This document shows positions 1 to 64,000 of a stretch of DNA of 64,000 nt, in pieces. The DNA is from Burkholderia sp. BCC0322. Lineage in GTDB: Bacteria > Pseudomonadota > Gammaproteobacteria > Burkholderiales > Burkholderiaceae. How positions within the stretch are numbered: position 1 is the stretch's first letter; each line of letters begins with the position of its first letter. The translations under genes were made by a program, and so were the position numbers. The notes under the pieces were generated by a model that was not told the DNA's origin, did no database searches, and saw nothing but the letters and a program-made list of their open reading frames with translations. The stretch lies in NCBI RefSeq assembly GCF_902833045.1, contig NZ_CADFDU010000004.1, forward strand, positions 186,001 to 250,000. Reading direction: 5' to 3'.

Positions 1-3000
1 GCGCTCGGATCCGTGCCGCTCGCGTCGGTTTTCGTCACGAGCAGGATCTCGGGCCCCTTCAGCGACGAGTTGCCATCGTTCGACACCACGACGCTGTTCG
101 CGATCGGCGTGATCGTCACGCCCTTGGTCGCCGCCGCACGTGTCCCGCCGATCAGCAGGCTGCCCGCATTCAGCGAATCTAGCGCGTCGCCGCCGATCTG
201 CAGATAGCCGGGCAACGCCGCGCTGCCGTTGCCGGTGACCTGGATGTCCTGCGACGCGATATCGACCTCCGCCGGCGCGCCGCCCGGGCCGGCCGCCGCG
301 TTCAGCGTCGCGCCAAGCGCGAGCGCCTTCGTCGCGGCCAGCACGAGCTGGCCGCCATCCACCGGCAGCGGCGGGGTCACGTTGCCCTGCTTCGCGGCCT
401 GCGCGGTGAAGAAGTCGTTCGCGCCCTTCAGCGTGTACTGCGAGTACTGCTGCCACGTCGCGCCCGACTGCACGTTGAAGAGCGTCGGCGTCGCGCTGCG
501 GCCGCCCGTCACCGCATCGGCAAAATATCCGGCCGTCATGACGGTGCCGTCCGGCAGCACCTGCGACGCGCCCGGCACGACGTTGCCGGTCGCGGCCGAC
601 ACGGTCACGCGGTACGCACCCGGCAGCGTCGCGTACTTGCCCGGCAGCAGTGTGTAGTAGCCGGGCGCGAGGCCCGGCACGCCGGAGAGGTACACGGCCT
701 TGCCGATCCCATCGTTCGACCCGGCCTGGCCGACGCCCAGCGTCACGGTCTTGGTCGTCGGCGTGCCGTTGCTGGCGACATCCGGCTGCACGGTCTGCGC
801 GAACAGCGGATCGTATGCGGCGACCGGCGATTGCGTGCCCGGCACGATCGCATAGACGTTCCCGCCGCCGGCATTGACCGGCACCGCCGTCGCGCCCTTG
901 CCGCTCGCATAGCTCACGTTGTATTGCGACAGCACGTCGCGCGTGCCGCCCGTGCCCGGCACCCATTCGGCAGCCTGCAGGTCGCCGCCGCCGGACAGGT
1001 CGATCGTCGCGCCCTTGTTGAGTGCGACGCTGGTGCCGTTGACCCCGATGTACTTCGCTGGCGGCGCATTCAGGTCCGACGCCGTCGTGCCAGCGATTGG
1101 ATTGAATTGCCATTCGACGCCATCGACCGTCGTGCCGTAAGGAATGATCGAACCGCCGTTCGAAACCGACGTCACGCTGCCGTTAGCGAAGGTCACCGAA
1201 TCCGTCGCCACGAGCGGCAGGTTGCCGAACTGCTTCTGCGTCGCACTGTTCGTCGGGTCGCCGACGCCGAACACGAGCGTGCCCGACGGCGCGCGCACGG
1301 TGCCGCCCTGCACGATGTTCGTCGCGTCGACGAGCAGCGTGCCGCCGGCTGACAGCGGCGTGCCGGACAAGCCGGTCGTGCCGAACGTGACGGTGGTCGG
1401 CACGGGTTTGCCGGTGGTCGAATCGACCGGGCCGACCGCGTCGACGATGAACGTGCTACCGGTCGCCGGATACACGTCCGCTGCCTTGAACGTCACGTTG
1501 CCAGGCGTGTACAGCATGCCGGGCGCCAGCCCGACGGGGCCGCTCTGCGCCGCGCTGGTCGAACCGAGTCGGATATCGCCGCTGCTCGTGAAGTTCGCTT
1601 GGCCGAAATTGTTCAGTTGGAACTGATTGCGCAGGTCGAGGAACGATGCGCTCACGTTCAGCGTCGCATCGGAGAGCGTCGCGACTGGCGCGAACGCGGG
1701 TGTCGATGAGGTTGCCGTCGGCCCCGCCAGCGCGACATAAGGTGCGTTGATCGTCACCGTCGTGCCGAGCGGATGTGCCGGCGGCTGCGCGAGCAGGTTC
1801 ACCAGCGCCGAATTGCCGTTCGCCGGGGTAGACAGCAGCGTCGAGAGTTGGTCCGTGCCGATCGCCGCGATGCGTCCGGTGTTCAGCGTCACCGATTCGG
1901 GCAACGTGAGGTTCACGTCGCCGGCAAACACGATCGGCGGCACCGGCGCAAGAATCGGAGACGGCGTGCTGTCACCCAGCACGAGATTCGCGATTCCCGA
2001 GTCGTTCAGGCGGTCGGCGGCGAACTGGATCACGCCGGTCGGCTGACCGATCGGCTGCCCCGTGGTCGGGTCGATCGTGACCGAGAAATCCTGGCCGGGT
2101 GCAAGCCCGACGGGAACGAGCATGCCGCTCTGCCGCACGACGAGTGCCGTTGCGCCGGCCGAGCCGCTGTTCTGATGCGGCAGGATCGTCAACGTGCCGC
2201 CACGAGCCTGCACCGCGCCACCGTGACCCGCCAGCGTCGCATCCGAGAAGAGACCGTAAGCGGCCGACAGCGTGATTGAGCCTGCATCGCTCCATACAGG
2301 CTGACGCGCATAGGTGCCGTTCGCCTGCAGTTGGTCGAAGTTCGCCGACGCGCCCGACACGTCTATCTTCGAACCCGCTTGTGCCACCACGTAGCCCGAA
2401 TCGCTCGACAGCGTCACCGCACCGCCCGGCAGAACCTTGCCGGTATTCGGCACGACAACCGTGCCACCGATCTTGACCGGCGCGGCAAGCGGATTGGCGA
2501 GCGCGACGCCCGATACGTCGAGCGTCGCGTCCGAACCGAGCCAGACCGACCGGCTGTTGCTCGGCGTGAAAACATTGAACTGGCCCGGTTGAGGTGCCGT
2601 GGTTCCGGTATCGGCGCTCAGCACGATCGACCCGCCCGGCGCGACCACCGAGCCGAGCACCGTCACCTGCTTCGGCGACGCCAGCGCAACACTCGCCCCG
2701 GCATCCGCATTGATCGATGCGCCCGCGGACAACGTGACCGCGCCCGCCACGCCCGGATACGACGGCACTGTGCCGCCGGACGCCGCTGTCAGCCACGAGA
2801 CGGCGTTGCCGCCGGTCAGCACGAGGCTCGTCGGTTGCCGGTGATACGTGTCGAGCTGGCCGATCGTCGTCAGGCCGCCCGTGGACAGGTTCGCGCCCGT
2901 CCCCGTCTGCAGGAGAGCCAGCGCGTCGGGCAGCAGGTTCCGTTGCGTCAGCGCAACCGTCGCGCCCGGCGCGATGGTCGAGTCGTAGTACGCGTTCAGC

Positions 3001-6000
3001 ACGTACTTGCCGAAGCCCTGTTGCGAGAAGAAGCTTTGCGGCAGATACACGTCCCACGGCGCCGCTGCCGCCTTGTCCCCGCCTATCCGGAAGCCGAGCG
3101 CGCCAAGCGTCATCGTGCCGCCGCCCGAGAAGCCGTCGCTCAGTATCGTGCCGCCCATTGCAATCGTACCGGCCGTCGGCTGAGTACCTGGCAGGTTCGC
3201 ACCGCCGTCGCCCGTATCACCGAATTGCGCGCCGCCGGCGGGGACCGCATACGTCTGCAACGCGACGTTGCCCCCGCGCCCGGCCGGCACGCCGTTCTGC
3301 ATCAGCAACTGGCCGTTCGCGAGCATTTCGCCGCCGCTCGATACGTCGAGCACACTGCCCGGTTGCAGCAGGATCGACCCCGTCGCATCGACGGCGTTGC
3401 CGTTCACGAAGGTCGAACTCTGCTTCGCCGACAGTGAAATGCTGCCGCCGTTGATGAACTGGCTATTGCCGGGTGTGGTGCCCGGCGCGGCCTGCACGTC
3501 GTTGTTCACCCACTGGCCGGCCGTGCTGATCACGCCCTGCGGCCCGACGACGACGTTGCCGCCGCTCGTGATCGAAATCGAACCGGACGGCGTGGACAGC
3601 CGCCCCGCGACATTCACGTCGGCGCCCGGCGCCGGACTGTCGAGCGAGATCGAGCCGCCCGGCTGCAGGTTCAGTTGCGTGCCTTGCGCGACCACGATGC
3701 CCTTGCCGGCGTTCTTGTCCTCGGTCACGTTCAGGTTCGCGAACCCGCCGTTGTTCAGCGTCGCGACCGGAACCACGCGCGTCGTGAACAGGTTGTTCGG
3801 ATCGTTGGCCGCCAGCGTTTGCGATGCGTTCTTGTCGAGCGGGGCATCGATCGAGAAACCCGGCATCAGCGTACTCAGTTGCGGCGCCGCATCCTGCAGG
3901 ATCGTCAATCCCGAAAGCGCACTAAGCGGCAGGGTCGAGACGTTGGCCGCACTGTTCCACGTCAGCCCGGCCAGCGCGTTGCCGGCCAGTTTCGGATCGG
4001 CACCCAGGTTGAACGTCCCGCCGGAAGGCAGGCTGTTGCCCTGCATCTGCTTCGCGCCGCCGAACGACTGCGCGCTGATGTCCCCGTCGAGTACCAGCGC
4101 CTGCGACGCGAACAGATCGAGCGTGCCCGCATTGCCGCCGACGATGTAATCGGACTGGTAAGTGCCGCTCGTCAGCAACGGGTTGTACCAGGATTTCGTC
4201 ACGCCCCAGCGGGGGTGGTTCTCGATGAACTGCCCGGCGATGCCGACATAATTGTCGTAAGGGCTCGCCTGCCCGATCGGCACGATCGCGCCGTTGGCAT
4301 CGACGAGCCGGGTCGTGTTGACGATCCCGCCGTTGTAATGCACATACCCGCCGTTCAGGTTCATCGACGAACCGGTCGCGGTCATCACCTCGTTGCCGGA
4401 CAGCGTGATCGTGCCGCCGTTGGTCAGCAACTGGTCGACGGTGCGCGGAATCAGGTTCACATAACCCGAAAGGTTCAAGATCGGGCTGCCGACCCATTGC
4501 ACGCCGTCGCTGCGCGTGCCCGTCAGCGTGCTGTCGACCACGACACCTTTCAGCCCGAACAGGAAGCTGTTGCGCAGCAGCGGCGAATCGGCCAGTTCGT
4601 TCTGGCCGATCCGGTCGACTGTCACGAGTGTCTGCAAAATCGGCGCCTGCACGTTCGCCAGGCCCGACACGTCGATCGTCGCGCCGTCGTCCACGTAGAT
4701 CCGGCCCGGCACCGCAGTCTGACCCGGCACCTGGTTCGTCACGACCGACGGCGCGTAGGCCGTCACCGACACGTTCGAACCCGGCGCCTCGATCAGCGAG
4801 CCGCCCTGGAACCACACGGAACCGGCCGTCATGGTGATGCCGCCCGGCGTGAAGGTCGTACCCGGCGTGGACGTTGCGGTCTGGCCGTTGTTGTCCGGCA
4901 GCGCCGTCGTCACCGATCCCTGGCCGAAGCTCAACAGGCCGGCACGATTGATGGTGTCGGCTCCGCCGCCGTTGCCCGTGACCGGCGTCGAACCGGTATA
5001 GGGAATACCCAGCGGATTGTTCGACGCATACTCGTCCGCGGTCGAGATCGTGATCGTCCCCGGCGTATTCACGCTCGTCGTCACGCCCACCACGCCGTTC
5101 TGTGCGACCCGGCTGCCGAGCAGGTTCACATTGCCGCGCGCGGCCTGCACGATACCCGTGTTCGTCAGCGTGCCGACGGGCGTGACGTCGATCGACGCGC
5201 CAGTAGCCGGATCGACCGTCACGATCTGCCCGCTCAGTTCCGGCAGCAGCACCTGCGGATTGATCGTTTTGCCCGAGTTAGGCAGCAGGCTCACCCCCAC
5301 CCCCGCCGCGAGCACGACCTGTCCCGACGTCGCCGAGATACTGCCGGCATTCGTCACGTTCGGCGCGGCGACCAGCACGAAACCGCCATCGCTTGCTGTG
5401 CCGTTGGTATGTGTCGTGATCGACGCGCCCTGCTCGATGGTCACATCACCCGGTGCCTGGTACGCACCAGTCAACGTCGCGCTGTTCCCCAGCCCCAGCA
5501 CCTCGTTCGGCTTGCCCCCCGACCCGACCGTCCCGCTCGAACTCCCCGACTCCGGATAAGCCAGCCCGCCTGTCGTTCCCGCCGGCAAGCTCAAGAACTG
5601 CTGGTTGCTCGCGACAATCCCCGCAGGCGTCGGCACGAGCTGGTTCTTCATGTCGAGCAGGTTCAGCGACGAAGCCACGAGCGAATGCACGTTGACCTGC
5701 GACCCGGCGCCGAACAGCACGCCGTTGCGGTTGATCACGTACACGGCGCCCTGGGCGGTGATGTTGCCGAGAATCTGGCTCGGTCTGCCGCTCGGATCGT
5801 TGATCCGGTTCAGCACGGCCCAGTTGTTCACGCCGTTGGTCTGCGTGCCGCCCGACTGATCGAAATTCAGCGTCGTCTGCCGGCCGACGTTCATCGTTTC
5901 CCACGTCAGCACCGCGTTCTGCCCGGTCTGCTTGACGTCGACGTTCACATGGCCGCTGCTGTCGACGTTCTGCGTCGGCGCGTTCGCGTTGAACCACAGC

Positions 6001-6431
6001 ACCGGATTGTTCGGATCGTTCGACGCACCGGCCGCCACCTGCAGCCCGCCCGGCGCGAGCCCGTTCGGCACGCTCGAAGGCAGCTTCGCCGCCGCCGCGG
6101 CCGCATTCTGCTGCGCGGCAATCTGCGCGGCGATCGCATGCGCGGCATACCCGAGGTTGCGGATCGACGGCTGGCTCGCCTGCAGCGCCTGCTGCGCCGA
6201 CACGCCCAGATTCGGCATGCCCGGCGCGCCACCGGCGCCGCCCACGCCGCCGCCCGATGCACGCGCGGCCGCCGCCCCGAGGTTCATGATGCCCGCCGCG
6301 TGCACGTGCGCGGACGCGCCCGCCAGCAGCATCAAGGCCACGGCCCGGACCAGCGGCCGCAGTTCCGATTTCAGGACCGGACGCGAGCCCGTCGCGTCAG
6401 GTTGTCGTGCCGTGCGTGCGCGTGCTGCCAT
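1..6431 (-). CDS. Filamentous haemagglutinin-family exoprotein (giant adhesin), 3' end outside window
   Basis: The frame is open for 2143 codons from an ATG at 6431 to the left edge, with no stop seen. The N-terminus has a basic stretch, a hydrophobic core at about residues 28-40 and a likely signal-peptidase site near AHVHA (residue 45). It is followed by a two-partner-secretion type domain at about residues 110-290, with typical motifs such as NVGRQTTLNF, INRNGVLFG and VASSLN. The rest is low-complexity, Gly/Thr/Ala/Asn-rich beta-helix-like sequence of the haemagglutinin type. It should be exported by Sec and displayed or released as a large beta-helical adhesin. No TpsB porin gene is in the window. 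Upstream lie three TPR-glycosyltransferases and two pseudopilins on the same strand, suggesting glycosylation and/or T2SS-related handling of this exoprotein (inference). A shared upstream element lies at 6588-6598. Confidence 0.88.
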   Translation of the reverse strand, partial: MAARARTARQPDATGSRPVLKSELRPLVRAVALMLLAGASAHVHAAGIMNLGAAAARASGGGVGGAGGAPGMPNLGVSAQQALQASQPSIRNLGYAAHAIAAQIAAQQNAAAAAAKLPSSVPNGLAPGGLQVAAGASNDPNNPVLWFNANAPTQNVDSSGHVNVDVKQTGQNAVLTWETMNVGRQTTLNFDQSGGTQTNGVNNWAVLNRINDPSGRPSQILGNITAQGAVYVINRNGVLFGAGSQVNVHSLVASSLNLLDMKNQLVPTPAGIVASNQQFLSLPAGTTGGLAYPESGSSSGTVGSGGKPNEVLGLGNSATLTGAYQAPGDVTIEQGASITTHTNGTASDGGFVLVAAPNVTNAGSISATSGQVVLAAGVGVSLLPNSGKTINPQVLLPELSGQIVTVDPATGASIDVTPVGTLTNTGIVQAARGNVNLLGSRVAQNGVVGVTTSVNTPGTITISTADEYASNNPLGIPYTGSTPVTGNGGGADTINRAGLLSFGQGSVTTALPDNNGQTATSTPGTTFTPGGITMTAGSVWFQGGSLIEAPGSNVSVTAYAPSVVTNQVPGQTAVPGRIYVDDGATIDVSGLANVQAPILQTLVTVDRIGQNELADSPLLRNSFLFGLKGVVVDSTLTGTRSDGVQWVGSPILNLSGYVNLIPRTVDQLLTNGGTITLSGNEVMTATGSSMNLNGGYVHYNGGIVNTTRLVDANGAIVPIGQASPYDNYVGIAGQFIENHPRWGVTKSWYNPLLTSGTYQSDYIVGGNAGTLDLFASQALVLDGDISAQSFGGAKQMQGNSLPSGGTFNLGADPKLAGNALAGLTWNSAANVSTLPLSALSGLTILQDAAPQLSTLMPGFSIDAPLDKNASQTLAANDPNNLFTTRVVPVATLNNGGFANLNVTEDKNAGKGIVVAQGTQLNLQPGGSISLDSPAPGADVNVAGRLSTPSGSISITSGGNVVVGPQGVISTAGQWVNNDVQAAPGTTPGNSQFINGGSISLSAKQSSTFVNGNAVDATGSILLQPGSVLDVSSGGEMLANGQLLMQNGVPAGRGGNVALQTYAVPAGGAQFGDTGDGGANLPGTQPTAGTIAMGGTILSDGFSGGGTMTLGALGFRIGGDKAAAAPWDVYLPQSFFSQQGFGKYVLNAYYDSTIAPGATVALTQRNLLPDALALLQTGTGANLSTGGLTTIGQLDTYHRQPTSLVLTGGNAVSWLTAASGGTVPSYPGVAGAVTLSAGASINADAGASVALASPKQVTVLGSVVAPGGSIVLSADTGTTAPQPGQFNVFTPSNSRSVWLGSDATLDVSGVALANPLAAPVKIGGTVVVPNTGKVLPGGAVTLSSDSGYVVAQAGSKIDVSGASANFDQLQANGTYARQPVWSDAGSITLSAAYGLFSDATLAGHGGAVQARGGTLTILPHQNSGSAGATALVVRQSGMLVPVGLAPGQDFSVTIDPTTGQPIGQPTGVIQFAADRLNDSGIANLVLGDSTPSPILAPVPPIVFAGDVNLTLPESVTLNTGRIAAIGTDQLSTLLSTPANGNSALVNLLAQPPAHPLGTTVTINAPYVALAGPTATSSTPAFAPVATLSDATLNVSASFLDLRNQFQLNNFGQANFTSSGDIRLGSTSAAQSGPVGLAPGMLYTPGNVTFKAADVYPATGSTFIVDAVGPVDSTTGKPVPTTVTFGTTGLSGTPLSAGGTLLVDATNIVQGGTVRAPSGTLVFGVGDPTNSATQKQFGNLPLVATDSVTFANGSVTSVSNGGSIIPYGTTVDGVEWQFNPIAGTTASDLNAPPAKYIGVNGTSVALNKGATIDLSGGGDLQAAEWVPGTGGTRDVLSQYNVSYASGKGATAVPVNAGGGNVYAIVPGTQSPVAAYDPLFAQTVQPDVASNGTPTTKTVTLGVGQAGSNDGIGKAVYLSGVPGLAPGYYTLLPGKYATLPGAYRVTVSAATGNVVPGASQVLPDGTVMTAGYFADAVTGGRSATPTLFNVQSGATWQQYSQYTLKGANDFFTAQAAKQGNVTPPLPVDGGQLVLAATKALALGATLNAAAGPGGAPAEVDIASQDIQVTGNGSAALPGYLQIGGDALDSLNAGSLLIGGTRAAATKGVTITPIANSVVVSNDGNSSLKGPEILLVTKTDASGTDPS

Positions 6432-6648
6432 TCTTCACCCCGAATCCTATGAAATTGCGCTGGACGACGGTCGCGCCGAAAGCGGCGCCGATCCGTTTTC
6501 GCGCTAGGTCGTTGCAACCGGGATCGAACCCGGCCACTGGAATCCCAAGACCATACGAAGGCCCGATGGCAGCGGCGTGGCGGGTGTTACGGACCATTCG
6601 GGCCGCTCGTGAAAGGTCCGTAGCTTTTGTCACAGTCGGACCGGCCGG
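6432..6648. promoter_or_regulatory. Promoter region of the adhesin gene, with inverted repeat
   Basis: This 217-bp gap separates the last TPR-glycosyltransferase gene from the adhesin. It contains TACGGACC at 6588-6595 and its exact inverse GGTCCGTA at 6615-6622, a dyad with 8-bp arms and a 19-bp spacer. The first arm extends to TACGGACCATT, which also occurs upstream of the other two transcription units of this island. The arrangement suggests an operator for a dimeric regulator (inference). Confidence 0.5.
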
Positions 6649-8889
6649 TCACACGGTGTCGCGATGCACGCGGATGCGGGCCGCGAGCGCGTGCGCCACG
6701 CGTTCGACCAGCGCCGGCCAGTCGCCGGGCAACCGCTGCCGGAACAGCGTCGCGGATGGATACCACGGGCTGTCGTCGCGTTCGAGCAGCCAGCGCCAGT
6801 CCGGCACGCGCGGCAGCATCACCCACACGGGGCGTCCGAGCGCGCCGGTCAGGTGCACGACCGACGTATCGACGGCGATCACCAGATCGAGCGTGTCGAC
6901 GAGCGCGGCCGTTTCCGCGAAATCCTTCAGCTCCGCCTCGAACGACAGCACGCCGCTTGCCGCGAAAGCTTCGGCGTCACGCGGGCGCACGCCGACCTGC
7001 AAGCTCACGAACGTCGCATCGAGCGCGACGAGCGGCGCGAGCGCGGCGAACGTCATCGACCGGTTTTCGTCGTTCGCATGAACCGGATTGCCCGACCACG
7101 CGAGCCCCACGCGCATTCGTCGCGGCGGAGCGAGCGCATCGAGCCGTTCGACCCATGCGGCGCGCCGTTGCGGGTCGGCATGCAGGTACGGCACGTCGGC
7201 CGGCACTGTGTCGAGCGTCGTGCGGAACGCGAACGGCAGGCTCATCATCGGGCAATGGAGATCGAATGCAGGCGCGGGCTGCCCGTCGGCGACGACGCGG
7301 CTCACGCCGCGCAGCGTGCCGAGCAGGTCGGCCAGCGCCGCCGGCGCATCGACCACGACCGTCGCGCCGCGCGCGTGCGCGAGGCTCGCGTAGCGGCAGA
7401 ACTGCAGCGTGTCGCCGAAACCCTGCTCCGCATGCAGCAGCAGCGTGCGGCCGGCGAGCGGTTCGTCGCCCGTCCATTGCGGTCGGTCCGGGTAACGCCG
7501 GTGCAGCGTCACGTCGGCGGCGTCCCAACGCGCTTCGTGCTGCCGCCAGCCGGTGTCGAAGTCGCCCATCACCAGGCGGCAGAACGCCTCGGACCGGCGC
7601 GCGACACCGTGATTCGGGTCGCGTACGCAGGCCAGCGCGAAATCCGCGAGTGCGGCGTCGTAATCGCCGAGCTGCTGGCGCGCGACGGCACGCGCATAGA
7701 TCTCCTGCGCCGTCCGGCCAGGCGCATCGATGGCCGCCGCGTAACTCGCGAGCGCATCGTCGTAGCGGCCCAGCAGTTGCAGCGCGATCGCGCGATTGCA
7801 CAGCACTTCCGCGTGCGGGCCGCGTGCTTCGAGCGCACGGTCGTAATGCGCGAGCGCTTCGTCGAACGCACCGAACGCCCGCAGCGCGCCGGCCCGGTTG
7901 CGCAGCGCGTCGAAATCCGCCGGCGCACGCGCGAGCGCTTCGCCGTATGCGTGCGCGGCTTCCTCGTGCCGCCTCAGCCCGAGCAGCGCGTTCCCTCGGC
8001 CGACCCACGCGCCCACGTTGTCGCGGTCGCGCGCCAGCAGCCGGTCGCTGCGCTTCAGCAACGCGTCACGCAAATGGAGCAGGTCGAGCGCGACACAACT
8101 CACGAACAGCAGTTGCACGTCGTCCGGCATCCGCGCGAGCGCTTCGTCGAGACACGCCAGCGCTTCGGCCGGACGCCCCAGTTCGATCAGCGTATAGCCG
8201 CACGCGTAGACGAGATCGGGCGTCTTGCCGCGCACCACCATCGCAAGCTGAAAGCAATGCAGCGCCGCTTCGCCGCGACCCAGCGCACGCAACGCATGAC
8301 CGCGTTCCGCAAGGGCTGCCGGGTCGTCAGCATCGAGCCGCAACGCGCGCTCGATGCTGATCAGTGCGTCGGCGGGCCGGCCGAGCGCGCGTAATGCCTC
8401 GCCGCGCCGGACCCACGACACCGCACGCCCCGGCTCACGCGTCAGCGCAAGATCGTAGGCGCCGACCGCTTCGCCATGCCGGCCGAGCGCATGCAGCGCG
8501 TCGCCGCGCGCCGCGTAGGCCGGCGCATGGCCGGGATCGCGCGCGAGCGCCTGCGCGGCCGCGTCGAGCGCTTCACGATGACGGCCCGTGCCGCTCAGCG
8601 CCTGCGCGTGATTCACGAAATTCCACGGGTGATTCAGCCCGGACTGCATCGAGCGCGCGATCAGCGGCTCCGCGCGCACGGCGTCGCCGAGTTGAAGATG
8701 CACGAACCCGAGCAGATGCAGCGCCTCGACGTGATCGGGGTTCATCGCCAGCACGCCCTCGTAGAGCCGTTTCGCGCCCGCGTAATCGCGTTGCTCGAGT
8801 CGCGCGCGCGCATTGCGCAGCGCATCGTCGACGGCGGCCCGCAGCGGCGCGGCACCCGCGCCGAACGTCGGCGCCTGCGCCGTGCTCAT
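6649..8889 (-). CDS. TPR-repeat protein with C-terminal glycosyltransferase-9-like domain (copy 1)
   Basis: A 746-aa protein. About residues 15-480 are tandem 34-residue tetratricopeptide repeats (for example YAGAKRLYEGVLAMNPDHVEALHLLGFV). About 510-740 is a GT-B-like domain related to ADP-heptose:LPS heptosyltransferases, with HAEQGFGDTLQFCRY, GLAWSGNPVHANDENRS and the nucleotide-sugar site DTSVVHLTGALGRPVWVMLP. Such proteins are predicted cytoplasmic protein or glycan glycosyltransferases. The start is the ATG that overlaps the stop of the upstream paralogue (ATGA, 8886-8889), so the two are translationally coupled. The next gene downstream is the giant adhesin, which makes it the obvious candidate substrate (inference). 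A much longer upstream open stretch in this frame is antisense noise. Confidence 0.85.
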   Translation of the reverse strand: MSTAQAPTFGAGAAPLRAAVDDALRNARARLEQRDYAGAKRLYEGVLAMNPDHVEALHLLGFVHLQLGDAVRAEPLIARSMQSGLNHPWNFVNHAQALSGTGRHREALDAAAQALARDPGHAPAYAARGDALHALGRHGEAVGAYDLALTREPGRAVSWVRRGEALRALGRPADALISIERALRLDADDPAALAERGHALRALGRGEAALHCFQLAMVVRGKTPDLVYACGYTLIELGRPAEALACLDEALARMPDDVQLLFVSCVALDLLHLRDALLKRSDRLLARDRDNVGAWVGRGNALLGLRRHEEAAHAYGEALARAPADFDALRNRAGALRAFGAFDEALAHYDRALEARGPHAEVLCNRAIALQLLGRYDDALASYAAAIDAPGRTAQEIYARAVARQQLGDYDAALADFALACVRDPNHGVARRSEAFCRLVMGDFDTGWRQHEARWDAADVTLHRRYPDRPQWTGDEPLAGRTLLLHAEQGFGDTLQFCRYASLAHARGATVVVDAPAALADLLGTLRGVSRVVADGQPAPAFDLHCPMMSLPFAFRTTLDTVPADVPYLHADPQRRAAWVERLDALAPPRRMRVGLAWSGNPVHANDENRSMTFAALAPLVALDATFVSLQVGVRPRDAEAFAASGVLSFEAELKDFAETAALVDTLDLVIAVDTSVVHLTGALGRPVWVMLPRVPDWRWLLERDDSPWYPSATLFRQRLPGDWPALVERVAHALAARIRVHRDTV

Positions 8890-11129
8890 CGCGACGCTCC
8901 CGCCATCAGCGCCGGCAACGCGTCGCGGAGGCGCTCGACGACCGGCGCCCACTGTCCGCCCTCGGGCTGGCGAAACAGTCGCGCACCCGGATACCACGGG
9001 CTGTCGTCGCGATCGAGCAGCCAGCGGAAATCCGGCGTGTGCGGCAGCATCACCGCGAGCGGCCGGCCGAGCGCGCCGGCCAGGTGCGCGACCGACGTAT
9101 CGACGCTGATCACCGCATCCATCGCGTCGACCAGCGCGGCCGTTTCCGCGAAATCCGTCAGTTCGTCGCCGACGAAGCGGATCGGGCTCGCATCGAGCAC
9201 CGCGCGATCCTCGTCGCGGATCACCTTCTGCAGGCTGATCCATTCGAAGCGGTCGTCGAGCAGCGGCAACAGGTCGGCGAGCGTGATCGAGCGGTTGCGG
9301 TCGTTCAGGTGCAGCGGGTTGCCGGACCACACGAGGCCGATGCGCGGCCGGTCAGCCGCGCCCAGCCGCACGCGCCAGTGTTCGACCCGCGCGGGATCGG
9401 CGCGCAGGTACGGCACACTCGCCGGGATCGACGACAGGTCGGTGCGGAATTCGAGCGGCAGGCTCAACAGCGGGCAATGCAGGTCGAACGGCGGCAGCGG
9501 GTCGCCGCGCGCGACGAGCACGTCGATGCCGTCGAGCGTCGCGAACAGCGCCTTCAGCTCGACCGGCGCCTCGACCACCACGCGTGCGCCGAGCGCCTTC
9601 ACGAGCGGCACGTAGCGGCAGAACTGCAGCGTGTCGCCGAGCCCCTGCTCCGGATACAGCAGGATCGTCTGCCCGTCGAGCGGCATCCCGTGCGTCCAGC
9701 GCGGCTGCGCGAAATCGCGCCGGCTGCCGTCGAGCTGGCTGTCGCGCCAGCGCCATTCGTATTCGGCCCAGCCGGCCTCGAAGTCGCCGATCGACAGGCA
9801 CAGGAACGCGCGCATGCAGTGCGCGGGCGCATAGTCGGGATCGATGTCGATCGCTTCCGCATACGCGTGCAGCGCATCCTCGTGCCGCCGCAGCGCGCGC
9901 AACGCGTTGCCGCGATGGAAATGCGCAAGCTTGTCGCGCGGCGTCGCGGCGATCACGCGCGCGAGATCGTCGAGCGCGTCGTCGTAGCGATGCGTTTCGA
10001 GCCGGACACGCGCACGCGTGAACGATGCGGGCGCATAGTGCGGATCGATCGCCAGCGCGCGATCGCACATGTCGTGCGCGTCGTCGTGTCGCGCCACCTG
10101 CATCAGCGCGCTCGCGTAGTTGCACAGCACGCCCGTGCTGCCCGGCTCGACGTCGAGTGCGCGCGCATAGCTGTCGACCGCATCCGCGAAGCGGCCCAGA
10201 TGGCTCGCCGCATTGCCGCGATTGGCGAGCGAGCGCGCATGGCGCGGGTCGAGCGCGAGCGCGCGGTCGCAGCGCACCAGCGCCTCGTCGTGCCGCCCGA
10301 GCTGTTCGAGCGCGATCGAACTGTTGAAGATTGCATCGACGAACGTCGGGCTCGCCGCGATCGCCGCATTGAAATCCGCCAGCGCGTATTCGGGGTCGTG
10401 CAGGTCGAGATACGCGACGCCGCGCAGGAACAGCGCGTCGGCGCTGCCCGGTCGCAGGGCAAGCGCGTGACCATAGCTGTCTGCCGCTTCGCGGAAGCGG
10501 CCGAGCTCGCGCAGTGCGAGCCCGCGTGCGCGCATCGCGTCGAACGTGCGGCCCGCGAGCGCGATCGCGCGATCACAATCGGCGAGCGCAGCGTCGAAGC
10601 GGCCGAGTGCGCGCCGCATGTCGCTGCGTTTCACGTAACCGTCGGCGAACCCCGGCGTGAGTTCGAGGAGACGATCATAGACCGCGCACGCTTCGTCGTA
10701 CCGTGCGAGTTGCGCGAGCAGCCCGGCCCGCTGGAACAGCACGCGCTGGTGCACGGGATTGATCGCGAGCGCCTCGTCGAGCCGCGCGAGCGCATCGTGC
10801 TCGCGCCCGAGCCCGGCCAGCACGGCCGAGTAGTTCGCGAGCGCGAGCGGCACCGGCTGGCGCTCGACCGAGCGCCGCATCAGCGGCTCGGCATCGTCGA
10901 GCCGGCCCTGCTGGAAGCGCACCGCGCCGAGCAGGTGCAGCGCCTCCGGATGCTCGGGATCGAGCGCCAGCAGCTCGGCGTAGGCATGCTCCGCATGCTG
11001 CAGCGCGCCTTCGTGATGCGCCTTGCGTGCACGCACGAGCAGCCGTTCGAGCTGCATGGTGTCGGGCGGACGCCGATCCGGCGCGACCGTCGCGCTCGCC
11101 AATGTCGTCCCTTCCCCGTTCGGTGTCAT
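8886..11129 (-). CDS. TPR-repeat protein with C-terminal glycosyltransferase-9-like domain (copy 2)
   Basis: A 747-aa paralogue of its two neighbours with the same architecture: about 12 TPR units, then a GT-9-like domain with YPEQGLGDTLQFCRYVP, GLVWSGNPLHLNDRNRS, DTSVAHLAGALGRPLAVMLP and RDDSPWYPGARLF. It follows the upstream copy by 42 bp and overlaps the downstream copy by ATGA, indicating one operon. Three full-length copies with intact signature motifs argue for distinct acceptor or sugar specificities or a multi-step glycan, rather than decaying duplicates (inference). Confidence 0.85.
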   Translation of the reverse strand: MTPNGEGTTLASATVAPDRRPPDTMQLERLLVRARKAHHEGALQHAEHAYAELLALDPEHPEALHLLGAVRFQQGRLDDAEPLMRRSVERQPVPLALANYSAVLAGLGREHDALARLDEALAINPVHQRVLFQRAGLLAQLARYDEACAVYDRLLELTPGFADGYVKRSDMRRALGRFDAALADCDRAIALAGRTFDAMRARGLALRELGRFREAADSYGHALALRPGSADALFLRGVAYLDLHDPEYALADFNAAIAASPTFVDAIFNSSIALEQLGRHDEALVRCDRALALDPRHARSLANRGNAASHLGRFADAVDSYARALDVEPGSTGVLCNYASALMQVARHDDAHDMCDRALAIDPHYAPASFTRARVRLETHRYDDALDDLARVIAATPRDKLAHFHRGNALRALRRHEDALHAYAEAIDIDPDYAPAHCMRAFLCLSIGDFEAGWAEYEWRWRDSQLDGSRRDFAQPRWTHGMPLDGQTILLYPEQGLGDTLQFCRYVPLVKALGARVVVEAPVELKALFATLDGIDVLVARGDPLPPFDLHCPLLSLPLEFRTDLSSIPASVPYLRADPARVEHWRVRLGAADRPRIGLVWSGNPLHLNDRNRSITLADLLPLLDDRFEWISLQKVIRDEDRAVLDASPIRFVGDELTDFAETAALVDAMDAVISVDTSVAHLAGALGRPLAVMLPHTPDFRWLLDRDDSPWYPGARLFRQPEGGQWAPVVERLRDALPALMAGASR

Positions 11130-11171
11130 CGTGTGGCCCCCACTGATCGCTGTTCGTATCGCGTGTCGTGT

Positions 11172-13394
11172 CTAACGTGTCATCGGTTCGAGCGCGGCAC
11201 GCACCGCGTCGATCGCATCGGCCCAGTGGCCGGGCGCCGGCTGGCGAAACAGCCGCGCGGACGGATACCACGGGCTGTCGTCGCGCTTGCGCATCCAGCG
11301 CCAGGCCGGCGGGTCGGGCAACAGCACCCAGACGCGCGCCCCCAGCGCACCCGCCAGATGCGCGACCGCGGAATCGGTCGCGATCACGAGATCCAGCGCG
11401 CCGATCAATGCGGCCCGGTCCGCGAAATCACCGAGCGCGTCGTCGACGCGGCGCACCGGCGCCTCCGCCAGCCACGCGGCATCGCGTTCATCCGGTGGTG
11501 TCTGCAGGCTGATCCAGTCGACGTCGAGATCGAACAGCGGCGCGAGTCGCGCGACATCGATCGACCGGCCGGCGTCAGCCCGTCGCGCCGGCTCGCCCGC
11601 CCAGGCAAGCCCGACACGCAGCCTGCGCCGCTCGCCGAGCAGCGCGTCCCACTGGCGCGTGCGCTGCGGGTCCGCATGCAGGTACGCGGCAGTGCCCGGA
11701 ATGGTGTCTGCGCCGGTGCGGAACGCATGCGGCAGGCTCGGCAGCGGCACATGGCAGTCGAAGGCGGGAAGCGGCTCGCCGCGCGCGATCACATGGGCCG
11801 CGCCAGTGAGCGACGCCATCAGCGCGCGCAACGACGGCGGCACCTCGAGCACCACGCGTGCGCCGCGCACCGCGACGAGCGGGACATAGCGGCAGAACTG
11901 CAGCGTGTCGTCGATGCCCGGCTCCGCATGGATCAGGATCGTCTTGCCGTCGAGCGGTTCGTCGCCCCGCCACACCGGCTGCGTGAACGGCCGCGCATGG
12001 CGCGCGAACGGCGTATCGCGCAGCCGCCATTCATACCCGCGCCAGCCGCGCGCGAAGTCGCCTTCCGTCAGGTGCAATGCTGCACGCGCGCAGTGTGCGG
12101 CGGCGAAGTCGGGTTGCAGCGCGAGCGCACGATCGAAGGCGGTGAACGCCTCATCCACCTGCCCCGTCTCGGCAAGCAGGTTGCCGCGAGCCAGCCAGTT
12201 CGTGGCAACCTCGGGGCGTAGCGCAAGCGCACGATCGACCGACGCGATCGCTTCGTCGTAGCGATGCAGGTCCCGCAGCACGTTGGCGCGGTTCGTCCAC
12301 GCTTCGGCGAAATGCGGGTCGAGCGCCAGCGCGGCATCGTAGCTGGCAAGCGCCGCGTCGAAGCGCTGCAGGTCGCGCAGCACGGTGCCGCGATTGCACA
12401 GCGTGTCGTCCGAGCGCGGATCGATGGCCAGCGCCCGTTCGTAGCTGTCGAGTGCGTCGTCGTGACGCTCGAGTTGCAGCAGCGCATTGCCGCGGCCCGC
12501 GAGTGCGCGGACATGCTCCGGATCGAGCGCCAGCGCCCGCTCGCAACGCGCCAGCGCTTCGTCCGCGCGCCCCAGCCGTTCGAGCACGGCCGCGCTGTCG
12601 CAGAGTGTGTCGAGCCGCTCGGGATCGGCCGCGAGCGCGTCGTTGAAGGCGGCAAGCGCCTCGTTCAGACGGTCGAGCTCGGCGAGCGTACGGCCGCGCG
12701 CCGTCACGATCGCGGCGACGCCCGGCCGGATCGCGTTCGCGCGATCGAAGCAGTGCAGCGCATCGGCCGCGCGCCGCAACTCGCGCAGCACGAGGCCGCG
12801 GTTGAACCACGATTCGAACGATTGCGGATCGACCATCAGGGCGCGGTCGTAGGTATCGAGTGCATCGTCGAGGCGGCCGAGCGCACGCAGCGCGCCGCCG
12901 CGATTGCAGAGCGCGTCGAGCACGAGCGGCGACACCGCGAGCGCACGATCGAACGACGCAAGCGCGTCGTCGTAGCGGCGCAGGCCGATCAACGTATTGC
13001 CGTGGCGCACGAGCGTCTGCACGTCGTCGGGCGCTGCGCGCAGCGCGGTCGCGAAAAGCCCGAGCGCCTCGTCGATGCGGCCGCGCTCGCCGACGATCGC
13101 GCCGAGATCTGACAGCGCGCGCACGTCCGGCGCGATCGCGATCGACTGGCGCAGCAGCGCTTCGGCCTGATCGGCCGCACCGCGCTGGAATTGCAGCACG
13201 CCGTACAGATGCAGCGCCTGCGGATGATCGGGCTCCTTCGCGAGCACCGCGAGATAGTCCCGTGCCGCGTCGTCGAAGCGACCGGCGCCGTGCCACTGCT
13301 GTGCGCGGCCCAGAATCGCCGCCGACTGCCATTGCCCGGGTGCGCCGTGTCCCGACGCGCCCGCGTGTGCATCATGCCGGTGCTCGACCGTCAC
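11172..13394 (-). CDS. TPR-repeat protein with C-terminal glycosyltransferase-9-like domain (copy 3, first of operon)
   Basis: A 740-aa protein. The GTG start at 13394 is chosen because a purine-rich SD (GGAAGGGGGCG) lies just upstream. N-terminal TPR array to about residue 480; C-terminal GT-9-like domain with HAEPGIDDTLQFCRYVP, VGLAWAGEPARRADAGRS, TDSAVAHLAGALGARVWVLLP and KRDDSPWYPSARLF. The normally GFGDTLQF-type motif reads GIDDTLQF here, so a Gly of the motif is replaced. It opens the three-gene glycosyltransferase operon, and the shared 11-bp element lies 117 bp upstream. Confidence 0.85.
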   Translation of the reverse strand: MTVEHRHDAHAGASGHGAPGQWQSAAILGRAQQWHGAGRFDDAARDYLAVLAKEPDHPQALHLYGVLQFQRGAADQAEALLRQSIAIAPDVRALSDLGAIVGERGRIDEALGLFATALRAAPDDVQTLVRHGNTLIGLRRYDDALASFDRALAVSPLVLDALCNRGGALRALGRLDDALDTYDRALMVDPQSFESWFNRGLVLRELRRAADALHCFDRANAIRPGVAAIVTARGRTLAELDRLNEALAAFNDALAADPERLDTLCDSAAVLERLGRADEALARCERALALDPEHVRALAGRGNALLQLERHDDALDSYERALAIDPRSDDTLCNRGTVLRDLQRFDAALASYDAALALDPHFAEAWTNRANVLRDLHRYDEAIASVDRALALRPEVATNWLARGNLLAETGQVDEAFTAFDRALALQPDFAAAHCARAALHLTEGDFARGWRGYEWRLRDTPFARHARPFTQPVWRGDEPLDGKTILIHAEPGIDDTLQFCRYVPLVAVRGARVVLEVPPSLRALMASLTGAAHVIARGEPLPAFDCHVPLPSLPHAFRTGADTIPGTAAYLHADPQRTRQWDALLGERRRLRVGLAWAGEPARRADAGRSIDVARLAPLFDLDVDWISLQTPPDERDAAWLAEAPVRRVDDALGDFADRAALIGALDLVIATDSAVAHLAGALGARVWVLLPDPPAWRWMRKRDDSPWYPSARLFRQPAPGHWADAIDAVRAALEPMTR

Positions 13395-13510
13395 GTTCGC
13401 CCCCTTCCCGTTTGCCGATGCCGCCGCTGAGCCGGTCGATGAAACCGGTCGCGTCGGTCATGCTCGTGACGAGACTAACGGACGGCCAATAACAGACGTA
13501 TGACGAAAGT

Positions 13511-13521
13511 TACGGACCATT
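13511..13521 (-). promoter_or_regulatory. Shared 11-bp upstream element, copy at the glycosyltransferase operon
   Basis: TACGGACCATT on the + strand (AATGGTCCGTA in the gene direction), 117 bp upstream of the GTG at 13394, in the gap after gspJ. An imperfect inverse CGGAC...GTCCG pair spans 13513-13528. Identical 11-mers occur at 6588-6598 and 14799-14809, each ahead of another unit of the same island. Confidence 0.5.
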
Positions 13522-13582
13522 TTGTCCGGGTGACGGAACGGCACTCGGGGCCTGGCCGCGTGCACCGGACGGCATCCCGCGC

Positions 13583-14251
13583 TTACTGGCCGATCGGGAT
13601 CGTCCGCACGTATTCGACAGCCGGCGCGCCCATGGTCACCGAGAAGCGCACTCCGCGCGGCACCGGCACGCCGATCGACGTCGAGTTGCTGATGCCGTGC
13701 TGCGCGAGAAACTGCGCATAGGACTGTTCGATGGCGGCCTGGCTCGTCGTCCATCCGCCGGGCGGGATCCACACGGAAAGCTGCATCGAGCGCGCATCAT
13801 TGCTGACCACCACGCGCGCGAACGCATCCATGTGATGCAGCGCGTCGTCCACCTCGGCGAGCGACGCAAGCGGCTGCGACGCACTGCGCACGAGCTCGCG
13901 CCCGTTGAGCTGGTAGCGCACCACCTGCATCTGCGTCGGCCCACCGCCGACGCCGAGATGGCGCACCATCACGAGTTCGCCCGGACGGATGCGCAGCGGC
14001 GGCCCGAATACTTCGTCGGGCGTGACGAGGTTCGTCAGGTCGAACTGCAGTTGGGAGAAGTAGCGCCCGAGCAGACGCGTTTGCGCCAGATTCGACGCGA
14101 TATCGTCGCGGCCGCGGATCGTCGCATCGAGGCCGCGCCACGACAGCAGCGCGATCACGGCGAGCAGCGCGATCGCAACCAGCATCTCGATCAGCGTGAA
14201 GCCGCGGGCACGGTCACGCGCCGCCGCGCGCGGGTCAGCGGCGCGCTTCAT
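13583..14251 (-). CDS. gspJ: Type II secretion minor pseudopilin GspJ
   Basis: A 222-aa protein with a short basic leader followed by RGFTLIEMLVAIALLAVIAL at about residues 15-35, the prepilin-peptidase recognition site (cleavage before Phe, Glu+5) and hydrophobic helix. The body matches GspJ (SQLQFDLTNLVTPDEVF; GVRFSVTMGAPAVEYVRTIP). In T2SS it forms part of the I-J-K tip of the pseudopilus in the inner membrane and periplasm. Its ATG lies inside the 3' end of gspI (17-nt overlap). The usual partner gspK is not next to it; TPR-glycosyltransferase genes follow instead. Confidence 0.88.
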   Translation of the reverse strand: MKRAADPRAAARDRARGFTLIEMLVAIALLAVIALLSWRGLDATIRGRDDIASNLAQTRLLGRYFSQLQFDLTNLVTPDEVFGPPLRIRPGELVMVRHLGVGGGPTQMQVVRYQLNGRELVRSASQPLASLAEVDDALHHMDAFARVVVSNDARSMQLSVWIPPGGWTTSQAAIEQSYAQFLAQHGISNSTSIGVPVPRGVRFSVTMGAPAVEYVRTIPIGQ

Positions 14252-14675
14252 TCTGGATCACCGTGACGACTTCGGCGAGCACGTTGCGGCTCGATGCGGA
14301 CGGATACACGCTCACCGTCACGCGACGCACGAGCGGGCTCGGCAGCGCGGCCACCGACTGGCGGCACACGAAGCGGTAGCGGCCCTGCGGACAGGCAAAC
14401 GTGTTCGAGCCGACGGACGGCCAGGTCGATGCGATGCGGATCTCGCCGAGCGCATTGTCGGCGCTCCATAACGCGAGCAGGCGCATGCGCGCCATGTCGG
14501 TATCCGACGCGAGCGCGCCGATCGCGCGCATCACGGCGCCGAGTGCCACGGCGACGATCGCCAGCGCGATCAGCACCTCGATCAGCGTGAATCCCCGTTC
14601 CGGCGCCCGCGCCGTGCGCGATCCGCCACGCGCATGGCGGTTGTAGTCGGTTCTGTCGTCGCACATGACCTGCAT
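14235..14675 (-). CDS. gspI: Type II secretion minor pseudopilin GspI
   Basis: A 146-aa protein if started at the ATG at 14675. A second ATG at 14666 has AGG just upstream, and the frame stays open to 14783. The prepilin site RGFTLIEVLIALAIVAVALG is followed by the GspI-type body (LALWSADNALGEIRI, FACPQGRYRFVC). The later starts are preferred because the shared upstream element at 14799 then sits about 125 bp upstream, as for its sister units. First gene of the gspI-gspJ pair. No gspG, H or K is present in the window, so the set is either split or served by a T2SS encoded elsewhere. Confidence 0.85.
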   Translation of the reverse strand: MQVMCDDRTDYNRHARGGSRTARAPERGFTLIEVLIALAIVAVALGAVMRAIGALASDTDMARMRLLALWSADNALGEIRIASTWPSVGSNTFACPQGRYRFVCRQSVAALPSPLVRRVTVSVYPSASSRNVLAEVVTVIQNEARR

Positions 14676-14980
14676 TCTTGTCGATGGGTCGTCGTCCGGC
14701 GTCCGGCGTTCAAATCGCGGCGCGAAGCCGCATCGCCGGCGCGACGGGCGCCGTGCAGGGACGTTAAGCGCAGCGTATGGCACACACGTGTCGAATGGTA
14801 CGGACCATTTGGCGCGGCGAGCGCGGACGAACCGGCGCGCAGGAACGCCGCATGCGCTGTCGCGCGTCGCGCAGCACGACGCTCGGGCAAACGGAAATCT
14901 GAAAAACGATTGGGAAAAACCGCCCGGCGGCGGGCGGTGAACAGTGAAGACGATCCTCGGGCGGAATCGACGCGACGGCG
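14676..14980. other. Intergenic region: gspI promoter element and opposing terminator
   Basis: No gene is seen. It holds the third copy of the TACGGACCATT element at 14799-14809, here inside an AATGG-N6-CCATT dyad (14794-14809), and the intrinsic terminator at 14915-14938 that serves the small gene to the right. Confidence 0.55.
14915..14938 (-). terminator. Intrinsic terminator of the 68-aa gene
   Basis: Perfect 8-bp stem ACCGCCCG / CGGGCGGT with a GCGG loop, followed on the minus strand by TTTTT. It lies 43 bp downstream of the stop of the 14981-15187 gene and isolates it from gspI. Confidence 0.75.
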
Positions 14981-15187
14981 TCAGGCCGTCACGGCGGCGT
15001 CATACTCGGCGCGGGCAAGCTGGCCGGCGGCATAGGCCTCGGCTTCGCCGCGAAAGCCTTCCCGGCTGAACGCGACGACTTTCACGCCGACGCCGGTCGC
15101 CCGCTTCACCGTCAGCGCCCATTGCCATCCGCCGTCTTGTTCAAAGACGTGCAGCGAGGGTTCGAAGGAAGGGTCGAATACAGTCAC
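14981..15187 (-). CDS. Small conserved hypothetical protein (68 aa)
   Basis: Start taken as the GTG at 15187 because AGGAG lies 8 nt upstream; the frame continues upstream but without an SD. The product starts VTVFDPSFEPSLHVFE and is a compact soluble protein with aromatic and beta-prone N-terminal half and an Ala-rich C-terminal helix (GEAEAYAAGQLARAEYDAAV). There is no signal peptide, membrane segment or recognised domain. It is transcribed alone with its own terminator at 14915-14938. Function unknown. Confidence 0.6.
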   Translation of the reverse strand: MTVFDPSFEPSLHVFEQDGGWQWALTVKRATGVGVKVVAFSREGFRGEAEAYAAGQLARAEYDAAVTA

Positions 15188-15526
15188 GCGTTTTGCTCCT
15201 GCCCCCTTGCGCACCGCGTCGGCGACGCTTGGGGCATGTCGAAAGGATCGCGCCGGGATGCGACGCGCTTCTGCCATTGAGCAGTGTAGCCAGGGATTGT
15301 TGCGACGCACCATCAGAGGTTTCACTCATCTATCGGAACCGGTCGGTCGATCAAATTTATCTGAAACCCATATGCCACGGGCCTCAGCGCCATGTCAGCA
15401 CGCACGGCTCAGCGGTCGTGCGGCAACGTGCCGCACAGGTGACCGCTTGCCTGCCTCGGTCGCCCGTGAATCGTAAAAACGGGGCGCGAAGCGCCCGGCG
15501 CTCCCGGCATCTCAATGACGAGGGGA
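15188..15526. other. Intergenic region with AlkB-gene terminator
   Basis: No convincing gene. A GGGCGC / GCGCCC hairpin at 15482-15496, followed on the minus strand by GTTTTT, is an intrinsic terminator for the AlkB-family gene. An AT-richer stretch around 15340-15375 may hold the promoter of the 68-aa gene. Confidence 0.5.
15475..15496 (-). terminator. Intrinsic terminator downstream of the AlkB-family gene
   Basis: Stem GGGCGC, loop of 3, GCGCCC, then C and five T residues on the minus strand, 31 bp beyond the stop codon at 15527. Confidence 0.65.
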
Positions 15527-16132
15527 TTACCGGCCCGTGCCGGCCGGCGTCACGTAGCGGAACGTCAGGTTCACGCGCTCGCCCTGCACGCCCGGCGCCT
15601 TCGGCACGCGATGCTGCCATTCGGCCTGTGTGCGGCCACGCATCACGAGCAGGCTGCCATGCCCGAGGCGATACGCATGCGTGACACCCGTCTGGCGATG
15701 GCGAAGGTCGAACACGCGCATCGCACCGAGGCTCACCGATGCGATCACCGGCGCATCGCCAAGCTCGGGCTCGTTGTCCGCATGCCAGCCGAGGCTGTCC
15801 AGCCCGTTGCGGTAGCGATTGAGCAGCACGCTGTTGAAACGCGCGCGGCACATCGCCTCGACCGCGCGCTTCAGGTCGAGCACGGCCGGCGTCCACGGCG
15901 CCGGCACGTTGCGGATCCCCGAATACACGTAGACGGCATCCGGCTCGCCCTGCCATGCGGTCAGCCGCGGCAACGGAATGCGGCCGCGCGGCGTGCGGAT
16001 CGTGTCCTGTTGCCACGCGACCTCGCCGATCAACGCGGCCAGCGCGCGATCGGCATCGGACGGCGCCAGCCAGTCCGGGTACCAGTCCACGTCGGGTGCG
16101 GGCGTGTCAGCGAAGAGATCGGGCGTCGACAT
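15527..16132 (-). CDS. alkB: AlkB-family Fe(II)/2-oxoglutarate-dependent dioxygenase
   Basis: A 201-aa protein from the ATG at 16132; an in-frame ATG at 16171 would add 13 Ser/Arg-rich residues. Members demethylate alkylated bases in DNA or RNA. The iron site is H117-x-D119 (GWHADNE) with H174 (EWQHRVPK), and 2-oxoglutarate contacts are R186 and R192 (GERVNLTFR). NRYRNGLDSLGWHADNEPEL is typical of the AlkB2/3-like branch (ALKBH2/3 type) rather than of E. coli AlkB. No ada gene is nearby, and it appears to be monocistronic. Confidence 0.88.
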   Translation of the reverse strand: MSTPDLFADTPAPDVDWYPDWLAPSDADRALAALIGEVAWQQDTIRTPRGRIPLPRLTAWQGEPDAVYVYSGIRNVPAPWTPAVLDLKRAVEAMCRARFNSVLLNRYRNGLDSLGWHADNEPELGDAPVIASVSLGAMRVFDLRHRQTGVTHAYRLGHGSLLVMRGRTQAEWQHRVPKAPGVQGERVNLTFRYVTPAGTGR

Positions 16133-16347
16133 GTCGAAGGAAGCGGACGAAGAACGGAGCGAACGGTACATGCCTGCATACTAGCCAACGGCGTCGCCCG
16201 CTGCCATGCGCTGTCGTTCGCTGTCATTTGCGGGTGCGAGGAATCCGCCGCGCCCCGCGAAGCGGGTACGCGCATCACGCCATCATCGCGGCGCGTCGCG
16301 GCCCGCCTTGCCGAGGGGGCCGCTTTCTTCCGTCCTGCCGGCCGGCC

Positions 16348-17496
16348 CTACCCGCCGCGCGTCAGCCGGATCAGCGTGATCTCGGACGGCACGCCGAAGC
16401 GGTTCGGCGGCCCCCAGTATCCGGTGCCGCGGCTCGTGTAGAGCCACAGGTCGCCGAAGCGGCTCAGCCCGCCGATCACCGGCTGCTGCAACCGCACGAA
16501 CGGCGGCCATGGCAGGAACTGGCCGCCATGCGTATGCCCCGACAACTGCACGGTAAAGCCGGCGCGATTCGCCGCTTCCGCGCTGCGCGGCTGGTGCGCG
16601 AGCAGGATCTTCGTGCCGACGTCGCGCGGCGCACCCGCCAGCGCCTGAACGGGGTCGCTGCGATGGGCGGGATCGAACCCGCCCGCCGTGAAATCGGTGA
16701 CGCCCGCGAGCACCGCGTGCGCACCGTCACGCTCGATCAGCACATGCTCGTTGAGCAGCACCGTCAGCCCGATGCGCCGGAATTCGTCGATCCACGCATG
16801 TGCGCCCGCGTAATACTCGTGGTTGCCCGTCACCAGGAAGGTGCCATGCCGCGACTGCATGCGGCCGAGCGGCGCCGTGTGCTCGCGCAGGCGCTGGACC
16901 GAGCCGTCGACCACGTCGCCCGTCACGACGACGAGGTCGGCATCGAGCGCGTTGACCGCGCGCACGATCCGTTCGACGTAGGGCCGCTTGATCGTCGGCC
17001 CGACGTGGATGTCGGACAGTTGCACGATCGTCAGCCCGTCGAGCCCGGCCGGCAGCCCCGCGACCGGAATCGACACGCGCTTGACCGCGGCCGTGCGGCG
17101 CGCACCGACGAACCCGATCGCGGTGACGAGCACCGCACCGGCCAGCACGCCGAGCGCCGTGTCGGTCGCGGCGCCGGGCCACGCGCCGTCATGCCCGAGA
17201 TGCCGCCATCCGAACACGCCGAGCAGCACGAATTCGCGGAGGAACGTCAGCAGGAGCAGCGACGAGAAGAAGCCCATCACGAGCGAGCCGGCCCAGCCGG
17301 CCAGCGTCGCGGCCCAGCCTTCGTCGAAGCGGCGCGAGAACATGCCGACCGGGATCAGCACGACGAAGCTCGCCAGCACGAGCGCCGCGATCGTGCGCGC
17401 GACCGGCGACGTGAACGCATCGGGAATGATCCGAATCCCGACGTACAGATGGAACAACACGCCGATTGCAATGAACCGGACAAAGAAACTTCGCAT
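16348..17496 (-). CDS. Membrane-anchored calcineurin-like metallophosphoesterase (YaeI type)
   Basis: A 382-aa protein. The ATG at 17496 is chosen because AAGGTGAG lies just upstream. About four membrane helices occupy residues 5-130, followed by a phosphoesterase domain with QLSDIHVG (D162, H164), VVTGDVVDG (D194), VTGNHEYY (N225, H226), LLAHQP and LSGHTHGGQF, i.e. the full set of metal ligands. The family hydrolyses phosphoesters with two metal ions, and YaeI-like members act at the membrane. The same frame is open a further 189 codons upstream, but without an SD or family similarity. Confidence 0.85.
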   Translation of the reverse strand: MRSFFVRFIAIGVLFHLYVGIRIIPDAFTSPVARTIAALVLASFVVLIPVGMFSRRFDEGWAATLAGWAGSLVMGFFSSLLLLTFLREFVLLGVFGWRHLGHDGAWPGAATDTALGVLAGAVLVTAIGFVGARRTAAVKRVSIPVAGLPAGLDGLTIVQLSDIHVGPTIKRPYVERIVRAVNALDADLVVVTGDVVDGSVQRLREHTAPLGRMQSRHGTFLVTGNHEYYAGAHAWIDEFRRIGLTVLLNEHVLIERDGAHAVLAGVTDFTAGGFDPAHRSDPVQALAGAPRDVGTKILLAHQPRSAEAANRAGFTVQLSGHTHGGQFLPWPPFVRLQQPVIGGLSRFGDLWLYTSRGTGYWGPPNRFGVPSEITLIRLTRGG

Positions 17497-18356
17497 GGAA
17501 CGCTCACCTTCGTTGCGATGCCGATACCGCTTCCGCGTCGCGTGTCGCACGAGGCCGAGAGGCTCCGTGCCGCGCGTCGCGCCATACGTGCGATGGTACA
17601 CAGATCGCGGCTGTGACGACCGGTCGCCGGCCTGGCTTCGACGCCGCTCGACGCCACACCTGACCGCGGCTGCATCGGCCTGCCCGACGCGAGCGACGTT
17701 GACGCTTTCCCGAAGCCCCTCGTTACCGAGATGCAGCGCACGCTGCGCTTGCGCATCCAGATCAACCATGTCGAGAACGGCGGCCGGATGATCGACGTGC
17801 ATGTCCGCGTCTTGCCCGAAAGCACCGCGCGCCGCCATGCACCGCCGATGCCACTGTGCGTCGTCGCTCTCGCGGGCGAGCAGGCAGCCCAGGTCGTACG
17901 CCCGCCGCGGATCTGCGTCACCGATCGCGACGCGCTGCCGCGCCACACACGCAATCGGGTCGCCCTGCTCGTCGACATCGGCCCCGATCTGCCGGATCGG
18001 CCACATTCCCGTGCGGTCGAACGGCAATCGGCCGTTTCCGCACCGATTCCGCGCGGTCGACACGGCAAATCAGCCACCCTTCGTTCGTCTGACGATCCTT
18101 TACATCCCGTCGGCAACCCTACGCGAGCTTCCACTGGCAGAATCGCGACGGGCCGACCATCATCGCAGCAATGCAGTGCCGAACGTGCGCACGCGCGCCC
18201 CAGACCAACAATCCCCCAACAGTGCGCTGGGCGGGTGGCTGGCGGTCCGCATCGCGCTGATTTATTATCGGCTCCGTATCCTGGAATCGTCGTCGCGGCG
18301 ACGATCCGCATTGCGCCGCGCCCGGCATCCACCCCCAACGTCGAGCTCGTCACACC
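17497..18356. other. 860-bp region without a recognised gene
   Basis: Long frames are open on both strands (for example 17497-18063 minus and 17731-18360 plus), but none gives a recognisable protein or a good start, and GC-rich DNA leaves frames open by chance. A short AT-rich patch near 18258-18275 (tttattatc) may be part of the ytcA promoter. It may be gene remnant sequence. Confidence 0.4.
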
Positions 18357-18650
18357 ATGAGAAAAACAATGCCGCGCGCGCCCTTGCGCGTCGCCGCCGT
18401 CCTGGCGCCAGCCCTGCCGCTCGCGGGCTGCGCATCGCGCGGCGCTCCGTCGTACGTCCTGTTCGGCGCGTATTTCCCGCTTTGGCTCGTCAGCGCGATC
18501 GTCGGTGTCGTCGGCGCGATCGTCGCGCACCGCGTATTCGTCGCGACCGGCTGGGCCGCCACGGTGCCCTACCAGCTGGCCGTCTGCACCGCGATCGGGC
18601 TCATGGTCGCGGTAATCGTGTGGCTCACCGGCACGGGGCCGTTCGCATGA
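18357..18650 (+). CDS. ytcA: YtcA-family small membrane lipoprotein of an efflux operon
   Basis: A 97-aa protein with a lipobox LAGC (Cys25) and two hydrophobic helices (about 38-58 and 73-91). YtcA-like proteins of unknown role head mdtN-type efflux operons. Its stop overlaps the mdtN start (ATGA, 18647-18650), which supports coupling. The start could also be the internal Met5. Confidence 0.75.
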   Translation: MRKTMPRAPLRVAAVLAPALPLAGCASRGAPSYVLFGAYFPLWLVSAIVGVVGAIVAHRVFVATGWAATVPYQLAVCTAIGLMVAVIVWLTGTGPFA

Positions 18651-19696
18651 AGGCCGCCGGCATCGCCCGCCCCTCCATCAAAGGCCGCGTGATCGCACTG
18701 GCGATCGTCGCGCTCGGCATCGCGGCACTCGTGTACGCGTACCACCGCACGACGGCCTACCCGTCCACCGACGACGCATCGATCGACGCGGACGTCGTGC
18801 ACGTCGCGTCGCCGGTCGGCGGCCGCATCGTGCAGCTCGCCGTGCATGAAAACCAGCGCGTCGCGAAGGGCGACCTGCTGTATGTCATCGATCCGGTGCC
18901 GTACCGGTTGACGGTTGCGCAGGCGCAGGCCGACCTCGAGCTCGCGCGCGCATCGCTCGACACGCGCCGCCGTTCGCTGATCGGCGAGCGCTCGAACGCG
19001 GCCGTGGCGGCCGAGCAGGTCAAGCGCGCGACGCAGAATCACGACCTTGCGACGCGCGACGTGAACCGGCTCGCACCGCTCGCCGCGCAGGGCTACGTCA
19101 GCGCGCAGCAGTTCGACCAGGCGAAGGTCCGCCAGCGCGACGCGGCCGTGTCGCTCACGCAGGCACAGGAACAGCAGCGCGCGTCCGCGCAGACGATCGG
19201 CGACGAGGCCGACGCGATCGCGACGCTGCATGCGCGCGAGGCCGCGCTGGCCCGCGCGCAGCACGCGCTCGAAGACACCGTCGTGCGCGCGCCGCACGAT
19301 GGCCTCGTGACGGGCCTGAGCGTGCTCGCCGGCGAAACCCTTGCGCCGAACCAGTCGATCTTCACGCTGATCGACGCGAGCGAATGGTTCGCCGTCGGCA
19401 ACTTCCGCGAGACGTCGCTGAGCCGCATCGCGGTCGGCGACTGCGCGACCGTCTATTCGATGATCGACCGCAGCCGCCCGCTGACGGGCAAGGTCGTCGG
19501 CATCGGCGCAGGCATCGCCGACAGCGCCCGCATCAACCTGCCGCGCACGCTGCCGATCGTGCAGAACTCGGTGAACTGGGTGCACGTCGCGCAGCGCTTC
19601 CCCGTACGCGTGAAGCTCGACGAACCCGACGGCACGCTCGTGCGCGTCGGCGCCAGTGCGATCGTCGAGGTCCGGCATGGCACTGCCTGCCGCTGA
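18647..19696 (+). CDS. mdtN: Efflux periplasmic adaptor subunit, MdtN type (HlyD family)
   Basis: A 349-aa protein with one N-terminal membrane helix (about residues 14-33), a biotinyl-lipoyl-like half (STDDASIDADVVHVASPVGG), a long alpha-hairpin (about 90-200, Ala/Gln-rich) and a C-terminal beta-barrel (VVRAPHDGLVTGL, LIDASEWFAVGNFRETSL). It would bridge the inner-membrane MdtO and the outer-membrane MdtP. MdtNOP is implicated in resistance to sulfa drugs and other toxic aromatics in E. coli. Confidence 0.87.
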   Translation: MKAAGIARPSIKGRVIALAIVALGIAALVYAYHRTTAYPSTDDASIDADVVHVASPVGGRIVQLAVHENQRVAKGDLLYVIDPVPYRLTVAQAQADLELARASLDTRRRSLIGERSNAAVAAEQVKRATQNHDLATRDVNRLAPLAAQGYVSAQQFDQAKVRQRDAAVSLTQAQEQQRASAQTIGDEADAIATLHAREAALARAQHALEDTVVRAPHDGLVTGLSVLAGETLAPNQSIFTLIDASEWFAVGNFRETSLSRIAVGDCATVYSMIDRSRPLTGKVVGIGAGIADSARINLPRTLPIVQNSVNWVHVAQRFPVRVKLDEPDGTLVRVGASAIVEVRHGTACR

Positions 19697-21824
19697 GGTT
19701 CGCTCGCCGGGCCCGCGCGAAGTCCTGCGACTGCTCGCGCCGTTTCCGGGGCGCATGTCGATTGCCGTGCGGGTTGCGCTGATCTGCGCGCTGACCGCGC
19801 TCGTGACAGCCGCCTACGGCACGCCCGAAGCCGCGCTGTCCGCGTACGTCGTGTTCTTCATGATCCGTGCCGACCGCGTGACGAGCGTCGTGCTCGCTGC
19901 CGCGCTGCTGGTGATCGTCACGATCGTGATCGGGCTCGTGCTCGGCATCGCGATCTTCAGCATCGACTATTCGATCCTGCGCGTCGCGTGCATGGCCGTG
20001 CTGTCGGTCGGCCTCCTGTACCTGACGTCGGCCAGCAAGCTGCGCCCGGTCGGCGCGATCCTCGCGATGATCGTCGGCTTCGGGCTCGACCAGCTCGGCC
20101 TCGCACCGTTCGGCGAAGCTGCAACGCGCGCGCTGCTGTACATCTGGCTGACGATCGCGATCCCGGTCGGTGTCGCGATCGTCGTCAACCTGCTGATCGC
20201 ACCGTCGCCGCGCAAGCTCGCGCACGCGCAACTCGCGAAGCGCTTGCGGCTTGCCGCGCAGCGGCTGCGCGGCGACGATGCGGCGCGCGACGCATTCGAC
20301 GCCAGCCTGCATGAAGGCGACAAGCAACTGCTCACGTGGCTCAAGCTGTCGAAACTCGAAGGCTCGTCGTCCGCCGCCGACTTCGCGGCGTTGCGGCAGG
20401 CCGTGGCATCGAGCACCGCGCTGCTCGTTGGCGTCGCGCTGGCCGATCGCGAACCGGACGCGCGTCTGCCCGACGCATATGCCACACCGATCGCCGCGAC
20501 ACTCGACGAGATGGCCGACATCCTCGACCAGGGCGGCTACCCGGTCGACGTGACGCTCGCGCTCCCGCCGACCGACACGCTGCCGCCGCTCGCGCGTGTT
20601 GCCGCGACCAATCTCCAGGCGGCGATCACGCATTTCGCGGAACCGGCCGCAACGACCGATGTCGCTTCGTCGGCTTCGTCGGCTTCGTCGGCTTCGTCGG
20701 CTTCGTCGGCTTCGTCGGCTTCGTCGGCTTCGTCGGCTTCGTCGGCTTCGTCGGCTTCGTCGGCTTCGTCGGCTCCGACGACAGCACCCGACGCATCCGG
20801 ATCCGCAGCCGCCCCGCCCCCCGCGCCACACGGCGGCTTCTTCCTGCCCGACGCGCGCAGCAATCCCGACCACATCCGCTACGCGCTCAAGACGACCGCC
20901 GCGGCGATCTTCTGCTACCTGCTGTATTCGCAGCTCGACTGGTCGGGCATCCATACGTGCGTCGTCACCTGCTACATCGTGTCGCTCGGCTCGACGGCCG
21001 AGACGGTCGAGAAGCTCACGCTGCGGATCTTCGGCTGCATCGTCGGCGCGCTGCTCGGCACGGCGGCGCTCGTATTCATCGTGCCGTCGCTATCGTCGGT
21101 CGGCCATCTGATGGCGCTGGTGTTCGCCGGCGCGTGGCTCGCCGCGTGGGTCGCATTCGGCTCGCCACGCATCGCGTATGCCGGCTTCCAGATCGCGTTC
21201 GCATTTTTCCTGTGCGTGATCCAGGGCGCCGGCCCCGGCTTCGACCTGACGATCGCACGCGATCGCACGATCGGCATCCTGCTCGGCAACGTCGTCGTGT
21301 ATCTCGTGTTCACGCGCATCTGGCCCGTCAGCATCGGCAAGCAGATCGACGTCGGGCTCGCCGCGCTGATCGACCAGTGGCGGCGCCTCGTGCAGGTCGC
21401 GCAGCCGGCCGAGCGGCGCGCGCTCGCGGCCGAGGCGTTCGCCCGTCACGGCGCGATCAGGCAGGAGCTCGGGCTGGTCCACTACGAACCGTCGTGGGTG
21501 CGGCCGGCCGCCACGTGGCTCGCGACGCGGCGGCGCGCGCTCGCGGAACTCGGCGCACTCGAAGGCCCGCTGTTCCTGCTCGCCGAGCGCAAGCCCGGCG
21601 ACGCGGCGATCGGCGCGCAGCTCGCCCGCGTGACCGAACCGCGCGACGACGAAGCCGCACCCCATGGAGCACCGTCCGCGCCATGGGCCACCCCGCCGCA
21701 TACCACCCCGACCGACCCCGCACGCGACGCGCTGCTGAACCTGATCGACACGCGGCTCGCGCACATCGCCGATGCCGCCCGTCAAGCCACACCGAAGGAG
21801 CCTGCCCCCCATGCGCCTACCTGA
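19677..21824 (+). CDS. mdtO: FUSC-family inner-membrane transporter, MdtO type
   Basis: A 715-aa protein starting at the ATG at 19677 (GAGG upstream), overlapping mdtN by 20 nt. Two blocks of membrane helices (about residues 25-175 and 400-560), each of the aromatic-acid-exporter/FUSC type, are separated by a cytoplasmic linker. The linker carries 12 tandem Ala-Ser-Ser units from the 9-bp repeat at 20664-20771. With MdtN and MdtP it should form a tripartite exporter. The Ser/Ala stretch is absent from ordinary family members as far as I know and may vary in length between strains. Confidence 0.87.
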   Translation: MALPAAEVRSPGPREVLRLLAPFPGRMSIAVRVALICALTALVTAAYGTPEAALSAYVVFFMIRADRVTSVVLAAALLVIVTIVIGLVLGIAIFSIDYSILRVACMAVLSVGLLYLTSASKLRPVGAILAMIVGFGLDQLGLAPFGEAATRALLYIWLTIAIPVGVAIVVNLLIAPSPRKLAHAQLAKRLRLAAQRLRGDDAARDAFDASLHEGDKQLLTWLKLSKLEGSSSAADFAALRQAVASSTALLVGVALADREPDARLPDAYATPIAATLDEMADILDQGGYPVDVTLALPPTDTLPPLARVAATNLQAAITHFAEPAATTDVASSASSASSASSASSASSASSASSASSASSASSASSAPTTAPDASGSAAAPPPAPHGGFFLPDARSNPDHIRYALKTTAAAIFCYLLYSQLDWSGIHTCVVTCYIVSLGSTAETVEKLTLRIFGCIVGALLGTAALVFIVPSLSSVGHLMALVFAGAWLAAWVAFGSPRIAYAGFQIAFAFFLCVIQGAGPGFDLTIARDRTIGILLGNVVVYLVFTRIWPVSIGKQIDVGLAALIDQWRRLVQVAQPAERRALAAEAFARHGAIRQELGLVHYEPSWVRPAATWLATRRRALAELGALEGPLFLLAERKPGDAAIGAQLARVTEPRDDEAAPHGAPSAPWATPPHTTPTDPARDALLNLIDTRLAHIADAARQATPKEPAPHAPT
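20664..20771 (+). repeat. 12 perfect tandem copies of a 9-bp unit within mdtO
   Basis: GCTTCGTCG repeated exactly 12 times (108 bp), followed by a degenerate unit GCTCCGACG. In the reading frame it encodes Ala-Ser-Ser. Because the unit is 9 bp, copy-number change keeps the frame and only alters linker length. Confidence 0.97.
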
Positions 21825-23355
21825 ACCGCCGGCCGCCTCGATCGCCGCCGCCGCCCTCGCGACCGCCGTCGCGCTGGCCGGCTGCGCGACGTCGTCGATC
21901 GATCTGGCGCCGGAGGCGTCCGATCGCCCATGGCAGCCACAAACGTCGGCCGCGGGCGACATCGTGCCGGGCCCGCCGCGCGCGTCCGCACAAGGTTCGC
22001 ACGACTACACGCTGCCCGCGTCGCCCGCGCTCGCGTCAGTCTCGCCGCCGGCCGCGCTCGATGCCGCGCACGCATACACGCTGCCCGAGCTGATCGATCT
22101 CGCCGAATCGGCGAACCCGCTGACCCGCATCGCGTGGAACGACGCGCGCAACGCCGCGCTGGCGGTCGGCCTCGCCAAGACCGCCTACCTGCCGAGGCTG
22201 TCCGCGACGGCCATGGGCGGCTACCAGGCAAATCACGGCACGACGTCGTCGATCCTCGGCGATTCGTCGAGCAACTCCACCGTGCACGGCACCATCTCCG
22301 CGCTGTCGCTGCAATGGCTGCTGTTCGATTTCGGCGGCCGCGCGGCGCGCGTCGAAGCGGCCGAGCAGGCGTCGATCGCATCCAACGTCGCGTTCACGGC
22401 CGTACACCAACAGGTGATCCACGACGTGACCGTCGCGTACTACCGCTACGAAGCCGCACGCGCGCGCGCGCTCAGCGCCCGGCAGGGTCTCGCGAACGCG
22501 GATGCGATCCTCGCGGCCTCCCGCGCGCGTCTCAAGCACGGCGTCGGCACAGTCGTCGAGCTCGCGCAGGCGACGCAGAATCGCGCGCAGGCAAATCTCG
22601 CGCTCGTGCAGGCGAACGGCACGGAGAGCGACGGCTACCTCGCCCTCGTCTCCGCACTCGGCATCTCGCCGCTGTCGAAGCCGACCATCGCCGCGCTGCC
22701 GAAGCGGCCGCTGCCGCCCGCACTCGGCGCGTCGGTCGACGCGATCGTGTCGGATGCGATCGCGCGCCGCCCCGACCTGCAGGGCGCGTTCGCGCTCGAA
22801 AAGGCCAATCGCGCGAAAATCAAGGCTGCGGAAGCCGCGTTCATGCCGAAGATCTTCCTGTCCGCGTCGACGTCGTACGCGAGCGGCGGCACGTCCATCT
22901 CCGCGCTGCCCGCGATCGGAGACCAGGCACCGACCGTCAACCTGAACGGCAGCCGCTACGGCGGCGGCGTGTTCCTCGGCGTGACGATTCCGCTGTACGA
23001 CGGCGGCCTGCGCTCGGCGGTGCTGATGCAGGCGCGCAACGATGCGGAAAGCGCATCCGCGCGCCTCACGCGAACCAAGGAGGAAGCCGTTCGCCAGGTC
23101 GTCGCCGCGCAGAACGCGGTACAGACGAGCCTTGCGTCGCACGACGCCGCGAAGGCGCTCGTCGATGCCGCGCAGACGAGTTACGATGCGGCGCTGACCG
23201 CGTACCGGAACGGCGTCGGTTCGGTCACCGATGCGACGATCGCGCAAAGCCAGTTGCTGGCCGCCCGCAACGCGGAGGTCGACAGCTATGCCGGGGCGCT
23301 GTCCGCTGCCGCCGCGCTCGCGCTTGCGACCGGGACGATCGGCTCGGCGCAGTAG
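21811..23355 (+). CDS. mdtP: Outer-membrane efflux lipoprotein, MdtP/NodT type (TolC-like)
   Basis: A 514-aa protein. The ATG at 21811 has AAGGAG 11 nt upstream and overlaps the end of mdtO by 14 nt. A lipoprotein signal ends LAGC (Cys25), followed by two outer-membrane efflux protein repeats (about 90-290 and 300-505) with long amphipathic helices typical of TolC-type channels. It completes the ytcA-mdtNOP operon. Confidence 0.87.
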   Translation: MRLPEPPAASIAAAALATAVALAGCATSSIDLAPEASDRPWQPQTSAAGDIVPGPPRASAQGSHDYTLPASPALASVSPPAALDAAHAYTLPELIDLAESANPLTRIAWNDARNAALAVGLAKTAYLPRLSATAMGGYQANHGTTSSILGDSSSNSTVHGTISALSLQWLLFDFGGRAARVEAAEQASIASNVAFTAVHQQVIHDVTVAYYRYEAARARALSARQGLANADAILAASRARLKHGVGTVVELAQATQNRAQANLALVQANGTESDGYLALVSALGISPLSKPTIAALPKRPLPPALGASVDAIVSDAIARRPDLQGAFALEKANRAKIKAAEAAFMPKIFLSASTSYASGGTSISALPAIGDQAPTVNLNGSRYGGGVFLGVTIPLYDGGLRSAVLMQARNDAESASARLTRTKEEAVRQVVAAQNAVQTSLASHDAAKALVDAAQTSYDAALTAYRNGVGSVTDATIAQSQLLAARNAEVDSYAGALSAAAALALATGTIGSAQ

Positions 23356-23661
23356 CTCGACCGCCGCGAGGCGGTTGACGCATGCGCCCGCCGCCCACTA
23401 GAATGCCGCCCATTCTCCCTTCAGGAACCATCGTGGACAGTTGCAGCACTCCGTTGCGTGCGCCGCTTGCCGCCTGAACGCCTGTCCGCCGCAGTTCTCC
23501 TGCCGGGCTCGCGTTCCGCGAGCCGCACACCTCCCCGTTTCACACTGAATGACGCATTCGCGCGGTACAGTACCGCGCGATAACGGCCATCTTCGCGTCG
23601 CTTTCGGCCCTGCGCCGCTGCAACGCGAAACGGCACGCGCGCCTAGCACGGCAGGACAACC
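23356..23661. other. mdtP-mgtC intergenic region with long palindrome
   Basis: No gene is seen. A CCGCC-GCGA-GGCGG stem at about 23360-23373 may end the efflux operon. A perfect 11-bp inverted repeat (23558-23580) lies in the mgtC leader or promoter. Confidence 0.5.
23558..23580. promoter_or_regulatory. Perfect 23-bp palindrome upstream of mgtC
   Basis: Arms TCGCGCGGTAC and GTACCGCGCGA are separated by a single A, 82 bp before the mgtC ATG. It could be an operator or, if transcribed, a very stable leader hairpin. No U-tract follows, so it is not a standard terminator. Confidence 0.5.
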
Positions 23662-24369
23662 ATGACTTTCGATTTCGCACTCCGTCTTTTCACCGCGTTC
23701 GCCTGCGGCGTCGCCATCGGCCTCGAGCGCCAGATGCGCCAGCGCACAGCCGGCCTGCGCACCATCACGCTCGTCGCGAGCGGCGCATGCCTGTTCGTCA
23801 CGCTCGGCGTGCTGACCGGCAATGGCGTCGCCGGCGTCACGCAGATCGCCGCCTACGTCGTGTCGGGCGTCGGCTTTCTCGGCGGCGGCGTGATCATGCG
23901 CGACAAGGGCTCGATCCAGGGCATCAACACCGCCGCGACACTGTGGTGCTCGGCGGCCGTCGGCGTGCTGTCCGGCTCCGGCCATTTCGTGCCCGCACTT
24001 GCCGGCACGGGCGTCGTGCTGCTCACCAATACGGTGCTGCGCGGCGTCAGCCAGGCGATCAACGCGACGCCGGTATCGAACGCCGATCTCGTGCGCGAAT
24101 ACCAGATCACCGTGATCTGCCTGACCTCCGACGAGGTGCACATCCGCACGCTGCTGTCGAACTCGATGTATGCGAAGCCGCTGTCGTTCCAGAGCCTCAC
24201 GAGCGAGGACGTGCCCGACCAGCCGGACCGGCTGAAGGTGACCGCGACACTGAAACTGCATCCGAAGGATCAGCAGAAGCTCGAGCAGATCGCGAGCCGG
24301 ATGAGCATGGAGAAGAGCATTTCCAGCGTGAGCTGGACCGCGAAGGAAGCAGAGCCGATGATGGAGTGA
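23662..24369 (+). CDS. mgtC: MgtC/SapB-family inner-membrane protein
   Basis: A 235-aa protein, with about four hydrophobic helices in residues 5-140 containing the family signatures GVAIGLERQMRQRTAGLRT and VGFLGGGVIMRDKGSIQGINTAATLW, and an ACT-like soluble C-terminal domain (about 145-230). MgtC proteins support growth in low Mg2+ and survival in macrophages, and an mgtC gene is a known intracellular-survival factor in B. cenocepacia. Convergent with cepR, 46 bp apart. A 9-bp stem (GGCGGCAGC at 24377, GCTGCCGCC at 24396) lies in the gap, without a T-tract. Confidence 0.88.
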   Translation: MTFDFALRLFTAFACGVAIGLERQMRQRTAGLRTITLVASGACLFVTLGVLTGNGVAGVTQIAAYVVSGVGFLGGGVIMRDKGSIQGINTAATLWCSAAVGVLSGSGHFVPALAGTGVVLLTNTVLRGVSQAINATPVSNADLVREYQITVICLTSDEVHIRTLLSNSMYAKPLSFQSLTSEDVPDQPDRLKVTATLKLHPKDQQKLEQIASRMSMEKSISSVSWTAKEAEPMME

Positions 24370-24415
24370 GCCGCCTGGCGGCAGCAACCTCTCGCGCTGC
24401 CGCCCTCACTCCCTG

Positions 24416-25135
24416 TCAGGGCGTCTCGATCAGCCCGGCCGAGATTGCCTTGACGACCGCCTGGACCTTGTTCGTCGCGCCCAGCTTCTCGAGGATGTTG
24501 TTGACGTGGAAGTTGACCGTTCGCTCCGAGATGCTGAGGATCTGGCCGATTTCGCACGCGGTCTTGCCCTCCGCCGTCCAGCACAGCACCTCGCGCTCGC
24601 GCGCGGTCAGCGTGACGCCCGCCGCCGGCGACAGCTTCGGCACCATGAAGCGGCTCATCAGCGAGTGCGACAGGTTCGCGAGCCAGTTCGTCTGCAGCGT
24701 CAGCATGTTGATTTCGGCCGGCGTCAGCCGGTCGGCATGGCGGGCGATGCTCAGCAGGCCGAACGCGCCGCGGGCCGCCCAGCTCGACTGCGCCACGCCC
24801 ACCGACAGCCCGAAGTCACGCGCGTCCTGCCACAGCGGGCACGGGTCGATCCGGTCGACGTCCGGCCAGACGATCATGTTGGTGCTGAGCGCGCCGTCGC
24901 GAACCGTCGAGTCGATCTCGATGTAGTTCTGCGCCTGGTAATGCGCCATCCAGCCGTCTGGATAGGTATTGAAGATCGCGACCGCCGGCTTCGAAACGGG
25001 CAACGGGACGCGAATGCCGTAACAGCAGTATTCGAATCCCAGCCGTTTGGAATAGGCGGCGATCCGCTGGAAGAGCTGCTGCTCGTCTTCCGCGGCGCTG
25101 AATTGTTGATAGGCATCCTGCCAGCGCAGTTCCAT
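24416..25135 (-). CDS. cepR: Quorum-sensing LuxR-family transcriptional regulator CepR
   Basis: A 239-aa protein with an autoinducer-binding domain at about residues 20-165 carrying W62, Y66, D75, W90 and G123 of the LuxR set, and a C-terminal helix-turn-helix at about 174-236 (LTAREREVLCWTAEGKT, ISERTVNFHVNNILEKLGA). CepR binds N-octanoyl-homoserine lactone and activates cepI and many virulence genes through cep boxes. The sequence is nearly that of B. cepacia complex CepR. Divergent from rsaM with 73 bp between starts. Confidence 0.96.
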   Translation of the reverse strand: MELRWQDAYQQFSAAEDEQQLFQRIAAYSKRLGFEYCCYGIRVPLPVSKPAVAIFNTYPDGWMAHYQAQNYIEIDSTVRDGALSTNMIVWPDVDRIDPCPLWQDARDFGLSVGVAQSSWAARGAFGLLSIARHADRLTPAEINMLTLQTNWLANLSHSLMSRFMVPKLSPAAGVTLTAREREVLCWTAEGKTACEIGQILSISERTVNFHVNNILEKLGATNKVQAVVKAISAGLIETP

Positions 25136-25208
25136 TCGTTCTCCGACAACGTCACGCTGTCATACTTGTCAGGTTCCAGCCCCCGTTCGAGGCTGATACA
25201 TTCCGCGC

Positions 25209-25652
25209 ATGACTTCACCTTTGCTGCACCCAGTCTCCGGCCCGTCCCCGGACGGCTACGTACGCCTGTCAGAAGGCGCACTGGCCGTGCTTGCGCTCGA
25301 CCATGTCGCAAGCGGCCTCGACGCATCGCTGCTTGCGGAATTGCGCGACAGCGCAATCGACGCACGCCTTGCCGGCTATACCGAATGGCATCGCCCGGCC
25401 AGTGCCGGCGTCGCTTACGTGACGATCGGCTGGGACTGGTATCTCGAACGCGCGACGGGCACGTTCGTGATAGCGGGCGGCGACGTCCGCAGCAACGTGA
25501 TGGCCATCGACGCCACGGGCACCGACATCGGCATGTTCCGCACAGCCGCCGCGCTCGCCGCACGACTCGCGTGCATCGACTGGCCCGCCGCGGTCGCGTC
25601 GGCCCTGCTCGGGCGCAACGACGCCTATCATGCCGGTCCGACGCTCCAGTGA
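25209..25652 (+). CDS. rsaM: RsaM-family negative modulator of quorum sensing
   Basis: A 147-aa protein located between cepR and cepI, as in B. cepacia complex genomes. It has conserved Trp-rich features (TIGWDWYLERATGTFVIAGG, RSNVMAIDATG). RsaM proteins lower acyl-homoserine lactone output by an unsettled mechanism and have no DNA-binding motif. Own promoter likely in the 73-bp divergent gap. Confidence 0.9.
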   Translation: MTSPLLHPVSGPSPDGYVRLSEGALAVLALDHVASGLDASLLAELRDSAIDARLAGYTEWHRPASAGVAYVTIGWDWYLERATGTFVIAGGDVRSNVMAIDATGTDIGMFRTAAALAARLACIDWPAAVASALLGRNDAYHAGPTLQ

Positions 25653-25787
25653 CAACTGGCTGCGCATCTATTCATCGGACAATTTCCACGATGCTGGCGC
25701 TCTTTATAAGCAAAAGCCGCACGGTTTTCAATCCCGTTGATCAAGAAACCGTTACCACGTCCTAAACGACGTCTTTCCAACGGCACC

Positions 25788-25809
25788 CTGTAAGAGTTAC
25801 CAGTTACAG
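25788..25809 (+). promoter_or_regulatory. cep box (CepR operator) of cepI
   Basis: CTGTAA-N10-TTACAG dyad, 58 bp before the cepI ATG, matching the known CepR-binding lux-box-type element of cepI. It gives positive autoregulation of AHL synthesis. Confidence 0.92.
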
Positions 25810-25866
25810 CCCCCTCGTGCTGCGCGATGTAATGCATACATACAAAAGCACAGATCCGAGGACACC

Positions 25867-26475
25867 ATGCGGACCTTCGTTCACGAGGAAGGGCGGTTGC
25901 CACACGAACTTGCAGCGGATCTCGGGCGCTATCGGCGCCGTGTGTTCGTCGAGCAGCTTGGCTGGGCGCTCCCGTCGGCGAACGAAAGCTTCGAGCGCGA
26001 CCAGTTCGATCGCGACGATACCGTGTACGTGTTCGCGCGAAACGCCAGCGGCGACATGTGCGGATGTGCGCGCCTGCTGCCGACGACGCGCCCGTATCTG
26101 CTGAAGTCGCTGTTCGCCGACCTGATCGCCGAAGACATGCCGCTACCGCAATCGGCCGCCGTCTGGGAGCTGTCCCGGTTCGCGGCAACCGACGACGAAG
26201 GCGGGCCGGGCAACGCCGAATGGGCCGTGCGCCCGATGCTCGCGGCCGTCGTCGAATGCGCGGCGCAGCTTGGCGCACGGCAGTTGATCGGCGTGACGTT
26301 CGCGAGCATGGAGCGGCTGTTCCGCCGGATTGGCATACACGCGCACCGCGCAGGCCCGCCGAAGCAGGTAGACGGGCGTCTGGTGGTCGCGTGCTGGATC
26401 GACATTGATCCGCAAACGTTTGCGGCACTAGGAATCGAGCCGGGGCAGGCAACCCGGCAAGCCATCGCCGCCTGA
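25867..26475 (+). CDS. cepI: N-acyl-homoserine lactone synthase CepI
   Basis: A 202-aa LuxI-family enzyme with all the classical residues: R24, F27, W33, E43, D45, D48, R69, E101 and R104 (CARLLPTTRPYLL, WELSRFA). It makes mainly octanoyl-homoserine lactone from S-adenosylmethionine and acyl-ACP. Controlled by the cep box upstream, and followed by the 26526 gene after 50 bp, which may be cotranscribed. Confidence 0.97.
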   Translation: MRTFVHEEGRLPHELAADLGRYRRRVFVEQLGWALPSANESFERDQFDRDDTVYVFARNASGDMCGCARLLPTTRPYLLKSLFADLIAEDMPLPQSAAVWELSRFAATDDEGGPGNAEWAVRPMLAAVVECAAQLGARQLIGVTFASMERLFRRIGIHAHRAGPPKQVDGRLVVACWIDIDPQTFAALGIEPGQATRQAIAA

Positions 26476-26525
26476 ACCGAAACGCGCGTTTCCGTCCGGG
26501 CGGCATTGTAACGAAGGAGAACAAC

Positions 26526-27290
26526 GTGGACCAGTCTCAGGTCTTTCGCGCGATGATGCCCGGGTTGACGAGCGCCAACGGCGCCCGCATCACGGTCGCC
26601 TACCCGTCGTTTCCCCGGCCGCTGCCGCTCGTACGGCTCGACCGTCGCGGCCTCGTGTTCCGGGCTGCCGGCGCCGCGCCGCTCGTCTGCGGGCTGCCGC
26701 GCGCGGCGACACTGCTGGCCGCTGACGAACCACTCTGCTCGCTGCGCCTCGTGATCCGCGACATCACGCCGGCCGACGACGGCCGGCATGACCTGACGAT
26801 GCAGCCGTCCGGCGCCGTCGGCGACGAATTGCTGTGGCATGCGTTGCGCGATCGCGAGCCCTATCGCCGGATTCGACAACCGCTCGCGCCCGTCGACACA
26901 TCCATCGCCGCCGACGGCGAGCCGCACGGGTCGGCCGGCGAAGCCGTGCCGCGCCCGTCACGCAGCACGGCCTTCCGGCTGCCGTGCCACAGTGACGCGC
27001 TGTTCTTTGCCGACTGGCTCGAATATCACTTCGACGAATTGCGTGCGCTGTCGCAACAGCATGGGCCGCAACTGCAGCTCAACCAGCTCGAGCGACAGGT
27101 GGCCGACGACGAGGTCGGTGTGCGCTTCGTCTACGACATCGATGGACACGCAACACGGCACGCGCTGACCGACTGCGCGCGCGAGGCCTGTGCATGGATC
27201 GAGACGGAGATGCGCGACAAGTACGCGTTACCGGTCGCACAGGAGCGCTTCAGCGCATTTGCGGCCCATGCCCGGGCTGGCGGCATGTGA
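26526..27290 (+). CDS. Conserved hypothetical protein downstream of cepI
   Basis: A 254-aa soluble protein; GTG start with AAGGAG 8 nt upstream. No enzymatic motif. I believe it belongs to a Burkholderia family annotated as DUF5594 that keeps this place next to cepI. It has two segments, about 1-110 (beta-rich, Arg/Pro) and 150-250 (helical, FFADWLEYHFDELRALSQQHG). It probably shares the cepI transcript, since no promoter or terminator is seen in the 50-bp gap. Confidence 0.75.
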   Translation: MDQSQVFRAMMPGLTSANGARITVAYPSFPRPLPLVRLDRRGLVFRAAGAAPLVCGLPRAATLLAADEPLCSLRLVIRDITPADDGRHDLTMQPSGAVGDELLWHALRDREPYRRIRQPLAPVDTSIAADGEPHGSAGEAVPRPSRSTAFRLPCHSDALFFADWLEYHFDELRALSQQHGPQLQLNQLERQVADDEVGVRFVYDIDGHATRHALTDCAREACAWIETEMRDKYALPVAQERFSAFAAHARAGGM

Positions 27291-27306
27291 ATGCGACGCC
27301 ACAGGA

Positions 27307-27324
27307 AGTTGTATCGATACAACT
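27307..27324. promoter_or_regulatory. Perfect 18-bp palindrome (operator candidate) upstream of the putative sRNA
   Basis: AGTTGTATCGATACAACT, an uninterrupted palindrome of the kind bound by dimeric GntR-type or similar regulators. It begins 17 bp after the stop of the 26526-27290 gene and ends 5 bp before a -35-like hexamer at 27330. Confidence 0.6.
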
Positions 27325-27329
27325 AGGGC

Positions 27330-27358
27330 TTGCCATGACTCGGGTTTTCCCTTAAATT
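27330..27358 (+). promoter_or_regulatory. Sigma70-like promoter of a putative sRNA
   Basis: TTGCCA at 27330-27335, exact 17-bp spacer, TAAATT at 27353-27358. Transcription would start near 27365, with no coding frame before the terminator at 27395-27421. Confidence 0.55.
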
Positions 27359-27364
27359 TACACC

Positions 27365-27421
27365 TGTCTCCTCCATGTCTCCAAACATGGATTCAGCCCG
27401 CTCAATGTAGCGGGCTTTTTC
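27365..27421 (+). ncRNA. Putative short regulatory RNA (about 57 nt)
   Basis: Between the promoter-like element and a strong terminator lies a hairpin CCATGT / ACATGG (27373-27390) whose 6-nt loop is CTCCAA, preceded by GTCTCCTCC. Both are anti-Shine-Dalgarno-like CUCC motifs exposed as in several sRNAs that block ribosome binding. The terminator hairpin gives the 3' end. Alternative: the hairpin is only the 3' end of the cepI-26526 transcript. Confidence 0.45.
27395..27421 (+). terminator. Intrinsic terminator after the cepI operon / sRNA
   Basis: Stem AGCCCGCT, loop CAATGT, AGCGGGCT, then a run of T. Confidence 0.9.
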
Positions 27422-27463
27422 TTGCCTGCGCGAATTGCGGGGACACATCCCCTTCCGCCCCGC

Positions 27464-27781
27464 CTAACCTGCCGGGCGCACACCAGGCGGCCGCGGCCAG
27501 TAGTGGTGCACCGCAAATATCAGCGCCACCGCCCCGATCATGGCCAGCAGCAGGTACAACCAGCCCTTTTTTGTCGTTGGCAGGTCTGCCAGCGCACTCA
27601 CGTCGCCCGTCAGGGCCATCAACGCGACCATAGCGAGTCCGGCCAGCACCATCGTTCCCTTGGCCACCCATCCAAAGGCAACCTCAAGCGCGCCCGCCCA
27701 TCGCGACTGGCGATAAGGGCCGGTAACCGGCCGACGGAGATCGGGGTTACCCATTTGAGGCCGCTCGTCGGGAATATGCAC
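27464..27781 (-). CDS. Small membrane protein, two predicted helices
   Basis: Up to 105 aa from a GTG at 27781; an ATG at 27754 is an alternative and neither has a good SD. Hydrophobic helices at about 38-58 (GTMVLAGLAMVALMALTG) and 71-92 (KGWLYLLLAMIGAVALIFAV). No recognised family. A host gene by position, ending 43 bp from the facing terminator. Confidence 0.5.
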   Translation of the reverse strand: MHIPDERPQMGNPDLRRPVTGPYRQSRWAGALEVAFGWVAKGTMVLAGLAMVALMALTGDVSALADLPTTKKGWLYLLLAMIGAVALIFAVHHYWPRPPGVRPAG

Positions 27782-28063
27782 GTCGGCCTATCGATCGGCA
27801 GGCCGAGGCAAAAGCAGCACGTCGAAGGTCGTCCGGACCAGCACCCGCTGCAACAGGGTGCGCGCATTTGATCGGAAGCGTCATGTTTTTTCTTTCGCGA
27901 GACGAGGTACGGCGGGTTCGATTCGTTTGGCCGAAAGTTTGGCCAACACGAGCCCATTTCGTTCGATACGATGAGCATGCGCCGAGGCGCGATCCGTTCG
28001 CCCCGCGCAACCCGGATCGGCCGGCTTATCATTGACCGGCCCGCCACTCGCCCCGAGGCCATC

Positions 28064-28450
28064 TTGCACGCCCATCTGCGCATTGCCCGCCCGGTCAGCA
28101 ACCTCGCCCGCACCGAGCGCATGTATCGCGACGCCCTCGACCTGTCCGTTCTTGCGCGCTTTGAAGATCACGACGGCTTTTCCGGCGTGATGCTCGGACG
28201 CGAGGGCCTCGACTATCACTTCGAATTCACGCACTGCCCCGACCATCCGATCGCGCCGTCGCCAACGCCCGAAGACCTGATCGTGTTCTACCTGCCCGAT
28301 CGGCCGGAATGGGAAGCCGCCTGCGCGCGCGCCACGGAACATGGCTTCATGCCGGTGACGTCGTTCAATCCGTACTGGGAAATATCCGGCCAGACTTTCG
28401 AGGATGCCGACGGCTACCGGATCGTGCTGCAGAACGGCACGTGGCGCTGA
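28064..28450 (+). CDS. VOC-superfamily (glyoxalase/bleomycin-resistance fold) protein
   Basis: A 128-aa protein if translation starts at the TTG at 28064, which has GAGG 6 nt upstream and gives the usual VOC N-terminus (HAHLRIARPVSNLARTERMY). The frame extends upstream to 27971 without similarity. Two beta-alpha-beta-beta-beta modules, ending FEDADGYRIVLQNG. The class binds a metal and acts on small molecules; the substrate is unknown. Convergent with the GNAT gene, 21 bp apart. Confidence 0.75.
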   Translation: MHAHLRIARPVSNLARTERMYRDALDLSVLARFEDHDGFSGVMLGREGLDYHFEFTHCPDHPIAPSPTPEDLIVFYLPDRPEWEAACARATEHGFMPVTSFNPYWEISGQTFEDADGYRIVLQNGTWR

Positions 28451-28471
28451 CAGACGAACACGCGTGAGCCG

Positions 28472-29038
28472 TTACGCGCCGGCCAGACCGGCGGCGCGGG
28501 CGGCACACACGACGTGCCGGCGCAGCGCATGCCCTTCCGGCAACGCTGGATGGTCGAAATCGCGTGCAGGCTGATGCTGCATGCCGAGCCGCTGCATCAC
28601 GTGCCGTGATCGCAGGTTGGTGTCGGCCGTCCACGCGAATATCTCGCCGAGCCCGATCCGATCGAACCCGTCGGCCAACGCGGCGGCGGCCGCTTCGGCA
28701 ACGTAGCCGTGCCCCCAGGCGTGACGCGCCTGCCGCCACACGATCTCGACGCACGGCGCCATCGGATGCGTTGCACGCACTTCGCGCGACAGGCCGCACA
28801 CCGCGATCAGCCTCGCATCGGCGCGGCGCTCGACCGCCCACGGGCCGAAACCGTGTGCATCGAAATGCGCGTCGAAGCGCGCGATGACGTCGCTCGCCTC
28901 GTCAACGGACATCGGCCCGCGCGCGAGCCATTCGGCTACAGCCGGATCCGCGTGCATCGCCGACAGCGCACCCGCATCCATCGGCTGCCAGCGACGCAGC
29001 GTCAGCCGTTCGGTTTCGATCTTCGACGGTGTGGACAT
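28472..29038 (-). CDS. GNAT-family N-acetyltransferase (RimJ/RimL type)
   Basis: A 188-aa protein. It starts with the RimJ/L signature TERLTLRRWQPMD and has the acetyl-CoA-binding loop (RQARHAWGHGYVAEAAAAALADGF) and the C-terminal N-x-x-S/R-HVMQRLGM motif. It acetylates an amine of unknown identity. It is the last clear host gene before the prophage region. Confidence 0.85.
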   Translation of the reverse strand: MSTPSKIETERLTLRRWQPMDAGALSAMHADPAVAEWLARGPMSVDEASDVIARFDAHFDAHGFGPWAVERRADARLIAVCGLSREVRATHPMAPCVEIVWRQARHAWGHGYVAEAAAAALADGFDRIGLGEIFAWTADTNLRSRHVMQRLGMQHQPARDFDHPALPEGHALRRHVVCAARAAGLAGA

Positions 29039-29537
29039 GCGGGAGGCGGATCGTTCAGGCGACGTACGTGAGCGCTATCGCAAACCCGAAAGTGGAACGG
29101 ACGAAGGAGAAATCGGGACCGCCGCTTCTGCCGGCGACGATCCGGGGAACAGGAGACGAGAAACGGGCGCTGGCGCGCTCGTGGCGGTTACTCGTTTTCC
29201 TCGAAGAAACAACATTCCATGACACATATGGCCATACCAAAAAACCTACGCTGAAAGCTACGCCCCGATATTTGTAAGCCTCACCGTAGATGTGAAGCTT
29301 TAGCACCATCCCTCCGCTATTTTGGCTTATTAGTGCCAGACGGGTGTTGCCGGGGTCGGAACTTCCAACCAAATCTCCGTCGGCGACATAAAATCAACTA
29401 CGCGATGCGCGTATTCTCGAAGAGGTTACCGTTGCCTGCACTGCTGCAAGGACTGGAGTGGTGAGAGTAGCAAACTTTCGCCGTAACCTCTCCATGCTCT
29501 AATCTGGCTTGTTAGCGAATTTTTTTGCGGAACGAAC
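29039..29537. other. 499-bp host-prophage transition without a clear gene
   Basis: Base composition drops relative to both sides. No tRNA or recognisable attachment site can be identified from one end alone. It holds the long inverted repeat at 29421-29491 and the promoter of the 29538 gene. The left prophage junction probably lies here (inference). Confidence 0.4.
29421..29491. repeat. 9-bp inverted repeat with 53-bp spacer
   Basis: AGAGGTTAC at 29421-29429 and its exact inverse GTAACCTCT at 29483-29491. The interior also has a TTGC...GCAA pairing (29431-29449). It could be a structured RNA or a paired operator ahead of the 29538 gene. Confidence 0.4.
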
Positions 29538-29909
29538 ATGAAGAAATTATCGGGCGCCGAAGTTAACGACATTCAATTGATCCTCTGGCGCAATCGAGAT
29601 CTGATCGATCTCGCGAGTAAGCGAGGAATAGTCGGCTTGGGCATACCCGAAAGTGCGAACTTCACGGCACGACGGAAAGGGCTGCTGGCCTGCGAGTATG
29701 TCGTCGAAAGCGACGGACGGAAAACCGAACGATATGGGCGGTTAACCGAACGCTTTGAAAAAGTGCTTACGCATGTACTCAACGGGCGCCCAGTGCACAC
29801 AATGACTAGCAATGACTGTAGTGCGATCGCTGCAAGGTATTCGGAGTGGCTTGACGTGTTTGGTGTTGCGTGGTCGAACCTTCTTTCAGAGGCTCATTCC
29901 CATGAATGA
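29538..29909 (+). CDS. Hypothetical protein, first gene of two-gene cargo cassette
   Basis: A 123-aa soluble protein, starting MKKLSGAEVNDIQLILWRNR. No motif is recognised. It overlaps the following TIGR02391 gene by 8 nt, so the two are coupled. The lower GC and different codon use from the phage late genes, plus opposite orientation, mark it as cargo. Confidence 0.65.
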   Translation: MKKLSGAEVNDIQLILWRNRDLIDLASKRGIVGLGIPESANFTARRKGLLACEYVVESDGRKTERYGRLTERFEKVLTHVLNGRPVHTMTSNDCSAIAARYSEWLDVFGVAWSNLLSEAHSHE

Positions 29910-30663
29910 GCTTCCGATTGAGATTCCAGATGTCGACGCGTTGCTCGCACTCGAGCCCGAAGAACTCGCCGGCAAAATGCTGCTCCTTTTACGCGCCCGA
30001 GGGGAACACCGGGCCTTCAATGTATGGGCGCTACGCACAGAACAATGGGAGCATCAAATCGCATTGAACGGTCGGCCACAATACCCCGCAAACCGCCGCC
30101 AGGAAATAGACCTGGCGATCGCAGAGGCACTGGCCTGGCTTGAAGCGCAGGCGCTGATCGTCCCCGATGACGGCGTAAACGGCCAGAACGGATTCCGCCA
30201 CCTGAGCCGTCGCGCACGCCGCTTCGAGAACGAGGCTGCATTTGTCAACTACCGCACCGCCCGTCTACTACCGAAAGACTTGCTGCACTCAGCGATCTCA
30301 AATGATGCATGGCTGTCCTTTATGCGCGGCGCCTATCCAACGGCCGTTTTCGAGGCGATGCGTGCCGTCGAAATCGCGGTCCGGACTGCAGCCGAATATC
30401 CCGCAGCCGACCATGGCGTGCCGATGATAAGGAGAGCCTTTGCTCCAAATACAGGTCCACTAGCTGACCATACCAAGGACGTAGGTGAGCAAGAGGCCCT
30501 GTCCGCCCTGTTTGCCGGAGCAATTGGGTCGTACAAAAACCCCCATTCACATCGAAACGTACCGATCGACACGCCGCGCGAAGCCGTCGAAATGATTATG
30601 TTGGCCAGCCACCTGCTGGGCATTGTCGACGCGCGAGCGGCACAGAGACAGGCTGCACAATGA
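29902..30663 (+). CDS. TIGR02391 (Ymh-domain) family protein
   Basis: A 253-aa protein from the ATG at 29902. The C-terminal domain, about residues 125-245, has the Ymh signature: AVFEAMRAVEIAVR, MIRRAFAPNTGPLAD, LFAGAIGSYKNPHSHR and MLASHLLGIVD. The R-x-x-HSHR-like basic motif and helical layout recall HEPN-type domains. Family members are scattered in phages and near defence genes; the activity is not established. The N-terminal 120 residues look like a winged-helix or helical partner domain. Confidence 0.75.
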   Translation: MNELPIEIPDVDALLALEPEELAGKMLLLLRARGEHRAFNVWALRTEQWEHQIALNGRPQYPANRRQEIDLAIAEALAWLEAQALIVPDDGVNGQNGFRHLSRRARRFENEAAFVNYRTARLLPKDLLHSAISNDAWLSFMRGAYPTAVFEAMRAVEIAVRTAAEYPAADHGVPMIRRAFAPNTGPLADHTKDVGEQEALSALFAGAIGSYKNPHSHRNVPIDTPREAVEMIMLASHLLGIVDARAAQRQAAQ

Positions 30664-30790
30664 GCTAGTCGGAAGATATCGAACGGCGCTTCGCGTTCGC
30701 TTCCTGTCGGGGGGACCAGCGACACCCCATTCCCGCCTTATGCAGCAAGCCTCCATGCCGAATTTGGCGTAAATTTGGCGTAACGCGAAA

Positions 30791-31426
30791 TCACTTCGGC
30801 TCGGCCACCATCTCGTCAGCCGGATAGAGTTGCAGCATCGCGCGCGCCGCGTCGACATTGGTCGTGTGCAGCCACTCGTCATAGTCGGCCGGACGCAGGA
30901 TCACGACCGATCGCTTCTCGTCGCCGAGGCGGTGCATGTGCTTCATCACCGGGTGCTCGTCGGCGTTCACCGTCAGCATCGCCATCGCGAGCGTCTCGAC
31001 ACCGTCGGCGCCACGCCACGCACGCCAGATGCCCGCGACGCAGTATGGCCGCCAGTCGCCCACGCCGATCCGATAGCTCACGTGCTTCCCCGTCTCCCAG
31101 TTCGGCTCGTACACCCACTTTACGGGGATCAGGCAGCGCTGGCCGGCGCGCCACGCTGTGCGGTACGCAGGCTTCTCGGCGACTGTCTCCGATCGAGCGT
31201 TGACGGTCATGAACTTCTTGCCGGCAGGCTGAAAAGCCTTCGGCATCATCCCGAAGTTTGCGGCCACAGCTTCGGCGCCCTCACCTGCCGAGCGCACGAT
31301 CGGTGCCAGGTAGTCTGGCCAGATCTCATCCTTCCACGGAGCGCGGCGGTACAGGTCGCTGAACGGCTCGATCCTCAGTTCTCGCAGCTCGAAGTCCTCG
31401 TGCGGTGCGCGGTAATTCGTGCACAT
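30791..31426 (-). CDS. SOS response-associated peptidase (SRAP/YedK family)
   Basis: A 211-aa protein from the ATG at 31426, which has AGGGGAG upstream and places the essential Cys at position 2. SRAP proteins form a thiazolidine crosslink to abasic sites in single-stranded DNA and shield them. Expected residues: C2, N76 (VNARSE), E107 (KWVYEPNW) and H165 (KHMHRLGDE). Longer in-frame upstream sequence would hide Cys2 and is rejected. A LexA box lies 53 bp upstream, shared with the divergent gene. Confidence 0.88.
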   Translation of the reverse strand: MCTNYRAPHEDFELRELRIEPFSDLYRRAPWKDEIWPDYLAPIVRSAGEGAEAVAANFGMMPKAFQPAGKKFMTVNARSETVAEKPAYRTAWRAGQRCLIPVKWVYEPNWETGKHVSYRIGVGDWRPYCVAGIWRAWRGADGVETLAMAMLTVNADEHPVMKHMHRLGDEKRSVVILRPADYDEWLHTTNVDAARAMLQLYPADEMVAEPK

Positions 31427-31478
31427 AGACCGCTCCCCTATTTTCGATCTTGACGGCCCCATCTTACCCCGGGATACA

Positions 31479-31494
31479 CTGTGTTTTTATACAG
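31479..31494. promoter_or_regulatory. LexA box between SRAP and a divergent gene
   Basis: CTGTGTTTTTATACAG, exactly CTGT-N8-ACAG. It lies between the SRAP start (31426, minus) and the GTG at 31505 (plus), so it may control both. Confidence 0.75.
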
Positions 31495-31504
31495 TGGTGA
31501 CGAC

Positions 31505-31972
31505 GTGATCAAGCCGCAGTGGGCTTACATTTGGGAGTACGGGTTCCAAGGCGACAAGAACCGCCTGAGGACCCCGATCGAGCTCACGAAACAAGAATTT
31601 GAATTTTGGATCGATCAGGACGCAAGAGCCGTGTTCCTAGGCACGTGCACGCCGATCGAGGCCACTAGGATCGACCGTAACCGTGTGCCGCTCACAGATC
31701 CACGATTCAAGATGAAGCCGTCGATGCCGGAATTCGACGCTCCGTCGGATGCAGAGCTTCGCGCCCTCTGGCGCGAGTACACTGACCTGCAGGTACGCTG
31801 GCTGATCCTCGAGATTCTGGCTCTGCGGAAATCGCTCGACAGAATTCAGGAATGGTTCGACTACGTCGACAAGAACGTCCAGGATCGAGGGGAGCTCAGT
31901 GGTGGGAATGGGAAGTTCCAAGAGCTACGCCACCTTCTCCGGAAGGAAAAGGGGCGCGCTGGGATGATGTGA
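31505..31972 (+). CDS. Hypothetical phage protein divergent from SRAP
   Basis: A 155-aa soluble protein. The frame opens at 31481, but that start lies inside the LexA box, so the GTG at 31505 is preferred. Aromatic N-terminus (PQWAYIWEYGFQG) and a helical C-terminal half (LQVRWLILEILALRKSLDRIQEWFDYV). No family recognised. Confidence 0.55.
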   Translation: MIKPQWAYIWEYGFQGDKNRLRTPIELTKQEFEFWIDQDARAVFLGTCTPIEATRIDRNRVPLTDPRFKMKPSMPEFDAPSDAELRALWREYTDLQVRWLILEILALRKSLDRIQEWFDYVDKNVQDRGELSGGNGKFQELRHLLRKEKGRAGMM

Positions 31973-31995
31973 GTCGTCGGCGCGCCCCGCAGCCT

Positions 31996-32892
31996 TTACT
32001 TCTTCACAGGCTCAATACCCCAGCACTGAGCCGATCGATCACCCTCCGGGATGGCCGACGGGTTGTATTTGCATTTGTTGATTGTGTCGAGCGCCACCTT
32101 GTACCGATCGACCAGCGGATCAGCGATGCTGGCCAGGTGTGCATCTCGCACCGTCTGGTCGGGCGTGCTGCAGTCGGTGCCCATATGGGATACGTCGGGC
32201 CTGTAAATTCCACCAATGGGCGACACCAATCCCTCGATGCCGGCGCCCTCGATGACCTCGTAAAGCACCTGCGACGTCGGCTTATACGTGTTCACCACCA
32301 CCATACCTTCGTCGTTGACGGTTCGAACCTCTTTTGGCCCCGCACACGACACGATCGGCCGAGCCGCGAAAATGACTCGCCCCTTGAGATATTCGCGTGC
32401 GCCGTACACCTGCAGGTCGCGCTTGAACCGATCAACTTCGGCGCTCCGCAGTGCCGAATCGATGTATCCGGACATATCGTCGAGCTCGAAGTACACCAGA
32501 GCCCATTCGCTGATGTTGGTTTTCGAGTTTGCAATCTCGGCGTCAGTCGGCCCTACGCCACCGTTTTCACTCATGACGATGTCGTGCAGCTTCGAACCGT
32601 TGACGACGCCTGGATAGACCGCGATGTCGGCTCCCCTCGCCTTGAATGCGTTCTGCAGCGCGCTGATCGTCGGCTGTACATCGCCGGCGGAAGCATCTGG
32701 CGCGGACGCGGCACTCGACACATCCGTCGCAGCAGCCATAGCGCGTGCGCGCTGCGTCGATACCAACGGCGCCCCCGAATACGCAAGGCGGATTGCCGGA
32801 CCGGATGCGGAAGGCGTCGACGAATCGTCGCCGCCACCACACGCCGTAAGTGTGAGCCCAGCCAGAACTGCGGAAATCAGCGTTTTTTTCAT
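31996..32892 (-). CDS. Prophage-encoded lipoprotein
   Basis: A 298-aa protein from the ATG at 32892. Type II signal with lipobox LTAC (Cys18), then a Gly/Asp/Ser/Thr-rich tether and a globular domain with several Cys. No enzymatic signature. Placed among cargo genes beyond the lysis cassette, it is a candidate lysogenic-conversion or superinfection-exclusion surface protein (inference). Confidence 0.65.
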   Translation of the reverse strand: MKKTLISAVLAGLTLTACGGGDDSSTPSASGPAIRLAYSGAPLVSTQRARAMAAATDVSSAASAPDASAGDVQPTISALQNAFKARGADIAVYPGVVNGSKLHDIVMSENGGVGPTDAEIANSKTNISEWALVYFELDDMSGYIDSALRSAEVDRFKRDLQVYGAREYLKGRVIFAARPIVSCAGPKEVRTVNDEGMVVVNTYKPTSQVLYEVIEGAGIEGLVSPIGGIYRPDVSHMGTDCSTPDQTVRDAHLASIADPLVDRYKVALDTINKCKYNPSAIPEGDRSAQCWGIEPVKK

Positions 32893-32993
32893 TGTGTTCT
32901 CAGGTCGGAAGTTGTTATATCCCCGGATCATGAATTTTACATACTCATTACAGATTCGGGAAATGGAAAGCCCGCAGCAAGTGCGGACCCAAG

Positions 32994-33785
32994 TTAGAAC
33001 AAGCCGGCCGGCTGCGCCGCGTCATCCCAACTGAAGATGATCAGTTCGCTCCGCTCGACGCTTCGATGCGAGCCGGCCACCGTGTACTGCAGCGGCACCG
33101 TCTCGATGTGAAATCCGTCGAATACGCGACGGATCTGCTCGTGGTCGTTCAGGCTTACTATGGCTCGCCCTTTGATGCGGCGGAGCCTCTCCGCGATCCG
33201 CTCGTACTCAGCGAACGGGAAATCGACACCGTAGCCGCGCGTCTCGAAATACGGCGGATCGAGATAGAACAACGTGTGCGGCCGGTCATAGCGATCGATG
33301 CAATCCGCCCAGTCCAGACGCTCGATATATGCGCTCGCGAGGCGCAAGTGCGCCGCGGATAATTCTTCCTCGATCCGCAGCAAGTTCAGACCCGGCGGCG
33401 CAGTGGTAGCCGTGCCGAACGTCTGCCCGTGGACAATCCCGCCAAAGCAGTTTTTCTGCAGATAGTAGAACCGCGCCGCACGCTGGATGTCGGTGAGCGT
33501 TTCCGGCGCCGTCTGCTTCAGCCACTCGAACACCTGCCGACTGGTGAGCGCCCATTTGAACTGCCGCACGAATTCCTCGAGGTGATGCTGAACGACGCGA
33601 TACAGGTTGATCAGTTCGCCGTTAACGTCGTTGATCACCTCGACCTTTGCCGGCGGCCGCATGAAATACAACGCAGCGCCGCCCGCGAACACTTCAACGT
33701 AGCAGTCGTGCGCCGGAAAGCGCGGAATGAGATGGTCTGCAAGGCGCCGCTTGCCGCCGATCCACGGAATAATCGGATTTGCCAT
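32994..33785 (-). CDS. DNA adenine N6-methyltransferase (Dam family)
   Basis: A 263-aa class D12 methyltransferase with N-terminal PIIPWIGGKRRL, AdoMet motif EVFAGGAALYF (about residues 30-40), and the catalytic motif IV YLDPPYFET in the C-terminal third. No endonuclease partner is nearby, so it is a solitary enzyme, likely protecting phage DNA or altering regulation. Target not deducible from sequence. Confidence 0.9.
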   Translation of the reverse strand: MANPIIPWIGGKRRLADHLIPRFPAHDCYVEVFAGGAALYFMRPPAKVEVINDVNGELINLYRVVQHHLEEFVRQFKWALTSRQVFEWLKQTAPETLTDIQRAARFYYLQKNCFGGIVHGQTFGTATTAPPGLNLLRIEEELSAAHLRLASAYIERLDWADCIDRYDRPHTLFYLDPPYFETRGYGVDFPFAEYERIAERLRRIKGRAIVSLNDHEQIRRVFDGFHIETVPLQYTVAGSHRSVERSELIIFSWDDAAQPAGLF

Positions 33786-33874
33786 TGTGAAAGCCGTATT
33801 TGAACTTGGTGTAGAATCCGGCCCGCCTACGTAGGTATGCAGGGCCTTGGCTGATTCACTGGCACAGACAGTGG

Positions 33875-33916
33875 AAAAGCGACCGAGGGGCGTGTTACCG
33901 CACGCCCCTCGGTCGC
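33875..33916 (-). terminator. Strong intrinsic terminator at the end of the late operon
   Basis: Perfect 16-bp stem GCGACCGAGGGGCGTG with loop TTACCG (33879-33916), followed by TTTT on the minus strand, 8 bp after the Rz stop. Confidence 0.9.
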
Positions 33917-33923
33917 CCTGTTT

Positions 33924-34406
33924 CTATCGGAGCGCCGCGCCCGTCAGCGCGTCGTAGTCGCTTTCGCACTGCCGCCCGGCAATGCCCCGCTCGTCAGCGA
34001 TTCGCGCGAATTCTCCCGCAGCCTCGTCAGTCCGGCCGAACATGTCGGCAAGCAGATCGAGGGCGCCGACGGCTGCCGCGCCTCCGGTCGCATCGCCGGG
34101 ATCGCGTGTACGGGCGATGAGCTCGTCGACTTGCTGGCGCAGGCTGTCAGCAGAAGAAGCAGCGCGGGCAGCATCAGCGCGCGCCTGATCACGTTTGTTC
34201 GAAGCATCTTCAGCGTTCCCCTGTTGTTGGCGCGCGATTCGGTCGCTTTCGTCGCGCTCGACTACGAGCTCGCGAATTCGCTGCGCCTGCGTTTCTACAG
34301 TGTGAGATTGGTCGGCGTCGCGATGGCCCTTGAAATAGCCGGCCGCGGAACCGATGACCACCGCCGCGACGATTGCGAGCCAAACCCGCGGATCGAACCA
34401 GGTCAT
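33924..34406 (-). CDS. Rz: i-spanin (Rz-like) lysis protein
   Basis: A 160-aa protein; ATG at 34406 with GGAGGGG upstream. One N-terminal inner-membrane helix (VWLAIVAAVVIGSAAGYF) followed by a long periplasmic coiled coil (ETQAQRIRELVVERDESDRIARQQQ and on). It acts with the outer-membrane lipoprotein Rz1 to fuse membranes in the last lysis step. It overlaps the endolysin stop by ATGA and contains Rz1 in another frame. Confidence 0.85.
   Translation of the reverse strand: MTWFDPRVWLAIVAAVVIGSAAGYFKGHRDADQSHTVETQAQRIRELVVERDESDRIARQQQGNAEDASNKRDQARADAARAASSADSLRQQVDELIARTRDPGDATGGAAAVGALDLLADMFGRTDEAAGEFARIADERGIAGRQCESDYDALTGAALR
33944..34207 (-). CDS. Rz1: o-spanin (Rz1-like) lipoprotein nested inside Rz
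   Basis: An 87-aa protein in a different frame within Rz. Signal MLRTNVIRRALMLPALLLLL ends in the lipobox LTAC (Cys23). The mature part is Pro/Ser-rich, as in Rz1. Fully embedded, as in lambda. Confidence 0.8.
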   Translation of the reverse strand: MLRTNVIRRALMLPALLLLLTACASKSTSSSPVHAIPAMRPEARQPSAPSICLPTCSAGLTRLRENSRESLTSGALPGGSAKATTTR

Positions 34407-34852
34407 AGCCCCTCCGAGTACGTCGTGCTCGTCGAGCCAAACGATGCCGTCAGCACCTGTCGACGCGGCTTCGTCCCGATCGGCGCGAGGCCGATGTGGA
34501 CCCACGTGCCCTCCTGAATCAGTTGGTCGAATTCGATCGACGACGCGCTGATCGCCCGGCAGATGTCGAGCGGTGCGCCGAACTTTGGACAAACGAAATC
34601 GGCGGCCAGGCCCGACAGATGCGCGCTGGTCGGAACGCCGCCTACCGCGCGATTGAGCGCCGCCGCTCGATAACCCGAGGTGATGATCACGGGCCGCCCG
34701 CCGAGCACGTCGCGTACGCGCTCGAGCATTTCGGCCGTCCTGCGAAGGTTCGCCGCGACGGCGGGAGACGGCGTGTTATCGATGCCGCGCCGGCGCGCCG
34801 TGTCGCTCGCGGTCAACTCCTCGAGCGTGAAATGTGCTGTGAGATTTCCCAT
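34403..34852 (-). CDS. Endolysin, peptidase M15-type
   Basis: A 149-aa protein with the M15_3-like fold: Zn ligands in SAHLSGLAADF (His and Asp) and the C-terminal TWVHIGL His, plus ITSGYRAAALNRAVGG. Cleaves peptide crosslinks of peptidoglycan. No signal sequence, so it depends on the holin. Coupled to Rz by ATGA and separated by 2 nt from the holin. Confidence 0.88.
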   Translation of the reverse strand: MGNLTAHFTLEELTASDTARRRGIDNTPSPAVAANLRRTAEMLERVRDVLGGRPVIITSGYRAAALNRAVGGVPTSAHLSGLAADFVCPKFGAPLDICRAISASSIEFDQLIQEGTWVHIGLAPIGTKPRRQVLTASFGSTSTTYSEGL

Positions 34853-34854
34853 GT

Positions 34855-35139
34855 TTATTTTTCTCCGAATACCCGTTTTGCATTTCGTCGCAGCAGCACC
34901 TCGAGGTACTGCGACCCGACGATGCCCAGCGCACTACCGAGGCCGAGCAACGCGATCGGCGGCAAATCCGGGATCTGCAACAGCGCCAAGCCCGCGACCA
35001 TCGACGTCGCCGAACCGAGCACGGCACGCCCAGCCACAAGCCGAAACGTGAGCTGCTCGCTACCCACCAAAACTTTCGCAATGCCAATCAGTCCGCCCAT
35101 GAGAATCAACTCCAGAATCGTCTTTTCGTGCTCTTGCAT
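34855..35139 (-). CDS. Phage holin
   Basis: A 94-aa protein from the ATG at 35139. Hydrophobic helices at about 10-25, 32-50 and 53-75, with a basic C-terminal tail (RRNAKRVFGEK). It opens the lysis cassette holin-endolysin-Rz/Rz1. A terminator hairpin stands just upstream. Confidence 0.8.
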   Translation of the reverse strand: MQEHEKTILELILMGGLIGIAKVLVGSEQLTFRLVAGRAVLGSATSMVAGLALLQIPDLPPIALLGLGSALGIVGSQYLEVLLRRNAKRVFGEK

Positions 35140-35163
35140 TACCGCTCCCCGTTCCCGCCCCGT

Positions 35164-35190
35164 AAAAAGAAAGGCCGCCAATTGGCGGCC
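35164..35190 (-). terminator. Intrinsic terminator between tail-tip genes and holin
   Basis: Perfect 18-bp palindrome GGCCGCCAATTGGCGGCC (35173-35190) followed on the minus strand by TTTCTTTTT. Readthrough or antitermination is needed to express lysis genes. Confidence 0.8.
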
Positions 35191-35192
35191 CA

Positions 35193-35909
35193 TCACACAA
35201 TTCCCGTCGCATCCAGCACCATGAAGCGCGAATGCCACTGTTCTCGAAACCCTGCCAAGTTTGGCTTTCGGCCACCTCCGTACATTGTTGTCCCCCACGA
35301 AACCCTGTCCCCGCTCACGCGAATTGAACTCAACTCGACGCCTCCAGGGTCATAGCTCCACGCGTGACGTACCGGATAAATTCCCGAGACGATGATGGGA
35401 ACGCCGTATGCTCGAGAGTCCCACGGCGGGCTCGGAGCACCAGCTACCATCCACCCATCCCCAGGAACATATTCGTTATAGATAACGTCGAGCACGCGCA
35501 GAAAAGGTTTGGACGAGTCAGCAATGAGACGCCCTTGCCCGTTGAACACCTGAAGCCCGAAATTTCCAGACGCCGGCGGCACCTGATCGAACTGAAAGAA
35601 ATAGACGGTGCACGGTCGCTCAGTTACAAATCGCAGGGTGTAAGTAGCCCGGTCAAAATCGGTACTCCAAATCGTGATGCCAACGCCATCTGACGCATAT
35701 ACGCCGTACATCGGACCCGCCGTTGCATTGAACGCAAACGCGACACTAGGAAGAGTCACGTTGAATGTTTTTCCTGCATCGTTGATCGCGAGGCGTAGCG
35801 ATGTGTCCACCGCCTGCGCCGACATCGCCTGCACCACTTGGTAGTTGGGGGTCAATCCATCGATTTGATACACGCCCGTATCAGTAAAAGCCTGAAATCC
35901 TGCCGGCAT
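35193..35909 (-). CDS. Tail-tip-associated protein with duplicated module (DUF6453-like)
   Basis: A 238-aa protein. It carries two copies of a module beginning GFQAFTDTGVYQIDG (residue 4) and GLQVFNGQGRLIADS (about residue 117). The second resembles the start of the neighbouring 102-aa protein. Beta-rich, no signal. Placed directly after J, these are likely accessory host-recognition or tip proteins (inference). Start and upstream stop overlap by 1 nt (TAATG). Confidence 0.65.
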   Translation of the reverse strand: MPAGFQAFTDTGVYQIDGLTPNYQVVQAMSAQAVDTSLRLAINDAGKTFNVTLPSVAFAFNATAGPMYGVYASDGVGITIWSTDFDRATYTLRFVTERPCTVYFFQFDQVPPASGNFGLQVFNGQGRLIADSSKPFLRVLDVIYNEYVPGDGWMVAGAPSPPWDSRAYGVPIIVSGIYPVRHAWSYDPGGVELSSIRVSGDRVSWGTTMYGGGRKPNLAGFREQWHSRFMVLDATGIV

Positions 35910-36217
35910 TAATACACTCCATAAACTATCCAACCGGGCACCTGCGTGTACGCATTCGACCCACTCGTATTACCGCTGTACCGCCAGCTCACGCCGTTCC
36001 GGTCGATCGCAATAATCGGAGATGGCTCGGCACCTGAAACGCGATAGAAAATGCGGGCGGGCATGAACGACCAAAATGGCTCCCCGCCGGACATGTCCGC
36101 TGCCACACGTCCATCCCCACCACCAGTCCACGCGATACCGACGACTCGCCCCGCACGCGACCTTGCATCGAGGATGACTCGTCCGGCGCCGTCGAAAATC
36201 TGGAGCCCAGTATTCAC
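35909..36217 (-). CDS. Small tail-tip-associated protein (DUF6453-like)
   Basis: A 102-aa protein. The GTG at 36217 (GGAGG 7 nt upstream) overlaps the J stop as GTGA. A single module starting NTGLQIFDGAGRVILDARSR, a paralogue of the two modules in the next gene. Confidence 0.65.
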   Translation of the reverse strand: MNTGLQIFDGAGRVILDARSRAGRVVGIAWTGGGDGRVAADMSGGEPFWSFMPARIFYRVSGAEPSPIIAIDRNGVSWRYSGNTSGSNAYTQVPGWIVYGVY

Positions 36218-39200
36218 GCCCACCTCCCCCAACGCACACGAAGCACACCGTTCTCGTCGTATGTGCGCGCGCCGTTGTTGTCATAGACCGTCCGTCCCCC
36301 AGCCCCGTCCGGCGAATTGATCTCGAACCATCCGCTCTTGTCGAGCCGCCAGCCCTGCCGGCCCGCGATGTAGTTGTCGGACTGGATGTAGCTGCCGATC
36401 ATCGCGTTCGTGATCCAGCCGGAACCGATGAGCGCCTGGCGCAAGAACACCTGCCCGCCCTGCACCACGAACGGCACGATCGAAGCGCCGCCGTTGTTCG
36501 GGTCAACCACCGCGAAGCGCTGGGCCGACACCAACACCTGCGACTCGACAATACCGCTGTCGTTATTGATCCCGATCCCAATCCCTGCGATGTACGTGCG
36601 CCCGTCCGACGTGATCTGCGTCTTGATCTGGTACGAGGCAGACACCCGACCATTCAGGTCCGCGTACGACTGCGCAACCGTCTGCACGGCCGCGGAGTTT
36701 TCGTTGACCTGCGCACGCACCGTCGTGATCTGCTCGGCCTGCGCGCTATCCGCATCCGCCCTCGCCTTCGACTCCGTGCGAATATCGGCCACCAGATTCG
36801 CCTGTGTCGACTGCATACGCGCGGTTACGGATTCGAACCGTTGCGCCAGCGCCATATCGGCCTCGGCTCGCGCCGACTGCTCCGAATACACACCAGCCAT
36901 TACCAGCGTAGATCCGGCTGCCTGGCCGCTGTCGCCAGCCATCGGCACATTGATCTGTGCCGAAACGGAATCGATCCGCCTCGACAACGCCGAGTCCCCA
37001 TCGGCCCGCGCGCTTTGCTCTGCGGCAATCGCGGCCTTATTCGCGTTGGCCACCGCAGTCGTCGAATCGATGCGCGACGAGAGCGCGCCGTCTGCATCGG
37101 CACGAGCCTGCTGCTCGGCCGTGATCGCTGCTTTGTTAGCGCCGACGTCGGCTGTTACGGCGTCGACACGCTTGCCGAGCGCCGAATCTGCGTTCGCCCG
37201 TGTCGTCGCTTCCGATACGATGGCCGCCGCGTTGCCGTCGGTCTTGCTGACGACAGTATCGATTCGCGCCGATAGCGCACCGTCCGCATCGGCGCGCGCC
37301 GTCGCCTCCTGCTTGATGGCTGCCGCCGCGTCACCCACGCCGGCCGACACGGTATCGATGCGCTGCCCGAGCGAACTGTCGGCCGTCTGCCGCGCCTGCT
37401 GCTCGGCCGTGATCGCGGCACCGCGCTGTCGTGCCTCTTCGGCCACAGCATCTGCTCGATCCCGAACCTCCTTCGCGATCGCGTCCGCGCGATTCCGAAT
37501 CTCCTTTTCGATTGCGCTCGCGTTATCCTCGACGCCTTGTTGAAGGCCCGGAATTGCGTCGATCGGCTTGCGCAAATCCTCGCCCAGCGCCGAGTGCGAA
37601 ATCCGTCCCGCGAAATACTTCTCGTATTCCCCTTCGTCGGTTGTCGGCTGCCCCTGCACGCCCGGCCCGGCCGCCGGATACCACGGCCCGACGTTTCCTG
37701 ACGTGTCGACGAGCCGAGCCCAGAAATAGAACACCTGGCCGACCGCGAGCCCTTGCAAGGACGTCGACGCCTGCGGATACGCGTAATCCGACAGCTTGAT
37801 TGCATCGTCGCGGCTCGGCGTGCGGCTATACCAGAGCTCGGTGCGCTGCGTATCGCCGGCCGTACCGTCGCCCGGGAACGCCCAAGCCAGGTTGATCCCG
37901 AACACGATGCCGGTGGCCTTGAGCGACGCAACGGCCGGCGGCGGCGTCGTTTTGCCTTTCAGCTGCGTTTCCGCGCTGATCGCCGGCAGCGACGTAACGC
38001 CCATCACGTTCTGCGCGCGCACACGGGCCACATACCGCCCCTGATAAATCCCGGGCACCTCGACCTGCAGGCCACCCGTGCGCGGCACACTGACCCAATC
38101 GCCGTTGTCCTTCCTCCATTCCGGCAGGTACGTCACGGCGTTATCCGCGGCGTCCCACGCGATCACCATCGTCGTTTTGGAAATCCCCTGATCGACTGCC
38201 GAGTACGTCGTCACGCGCACGTTGGTCGGCGGCGCCTGCACCGATGGCGGCACGACCGTCACCGGCCTCTGCTGAATCTGTGCGCCGTCGTCGATTGCCG
38301 CGTATTTCCCCGGCTCGTGCATCGTCGCCGTGATCGTGTACTCGATGCGTCCGTCGTCGTCGCCTTCCTGAACGCTCACGACGCGATAGAGCTGCGCCGC
38401 GACCTCCGCGTTTTCCAGCATCCACACAGCACCGGGCACTGGATCCGCGTCGAAGCGATCGGCCAACGTGAGCACGTCGCCATCGACGGACTTCACCGCA
38501 CGGTACTGAGCGATGCCCGACGGCAGAATCGCCGTGAAGCGGTCGCCGGGCGAAACGGTCGGCGCCTTGTCGAGCGTTACGACGTTGCCGGCCACCGCGC
38601 GAATGCGCCCGCCGATGCGTCGACCAGCCTTTCGCGGATCGGCGATCGCGATCACCTGGCCCGGGCCGACCAGCACGCCATCCATCCCGACCTTGAACGA
38701 CACCGTGCCCGACTCGTAGCGCGACGTCAGGAGAAGCCATCGCCCGAGCCGGTGCGCCTGCGCCTGCGACGTGCAACCGAACGCCGTTACCTGCGTCTTG
38801 ATGACGCCGTAACGCGCAATACCGTCGTCGTCCGGCACGTACTCGACCGCCTGTTTGTACTGGTTCGATGGATCGTTGTAGCTGACAAGCGCGACCGTGT
38901 ATCGCGTCTTGCGCTCGCTCCCTACGTAGCGAAATGCCCCGTCGATCACGTTCGCCGCGGTGTAAACGTAGACCGGATCGGAAGGCATGTCCGCGGAAGC
39001 GACTACCGCACCCGGCCCCCAGTACGAAATGCCGCGGAACACGCTGGCAATATCTTGCAGCACCTTGTACGCGTCGGCGGCCGACTGGATCACGCAGTTG
39101 CACGTGAAGCGCGGTTCAACGCCGCCTCTGCCGTCCGACACCATGACGTCGCAATACCGCGCAATTTCGTACAGCCCCCACTTGTCGATCATCGACGCGT

Positions 39201-40122
39201 CGACCGTCTTGCCGAGGCCGTAGCGATCGTTCAGCAGCAGGTCGTAGAAAATCCACGCCGGGTTGTTCGTCCACGCCGGCTTGAACGTCCCGTCCCATGC
39301 CCCCGAGTACGTGCGCGTCTCGGGATCGTAGTTCGACGGCACCCGAATGATCAGGCCGCGAACGTGGTACGACCGCACCGGCACCTGCGAGAACGATCGC
39401 GCGTCAAACGTCATGCCGACGAGCGCTGTCATCGGATACCGCAGCTTGCGGTCAATCACCTCCGTGATCGCTTCGATATTCACCGTGTCCGCAATCAGTG
39501 AGCTGTGTGCGTTAGGCGTGATGCGGCGCACGCGGGCCAACCAGCCGGTTGTGGCGCGCGGCAACTCGATCCGGTGCGAGCGCTCGTAAAGCGACGTCGT
39601 CTTGCCATCGAAGGCCGACGACAGCACCTGTGCGTACGAGCCTCCGTCGACCGACAGATCGATCGCATATTCCACGCGATAGCCGAACACGCCGGTCGCC
39701 GGATCGCTCTTTTGCAGCGCCGGCAGGCCGAAGCGAATACGGACCGCCGACAGCTGCGTGTTTTGCACCTGCCGCACCCACGGCGCATCGGAAGTCAGCG
39801 GCACACCTACGGCTGATTCGCGCTCGACCGCCGGAAAGCCCGGCATGAACTCCTGATCGAGCGTGCCCGTGCGGACGTCGACACTGTAGCTCTGGAAGTT
39901 GACCGAGCCGTCGGAATTCTGAATCGGCGTGCCATCGAGAAAGACCGATTGCATGCCCTTCACCAGACCGACGATCGGCCCCTCCGAAATGGCGTCGAGC
40001 ACCTTCGCGCGCGCGGCGGAATGCAGGCTGTCTGGCGATTCCCCACCGCCTCCACCCCCACCGCCTCCACCCTTCGCCCCGCTGATCCGCTTCGGCCCGG
40101 ATTCCGCGTAAATCTTTTTCAC
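36214..40122 (-). CDS. J: Tail tip / host specificity protein J (lambda gpJ-like)
   Basis: A 1302-aa protein with a GTG start at 40122 (AGAGG upstream), overlapping gene I by 4 nt. Gly-rich N-terminus, then hub domains (EGPIVGLVKGMQSVFLDGTPI; ALVGMTFDARSFSQVPVRSYHVRG), fibronectin-III-like segments at about 690-870, a coiled-coil array of 32-residue repeats at about 905-1055, and a C-terminal receptor-binding part. It forms the distal tail tip and contacts the host receptor. A longer in-frame upstream stretch overlaps genes I and K and is not real. Confidence 0.88.
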   Translation of the reverse strand: MKKIYAESGPKRISGAKGGGGGGGGGGESPDSLHSAARAKVLDAISEGPIVGLVKGMQSVFLDGTPIQNSDGSVNFQSYSVDVRTGTLDQEFMPGFPAVERESAVGVPLTSDAPWVRQVQNTQLSAVRIRFGLPALQKSDPATGVFGYRVEYAIDLSVDGGSYAQVLSSAFDGKTTSLYERSHRIELPRATTGWLARVRRITPNAHSSLIADTVNIEAITEVIDRKLRYPMTALVGMTFDARSFSQVPVRSYHVRGLIIRVPSNYDPETRTYSGAWDGTFKPAWTNNPAWIFYDLLLNDRYGLGKTVDASMIDKWGLYEIARYCDVMVSDGRGGVEPRFTCNCVIQSAADAYKVLQDIASVFRGISYWGPGAVVASADMPSDPVYVYTAANVIDGAFRYVGSERKTRYTVALVSYNDPSNQYKQAVEYVPDDDGIARYGVIKTQVTAFGCTSQAQAHRLGRWLLLTSRYESGTVSFKVGMDGVLVGPGQVIAIADPRKAGRRIGGRIRAVAGNVVTLDKAPTVSPGDRFTAILPSGIAQYRAVKSVDGDVLTLADRFDADPVPGAVWMLENAEVAAQLYRVVSVQEGDDDGRIEYTITATMHEPGKYAAIDDGAQIQQRPVTVVPPSVQAPPTNVRVTTYSAVDQGISKTTMVIAWDAADNAVTYLPEWRKDNGDWVSVPRTGGLQVEVPGIYQGRYVARVRAQNVMGVTSLPAISAETQLKGKTTPPPAVASLKATGIVFGINLAWAFPGDGTAGDTQRTELWYSRTPSRDDAIKLSDYAYPQASTSLQGLAVGQVFYFWARLVDTSGNVGPWYPAAGPGVQGQPTTDEGEYEKYFAGRISHSALGEDLRKPIDAIPGLQQGVEDNASAIEKEIRNRADAIAKEVRDRADAVAEEARQRGAAITAEQQARQTADSSLGQRIDTVSAGVGDAAAAIKQEATARADADGALSARIDTVVSKTDGNAAAIVSEATTRANADSALGKRVDAVTADVGANKAAITAEQQARADADGALSSRIDSTTAVANANKAAIAAEQSARADGDSALSRRIDSVSAQINVPMAGDSGQAAGSTLVMAGVYSEQSARAEADMALAQRFESVTARMQSTQANLVADIRTESKARADADSAQAEQITTVRAQVNENSAAVQTVAQSYADLNGRVSASYQIKTQITSDGRTYIAGIGIGINNDSGIVESQVLVSAQRFAVVDPNNGGASIVPFVVQGGQVFLRQALIGSGWITNAMIGSYIQSDNYIAGRQGWRLDKSGWFEINSPDGAGGRTVYDNNGARTYDENGVLRVRWGRWA
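36955..37410 (-). repeat. 32-residue coiled-coil repeats within J
   Basis: Five or so consecutive units of the form EATARADADGALSARIDTV-N13, each starting E-x-x-A/T-R-A-D-x-D-x-A-L, with period 32 aa (96 bp). They probably form a trimeric stalk. Confidence 0.75.
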
Positions 40123-40682
40123 ACTTGATCCTCTGTGTAGATGCCCGAGCTGACGACTTTCGATCCGACGACCATCTCTCCGTACACGAGCGGCACCGGT
40201 TCGCCCTGAGCGGCGCTGTTCACCGCGCCGTTGAAGTAGTACGAGGTTCCGTTGTCGGCAGCACCGGCCAGCCCGGCCTGCTGCGGACTGAGCATCTGCG
40301 TGATGCCGCCGAGCGCCATCGACACGCCCAGCCCGATCAGCGTCGGCTGACTGAACACGAAGCCGGCCACGGCCAGCGCCGCGCCCAAAATCGTCTGGAA
40401 CAGCCCCCCGCTCTTGCTGCCGATGATCACCGGCGCAATCCGAATCGCTTCGCCGCCGACCGGCGCGCTGAGATCGTCCTCGCTCAGGTTTCTGCGGCCG
40501 TTGAACACCGCGAACGTCAACCCGTTGTCGCGCGCGTCGAGCAGGAATTTCCGAAAGCCCGGGATCAGGACCGACAGTGCGCGCACGGCCTCCGCCGTCG
40601 ACGAGACGGCCAGACGATGAACCCGACCGAATCGCGCACCCGCGATCCCGTAAAGCCTCACCTCGCGTAGCTTTTCCGTCAC
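40119..40682 (-). CDS. I: Tail assembly protein I (lambda gpI-like)
   Basis: A 187-aa protein, GTG start at 40682 overlapping K by 4 nt. A ubiquitin-like N-terminal part (VRLYGIAGARFGRVHRLAVSS) and a hydrophobic Gly/Ala-rich middle (ILGAALAVAGFVFSQPTLIGLGVSMALGG) typical of lambda-type I proteins. Needed for tail-tip assembly. Confidence 0.85.
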   Translation of the reverse strand: MTEKLREVRLYGIAGARFGRVHRLAVSSTAEAVRALSVLIPGFRKFLLDARDNGLTFAVFNGRRNLSEDDLSAPVGGEAIRIAPVIIGSKSGGLFQTILGAALAVAGFVFSQPTLIGLGVSMALGGITQMLSPQQAGLAGAADNGTSYYFNGAVNSAAQGEPVPLVYGEMVVGSKVVSSGIYTEDQV

Positions 40683-41431
40683 TTCGCACCCCCGATGTGC
40701 CGCAGCACCGTCGTGCAGCTATCCCGCCACATCGAACCCCACACCGCGCGGCACGACAGCCGCCCGTGCATGTGATGCGCGAACATGCCGTCACCCAGAT
40801 ACACGCCCGAGTGATTCGGCACGCCGTTTTTGCTCCGCACCTGCATCAGCAGCACGTCGCCCGGCTCGAGCTGCGCGTCGCGGCCCATATCGAGAAAGCC
40901 CGCGTCCTGGTAGTGCGCGATATACAGGTTCGAATACCCGTCGGCCCACCACCCATCCTTGCGCTCGAAATCAGGCAGCACGATCCCTCGCTCGGCGAGA
41001 TACCAATCACGCACCAGCGAATAGCAGTCGAGAACGCCATGCACGTATTCCCGACCGTAAAGCGGCGCAACGTAGCCGCTCGGCCCGAACTCGCACCAGT
41101 TGTCGATGCCGATCGTCCCGTCGGCCTGCACGCCGAGCGAGACGATCACCCACCGCGGAATGCCTGCGCGCTCACACATCGCGCGATCACCCATGCTCGG
41201 CTGCGCCGTCCCGTTCGGATGCGAGTGCACCATCGCGAGGATTTCCCCCATGTCCTCCGCGTCCGCGTAATCCTCGGCCGCGAGTCCGAATCTCTCGGTC
41301 GGCGCCGCCGCGACATTGCGGCCAGGCACGTACAGATCTCCCGAAGCGGTTTCCACGATCAGCCCGCAGCACTCGCGCGGATACTCGGCAAGCGCGTGCG
41401 CCTCGATCGCCTGCTTGATTCGTTCGTCCAT
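40679..41431 (-). CDS. K: Tail protein K: JAMM and NlpC/P60 hydrolase
   Basis: A 250-aa protein. The N-terminal Mov34/JAMM domain (about 1-120) has the H-x-H-x(10)-D site in MVHSHPNGTAQPSMGD. The C-terminal NlpC/P60 domain has catalytic Cys in GVLDCYSLVRDWY and His in PNHSGVYLGDG. Same architecture as lambda gpK, used in tail-tip assembly or cell-wall penetration. The ATG sits directly on the T-tract of an intrinsic terminator. Confidence 0.9.
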   Translation of the reverse strand: MDERIKQAIEAHALAEYPRECCGLIVETASGDLYVPGRNVAAAPTERFGLAAEDYADAEDMGEILAMVHSHPNGTAQPSMGDRAMCERAGIPRWVIVSLGVQADGTIGIDNWCEFGPSGYVAPLYGREYVHGVLDCYSLVRDWYLAERGIVLPDFERKDGWWADGYSNLYIAHYQDAGFLDMGRDAQLEPGDVLLMQVRSKNGVPNHSGVYLGDGMFAHHMHGRLSCRAVWGSMWRDSCTTVLRHIGGAK

Positions 41432-41455
41432 AAAAAAACCCGCCGAGAGGCGGGT
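41432..41455 (-). terminator. Intrinsic terminator touching the K start codon
   Basis: Stem ACCCGCC, loop of 4, GGCGGGT, then seven T on the minus strand, immediately followed by the ATG of K. Confidence 0.8.
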
Positions 41456-41480
41456 CCGTTAAGAGAAGTTGGTCGACGGT

Positions 41481-42164
41481 CTAGGCGAGCGTGTCGCACA
41501 GAAAACCGCCGTGAGGCAGCGGGTTGTTCACTCCGAACCGGCATTCGCACCCGCTGATTTTCTGGCTGCAGCGGTCGAGCGCCGGGTCGCTCACCGGCCT
41601 GTCGTACTTGTCGAAGTACACCATGCCGGTATATCCGCACTCGGGCCCACGATAGCGCCACTGACACATGCCGACGATCTGGCGCGCGGGCACCTGCTGC
41701 CCGCCGAAATCGAGCGGCGACGACAGCGTGAATTCCACCTGCACGCCAGGCTGCTCGTCGCTCTTCTGCTCGATTCGCCACTGCTCTGGCGGCCACTGCT
41801 CGTTCGGGTCCGCGGTCGGGTTGCCATTCGGAAAATTCACCGCGTCGAGGTACTTCGCCAGCGTGCGCCGGCGGAACACCTTCGCGCCGACGAGATCATC
41901 GAGCGCAACGCACAGCGCCGTGATCGTGCCGTTGATGTCGCCGACCGTCAGCGTGGGCGCAGGCTGCCGCGCATCCGACGTCCGCTCGAAACCGGCCGCC
42001 TGGATCGGCCACGGCTTGTATTCCCACCCCTGCCACACAATCGACGTCGACTGCAGATGACCGTGAAAGCGCAGCACGTCTCCGTTGATCTCCGAGCAAT
42101 CGACCTCGAAAAGCTCGAGCCGCCGACCAGGTTCGAGACTTTGAACGTCCGCGGAAATAGGCAT
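41481..42164 (-). CDS. L: Minor tail protein L (lambda gpL-like, Fe-S type)
   Basis: A 227-aa protein. Conserved Cys in the C-terminal third (GMCQWRYRGPECGYTG, DRCSQKISGCECRFG) correspond to the iron-sulphur ligands of lambda gpL. Part of the tail-tip hub. Separated from M by a tail-fibre gene, unlike in lambda. Confidence 0.88.
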   Translation of the reverse strand: MPISADVQSLEPGRRLELFEVDCSEINGDVLRFHGHLQSTSIVWQGWEYKPWPIQAAGFERTSDARQPAPTLTVGDINGTITALCVALDDLVGAKVFRRRTLAKYLDAVNFPNGNPTADPNEQWPPEQWRIEQKSDEQPGVQVEFTLSSPLDFGGQQVPARQIVGMCQWRYRGPECGYTGMVYFDKYDRPVSDPALDRCSQKISGCECRFGVNNPLPHGGFLCDTLA

Positions 42165-42168
42165 ATGG

Positions 42169-43977
42169 CTAACTCGCCCCCTCGAGAGTCTCCAGCTTGG
42201 CGCGCAGCATCGCGACGTCTGACGCCAACGACTCGATCAGATTCGCCATGTGCTGCACCGCTGCGCCGACGTATACTCCGAGGCCGTTGTAATCGACGGT
42301 TTGCAGCTTCATTCGACCATCGTCCTCTACAGCATCTTTCTCGCCACTGACGACATTCGAGAACACTGCCTGCGCTTCGTGTGCGATCACGCCCGCGATT
42401 CTGCGCTCCGCGTCCTCGCCTACGTTGGTAGTTTTCAGATAGTCGACGAAACGCAAGCGCCGCACGCCCTCGTACGCTTCAGCAGTATCAATGTTTTCCA
42501 CCGATTTCTTGATTCGGTAGTCTGAGCCTTGCGATAACGAGCCGATAAACGCCGCATTCCCTCCGTCGTAAAACATATGCGCATTTACGGTTCCTGTGAA
42601 CGTGAAGGAGGCCACCGCAGTTGCGCTTGCTGATCCACCAGCGTGAATGGACATCGCGAATAAATCGCGCTGCCCAGATTTCTGAGCGTGTAAAAGTTGG
42701 TAGGCGGCGCCATTGTCACCACATTCGACGCGAACGGCTGCTGAGGATTTTGACCAATCACTGAACAGATATCCGGTCAATCGATTTGCAGCGAACACCG
42801 AACCATAGTCCGACGGGGAGAACGTCGAAACGATGGCCCTTTCGAAGTAGTTCGTTCCCTTGAATGTCTGGTCCGTTGCCAGATTTGCATAGTTCGCGGG
42901 ATTTAAATTTCCGCTGTGCCACGGCGTATACGAGCCGAACTTCGGCACCCCAGCAAATACCGGTGCGCCTGCAAGATAGGCAATGCTCGCCTCTTGGGAA
43001 TAGAGCGAGGGCACGTTGCCCCTTTCGACTTTGATCCGTCGAAATGAAACGCCAAACGCTGATATGTTCGGTGCGGCATCCGCAACCTTGCTCACCCTGA
43101 TCGAAGCCGTTCCTGCTGGGGTTACGCCCGCACCACTCTGAAAGGAAGCATCTCGTTTCGTTGTTATTGAAGGCGTCGAAGCAACAGTGCCAATAAACGT
43201 TCCATCGGCCTTGAACGCTTCGCTCTTTATATACACTCGGCCGGCGTTCAACCCCCCAGTACTGATCTCGGCCGACACCGTGACCACGACGCCCGGACCA
43301 CAAGCAATATCGCTGGATTGATCGACAACCCACGTGCCAGTGTTGATTGCATTGGAATTGATGAAGAGCGTCCCTTCTCCAAACCCACCCTGCAATGGAC
43401 CGAATGTCGTCCCATTCCACCCAGTACTTCCCAGCTCGCCGGACCCGTTCACCAGAAGGTTCGGACAATTACCGCCGACGAGCTTTCCGCTCGCCGCAAG
43501 ATCGCCCGCAATTCCCCCGGTAACGGACAGCGTGCCACCAACCGAAAGATTCCCGGACACCACTTCATTCGGGAGCATTTTCCCGCGGGCAGCGACGTGC
43601 CAATAACCGCCGCCGTCGGAGACGTAGGTCGCCCAGTCCCCGGTATTAAGCACCTTGACTTGGGTTCCGTCTTTACCCTGCAATCCGATCGTTACAGGAT
43701 TGCTGACATTGAAAAAGTGAAGGCAGGCGTTGGCAACGACCGCCGAGGCAAGCGGAAACACAATGACCTTGCCGTCCACACCCATGTTCAACCCGAATCG
43801 CGTGCCGACATTACTAGGCGCAAGCGTCCAGTTATCACTTAGGATGTTATATCCCAGCGCAACGCAGGCGGACAGCACGTCGACGTTGGCGTTTGCCTTG
43901 ACGTTAGCAGCGCGGACGGAGTCTCCGTCCTTTCCCTCCGGTGGAGTACCGAGATTGACTTTTTGAAGTTGCGGCAT
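42169..43977 (-). CDS. Tail fibre/spike with C-terminal S74 intramolecular chaperone
   Basis: A 602-aa protein. Beta-rich body with a Gly-rich shaft (VVSGNLSVGGTLSVTGGIAG) and a C-terminal self-cleaving peptidase S74 domain from about residue 500 (GSDYRIKKSVENI carries the Ser/Lys pair; GVIAHEAQ follows), ending in a coiled coil. The domain trimerises the fibre and is then cleaved off. The middle (about 42.6-43.9 kb) is visibly AT-richer than flanking tail genes, suggesting separate acquisition. Located between M and L. Confidence 0.87.
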   Translation of the reverse strand: MPQLQKVNLGTPPEGKDGDSVRAANVKANANVDVLSACVALGYNILSDNWTLAPSNVGTRFGLNMGVDGKVIVFPLASAVVANACLHFFNVSNPVTIGLQGKDGTQVKVLNTGDWATYVSDGGGYWHVAARGKMLPNEVVSGNLSVGGTLSVTGGIAGDLAASGKLVGGNCPNLLVNGSGELGSTGWNGTTFGPLQGGFGEGTLFINSNAINTGTWVVDQSSDIACGPGVVVTVSAEISTGGLNAGRVYIKSEAFKADGTFIGTVASTPSITTKRDASFQSGAGVTPAGTASIRVSKVADAAPNISAFGVSFRRIKVERGNVPSLYSQEASIAYLAGAPVFAGVPKFGSYTPWHSGNLNPANYANLATDQTFKGTNYFERAIVSTFSPSDYGSVFAANRLTGYLFSDWSKSSAAVRVECGDNGAAYQLLHAQKSGQRDLFAMSIHAGGSASATAVASFTFTGTVNAHMFYDGGNAAFIGSLSQGSDYRIKKSVENIDTAEAYEGVRRLRFVDYLKTTNVGEDAERRIAGVIAHEAQAVFSNVVSGEKDAVEDDGRMKLQTVDYNGLGVYVGAAVQHMANLIESLASDVAMLRAKLETLEGAS

Positions 43978-43986
43978 TTTCTAACC

Positions 43987-44325
43987 CTATGGTGCAAACG
44001 TCTGCTCAAACTGCGCCGTGATCGTGTATACGTTGCCGTTCTTCACCGGCTCGGTGTACTTCTCACACACGAATCGGCCCTGCGGCCGAAGCGGCGGCGT
44101 CCAGAAAAACGACACCGCGCCGGCATGCGCATCCAGGAACGCGAGAATTGCCGAGATCTTGTCCGCCTTCCCCACGAATCGAAGGCTGTATGACGGCACC
44201 CGGTTGTTCAGGCCGTCCGCCGCGCGCTGCGTGTACCCATCGCCGAAACCGGCCTTCCGCACACGCAGCGTCGTATCGCCGCCGAACCCTTCGACCGTCG
44301 GTGGCCAGATAAACGTGTCGGTCAT
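43987..44325 (-). CDS. M: Minor tail protein M (lambda gpM-like)
   Basis: A 112-aa protein; its ATG shares one base with the tape-measure stop (TGATG). Features WPPTVEGFGGDTTLRVRKAGFGDGYTQR and SFFWTPPLRPQGRFVC, as in phage_min_tail proteins. Confidence 0.88.
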   Translation of the reverse strand: MTDTFIWPPTVEGFGGDTTLRVRKAGFGDGYTQRAADGLNNRVPSYSLRFVGKADKISAILAFLDAHAGAVSFFWTPPLRPQGRFVCEKYTEPVKNGNVYTITAQFEQTFAP

Positions 44326-47300
44326 CACCCCATCCCGTTTTTCAGTTTCCAGAGCGCGCCACCCTGACGACTCTCGACCGCGATCAGCCCCTGCACCATT
44401 TGCGTGAGCTTCTTCACGAACTCCGCGCTCGCCATCATCTGCGCCGCGTTGCCCGTGCCGCCGTCGATCGTCACCGGGATATTCAGCTCGATCCCTCCGC
44501 CCTGCACCCCGAGCGCGCCCCCGCCGGCCGAGCCCCCGCCGACCAGGCCGCCGTTCGCAAACTTCGCGAAACCGAGATCCTGTCCGCTGTTGATCGCCTC
44601 CAGCAGGCGAAGCACGCCGGGCTTGCGCACAGCCGCGGCCTTCACCACGAATTCCTCGTTGGAGAGCCACGCAGGAATGCTGTCGCTCGTCGACGTGCCC
44701 GGGCCAGTGACCCGCCCGCCGGTCGCCAGGTGGAAACCGTACGCGTTGCCGCCACCCGCCCCGAACATGTCGGACATGCCGCCCGCCACACCGCCAAGCA
44801 ACGACGACGCACTGAAGCCACCGGCGCCGGCCGCGCCAAGCCCAAGCGCTGAACCGAGCGCGCCGAACACCGGCGCCATCGCCGCGCGCGCGGCGAAGCG
44901 CGCAAGGTCGGCGATCATGCTGTTGACCAGTCCGCGAAAATCCAGCTTGCCGGTCGACACGAACGAGGTGAGCGCGTCCTCCATACTGCGGAACGAACTC
45001 GTAAATGCCTCCTCCGCGCGACCGGCAGCGTTTTCCGCGGACTCCTGATACAGCGCCACCGCACGGCTTGCGCCGACGCGCCAGTCGCGCTGCACCGCGA
45101 GCCGCTGCTCGACATACCCGCGTTCACGCTCGACCTGATCGGCCTCGGCCCGGTTGATGCGGTCGATCTCGGCCAGATACTCCGGCGACCCTAGCGTGCC
45201 GTCCTTCCGCGCGCCCTTTGTGAAATCGTCGCGCCGGCGCCGGAACTCATCGCCGACGCGGCTCGTCGCCTGGTTCAGCTCGCGCGCGTTGTCGCCCATC
45301 GGCATCGCGGCCAGCTCGCGCGCTACCTCGCGCTGCCTCTCGGACGCATAGTCCGCCAGCTCCGCATCGATCTGCGCACTGCGCTCCTTCAGCTTGTTGA
45401 TCGCTTCGTGATAACGGACCTCTTTCTCCAGCTGCACCGCACGGTCGTATGCCGCGCGAATTGCAGCCTGGTCACGAATCAAGCTCTTGTCGCCATCGGT
45501 CAGCTTCGTGCGCTTCGCGGCCAGATCCGTCAGCTTCTGGTCAAAGCCGATCCGATCCTTCTCCGATTGCGTGAGCTTGTCGGTTGCAACCGCTTCGACG
45601 CGCAACTGCGCAATGCGCTGCGCGATGTTGTCGAGCATGCGCTGGCTTTCCGGCTCGGCGCGCGACCCGCCGGACCGGCTCTTGTGCGCAAGCGCCGGTG
45701 CGTTGACGCCGATGCGCGCGACCTGGCCAGCCGATTCCGACACCGTGTCATCGAACGCCTTTTTGCCGCGCGCCGCGGCGGCCGCGAGCGCCGCGTCAGC
45801 GTTGAAGCCGAATTTCTCGAATTTCTTGCTGACGAGATCAGCCTGAAACTCGGCCAGCGCCGCGGCGACGACCATCTGCTGATTCATCAGCGCGAGCTCG
45901 CGCGTCAGGTTGTCGATATTTCGCCGCGCGCCGGCCTCGGCCTTCGCGTCTTTGTCCTGGATCGCTTTCTCGAGCGATTTGTACGCGTCCGCGCGCCCGG
46001 CGATCAAACCGGCCTGCCGTGCCTCCGCACTGTTCGCGCCCTTCGTTTTCGCTTCGTACTCGGCACGTTGCTGCGCGGTCATGCCGATGACGTCGGAGGC
46101 TTCTTTCAGCTTTTCGACGTACTTGTTCCAGGCCTCGGCCGCCATGCCGCCCGCGAAGAAATTATTTTCTTCCGTGAGCAGTCGAATGCCGTCGGCCGCA
46201 GCGCGCGCAGCAGCATCCATCGCGGCGAGCGTGCGCGTGCCCTTGTCCGCCGCGGCGCCGGCCGTGTCGATCGCCGACGCGGCCTGCACCAGTTCAGCGC
46301 GAAGCTCGTCACCGCCCTTCGTCGCATCGATAAACACGCCGACCAGCGAAGCAAGCTCTCGCGACTTCTCGTCTACGCCGAGATTTTCGGTCTTGATCCG
46401 GTTCAGCCCTTCAATGAACCGATCGAGCGCAACCTGATTCTCGTCCGTGATGATCGGCGGGCTGTCGCCGATGCCTGGCATGATGACGCTCTGCGATGCG
46501 CGCGCCGCGAGGCCCGCGTACGCATCCGCTACGTCACTGCGCGCCGAGGCCTGCGCCTGCTTCGCCCGATTGCGCTCTACCTCCTGCAGCAACGGCGACA
46601 GCTGACGATACTTCTCGATGATCTGGTCGAGCGGCGCCTGCATGTCGATCAGGCTCGACGTCGCGCTGCTCGCATGATCGCGGAATACCAGCCAATTCAC
46701 CGCGGCGCCGAGCGCCACCGTGCCAACCATCGCGATGATGCCGGGCAAGCCGCCCATCACCGACAGCAATCCGGACCCTACCGTGCGCATCAACGAGCCG
46801 GCGCGTGCGGCAGCAGTCTGCGCCACCGCCGCGCGCTCGGTCGCGGCGGCCAGACCCGCCGTCGCGGCCGTCGCCCCACGCTCGGCCCGCTCGCGGGCCT
46901 GCGTCGCCGCAGCGACCTCACGCTCGGCGACGGCGAGCCCCTTCTCGGTTTCGGCCAGCGCCGCCGCGTAGCGCGTCTGGTCGACCGTACCCTTGGCCGC
47001 CGCAGCCTCCAGCGCCACGCGGCGCTGCTGCGCCAACGCGAGGGATGCCTCTGCCCGTTCAAGCTCGCCCTGCGCCGCAGCCGTCTCGCGCGCAATCACC
47101 GCCGCGTACGGCATGCCGGCGATCCGCGTGCCGATCTCCTGGCTGTTCGCCAGATTCGACCGCGCGGTCGCGACTTGTGCCACCGCGCTCGCCTCGATCG
47201 CACGGGCTTCGGCGAGCTTCGCCTGCGTGTACTGGATCGAGCCGGCCGTCAGCGCCGACTGCATCGCGAGGCTTTCGCGCATCGCGCGCATGCCGGCCAG

Positions 47301-48425
47301 CTCGGCCGCCGCGGCGACCTCTGCGGCCTGCGCGTTCTGCAGCTTTGCCGCCGCCGCGTCGCGGTCGCTCTGCGCCTTCGTGATCGTGACGAGCGCGGCC
47401 GCGTTTTCCGCCTGCGCCTTCGCGAGCAGCGCCTGCCGCTCGACGTTCCACGCGATGGCCGACTTGCTGACTGCCACGGTCGTCTGCGCGAAATACACAC
47501 CGAGCCGGCCGGCTGCAAGCGATGCGCTGATCGTGACAATTTCGTCGAGGTGATCAGCAACGTAGACCACGCTCTGTGCCAGCTTCGCGCTCGCGCCTGT
47601 TGCCTCGTTCGCGTGACCGACGTACGCGATGATTTCCGTTTGCAGGCGCGTCATCGCCTGCCCGACCGTCATGTCGACCTTGCCGAACAGCGCGTCCGTG
47701 CTCGACCCGGCATTTTTCAGCGCGTCGATCAGGTTCTCGACGGTCAGCTTGCCGTCCTCGGCCAGCGCCTTGAGCTCGGACGTGCCCTTACCCATCCCGC
47801 GCGCGATAGCGTCGGCAACGCCCGGCAGTTCCTCCAGCACGCTCTTCAGATCCTGCCCGCGCAGCTGGCCGGACGCGAACGCCTGACCCAGCTGCACGAT
47901 ACCGAGCCGCGCCGTGTCGGCCGATACGCCCGATAGCGCAACCGCCTTGCTGATCGTTTCGACCAGCGGGCCGACCTGCTTAATCGACAGGCCGAGGTGC
48001 GAAGTGTTGTTCGCGATCCGCTGATACAGCTCGGCCGTCGCGTCGAGCGGTTGCCGCGTTGCCTGCGCGATCCGAAGCACATCGTTCTGCGCGACGGCGA
48101 AATCGATCTGATCCCGCGTGACGATCTTGAGCCGGTTACTCAGGTTCGTCCATTCGTCGGCGTACTCGATCAGTTGGTGCACGCCGAACGCTGCGGCAGC
48201 AGCCTGCGCATATGCCGTGAGCGAGCCGCGCGCGGCCTCGATCGCGCGCACGGTCACTTGCACGCTCGACGCGTTGGACGCGAACGCCGCGTCAGCCGCG
48301 CGGCCCCCATCCCGGACCGCGTTGAAATAGCCGCTGGCCGTCGACCCGAGCTGCTGCATGCGTCGGTCGTACTGGGTCGTATTCGCGGTAACGCTGACGA
48401 TCAGCTCGCGGAGACTCGTTCCCAT
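44325..48425 (-). CDS. Tail length tape-measure protein
   Basis: A 1366-aa protein. N-terminal tape-measure domain (SVTANTTQYDRRMQQL; LARGMGKGTSELKALAEDGKLTV-like core at about 200-240), long Ala/Glu/Arg coiled coils, hydrophobic segments near 555-580 (GGLPGIIAMVGTVALGAAVNWLVF) and a Gly-rich C-terminal region. It sets tail length and helps DNA entry. The length suggests a longer tail than lambda's, if the usual proportionality holds. Confidence 0.92.
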   Translation of the reverse strand: MGTSLRELIVSVTANTTQYDRRMQQLGSTASGYFNAVRDGGRAADAAFASNASSVQVTVRAIEAARGSLTAYAQAAAAAFGVHQLIEYADEWTNLSNRLKIVTRDQIDFAVAQNDVLRIAQATRQPLDATAELYQRIANNTSHLGLSIKQVGPLVETISKAVALSGVSADTARLGIVQLGQAFASGQLRGQDLKSVLEELPGVADAIARGMGKGTSELKALAEDGKLTVENLIDALKNAGSSTDALFGKVDMTVGQAMTRLQTEIIAYVGHANEATGASAKLAQSVVYVADHLDEIVTISASLAAGRLGVYFAQTTVAVSKSAIAWNVERQALLAKAQAENAAALVTITKAQSDRDAAAAKLQNAQAAEVAAAAELAGMRAMRESLAMQSALTAGSIQYTQAKLAEARAIEASAVAQVATARSNLANSQEIGTRIAGMPYAAVIARETAAAQGELERAEASLALAQQRRVALEAAAAKGTVDQTRYAAALAETEKGLAVAEREVAAATQARERAERGATAATAGLAAATERAAVAQTAAARAGSLMRTVGSGLLSVMGGLPGIIAMVGTVALGAAVNWLVFRDHASSATSSLIDMQAPLDQIIEKYRQLSPLLQEVERNRAKQAQASARSDVADAYAGLAARASQSVIMPGIGDSPPIITDENQVALDRFIEGLNRIKTENLGVDEKSRELASLVGVFIDATKGGDELRAELVQAASAIDTAGAAADKGTRTLAAMDAAARAAADGIRLLTEENNFFAGGMAAEAWNKYVEKLKEASDVIGMTAQQRAEYEAKTKGANSAEARQAGLIAGRADAYKSLEKAIQDKDAKAEAGARRNIDNLTRELALMNQQMVVAAALAEFQADLVSKKFEKFGFNADAALAAAAARGKKAFDDTVSESAGQVARIGVNAPALAHKSRSGGSRAEPESQRMLDNIAQRIAQLRVEAVATDKLTQSEKDRIGFDQKLTDLAAKRTKLTDGDKSLIRDQAAIRAAYDRAVQLEKEVRYHEAINKLKERSAQIDAELADYASERQREVARELAAMPMGDNARELNQATSRVGDEFRRRRDDFTKGARKDGTLGSPEYLAEIDRINRAEADQVERERGYVEQRLAVQRDWRVGASRAVALYQESAENAAGRAEEAFTSSFRSMEDALTSFVSTGKLDFRGLVNSMIADLARFAARAAMAPVFGALGSALGLGAAGAGGFSASSLLGGVAGGMSDMFGAGGGNAYGFHLATGGRVTGPGTSTSDSIPAWLSNEEFVVKAAAVRKPGVLRLLEAINSGQDLGFAKFANGGLVGGGSAGGGALGVQGGGIELNIPVTIDGGTGNAAQMMASAEFVKKLTQMVQGLIAVESRQGGALWKLKNGMG

Positions 48426-48438
48426 ATTTTCTATCCAC

Positions 48439-49181
48439 CTACTTTACCAATCTCATTAGGCCTGCGAAGAAAGGATCATCGGCGACCTCCTGAGCCTCCG
48501 GCGACTCGCCCGACCAGTTCGGCATCATGTCGGCCACCTTGACCTTCGCACCCTGCGCCTGGAACACAGCCGACGCAACCATCGCGGCATGAAGGTCGTA
48601 ACGATCATCGGCGATCGGCGACTCGGCGTCGAACGCCTGCCACAAGGCGAATTCCGAGGTCGACATATCGGCGCGCAGCTCGGCAAGCGTCCGGCCGAGC
48701 CGCAGCGCCAACGTCAGTTCGAGTCGGAGATCGGGGTTTCGGCGGAGGCTTTTTTTGCATCGTCCTCCGCGTCGGCTTTCATATTGCCGAGTTCGAGCGC
48801 CGTATTGACGATGCGTTCGTGCGCCGCTCCGAATGCCGACGCGACCTCCTGCGCGTCCCCGTCCTCGAATTCGCGACGCCAGCCAGCGGCCGTCTCGACA
48901 TAGAGCACGCGCACGAACAACCGCGCGGAGGCGAGCACGTGCTCGTCCGGGCGGACACGCGAATACTTGGCGCGGGCCGTTTCCTCGTCGTCTCCCGGCT
49001 CGACGCCGGCAGCGAGGCGCAGCGGCTCGAGCCAGAACGCGCGGTCCTCGAGCAACGGCTCGCGCACCGCAACCGTCACGTCGCCCCATTCCGGCATCGG
49101 CACCATCTCGTGGCGCCAGCCGGCCAACGGGTTGAGAATCGCGGCACGCAGCGTGCCAGCGACCATCGGAGTTTTCGTCAT
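48439..49181 (-). CDS. Tail assembly chaperone G-T fusion by -1 ribosomal frameshift
   Basis: Reading G from 49181 and slipping -1 on A AAA AAA (48750-48756) continues as SLRRNPDLRLELTLALRLGR... for 103 further residues, giving a 247-aa product ending at 48439. The extension resembles phage tail assembly protein T (AELRADMSTSEFALWQAFDAE), has no start of its own and fills the gap between G and the tape measure. Same organisation and slip type as lambda G/GT. Confidence 0.82.
48714..49181 (-). CDS. Tail assembly chaperone G
   Basis: A 155-aa protein from the ATG at 49181. Acidic protein between tail tube and tape measure; its final 12 codons follow the A7 slippery site. It binds the tape measure and recruits tail-tube protein during assembly, by analogy with lambda gpG. 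Confidence 0.85.
   Translation of the reverse strand: MTKTPMVAGTLRAAILNPLAGWRHEMVPMPEWGDVTVAVREPLLEDRAFWLEPLRLAAGVEPGDDEETARAKYSRVRPDEHVLASARLFVRVLYVETAAGWRREFEDGDAQEVASAFGAAHERIVNTALELGNMKADAEDDAKKASAETPISDSN
48750..48756 (-). promoter_or_regulatory. -1 frameshift slippery heptamer
   Basis: A AAA AAA in the G frame (GCA AAA AAA GCC). Both decoding tRNAs can re-pair after a -1 slip. Confidence 0.8.
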
Positions 49182-49209
49182 CACTCTTTCCTTTCGCTTT
49201 TGAGATCGA

Positions 49210-49674
49210 TTAACCCGCCGGTACGGCCGGCGGCGGCACTTCCTTCGGCGAGCCGCTGACACGGACGCTGTAGGTCGACGTCACGATGCCGTCGACGCCA
49301 GCCGACCAGGTGTACTGACGCACCATGCCGATGAACAGGAATTGCGACTTGTCGCGGAAAGTCACGCGGAACACGTACTTGTCGCCCGTGCCGCGCGCCC
49401 TGCGGAGAATTAGCTGGCCGGCGTCGTCCGACGAATAGTTGCCGTCGACCGAAAACTCGCCCGGATCAGCCAGGCCGAGCTCCGATTCCTTTTCCTCGCT
49501 TTCCAGGGTCGTTGCATCGATTTCGGCCGATTGACCACCCTGCCAGTTGATCGTTTTGGTCGTCGTCCCGAGATCGACGAAAACGAGCGTGTTATCGTCG
49601 AGATCCGCCGAAACCGTTTTCGAGATCTCGACCTTCGTACCTTGCGCCTTGATGCGCTTGCTCTTCTCGGCCAT
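49210..49674 (-). CDS. Major tail (tube) protein
   Basis: A 154-aa protein from the ATG at 49674 with AGGGG upstream. Beta-rich, with a tube-like fold (INWQGGQSAEIDATTLESEEKE; VTSTYSVRVSGSPKEV). Its place before G/GT is that of the tube protein in lambda-like siphoviruses. A terminator hairpin directly precedes it. Confidence 0.85.
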   Translation of the reverse strand: MAEKSKRIKAQGTKVEISKTVSADLDDNTLVFVDLGTTTKTINWQGGQSAEIDATTLESEEKESELGLADPGEFSVDGNYSSDDAGQLILRRARGTGDKYVFRVTFRDKSQFLFIGMVRQYTWSAGVDGIVTSTYSVRVSGSPKEVPPPAVPAG

Positions 49675-49683
49675 AAGCCCCTC

Positions 49684-49714
49684 ATAAAAAAGAAAGGCCC
49701 GCGCGAGGCGGGCC
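49684..49714 (-). terminator. Intrinsic terminator upstream of the tail tube gene
   Basis: Stem GGCCCGC / GCGGGCC with 5-nt loop, then TTTCTTTTTT on the minus strand. Confidence 0.75.
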
Positions 49715-49733
49715 GTACACACATCGGATTCCG

Positions 49734-50078
49734 TCAGAATTCAACGGATATTTCGAGGCTCACCCGAAAATCCCCGGAATCGCTCGAATAGTCGTCGGGC
49801 AGGTCATTCACCCCGCCGACAGAAAACTGCTCGGCCGCGTACGCGCGTTCGATTACCCGATCGGCAAGCGCGTCGGCGTCTGTATACGTACTGGCATAGG
49901 CGTCGATCTGATACACCCCCGACTTGCCGCCAGTCGCTCCCCCGATGGCCATGTCGCGCGCACCGCTCACTCGCGACACCACGTAATACGGTGATTTCGC
50001 TCCTGTGGCCGCGGCGCCGGCATAGCCCTTCGCAGCGCCCACCGAGCCGATCGCATTGCGGACAACGAGAGCACTCAC
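49734..50078 (-). CDS. Tail completion/terminator protein (DUF3168, gp17-like)
   Basis: A 114-aa protein, GTG start at 50078 inside the gp10 stop (GTGA). Features SPYYVVSRVSG, QIDAYASTYTDADALADRV and the C-terminal FRVSLEISVEF. It closes the tail top or joins head and tail. Confidence 0.83.
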   Translation of the reverse strand: MSALVVRNAIGSVGAAKGYAGAAATGAKSPYYVVSRVSGARDMAIGGATGGKSGVYQIDAYASTYTDADALADRVIERAYAAEQFSVGGVNDLPDDYSSDSGDFRVSLEISVEF

Positions 50079-50497
50079 CGGCCACCCCCGATCACCGCGT
50101 CGATCGCGCGCGCGATCTCAGTACGAATCGCACCCTCGGCCTGACCGATCGACTCGTCGAACGCCGGTCGCACGAACGGCTGCGCCCGCATATGCGGCGT
50201 GCCGAGCTCGACGAAACGCCAGTAAAACGCGTTGCTGGGTGAATCGCCCTTGCCCTTCGTCCGCACGCGCACACCCGCCGTCGCGATACCGGGTGCGTCC
50301 TTCTGCCGAAGCGCGGCCGAGACGATGTTTCGCCGCAGCTTTCCTGTTTTCTTCGGCGCGCGTGCGCGTGCCTCGTCTCGGATCACCTTCGCCCCGGCCA
50401 CGGTCGCACGCCTGAGCGCCTTCGTCGACTGCGCTTTCGCAAGCTTCCCGAAATCGGCACGCAGGTCGGACAGCCCCAGAATCTGCACACTAGACAT
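50075..50497 (-). CDS. HK97 gp10-like tail/neck protein
   Basis: A 140-aa protein with the gp10 signature: RRATVAGAKVIRDEARARAPKKTGKLRRNI and FYWRFVELGTPHMRAQPFVRPAFD. It overlaps its neighbours by 4 and 8 nt in the connector operon. Confidence 0.88.
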   Translation of the reverse strand: MSSVQILGLSDLRADFGKLAKAQSTKALRRATVAGAKVIRDEARARAPKKTGKLRRNIVSAALRQKDAPGIATAGVRVRTKGKGDSPSNAFYWRFVELGTPHMRAQPFVRPAFDESIGQAEGAIRTEIARAIDAVIGGGR

Positions 50498-50816
50498 ACT
50501 TCTCCCCCACCTTCACCGACAGATCGAGATACCCGCGCTTGCGCGATGGCAGGACCGCCGTAATGTCGTACAACCTGCCGTCGTAACGTACGCGCATCTG
50601 CTCGTCGATACCGGCCCGGTAACGGATGCGCATGCTGGCCACCGCTGAGCCCCGGACAGCACCTGAAACGACATGCTCTTTCCCGCTGATAAACAGCACG
50701 TCAGCCCAAGGCCTCGAATGCTCGACCCACGCATCCGGCAATGGCTCGTCGTTCTCGTTTACTGCACCACTTCGGCGCTCGATCACGATTCGCTCGTTTC
50801 GTTTTCCCGCACGCAT
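50490..50816 (-). CDS. Head closure / head-tail adaptor protein
   Basis: A 108-aa protein from the ATG at 50816. Beta-barrel adaptor type (RNERIVIERRSGAVNENDEPLPDAWVE; MRVRYDGRLYDITAVLPSRKRGYLDL). Confidence 0.85.
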   Translation of the reverse strand: MRAGKRNERIVIERRSGAVNENDEPLPDAWVEHSRPWADVLFISGKEHVVSGAVRGSAVASMRIRYRAGIDEQMRVRYDGRLYDITAVLPSRKRGYLDLSVKVGEKYV

Positions 50817-50826
50817 ACGGTCCTCG

Positions 50827-51411
50827 CTAAATGCCGACGATCGCGTGACGCGCGATGAGCCGGTTCGTGAAATCCTCACTAAGCGAACTGACCGTGCCGT
50901 CGAGCTCCGATTCGCGATGCGCGGATAGCGTGCCGAGCTGCAGCAGCATCCACGCAACGAGCGATTCGGGCACAGCATCGGGCGTCTCGAATGCACCGCA
51001 ACGAAATCGCACCTCGACATCCTCGCCATATGGGAACGATTTTCGGGAAACGAGATACGCCCGGTCCATCACTCGGTACGCTGCCGGCGGCAAGGTCTGC
51101 CGCACGCCGGCCTCGTCCGTATATGACACGCCGATGATCTCGATCACGTCGTTCCACAGGAGAATGCGATCCGACGGAAACGAGTCAACCCGCACCCGAC
51201 ACTCCTGCGGAAGCAAAGGGCGGGACAACGCCGCCTCGAGCGCCTCGCGCGCCGCGACGATATTCCCCGTCAGCAGAACATCCTCGTCGTCGCCATCAAT
51301 TCGGCAGTGCTCGCGCGCCAGGTCGAGCGTGATCACTTCCTCGGCGGGCCGCTTCATCACGTCGACGCGGCCCGCCGCGACACGCAGCGGATATGCCAAC
51401 TGGTCGGCCAT
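50827..51411 (-). CDS. Head-tail connector protein (HK97 gp6-like)
   Basis: A 194-aa protein with gp6/QLRG-type features: ITLDLAREHCRIDGDDEDVLLTGNIVAAREALEAALSRPLL and, at the end, VAWMLLQLGTLSAHRE. It forms the ring below the portal. Confidence 0.85.
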   Translation of the reverse strand: MADQLAYPLRVAAGRVDVMKRPAEEVITLDLAREHCRIDGDDEDVLLTGNIVAAREALEAALSRPLLPQECRVRVDSFPSDRILLWNDVIEIIGVSYTDEAGVRQTLPPAAYRVMDRAYLVSRKSFPYGEDVEVRFRCGAFETPDAVPESLVAWMLLQLGTLSAHRESELDGTVSSLSEDFTNRLIARHAIVGI

Positions 51412-51433
51412 TTATTCCTCACGTCGAATGTGC

Positions 51434-51454
51434 GGCCGCCACTACGTGGCGGCC
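51434..51454. repeat. Hairpin between capsid and connector genes
   Basis: GGCCGCCAC, TAC, GTGGCGGCC: a 9-bp perfect stem with 3-nt loop but no T-tract. Probable mRNA processing or stabilising hairpin at the 3' end of the capsid message. Confidence 0.55.
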
Positions 51455-51461
51455 CCGTTGA

Positions 51462-52727
51462 TCAGCCTTGCGGCGCCGCCGGCTGGCCCATCTTCAGCGC
51501 CTTCACAGCACCACCGATGTCGATCAGGTTGCCACCCTGGCGGTTGAAGCCGACGAAACCAACCTGCCCCTTCAGCGTGTAGCGCGAGTCCGTCATGCGG
51601 AACATCGTGAGATCCATCACTTCGCGCACGATGTATTCGGAGTGGTCGCCGAACGTCAGCGGCTTGGCACCCGCCTCGGGCACGTCGTATTCCTGCACGA
51701 TCTTCACCGGTCGGCCGAGCAGACGATCCGGCGCACCACCCGGATTACCCTGCTCGTAGCCCGGCACGAAAATCGGCCGCTTCTGCTCGTCCTTGATCTT
51801 GCGAACGGCCTTCAGCATCTGGTCGTGCATGGCGTAGCCACAGCTCGGACGCACGCGATATGCCGGATCGACGCTGTGCTCGAGGTCGATCAGATCGTCG
51901 TAGGTGATCAGGTTCGGCGACGCAACAGTCACGCCAGTGCCCACGGCCGTGAGCAGCCCGACCGGCTGCTTGTTACCCGTGCCCTTCGCGAAATGCCGTG
52001 CGGTGATCCGACCGATGCGCGTCGTCAACAGACGAATGATGTAGCTTTCGAGGTCGAACATGCTGTCCTGCAGCAGCTCCATCGAGAGCGCGATCGACTT
52101 CGACGAGTAGCGGAACGCATCGAGCGACTTCGCGACGAACTTCGTATCGCTGTCGCTCGTTTCTCCGTTTTCGTCGACGATCTCGCCCTCTTCCGTCGTC
52201 GCGTCCGTACCCGGGAACGTCATCGACGCACCCGTCCCGGTCGACAGAACGGTAGCGATATCGCGAACGCCGCCAAAAGCCTTGAGCGCCTCCGACAGCC
52301 GGCGATAGAACTCCGGAGCGACGGTATAGCCGCCGGCCGCCGGATCACCGGTCGACATGGCGTTCTGGATATCCGGCGTCTGCCGCGCGAGCATGCGCGC
52401 ACGGTCCTCGTCGGTCAGCGCTAGCACGCCACGACGAAGGAACGTGCGGATCGCTCGCGACTCGCCTTCGTGCGCGCCGGGCGTCTTGACGTGTGCGTTG
52501 ATCAGCCCCTCGGGATTGCCGGCAAGCGCTTCCTCGGCGAGCCGGTTCATCAGCCCTTCATGACGCTTGATCTCGGCGCTCACACGATCCATCTCGGCGA
52601 GGCCTTCGTCGTACGCCTTTTGCTGATCGGCGCCCCACTTATCGCCCTGGTTGTTTTCCAGCAGCGCGTTCAGATTTTTCGCGAGTGCGTCGCGACGCTC
52701 CCGCAGTGCTTGAATTGCAATAGCCAT
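51462..52727 (-). CDS. Major capsid protein (HK97 fold)
   Basis: A 421-aa protein from the ATG at 52727 (GGAGA upstream). An N-terminal coiled-coil delta region (about 1-105) is presumably removed by the ClpP-like protease. The HK97 core follows (TVAPEFYRRLSEALKAFGGVRD; FRYSSKSIALSMELLQDSMFDLE; LGRPVKIVQEYDVP). Confidence 0.92.
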   Translation of the reverse strand: MAIAIQALRERRDALAKNLNALLENNQGDKWGADQQKAYDEGLAEMDRVSAEIKRHEGLMNRLAEEALAGNPEGLINAHVKTPGAHEGESRAIRTFLRRGVLALTDEDRARMLARQTPDIQNAMSTGDPAAGGYTVAPEFYRRLSEALKAFGGVRDIATVLSTGTGASMTFPGTDATTEEGEIVDENGETSDSDTKFVAKSLDAFRYSSKSIALSMELLQDSMFDLESYIIRLLTTRIGRITARHFAKGTGNKQPVGLLTAVGTGVTVASPNLITYDDLIDLEHSVDPAYRVRPSCGYAMHDQMLKAVRKIKDEQKRPIFVPGYEQGNPGGAPDRLLGRPVKIVQEYDVPEAGAKPLTFGDHSEYIVREVMDLTMFRMTDSRYTLKGQVGFVGFNRQGGNLIDIGGAVKALKMGQPAAPQG

Positions 52728-52743
52728 ACAGTCTCCATCGACA

Positions 52744-52776
52744 GAAAAAGAAAGGGCCGCCCTAAGGCAGCCCTTT
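52744..52776 (-). terminator. Intrinsic terminator upstream of the capsid gene
   Basis: AAAGGGC(C)GCC / GGC(A)GCCCTTT stem around 52751-52776, followed on the minus strand by CTTTTTC, between the protease stop and the capsid start. Confidence 0.7.
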
Positions 52777-52795
52777 GAATCGACGCGGGAACGCG

Positions 52796-53614
52796 TCACG
52801 AACGTTGTGCAAGTTCCAGCCTGCGCCGCATTGCATCCATGTCAGGCGCCGCGGCCGACGCCTGCGGAGGGGGCGCCGGCTCGGCAGGTTTCGAATCCGG
52901 CACCGGCGCAGGCGCCGATCCCGGCGGGGCGAACGCGACCGGCCCGCGCGGCGACGACTGCGCATGCGCGGCATTCGGCGCGCGGTCATACGCCGAGAGA
53001 TTCCACGCGGATGCCTGTGCATCCGCGCCAGCACCCGCGAGCCGATCAGCAAAGCCGCGTTGCACGGCTTCGTCGGATGACATCCACGTTTCAGCCGCCA
53101 TCCATGCGGAAATATCGTCCTCACTTTGCCCAGTCTCCTTCGCGTAGGTTCGCACCAGCGACGCGTCGACGGCGTCGAGCAGCTTTGCCGATTCACGCAG
53201 ATCGTCCGCATTTCCCATCGCGAACGTCCATGCGTTATGGATCATCACGAACGCGCCGTCCGTGATCTCAACCTCATCGGCGGCCAGCATCACGAAGCTG
53301 GCCGCGCTCGCGGCAACGCCGTCGACGTGCGCAATCACCCGCGCGGAATGACCGCGAATTGCCGTTTCCATCGCGCGCGCGGCAAACACGTCGCCGCCCG
53401 GGCTGTTGATCCGAAGGTGGATCGTGTCGGCCGTGATCCCGGCGAGCGCCTGCACGAACGACTGCGCGGAGACGCCGCCCCACCATTCGTCGGTCACAAT
53501 CACGTCGTAAAGGTAGACAGTCGCAACCGTGCCGTCGTCGCTCGCCTTCACGCTGAAGGCACGTGGCGCCGCACGGTTGTCATTCAGCAGCTGGAGGATT
53601 CGGTTTCGTCGCAT
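52796..53614 (-). CDS. Head maturation protease (ClpP-like)
   Basis: A 272-aa protein from the ATG at 53614, overlapping the portal by 35 nt. S14/ClpP-like domain with catalytic Ser103 (GVAASAASFVML) and His126 (MIHNAW), and INSPGGDVFAA. The Pro/Ala-rich C-terminal tail may act as scaffold. It trims the capsid N-terminus. Confidence 0.9.
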   Translation of the reverse strand: MRRNRILQLLNDNRAAPRAFSVKASDDGTVATVYLYDVIVTDEWWGGVSAQSFVQALAGITADTIHLRINSPGGDVFAARAMETAIRGHSARVIAHVDGVAASAASFVMLAADEVEITDGAFVMIHNAWTFAMGNADDLRESAKLLDAVDASLVRTYAKETGQSEDDISAWMAAETWMSSDEAVQRGFADRLAGAGADAQASAWNLSAYDRAPNAAHAQSSPRGPVAFAPPGSAPAPVPDSKPAEPAPPPQASAAAPDMDAMRRRLELAQRS

Positions 53615-54869
53615 CTTTTGTCCCTGAATTGAGTTTGTTGCCGTCCGGCACCGGCGGCATGTTGAACCGTCGCCGCACGTCGTTTTGCGACATCCAACCG
53701 GGCTCCCCTGCGCGGCCGAGTGCGATACGGAATGCCTCGAACATCGCCTTCGTGTCGCCGAGCTCGAGCGCCGTGTAATCGTGTTGAATCGAGCGCTTCG
53801 ACTTACGCACGACCTTGCGGCCGACCTCTTGTGCAATTTTTGTCAGGTGTCGGCCAAGCGTGTATTTCACGAAATGCTTCGCGAGCTGCTCGGCCGTTGT
53901 CCCGATCGTCGTTCCCTTGTCGCTCCGCCCGATCATGTGCGGCATCACTCCGAACACCGAGCAAATGTCGTCGTCGGTCAGCTTGCGGTTTTCAATTAGC
54001 TGCACGTCAGCAGCGGACATCGTGATTTGTTTGATGTCCATCCCTCCACCCAGCACGATCGGCGCAGTGCTGTTGTGCAACCCGCTGTATCGCTGTAACC
54101 ATTGCTTACGCAATAGCGCGATGTCTGCCTCGTCAAGCTTTTTATCGGCGCGGATAACCAGGTCAGGGCGAAGGTTCTCCGACAACATCGAATCGATCAG
54201 CTGGCCGGCCGATGACGATACGTTGACCGGACCACGCAACGCGCTGCGAATTTGCGACATGCCGCGTCGGCCATCGAAGCCCGGCCCAGGAACGTGGATC
54301 ATGTCGTCCTGATCGACCGTCTCGATAGCATGCGTTGCCGGATCGACGTAGCTGTATACCAACCGATCGTCGACGAGATCGGGCCAAACAGACAGCGGAT
54401 GCAAAGGCTCGATCCATTCGATTTTCGGCGACCATGGCGTGACGCGATGAATCCGCGACATCAGGTCGCCGTGCAGCAGCAGCCCCTGCACGCCGAACTC
54501 CCAACCGACGGCCGCCGACCATCGCGGATGCATCTGTTCGTTCAGCAGCTCCCAGTACTCCGATTCGACCGGGAGCACGCCATCCGGGCCGCGCATGTAT
54601 TCGACCAGCGGCGTCGCCGCGACGGCTCCACCGATAAGCGATACACACGAATAGACGGCCGCAACACTCATCGCGCCGCGCTCGCTCACCGCCCTGCCCG
54701 GCGTCTGCAGTCCCGTCATCCAGTCGAATGCGTCCGTCCCCGGAACAATCTCGCTGGTCGACACGACGGCTGCCTGTGCCCTGGCCGACTGCCGTTCCGC
54801 GTTCCACTGGTTCAAGATGCGTGACCCGCTCGCGTTCGTGCGCGGCGCACCGTTCGTTGCGTTCGTCAT
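53580..54869 (-). CDS. Portal protein (HK97 type)
   Basis: A 429-aa protein starting at the ATG at 54869, overlapping the terminase stop (ATGA). Phage_portal features: AVYSCVSLIGGAVAATPL, MIHVPGPGFDGRRGMS and the clip/stem LTDDDICSVFGVMPHMIG. The dodecameric DNA channel of the head. Confidence 0.92.
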   Translation of the reverse strand: MTNATNGAPRTNASGSRILNQWNAERQSARAQAAVVSTSEIVPGTDAFDWMTGLQTPGRAVSERGAMSVAAVYSCVSLIGGAVAATPLVEYMRGPDGVLPVESEYWELLNEQMHPRWSAAVGWEFGVQGLLLHGDLMSRIHRVTPWSPKIEWIEPLHPLSVWPDLVDDRLVYSYVDPATHAIETVDQDDMIHVPGPGFDGRRGMSQIRSALRGPVNVSSSAGQLIDSMLSENLRPDLVIRADKKLDEADIALLRKQWLQRYSGLHNSTAPIVLGGGMDIKQITMSAADVQLIENRKLTDDDICSVFGVMPHMIGRSDKGTTIGTTAEQLAKHFVKYTLGRHLTKIAQEVGRKVVRKSKRSIQHDYTALELGDTKAMFEAFRIALGRAGEPGWMSQNDVRRRFNMPPVPDGNKLNSGTKDATKPNPPAAE

Positions 54870-56725
54870 AGGATGTAGATTTCCGGAGCGGATTCGGGCT
54901 GATATGTCACAGCCCGAGTCGTTGCCATACACGCGGCGACGATCGGATCGATGCGCCCGTTCGGCCGCGATTTCTTCTTGTCGGGCCGGATGTTGTCGTT
55001 CGAATCAAGCATCAGCGTCACATTGCTCGCACACCACCGCATTACCGGATTTCCGCCATGTCGCATGCTGCCGCCGTACACCAACCGCTCGAGCTGCTTC
55101 GCACCCGGCGAGAGGCCCGACATGTTCTGTTGCACCTGAACCATTGGAATTTCTGCCTCAAGCAATTCGTTGACGATCTGCGTGGCGTTCCAGGGATCGA
55201 ATGCGATGTCCTGTACCTTGAATTTCTTGCACGCGCCGATGATCGTGTCGCGAATGATCGAGTAGTCGGTCACCGCTCCAGGCGTTACCGTCAGCCATCC
55301 AAGCTCGGCCCACTTCTTATACGGCGCTGCGTCGCTACCCTCCTGCGTGTTGACCTTCGCCTCCGGCGCGAAAATATGCGCGACCACATACCACTCGCCG
55401 TCCGGGCCGAGCTCTTCGACAATATCCCCGCCGTCGTCGTACGGAGGAAAGACGAGCACGAACGCGCTCAAATCCTGCGTACTCGCAAGGTCGAGTCCAC
55501 CGAAACACCGCCGGCCGGCGAGAATCGCGGGGTCGAACGGCGCACCGCATCGGTCCCACACCTGCATGTCGAACCAGCTCAAGGCACCATTGACCCAGAC
55601 GTTCAGGTCTTTGGTGAGAAAGTTGGCCTTCGCGCTCGGCAGCTCGGCTGCCTTCGTCGCCTGCGCACGCATGTACTCGACCGTCTTCGCACTACCCAGG
55701 CTCGGGTTTGCCTTGATCCAAACAGCCGGGTCGAACGGATCGTCGTCGTCATCAAGCGTGTAGATGTAGCCGAAAAAGCTATCGTCGATCTTCTCACCCC
55801 GCAGGATCATCACGAGATACATGCGAATCTCAGTGCAGATCCCGTCGAGGATGTAGCCGGCCGTCGTGATGGCTGAAATCAAAGGCTGGAGTCGCGCGCC
55901 GAGCGCCGACTCCATCACGTCCCAAACTTCCCGAGTCTTGTGCGCGTGCAGCTCGTCGACCATACAAACCGACGGGTTCAAACCGTCGAGCGATTCCGCG
56001 TTCGCCGGCAACGGCTTGAACACGCTGCTGCCGAACACGATCCGCTCTTGGTTGGTTCCGTCGTACACCTTGATCGATCGCGCCAGCCGTTTCGATCGCC
56101 GGCACCGACGCCGGTAGTTGTCGAGCGCCGGCTTGAACACGCTCATCGCCTGCTCGCGCGTCGTCGCAATCGTGTAGACCTCTGCGCCCTGCTCCCCATC
56201 CATCAGAAACAGGTAGTCGCCCTGACCCGCCTTCCACGTCGACTTACCGTTCTTGCGCGCGACCTCCTCGTATCCTGTGCGAAACCGGCGCAGGCCCGCA
56301 TCGACACGACGCCATCCGTACATGACCGCGGTCCAAAACCGCTGCCACGGATCGAGCACGAGCGCCTGACCGGCCAGCGCACCCTTGATGTGTAGGAATT
56401 GCTTCTCGATCCAATCGATAATGTGCGCTGCATGCGGCGCACTGAACACGATGCCGCGCGCGGGGCCGGCGATCAGATCGTCGTAATGGCGCTTTACCGC
56501 AAGAAACACGAACTCGCCGACGACGATGTCGCCTCGTAGCACGGGCAGGCCATACTCGACATCCCACCGATGCCGAACGGCGGGCGTTAGGCGGGCAAGC
56601 TCGTCGGTCTGGAGCGCGCGTGGTCGAGCAGCTGGTCGAACAGGTCGTCCTGCGGATTCGGATCTTCCATCTTCGATTTCGCGATCAGCATCGACGGAGT
56701 CGTCAGGCATGCTTCCGGTAGACAC
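54866..56725 (-). CDS. terL: Terminase large subunit
   Basis: A 619-aa protein. ATPase domain with Walker-A-like EEVARKNGKSTW and Walker B VCMVDELHAH, and a nuclease domain beginning FGGLDLASTQDLSAF with further Asp (DIAFDPWNA). Start is a GTG at 56725 or ATG at 56710; there is no later usable start, so it overlaps terS by at least 124 nt. Packages DNA at cos together with TerS and HNH. Confidence 0.92.
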   Translation of the reverse strand: MSTGSMPDDSVDADREIEDGRSESAGRPVRPAARPRALQTDELARLTPAVRHRWDVEYGLPVLRGDIVVGEFVFLAVKRHYDDLIAGPARGIVFSAPHAAHIIDWIEKQFLHIKGALAGQALVLDPWQRFWTAVMYGWRRVDAGLRRFRTGYEEVARKNGKSTWKAGQGDYLFLMDGEQGAEVYTIATTREQAMSVFKPALDNYRRRCRRSKRLARSIKVYDGTNQERIVFGSSVFKPLPANAESLDGLNPSVCMVDELHAHKTREVWDVMESALGARLQPLISAITTAGYILDGICTEIRMYLVMILRGEKIDDSFFGYIYTLDDDDDPFDPAVWIKANPSLGSAKTVEYMRAQATKAAELPSAKANFLTKDLNVWVNGALSWFDMQVWDRCGAPFDPAILAGRRCFGGLDLASTQDLSAFVLVFPPYDDGGDIVEELGPDGEWYVVAHIFAPEAKVNTQEGSDAAPYKKWAELGWLTVTPGAVTDYSIIRDTIIGACKKFKVQDIAFDPWNATQIVNELLEAEIPMVQVQQNMSGLSPGAKQLERLVYGGSMRHGGNPVMRWCASNVTLMLDSNDNIRPDKKKSRPNGRIDPIVAACMATTRAVTYQPESAPEIYIL

Positions 56726-57090
56726 TTGAGCAACCCCTCTTTCAGCGACTTTGCCGCGTAATAGAGTTGATGCGGCTGCGTATGACCGTTCGGCGTCTGC
56801 ACCATGAACGATCCGTGATTGATCTTCTCGAAGTCGCGTAGCTGCAGCTCGACCTTCACCCAGCGAACGAAGTCAAAGCAGACGATCGACAGCGCGACAC
56901 CGGCAGTGCGGTGCGGCACGCCCTCTGCGCGCAGCGCGAAGCAGAGGTAGTCCCACACCTTGCGGTGCGCAGACTCGAAATGCACCCCGGGCGGCGGCGG
57001 CGGCGATTCGATCGCCTTTCCAACGCCGCCGCCCGACGCGCGCGAATCGTCGGCACCGCCGACGTCGGCAAACGGTTGATTCGGACTCAT
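56587..57090 (-). CDS. terS: Terminase small subunit (P27 family)
   Basis: A 167-aa protein. Helical DNA-binding core (VWDYLCFALRAEGVPHRTAGVALSIVCFDF, LRDFEKINHGSFMVQTPNGHTQPHQLYY) with the conserved P27 motif, preceded by a Pro-rich linker. Confidence 0.87.
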   Translation of the reverse strand: MSPNQPFADVGGADDSRASGGGVGKAIESPPPPPGVHFESAHRKVWDYLCFALRAEGVPHRTAGVALSIVCFDFVRWVKVELQLRDFEKINHGSFMVQTPNGHTQPHQLYYAAKSLKEGLLKCLPEACLTTPSMLIAKSKMEDPNPQDDLFDQLLDHARSRPTSLPA

Positions 57091-57285
57091 GTGAGGCTTC
57101 CGGTAAGCGAGCCGACGAAAAACTCATCTCGCGTTGCGCGATCGGCTCTATGGGGCGGCTTTCTTAACCCCCCCCTCTTCAAAAAGTGGTCCGCGAAAAA
57201 ATGCGGCTGAACGTTCGGTCCCGAGCAAGGGGCCGAAAAATTAAAACCACCCCCCCTCGGTTTCGGGGCGGCGGCCCGCGCCGGA
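57091..57285. other. Probable cos/packaging region
   Basis: 195 bp between HNH and terS with an odd composition: C7 and C8 tracts, a CCGC-N8-GCGG dyad near 57195-57210, and A-rich blocks. In HNH-terS-terL cos phages the cohesive-end site lies here. The cut position cannot be read from sequence alone. Confidence 0.4.
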
Positions 57286-57654
57286 TCAGCGGCGACTGCG
57301 CCCACGCGCCGCTTCCGCCGACGTCTTTGCGTCGTGGCACGGTTTGCAGATCGACTGCAGATTGGTCAGCTCGTCGGTTCCGCCCTCGGCCTTCGACACG
57401 ATGTGGTCTACCGCAATAGCGCGAGCGATCCGGCCTTTCTTCCGACACGGCACGCAGAGCCCGTTGTCGCGCGCGAGCGCTTCACGCCGCAGCTTTGTCC
57501 AGTCCGATCCGTATCCGCGGGCGTGACGCGAGCCGCGCTGGCGATCCGATTGCCAACCGACCGCCTCACTCGCATGCTCGGCGCAGTAGCCCGGCGTCGC
57601 GACAAGTCGGCCACATCCGTAATGCCGACATTGCGTCGGCGCTTTCCTCGGCAT
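57286..57654 (-). CDS. HNH endonuclease of the packaging module
   Basis: A 122-aa protein from the ATG at 57654. Zn Cys pairs and the HNH motif VDHIVSKAEGGTDELTNLQSICKPCH at about residues 80-105. In HK97-like phages this nuclease is required for cos cleavage by terminase. Confidence 0.88.
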   Translation of the reverse strand: MPRKAPTQCRHYGCGRLVATPGYCAEHASEAVGWQSDRQRGSRHARGYGSDWTKLRREALARDNGLCVPCRKKGRIARAIAVDHIVSKAEGGTDELTNLQSICKPCHDAKTSAEAARGRSRR

Positions 57655-57683
57655 TACGCTCTCCAACTAAAGGTTCCCAGCCC

Positions 57684-58259
57684 CTATTTCTCGTCGTCCT
57701 TGACGGTGATGCGCGCCTGAACAGTCGATCGAAGTGGCGCGGCATTCTTACGGGCCGCTCGCAAACGCATGACAATCGCCGAAACGCAAACAACCCAATG
57801 TCGATGCGGATCGGAAATGTCGGCATTGAATCGCTTTGTACCCTCGAACACATCAGCATACGCGTGATGAGCCTTTACCCAACCGGCGATGTTGGTAACG
57901 CGGTCGCGATATGCATCATCAGTGAGCTTCGCGTGCTCAACTCGGTGCGCAAAATGGTTTCTCAGATCTCTGACCCAGTTGAGTCCCCTTGCGAAATCAT
58001 CGTCAATCAATCCGATCCGATGAGCCAAGGTGATACGCGAGGAAAAAGAGCCGAGAGGACGTTCGGGCTCGAACAATCGATCCTCTGCCTTGTTCGGTGA
58101 TGGCATTACCTTGAGCATCAACGCGAGCAACTCCTCGTCGGCAAGTGCCCCGCCAAGAATCACCGCAGATCGTTCGCTTTCATTGAGCAGCCACTGAAGA
58201 AATTCAGCGCTTCTCTCGACGCTTGGATCAGGCAATTTGTTCTTTTTATTTGACGCCAT
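57684..58259 (-). CDS. MltR-family protein (mannitol-repressor-like)
   Basis: A 191-aa protein from the ATG at 58259. It matches the MltR core: LLNESERSAVILGGALADEELLALML, PLGSFSSRITLAHRIGLIDDDFARGLNWVRDLRNHFAH. MltR proteins co-repress mtl operons but have no clear DNA-binding domain; their role in a phage is unknown. Not part of the conserved packaging set, so probably cargo. Confidence 0.75.
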   Translation of the reverse strand: MASNKKNKLPDPSVERSAEFLQWLLNESERSAVILGGALADEELLALMLKVMPSPNKAEDRLFEPERPLGSFSSRITLAHRIGLIDDDFARGLNWVRDLRNHFAHRVEHAKLTDDAYRDRVTNIAGWVKAHHAYADVFEGTKRFNADISDPHRHWVVCVSAIVMRLRAARKNAAPLRSTVQARITVKDDEK

Positions 58260-58308
58260 TAACGAACTCCCCGTCGCAGCTTCACAGCCGCTCGATGCCA
58301 ACATACGA

Positions 58309-58340
58309 AAAAGCCCCGACGCTTTCGCGATCGAGGCTTT
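58309..58340 (-). terminator. Possible terminator downstream of the late regulator
   Basis: AAAGCC(T)CGA ... TCGGGGCTTTTT on the minus strand, 90 bp after the stop at 58431. If real it is the first terminator the late transcript must pass. Confidence 0.5.
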
Positions 58341-58430
58341 GCGATTCTTCCGGGCGCCAGAGAGCCCGGGGAGTGCCCGAACTCTACTCAGCTTTCGCCG
58401 GATCAAATTGTGGATCGAAGTGTAGAACAG

Positions 58431-58829
58431 CTATTTCGAATTCGCAACATCAATCTGCATGCGCGTAATGACGTCGGCGATCCGCACGTGCTGACGCGCC
58501 GAATCGCTGAGCTGTTCCTCGATTGCCTTGCGTGCGTGCGACAGCGCGAAGTCGAACACTGAGTGTGGACGCACCTTGATTCCCAACCGCCGGCAAATCA
58601 TGGCGGGCCGTGCGTTCCACATGTAGTGCATGCGAAGTAGCTGCTTGTCGAGCGGCATCAACCAACGCCACGCCTTTTCGACCAACTCAGCGTCCGCAAC
58701 GTCCACGTCGCTCGCCACCGTCTTCCCCGCGGAATTCGGGAAATAGATGCTTGCCACAGTGCCGTCGGAATGGCCTTCACCGAAGCTGTACGCGCGCGCC
58801 CAATTTTGGAGTCGTTTTTCGATCGTCAT
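58431..58829 (-). CDS. Probable late-gene antiterminator/regulator (Q-type, sigma-r4-like)
   Basis: A 132-aa protein from the ATG at 58829; an upstream start at 58982 would overlap the replication gene by 143 nt. Begins MTIEKRLQNWARAYSFG, typical of short phage Q/ArpU/RinA-like late regulators. The C-terminal half is a sigma-region-4-like HTH (LDKQLLRMHYMWNARPAMICRRLGIKVRPHSVFDFALSHARKAI). It is the last early gene before the late operon, as Q is in lambda. Confidence 0.65.
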   Translation of the reverse strand: MTIEKRLQNWARAYSFGEGHSDGTVASIYFPNSAGKTVASDVDVADAELVEKAWRWLMPLDKQLLRMHYMWNARPAMICRRLGIKVRPHSVFDFALSHARKAIEEQLSDSARQHVRIADVITRMQIDVANSK

Positions 58830-58839
58830 AATTTCCCCG

Positions 58840-59919
58840 TCATTCTTCGTAAAAGCTGATGTGCTTTCGGCAATAGCCTCGGCGCGACGCGCCGGCACCG
58901 ATGAGAGTTGTTGCTGGATTCGTGCAGCGGCAACCGGCTTCGACGTGCGCACACTGGCGATCGTCAACGCCGGAAGATTCATGACTCACCACAGCGCCCG
59001 GCACCGAGGCTACGGCCTTCGATTCGAGCGCCGCGTTGCGACGGCGTCGCAATTCCTCCCAGTTTTTCCGAAGCCGTGCCGGGGACGTGATGACTCGCTT
59101 CCAGAACTTGTCGCGCATCGCATAGCCCACGAGCCGCGCCATCGCGTCGACCGTTCTGCCATCGCAGCGAATCATTGCCGCGACATCGCTCGCCCACTCG
59201 TCAAGGTTCGGTGCAGGAAATCCCGGATCGTCAGCACGCAGCCTGTCGAGCATCCACCGAGCGAACGAAAAATCTCCGTCACTCGGTTTTTCTCTCTGAT
59301 CGCCGCTACCTGTGCTAACCACTGTGGTTTGATAGAGAGAGGGTTTACTTGTATTTCTGTTTACTGGGTAGTTAGTTGGAACGTGGTGCCAGGAACTTTC
59401 TACCGAATCGACAGTTTCAGGGCCCCAATCGCCGTCACCGGGACCACGGACTACTGCCCCTGCCAGGTTGCTGGCACCTGGTGCCAGTGATTCACCGGAA
59501 TTACTGGCACGTGGTTCCGATCTGACTACTTTTTGAGCATCTTCGGCACCACGTTCCGGGCCGCCGACCGCCAACTCATCGTCGGCTGCGGCGAGATCGA
59601 GATCTATCGCATCCCGCTGCTGGAGCGCCACGTCCTCCGGAATGGACAGCCGATAGTGCGCATGCGCCCACTTCCGATCCGGCCGCCGCGAACGCCAACT
59701 CGTCAACCATCCGAGCTCAGCGGCGATGCCAAGGTGCTTCGTGACGGCACGAATGGATAGCGTCGCCTTCTCGGCGATCGTTTCGAGTGACGGCCAACAC
59801 GTGCCGTCCATTCCGCTCGAATATTCCGCCACGACGAACAGCACGAGCTTTGTCGTCGACGGCAGCGCACTGCACATCATTGCGCGGCGCCAGGAGTAAA
59901 AGGGAGATACAGTTCTCAT
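58840..59919 (-). CDS. Replication initiation protein (O-like, winged helix)
   Basis: Up to 359 aa; the true start may be Met14. N-terminal helix-turn-helix domain (STTKLVLFVVAEYSSGMDGTCWPSLETIAEKATLSIRAVTKHLGIAAELGWL), a Ser/Gly-rich linker that may hold origin repeats in its DNA, and a C-terminal helical domain, then a Cys/His-rich tail (CAHVEAGCRCTNPATT...RGYCRKH). It should bind the origin and load the adjacent DnaB helicase. Confidence 0.8.
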   Translation of the reverse strand: MRTVSPFYSWRRAMMCSALPSTTKLVLFVVAEYSSGMDGTCWPSLETIAEKATLSIRAVTKHLGIAAELGWLTSWRSRRPDRKWAHAHYRLSIPEDVALQQRDAIDLDLAAADDELAVGGPERGAEDAQKVVRSEPRASNSGESLAPGASNLAGAVVRGPGDGDWGPETVDSVESSWHHVPTNYPVNRNTSKPSLYQTTVVSTGSGDQREKPSDGDFSFARWMLDRLRADDPGFPAPNLDEWASDVAAMIRCDGRTVDAMARLVGYAMRDKFWKRVITSPARLRKNWEELRRRRNAALESKAVASVPGAVVSHESSGVDDRQCAHVEAGCRCTNPATTLIGAGASRRGYCRKHISFYEE

Positions 59920-59925
59920 ACGTGA

Positions 59926-61293
59926 TCAATAATTCGATGTCGGCTCGGCGAAATTCTCGAACCGGGTTGTTGCGTTCTGGAATGCGAGCCGTACGGTGCC
60001 AATCGGCCCGTTTCGCTGCTTCGCAATGATGATTTCGGCCGTACCGCGATCTGCGCTGTCGGGGTTATAGACCTCATCGCGGTAGATAAAGAGGATCACG
60101 TCGGCATCCTGCTCGATCGCACCCGACTCGCGCAGATCGGACATGACGGGCCGCTTGTTTGGGCGATTCTCGAGCCCTCGATTAAGCTGCGACAGCGCGA
60201 TGATCGGAACGTCGAGTTCCTTCGCAATTTGTTTGAGTGCGCGCGATATTTCGGCGACCTCGGTGGCCCGCATTTCAGATCCGCCGCCGTCACCCGACAT
60301 CAGCTGCAGGTAGTCAACGACAATCATCCCGAGCCGGCCGCATTCGCGATACAAGCGCCGCAACTCGGACTTGAATTTCGACGGGGTGATCGCGGAGCTA
60401 TCGAGAATATGCACGGGCGCGTCGGCCATCAGCTCGACGCCACGCGTCAGGCGCGGCCAGTCGTCATCCTCGAGGCGACCGGTTCGCAGCCTGTTTTGGC
60501 TGATACGGGATGTCGACGCCAGCATGCGCATGGTCAACTGTTCGGTCGGCATTTCCAGCGACAAGACGCCGACGGGCAATCTCGACACGATGGCGACATG
60601 CTCTGCGATATTCATTGCGAGGGAGGTCTTTCCCATCGACGGCCGTCCGCCGACGATAATCAACTCACCGCCATGCATACCGTCGAGTCGCGCGTCTAAG
60701 TCGACAAATCCGGTCGGCGTTCCGGTGATCCCGCCGCGGTCCTCGCGGTGAAACAGCTCGTCGATGCGCTCGACCACACGCGTCAACGCTGGCTGCATTG
60801 GCTGGAAACTGTCTGCCGCGCGCTGGCCGCGATCCGACAGTCGCAGAAACGCCGCCTGCGCCGAATCTATAATCTCGGTCGCTTCGCGCCCGTTCGTGTT
60901 GTGGCATTGATCGATCACGGCACGAGCGGCGCGCACCGCACCGCGCAGTTGCGAACGCGACCGAACGATGTCCGCGTATCGGCTCAGATTTGCCGAGCTC
61001 GGCGTCGAATTGACAAGGTCGTTTAGGTATCGAAGCGGCTCCGAAACCTTCGCATGCGTCGCGCGCAGCTGCTCGAAAACGGTCAGCACGTCAGCCGGGC
61101 GCGAGCTGACGATCAGATGTTGAATAGCTGTGAAGATCGCGCGATGATCGCCGACCGTGAAATCGTCTGCGGACAGCTCCGCCGCGATCAGGTCGTATGC
61201 GCCGTTGTCGAGCATGAGCGCGCCTAGCACTGCCTGCTCGGATTCTACGGACGCAATTACCCCGCGCGCCTCAGCCTCATGGCTGGCGCCCAT
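59926..61293 (-). CDS. Replicative DNA helicase (DnaB family)
   Basis: A 455-aa protein. N-terminal DnaB domain (ESEQAVLGALMLDNGAYDLI), linker, RecA-like domain with Walker A GGRPSMGKTSLAMNIA, Walker B LGMIVVDYLQLM, the Arg finger region and ALSQLNRGLENRPNKRP. The phage carries its own helicase instead of a lambda-P-type loader. Confidence 0.93.
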   Translation of the reverse strand: MGASHEAEARGVIASVESEQAVLGALMLDNGAYDLIAAELSADDFTVGDHRAIFTAIQHLIVSSRPADVLTVFEQLRATHAKVSEPLRYLNDLVNSTPSSANLSRYADIVRSRSQLRGAVRAARAVIDQCHNTNGREATEIIDSAQAAFLRLSDRGQRAADSFQPMQPALTRVVERIDELFHREDRGGITGTPTGFVDLDARLDGMHGGELIIVGGRPSMGKTSLAMNIAEHVAIVSRLPVGVLSLEMPTEQLTMRMLASTSRISQNRLRTGRLEDDDWPRLTRGVELMADAPVHILDSSAITPSKFKSELRRLYRECGRLGMIVVDYLQLMSGDGGGSEMRATEVAEISRALKQIAKELDVPIIALSQLNRGLENRPNKRPVMSDLRESGAIEQDADVILFIYRDEVYNPDSADRGTAEIIIAKQRNGPIGTVRLAFQNATTRFENFAEPTSNY

Positions 61294-61320
61294 TGTTTCC
61301 CCAGATTCTTCGGAAGCGCG

Positions 61321-61827
61321 TTAGCGCGGATTAACGACCAAGGCGCGCGCAGTACACACGGCGACCTCGATTTGACGCTGGCTTTCGCGCGCGGCGCGTT
61401 CGATTGCCTCGACCTCATGCCGCTCGATCACGCCGTCTTCAACGGCCTTGTGAATTTCCTCAGCAAACCGACCGGCGTAGCTGCTGACTACCAGTGCGGC
61501 GGACACAAGCGCCGAAATGTCCTTGGTGCTTTCTCGCTGGATCGGCGCGCCGGCGACCAAGCCGAATCGTGCATTCAGTGCGTGCAGTGCGTCGAGCGCA
61601 TGGGGCTGATTTTTTTCCTGCATCCACTCGATCAACATTTCGAACATCTCGCCCGTGATGCGCGCACCTTCGACTTCACGCAACTTGAGCCGCAAGGATT
61701 CCCCGGTAATGTGAATCCCGCGTCGCTCGCTCAAATAGCGTGCCGCGTCGCCGACCTTCCCCGGGGTTTTCGATACTGATTTGTAAAGCACATCGGTCCA
61801 TTCGGAATCGCTGTAATAGTGAGCCAT
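61321..61827 (-). CDS. CII-like phage regulatory protein
   Basis: A 168-aa protein resembling the Phage_CP76 (CII) family: EWTDVLYKSVSKTPGKVGDAARYLSERRGIHITGESLRLKLREVEG, where the HTH lies in residues 20-50. Its position between Cro-type and replication genes is that of lambda cII. Confidence 0.65.
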   Translation of the reverse strand: MAHYYSDSEWTDVLYKSVSKTPGKVGDAARYLSERRGIHITGESLRLKLREVEGARITGEMFEMLIEWMQEKNQPHALDALHALNARFGLVAGAPIQRESTKDISALVSAALVVSSYAGRFAEEIHKAVEDGVIERHEVEAIERAARESQRQIEVAVCTARALVVNPR

Positions 61828-61916
61828 TTTTACCCTTGAATTTCACCGTTTTTCATGCTGTTAACCAAACTACGGATCGCATAACATTCAGTCACTCGAT
61901 CAACGGAGCCGGATTT

Positions 61917-62117
61917 ATGGATACAAACCATCCCTACGATTTCCGCTGCAATTTTTGCGGGTTCGTGCGTAAGGAGACGATCGAACGCGCCCTCAACGGC
62001 CGCTTAGATCCGCCGGTCTGGTGCCCGGAATGTCGTCGGACGATCGAACTCGATTACGACGATCTGGAAAAGCAAGCAAAGAAGGCGGGATTGATACCGA
62101 TCGACGACGGGGAATGA
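61917..62117 (+). CDS. Small zinc-ribbon protein on the opposite strand
   Basis: A 66-aa protein; ATG with GGAG upstream. Two Cys pairs, CNFC and CPEC, spaced 22 residues apart form a zinc ribbon, followed by an acidic helix. The sole + strand gene in this part of the early region; the last 125 bp overlap the end of the 61993-62301 minus ORF. Confidence 0.65.
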   Translation: MDTNHPYDFRCNFCGFVRKETIERALNGRLDPPVWCPECRRTIELDYDDLEKQAKKAGLIPIDDGE

Positions 62118-62301
62118 CGCGCCCATCCGGGCCGACAACTAAATCGGGTTCGGTGCCGGCGCGGATTAAGCGGCGCATATACTCCTCCTGAAGCCGATCG
62201 ACCCATCGAAAATTGTGTCGATACGCGAGCCGCGCAATCGGGCTGCGATGATGGATCAGCAGTATTCGGAGAACGGGCCAACGCGAGCGGGGGCGCGTCA
62301 T
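61993..62301 (-). CDS. Hypothetical protein coupled to Cro
   Basis: A 102-aa basic protein; its ATG overlaps the Cro stop (ATGA). The first 62 residues (RPRSRWPVLRILLIHHRSPI, RWVDRLQEEYMRRLIRAG) look protein-like; the C-terminal part is antisense to the zinc-ribbon gene. Confidence 0.45.
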   Translation of the reverse strand: MTRPRSRWPVLRILLIHHRSPIARLAYRHNFRWVDRLQEEYMRRLIRAGTEPDLVVGPDGRVIPRRRSVSIPPSLLAFPDRRNRVRSSDDIPGTRPADLSGR

Positions 62302-62537
62302 GCGGTCTCCTTTCGTTGGGCGAGCTCCGGCCAGATATCAGGGATCACATCCGCGGAGAAGAGATCAACTCTCCGAACCTGGCCATCCGTTTCTCGCTCA
62401 ATCGGCCAACCAAAAGGAATCGGCACGGGCCTTTTTTTGTTTGCCCATGCGCTGAGGTCTGACGCATGAGCGCCGATAGCAGCGGCCAATTTCACGAGTC
62501 GACCGCGCTCGGCGTCGAGATAGGTTCTGAGGTCCAT
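62298..62537 (-). CDS. Cro-like / YdaS-type regulator
   Basis: A 79-aa protein with a YdaS/Cro helix-turn-helix (LVKLAAAIGAHASDLSAWANKKRPVPIPFGWPIE). Divergent from the CI-like gene across an 85-bp operator region; it starts the early minus-strand operon. Confidence 0.8.
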   Translation of the reverse strand: MDLRTYLDAERGRLVKLAAAIGAHASDLSAWANKKRPVPIPFGWPIERETDGQVRRVDLFSADVIPDIWPELAQRKETA

Positions 62538-62545
62538 GCCGCAAC

Positions 62546-62609
62546 TTTAGCGAAACGCAAAAGCCTTGTCTATAGCGTTTCGCGCATATACGGCTTTAGC
62601 GTTTTGCTA
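62546..62609. promoter_or_regulatory. Operator cluster between Cro and CI genes (OR-like)
   Basis: Three related sites: TTTAGCGAAACGCAA (62546), TATAGCGTTTCGCGC (62571), TTTAGCGTTTTGCTA (62595), each a dyad around TAGCG-N3-CGCTA, spaced 24-25 bp. They overlap the divergent promoters. Confidence 0.75.
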
Positions 62610-62622
62610 TTGAATTGCAGAC

Positions 62623-63024
62623 ATGAAGGACATCGACCAAATACGTCGCGACAACCTCAAGATCATCGAATCTGAGCATGGTGGGCCGGCTGCTGCTGCC
62701 GCCGCCATCGGGATGTCTCACTCGCAATTTACCAACCTGCGAGACGGCGCCAAGGATTCGAAGACGGGCCGAGCTCGCGGCATGCGTGCAGTGACGGCGC
62801 GCAAAATCGAACAGAACATTGGCAAACCAGTCGGTTGGATAGACACCGACCACTCGGTCGACGCGTCTGCGAATTCTCCAGCCGCCCCTCCCGCCGGCTG
62901 GAATGAGCTCAACCCCAACCAACGCGCACAGGTCGAATCGTTTATCGGGTGGCTCTTAACGCAATCGCCAACACAACCCACCACTTTCCCTTCAAGCAGC
63001 AAGCGATTCGGCAAGGGCGGGTAA
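62623..63024 (+). CDS. CI-like repressor without peptidase domain
   Basis: A 133-aa protein. N-terminal HTH (GGPAAAAAAIGMSHSQFTNLRDGAKDSK), a Pro/Ala linker, then a short helical C-terminus (LNPNQRAQVESFIGWLL). It lacks the S24 Ala-Gly cleavage site and Ser/Lys catalytic pair of LexA/CI proteins, so RecA-stimulated self-cleavage is not expected. Confidence 0.72.
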   Translation: MKDIDQIRRDNLKIIESEHGGPAAAAAAIGMSHSQFTNLRDGAKDSKTGRARGMRAVTARKIEQNIGKPVGWIDTDHSVDASANSPAAPPAGWNELNPNQRAQVESFIGWLLTQSPTQPTTFPSSSKRFGKGG

Positions 63025-63279
63025 CGCCGTGTGCTTGTGACCGGGCCATGGCTCAAGACAATAGTCCGAAAACAGCCAGTCACGAGTCAAAATCAAACCG
63101 TCGCCATCGTCGGCCAAACCTATCACTGGCGGCCCCGCAAGCTCGCACTCCCACCTCCCGTCGAAATGTATCTGGACCACCTCAACGATGCGCCCAATAA
63201 GGGCCTCGTTGGGTGACCATACAACCCTCGCGACGTCCCCCGGCTTGCATCGTAAGCGTTTAATCGGTTCTTCTTTCAT
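62992..63279 (-). CDS. LexA-controlled hypothetical protein overlapping the repressor gene
   Basis: A 95-aa protein from the ATG at 63279 (alternative ATG at 63297). SH3/KOW-like beta protein: KRLRCKPGDVARVVWSPNEALIGRIVEVVQIHFDGRWECEL, ending with TRDWLFSDYCLEPW. Related small proteins occur in Burkholderia phages; function unknown. Convergent with CI, 33-bp 3' overlap. A LexA box lies 12-30 bp upstream. Confidence 0.65.
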   Translation of the reverse strand: MKEEPIKRLRCKPGDVARVVWSPNEALIGRIVEVVQIHFDGRWECELAGPPVIGLADDGDGLILTRDWLFSDYCLEPWPGHKHTALPALAESLAA

Positions 63280-63308
63280 CAACAGCCCCACCCTCATTAG
63301 CGCCGCAA

Positions 63309-63328
63309 TACTGTATGCATGTACAGTA
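63309..63328. promoter_or_regulatory. Near-consensus LexA box
   Basis: TACTGTATGCATGTACAGTA, a perfect palindrome around CTGT-N8-ACAG, directly before the 62992-63279 gene. Confidence 0.85.
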
Positions 63329-63452
63329 GTTTAATCAAAAAGACAGATTGCTTTCAACAACTGTCAGTCTTGTCAGGTTGCCTCCGGACGTACGAGCTCA
63401 TTCCGCTCGGCCCCGCTACCTGACGCCGCTCGTCGCCATTCGGCGTTACAAA

Positions 63453-63507
63453 TTTAGCGCAAGCTTTCGCGTTTCGCTATAGACAAGCGTTTCGCGTTTC
63501 GCTAAAG
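63453..63507. promoter_or_regulatory. Second operator cluster (OL-like)
   Basis: Further copies of the same site: TTTAGCGCAAGC (63453), CTATAGCGAAACGCG (minus, 63468-63482) and CTTTAGCGAAACGC (minus, 63494-63507), plus an extra half-site GCGTTTCGC at 63487. They precede the + strand operon starting at 63555. Confidence 0.7.
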
Positions 63508-63554
63508 TCCGTCTCGTCGCAGCATTGCCGCTGCAAACGACAGACGAGGCCCTG

Positions 63555-63695
63555 ATGCGTATCACCCTGTTCCAGCGCAGCGAACTCTCGTGCCCGAAAT
63601 CGTGTGCAGTGCATGCGCGTGACTGGCACCGGCTGGTCGCGCTCGCCCTGCTCTACCTGATCGCCAGCGCGATCGCCCCTGCATTCGGTATTTGA
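63555..63695 (+). CDS. Small membrane protein, first gene of + strand early operon
   Basis: A 46-aa protein; ATG with GAGG 7 nt upstream. One hydrophobic helix (RLVALALLYLIASAIAPAFG) after a Cys-containing basic head. Too short for family assignment. Confidence 0.5.
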   Translation: MRITLFQRSELSCPKSCAVHARDWHRLVALALLYLIASAIAPAFGI

Positions 63696-63702
63696 GGTGC
63701 AC

Positions 63703-63828
63703 ATGACCAAGCCAATGCCCCTCTGGAAAATCGTGCTGCTCTGGCTCGCCGTCGGCGTCGCATGCATCGCATGGACATACACCGACGAAGTGGCCGACGC
63801 ACCGAACTCGACCGCGTACAGCGCGTGA
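63703..63828 (+). CDS. Small membrane protein, second gene of + strand early operon
   Basis: A 41-aa protein; ATG with GAGGTG upstream, 7 nt after the previous stop. One hydrophobic helix (WKIVLLWLAVGVACIAWTY) and a polar tail. Confidence 0.5.
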   Translation: MTKPMPLWKIVLLWLAVGVACIAWTYTDEVADAPNSTAYSA

Positions 63829-63835
63829 GCACGCC

Positions 63836-64000
63836 ATGCAGAAAGCCCACCTGCCCACGCACCTGCTACGCGTCGAATGGCAGCTGCTCCACATGCGCGG
63901 CGATTTCGACACCGCGATCCAACGCGACAGCGTGCGCAAGACGCTCGAATCGTCGGCGCGCGCGAGGGAAATTCGCGAGCAACGGCGAGCAGCTGCGCGC
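63836..64000 (+). CDS. Hypothetical phage protein, cut by right edge
   Basis: 55 codons visible from the ATG at 63836. Helical, highly basic (HLLRVEWQLLHMRGDFDTAIQ, SARAREIREQRRAAAR). Third gene of the + strand operon. Confidence 0.45.
   Translation, partial: MQKAHLPTHLLRVEWQLLHMRGDFDTAIQRDSVRKTLESSARAREIREQRRAAAR

Follow-up and report, generated by a model that had tools for sequence, protein, structure and literature searches.

The closest described relative of the locus analysed here is the PUMA3 (VreA-VreI-VreR)/Hxc/PdtA-PdtB locus of Pseudomonas aeruginosa. PMC2729926 already lists Burkholderia vietnamiensis as a carrier of a PUMA3 homologue, with hxc-like and tpsA-like genes. In P. aeruginosa, VreI promoters require PhoB and a pho box (PMC4971064).

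The window, a stretch of 64,000 nucleotides from Burkholderia sp. BCC0322, holds genes of an island with similar content. In this island, vreA, encoding a VreA-like protein with STN and TonB domains, and genes for an ECF sigma factor and a FecR anti-sigma factor stand beside type II secretion system (T2SS) and TPS genes; the island also encodes a DUF3739 TpsA, TpsB, ExbB, ExbD, TonB, and a porin. It differs from PUMA3 in having a dyad-symmetric promoter element and a Phd-like gene, and in that some islands are without detected VreAIR.

An 11-bp element upstream of three units

The 11-mer TACGGACCATT has three exact matches in the window, at 6588-6598, 13511-13521, and 14799-14809, all on the plus strand. 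As originally predicted, these precede the adhesin, the glycosyltransferase operon, and gspI in one shared orientation; the gaps are 117-157 bp. All three units lie on the minus strand, and in gene direction the element reads AATGGTCCGTA. With the start codons that we chose as likely, its distance is 124 bp to the gspI ATG at 14675, 117 bp to the GTG of the first glycosyltransferase (GT1) at 13394, and 157 bp to the adhesin ATG at 6431. An inverted copy with one mismatch occupies 6612-6622.

The original prediction also held that such a triplet is unlikely to arise by chance. Position and conservation bear this out, but recurrence within the window is by itself weak evidence because 912 distinct 11-mers (strands merged) occur there at least three times, 42 of them with at least five A/T; we therefore dropped repetition as proof. 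Genome-wide, about 1.8 copies are expected from base composition per 8.7-Mb genome, and Burkholderia genomes G002-G005 (7.6-9 Mb) have three exact copies each, only at these three places. A whole-genome search of G006 (Paraburkholderia) returned no exact copy. Across 65 genomes of the genus, the exact 11-mer was present in 48, in many as the triplet, and it also appeared as scattered single copies outside triplets; it is thus not a common sequence without a link to promoters. We next compared 21 islands, comprising that of G003 and 20 chosen from the 48 genomes with an 11-mer match, with long contigs preferred and with the loci of G060, G014, G036, and G049 standing outside the set. With at most one mismatch, the element is kept at gspI in 20 of 21, at the glycosyltransferase operon in 21 of 21, and at the adhesin in 21 of 21 islands, counts that, like those of co-occurrence below, come from related species and ignore kinship. 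Both results support the proposal that one regulator or promoter class links pseudopilins, glycosyltransferases, and adhesin. Our literature searches found no paper that describes this element.

The features of the window are as follows, in gene order from gspI, with conservation counted over the 21 islands.

14794..14809, minus strand: dyad upstream of gspI, AATGGTCCGTACCATT, containing the 11-mer at 14799-14809; present in 20 of 21 islands, 19 of them with the full dyad pattern
14777..14794, minus strand: PHO box of the gspI promoter, TCGACAC GTGT GTGCCAT, from the offset scan
14761..14766, minus strand: predicted -10, TAACGT, 10 nt after the gspI PHO box; TAnnnT in 20 of 20 copies
14235..14675, minus strand: gspI, minor T2SS pseudopilin (T2SSI; Pfam PF02501, E 1.6e-19)
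13583..14251, minus strand: gspJ-like pseudopilin with N-methylation motif, from a homologue search; the name gspJ is our reading
13506..13521, minus strand: dyad upstream of the glycosyltransferase operon, AATGGTCCGTAACTTT; full dyad pattern in 21 of 21 islands
13489..13506, minus strand: glycosyltransferase PHO box, TCGTCAT ACGT CTGTTAT, 11 of 14 consensus matches
13472..13477, minus strand: predicted -10, TAGTCT, 11 nt after the glycosyltransferase PHO box; 20 of the 21 copies have TAnnnT in this position, the remaining one a base nearer
11172..13394, minus strand: TPR glycosyltransferase 1 (TPR families and sub-threshold Glyco_transf_9)
8886..11129, minus strand: TPR glycosyltransferase 2 (TPR families and Glyco_transf_9)
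6649..8940, minus strand: TPR glycosyltransferase 3, start uncertain (TPR families and sub-threshold Glyco_transf_9)
6612..6627, plus strand: second adhesin-promoter dyad, oppositely written, AAAGGTCCGTAGCTTT, with a single PHO-like half-site, TTGTCAC, after it; full pattern in all 21 islands
6583..6598, minus strand: proximal dyad of the adhesin promoter, AATGGTCCGTAACACC, with a degenerate right arm
6566..6583, minus strand: adhesin PHO box, CCGCCAC GCCG CTGCCAT, from the offset scan
6550..6555, minus strand: predicted -10, TATGGT, 10 nt after the adhesin PHO box; TAnnnT in 21 of 21 copies
1..6431, minus strand: large filamentous-haemagglutinin-type adhesin (TpsA), an open frame cut by the window start; the G003 orthologue has 4291 aa and DUF3739 (PF12545)

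A probable two-fold symmetric operator

The 11-mer is almost certainly the best-conserved part of a genuine 16-bp operator with two-fold symmetry, AAWGNTNCGTANCWTT on the gene strand. In the 65 Burkholderia genomes, the dyad pattern gave 151 matches at 147 places, compared with 9 for the reversed pattern. Among the matches listed, nearly all fall in a single island that is similar to the Pseudomonas PUMA3/Hxc/Pdt locus and only two of the 151, both in G054, lie clearly outside it; this gene-content check took in the dyad loci other than the three of G055 and two of G060 on C240. A search of 10 genomes gave 44 matches, all in the island, and three for the reversed control.

For a closer view of the symmetry, 120 element copies that differ from the 11-mer at no more than one base were taken from the 21 islands, so that conservation of positions 1-11 partly reflects this selection. 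The full dyad pattern is present in 83 of the 120, and the right arm, outside the 11 selection letters, is therefore often symmetric too. Complementary pairs number 92 at positions 1/16, 99 at 2/15, 87 at 3/14, 119 at 4/13, 19 at 5/12, 120 at 6/11, 2 at 7/10, and 120 at 8/9, pairs 6/11 and 8/9 falling inside the selection letters. At the adhesin promoter there are two dyads, their centres separated by 29.0 bp in all 21 islands; the proximal one has the exact 11-mer in all 21 and the full pattern in none, its right arm being degenerate. Right arms are also degenerate in class el5 (full pattern in 2 of 17 copies). The dyad is found upstream of phosphate-binding-protein genes as well. Of the TACGTA sites in islands, 12 of 29 are inside genes. 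We considered a quorum-sensing (cep) box, as there are probable cepI/cepR-like genes near the island, and disfavoured it because the dyad seems unlike the cep box.

Predicted PHO box and -10 element

In the E. coli phoA and pstS promoters, the PHO box is made up of two 7-bp half-sites 11 bp apart, with 10 nt to the -10. The Burkholderia pst promoter has, by eye, the same arrangement, and the island promoters resemble these with an extra 16-bp dyad directly upstream. Read 5' to 3', the composite consists of the dyad (positions 1-16), two CTGTCAT-like 7-bp half-sites with an 11-bp period (16-22 and 27-33), 10 nt, and a -10 beginning with TA; the glycosyltransferase promoter has 11 nt in place of the 10 in the others. 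Offset scoring took in el1, el2, el3, el5, el4, and el3r, with el4p left aside. Offset 15 was best independently in el1, el2, el3, and el5, with scores of 8.2, 10.5, 9.9, and 8.7 of 14 in the four classes (means about 3.4), while el4 and el3r reached only 6.8 and 6.7, at a different best offset. TA follows the PHO box by 10 or 11 nt (positions 44-45 or 45-46) in all 79 copies of el1, el2, el3, and el5, and TAnnnT in 62 of the 79, these belonging to three of the four promoter classes; el5 has the TA, with TAnnnT in 0 of 17. In el4, el4p, and el3r there is no TA at position 44 or 45, bar one el3r copy.

Judged by eye, the pst promoter of the same genomes shows the PhoB/sigma70 layout of the island promoters, and the dyad pattern search found no match there. 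Because pst has the PhoB/sigma70 spacing without the dyad, the gspI, glycosyltransferase, and adhesin units appear to share a composite PhoB-plus-X promoter, X being a dyad-binding regulator. We are fairly confident that the island promoters contain a PHO box and would be under PhoB control.

The 11-mer itself could be a third, upstream PhoB half-site: it keeps the 11-bp period of the PHO half-sites, and by eye the pst promoter appears to have extra upstream half-sites. However, GTCCGTA is unlike CTGTCAT, is better conserved than the PHO half-sites, and is part of a symmetric site with no match at pst, which makes this reading highly improbable. Scarcely credible is the suggestion that the elements are mobile-element repeats or island recombination sites. 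A transposase-derived gene does lie within the island, and three genomes without the island keep the gspI copy of the element at the left edge, but the spacing to the PHO box and TA is fixed in four promoter classes and the deletions end within or next to gspI, away from the dyad, positions that disfavour a recombination site.

Islands without VreI

Since the island encodes VreA-I-R homologues, the element might instead be the -35 or an auxiliary part of a PhoB-assisted sigmaVreI promoter, like those of P. aeruginosa pdtA and phdA. VreI was our first choice as the dyad reader from co-occurrence in the genus, where dyads are present in 34 of 34 VreI-positive and 4 of 31 VreI-negative genomes, and the PhoB requirement of P. 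aeruginosa VreI promoters fits it. We dropped it as the main reading when islands without detected VreI proved to carry the composite promoter. Five such islands, in which the vreA/ECF sigma/FecR set was not found, have 2, 1, 2, 0, and 2 dyads, with 0 in about 105 kb of flank and shuffled means summing to 0.06. When promoters in these islands were picked on the PHO box and TAnnnT alone, 11 were found against 0.48 expected, and their palindromicity peaks at the dyad position, the top of 95 shifts; five have at least 5 of 8 pairs there, one has 2, and three have 1.

Other observations agree. In G035 and G053, which have paralogous vreAIR cassettes, the adhesin genes next to these cassettes are without a dyad, and the dyad symmetry is unlike an ECF -35. 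The order of elements also differs: in the island promoters the dyad comes first, followed by the PHO box and the -10, whereas PMC4971064 places the P. aeruginosa pho box upstream of the -35 and -10. A sigma70-like -10 was the sole type found at the PHO box. Because VreI-less islands keep the composite promoter, the dyad reader is probably not VreI, and we consider a sigmaVreI element quite unlikely.

A Phd/YefM-like candidate

A Phd/YefM-like domain is encoded in every non-decayed dyad-bearing island examined, as a stand-alone protein in Paraburkholderia-type islands and, in Burkholderia, as the C terminus of a fusion to a degenerate IS4 transposase. Among 398 family genomes, 42 have matches to it at E 1.1e-18 or better, and exactly these 42 carry VreI at 79% identity or more. 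Similarity to PF02604/TIGR01552 is weak: PF02604 matches all 11 fusions and all 13 domains compared (best domain E 8.4e-9), with full proteins falling short of the Pfam and NCBIfam thresholds. The alignment to E. coli YefM was likewise weak (E 4e-4 across 40 columns, probability 34%), as were the hits of the domain profile to sequences of solved structures (best E 0.07, Rv2865).

For the fusion body, the predicted fold resembles that of Tn5 transposase (Foldseek E 2e-6), and its best five Foldseek matches are all Tn5 transposase or transposase inhibitor. The one member scanned matched NF033592 at E 1e-11 with 44.5 bits, short of the family cut-off of 115; the third catalytic residue seems to be lost, and unlike an IS4/Tn5 transposase the fusion has a fixed place in the island. 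The predicted structure has a mean pLDDT of 69 and a pTM of 0.72. The Phd-like domain is of low confidence (block means 43-60), and no antitoxin appeared among the 50 PDB matches listed for this model.

Members of the YefM/Phd family act as dimers on palindromes, and YefM on paired palindromes with a TGTACA core (PMC4803016). Pairs of dyads also occur in the islands, and TGT-NCGN-ACA cores are seen in several dyads of VreI-less islands. In G006, G057, G231, and G347, the stand-alone gene is preceded by dyads or TACGTA sites. The G231 gene has homologues in 8 of 8 other islands, and in this comparison no conserved small partner gene was found beside it. The likeness to YefM/Phd autorepressors, which is one of sequence, has limits: no partner toxin is seen, the targets are secretion and adhesin promoters, and in Burkholderia the domain is the C terminus of an IS4-like protein. 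We give about an even chance to the island Phd/YefM-like protein as the dyad binder; the likeliest reader resembles a repressor of the toxin-antitoxin kind joined to a degenerate transposase.

The dyad could also be read by a dimer whose gene lies outside the island; this is unlikely, though several findings would suit it. The Phd-like domain is a candidate from sequence comparison; no dyad was found upstream of the fusion gene itself in 30 islands, which led us to reject its autoregulation; and G035 retains two dyads with no Phd-like hit, in a decayed island where one dyad precedes a GT1 remnant. With dyad targets among the matches listed almost exclusively island genes (only the two G054 matches clearly elsewhere), the regulon of such a protein would be confined to one island. 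In G157 and G103 the Phd-like gene is present and no dyad scored above threshold. We also considered the protein UNK306 (306 aa), which is conserved next to the fusion and belongs to no family of note; it had no hit in seven regions and so would drop out as the binder if all islands use one factor.

Discussion

The composite promoter has a defined composition and spacing, is conserved, and is nearly confined to one island. Its best overall explanation, which we favour somewhat, joins a dyad operator, a PHO box, and a -10, with PhoB and a Phd-like regulator acting on them. On phosphate limitation, PhoB would bind the PHO box and, with a sigma70-type RNA polymerase, turn on the gspIJ, glycosyltransferase, adhesin, and phosphate-binding-protein units. 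A second, dimeric regulator would sit on the dyad at about -55 to -40. Because this site touches the PhoB site, the regulator would most likely either assist PhoB or hold it back at the dyad promoters, with no such effect at the pst, vreAIR, or Burkholderia tpsB promoters; we lean slightly toward a gate on PhoB. More tentatively, an antitoxin-type domain, carried in Burkholderia on the C terminus of a domesticated IS4 transposase, may have become the dedicated regulator of a T2SS/two-partner adhesin island through a composite operator joined to a PhoB site, so that the island would need phosphate starvation and a second signal.

These findings provide a pattern-searchable sequence code for genes belonging to this secretion-adhesin programme, and place the programme under likely phosphate control in Burkholderia, for which our literature searches found no previous report. 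They tell two inputs apart, PhoB and a dyad-binding protein, and name an unexpected candidate for the second. They also suggest that PUMA3-like islands can lack an ECF sigma system yet retain the promoter code.

Occurrence and conservation of the 11-mer

The original prediction placed one 11-mer ahead of the adhesin gene, the glycosyltransferase operon and gspI, and exact matches in the window confirm it at 6588–6598, 13511–13521 and 14799–14809, always in the same orientation. The genes concerned all lie on the minus strand, and in their direction the element reads AATGGTCCGTA; an inverted copy with one mismatch lies at 6612–6622. The triple occurrence had also been considered unlikely to arise by chance. 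Within the window, the recurrence alone is unremarkable because 912 distinct 11-mers are present at least three times, but in four relatives (7.6–9 Mb), the exact 11-mer occurs three times per genome and nowhere but at these sites. At least one exact copy is present in 48 of the 65 genus genomes searched, many of which carry the triplet at spacings of ≈1.3 and 6.9 kb, whereas others have scattered copies alone.

The expected conservation at orthologous loci was borne out. Allowing at most one mismatch, we found the element in 21 islands (40 kb fetched from each of 20 genomes, plus the comparison genome G003) at gspI in 20, at the glycosyltransferase operon in 21 and at the adhesin gene in 21, with additional copies near phosphate-binding-protein genes. 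All results reported here rest on sequence, and the genomes compared are related. Our searches of open-access literature turned up no publication describing the element.

Gene content of the island

The window stops within the adhesin gene, and in G003 the island continues beyond with the following genes:
4291-aa DUF3739 adhesin, two PBP_like_2 proteins, gspF, gspH
STN+TonB protein (VreA-like), ECF sigma factor (VreI-like), FecR anti-sigma factor (VreR-like), gspK
TpsB, ExbB with DUF2341, ExbD, TonB, putative porin

Other islands add gspD, gspG, gspL and gspM-like genes (gene names are our own reading), as well as genes for DUF4915, APS kinase, PPIase and trypsin-like protease proteins. Approximately 10 kb upstream of gspI in G003 (contig C1:142009–144064) lie genes that we take to be cepI, an rsaM-like gene and cepR. 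The window also contains a membrane-protein-like open reading frame (19656–21824, plus strand) with an extended SSA repeat (SSASSASSASS...) that may vary in length. Because the island gene set resembles that described for PUMA3/Hxc/Pdt of P. aeruginosa, and B. vietnamiensis is already listed with a PUMA3 homologue in PMC2729926, the island context is already known in kind.

The 11-mer is part of a 16-bp dyad

The 11-mer lies within a two-fold symmetric site of 16 bp with two free pairs, AAWGNTNCGTANCWTT. Over 120 copies, positions i and 17−i are complementary in 92, 99, 87, 119, 19, 120, 2 and 120 copies for i = 1–8; the copies were selected by the 11-mer, and the informative pairs are those extending to positions 12–16. 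The full pattern is present in 83 of the 120 copies but is mostly lacking at the proximal adhesin site (0 of 21) and in the el5 class of element copies (2 of 17). A search of 10 genomes with the dyad pattern returned 44 matches, all inside the island, versus 3 for the reversed pattern. Across 65 genomes, there were 151 matches at 147 places (four symmetric sites were counted twice) versus 9 for the reversed pattern. Among the matches listed, two were clearly outside the island, both in G054, three G055 and two G060 matches fell outside the gene-content check, and several others were placed in the island by contig position relative to VreI, the ECF sigma factor of the island. At the adhesin gene, two dyads lie 29.0 bp apart, center to center, in 21 of 21 islands, and sites paired ≈27–28 bp apart are present at the adhesin gene of G215, G359, G371, G387 and G165.

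The dyad adjoins a predicted PHO box

Directly downstream of the dyad, the gspI, glycosyltransferase, adhesin and el5 classes contain two CTGTCAT-like half-sites of 7 bp with an 11-bp period. The offset of this putative PHO box is identical in the four classes (scores of 8.2, 10.5, 9.9 and 8.7 of 14, respectively; means ≈3.4); the el4 and el3r classes fit poorly, and el4p was left out of the scoring. In all 79 copies of the four classes, a TA follows 10 nt after the box, or 11 nt after it in 20 of the 21 glycosyltransferase copies; it takes the form TAnnnT in 62 of the 79 and in 0 of 17 el5 copies.

Read by eye, the pst promoter of G003 has a similar layout, TTGTCAC ATTA CCGTCAT, 10 nt, TAACCT, and the 10-genome pattern search gave no dyad match at the pst promoter. 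Within the island, the conserved stretches that precede vreA and tpsB likewise show PHO-like boxes by eye and lack a dyad. Because pst, vreA and tpsB show such boxes without it, the dyad distinguishes a subset of putative PhoB-type promoters, the PHO assignment itself being a sequence-based prediction.

Dyads persist in islands lacking VreI

Co-occurrence first suggested VreI as the reader of the dyad. Dyads are found in 34 of 34 genus genomes with VreI versus 4 of 31 without it (p 2e-14, kinship ignored). Of these four, the Burkholderia genomes G014, G036 and G049 no longer have the island and retain the gspI copy alone, the deletions ending within or beside gspI; the remaining one, G060, is represented by a fragmented draft. 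In the stretches fetched from the first three (L198, L200 and L199, respectively), the promoter element of gspI survives together with some of the gene's 5' end. Among 398 family genomes sampled, 42 encode VreI at ≥79% identity; exact dyads occur in 41 of these and in 42 of the 356 others (one or two each). Ten of the 42 VreI genomes fell outside the first sample, and profile scoring of the stretches fetched from them revealed dyads in all ten, among them G179, which lacks an exact match.

Evidence against VreI came from five T2SS/TPS islands in which VreAIR was not found, those of G006 (Paraburkholderia), G057, G231, G157 and G347, with 2, 1, 2, 0 and 2 dyads above threshold and none in ≈105 kb of flank (shuffled means sum to 0.06). 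Choosing promoters in VreI-less islands solely by PHO box and TAnnnT (32 windows) gave 11 versus 0.48 expected. Palindromicity among these 11 is highest precisely at the position of the dyad (3.8 of 8 pairs versus a mean of 2.0; z 3.7, top of 95 shifts); five of them have at least five pairs there, one has two and three have one. The dyads and this peak indicate that the composite of dyad, PHO box and predicted −10 does not depend on the VreI system in these islands.

Separately, G035 (contig C2) and G053 (contig C150) carry tandem vreAIR-tpsA cassettes with VreI paralogues 57–59% identical; the adhesin genes of these cassettes lack a dyad.

A Phd/YefM-like protein is a candidate palindrome binder

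A Phd/YefM-like protein common to VreI-less and Burkholderia-type islands could bind the dyad. In Burkholderia-type islands, the domain forms the strongly conserved C-terminal part of a ≈550–600-aa protein that has below-cut-off similarity to IS4 transposases and a predicted structure (mean pLDDT 69) best matching Tn5 transposase. Of 31 island segments fetched, 30 have this fusion at a constant location, and the last stops short of it:
G003 C1:185535–187199 (fetched stretch L094:6536–8203), G137 L202:3295–5031, and orthologues: IS4-transposase-like/Phd-YefM-like fusion
L202:2354–3199 and orthologues, minus strand: conserved 306-aa protein beside the fusion, on the opposite strand

The 306-aa protein is 65–93% identical across eight aligned members, the first of which gave no family match. 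In VreI-less islands, a stand-alone Phd/YefM-like frame of 73–123 aa (one of 222) neighbors gspK; three of these islands have another copy close to gspI.

Of the 398 family genomes, 42 give Phd-like matches at E ≤1.1e-18, and these are the 42 that have VreI at ≥79%; weaker stand-alone matches (E 1e-10 to 1e-15) come from islands that are VreI-less or have a remote VreI. The Phd-like gene of the G231 island has a homologue in 8 of 8 other islands compared, and is the sole DNA-binding reading among G231 genes with homologues in all eight, the family library covering part of the frames. In G006, G057 and G231, the matched domain has dyads 220–280 bp ahead of it, and the gene in G347 is preceded by a TACGTA site. 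Across six islands totaling 150 kb, TACGTA occurs 29 times (17 of the 29 intergenic) versus 5 times in 104 kb of flank (p 0.0014). According to PMC4803016, Phd/YefM family members bind palindromes, and YefM binds paired sites with a TGTACA core.

Several points run contrary to this reading: family scores and the profile match to YefM are weak, the predicted fusion structure did not confirm a Phd fold, the dyad is absent from the promoter of the fusion gene itself, and G035 has dyads but no Phd-like match. The G035 dyads may be relics because the island there is decayed, with one of its two dyads preceding a remnant of the TPR glycosyltransferase 1 gene and gspD, F, G, H and K absent from the 80 kb fetched.

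The composite promoter as a possible two-input gate

With the TA set as −12/−11, the PHO box spans −40 to −23 and the dyad −55 to −40, touching the box. Because the spacing between dyad and PHO box is constant across promoter classes and genera, the arrangement argues for contact or competition between PhoB and a dyad-binding protein rather than for a free-standing repressor. Such contact or competition would make the promoter a two-input gate, at which PhoB would relay phosphate starvation and the dyad-binding protein a second signal.
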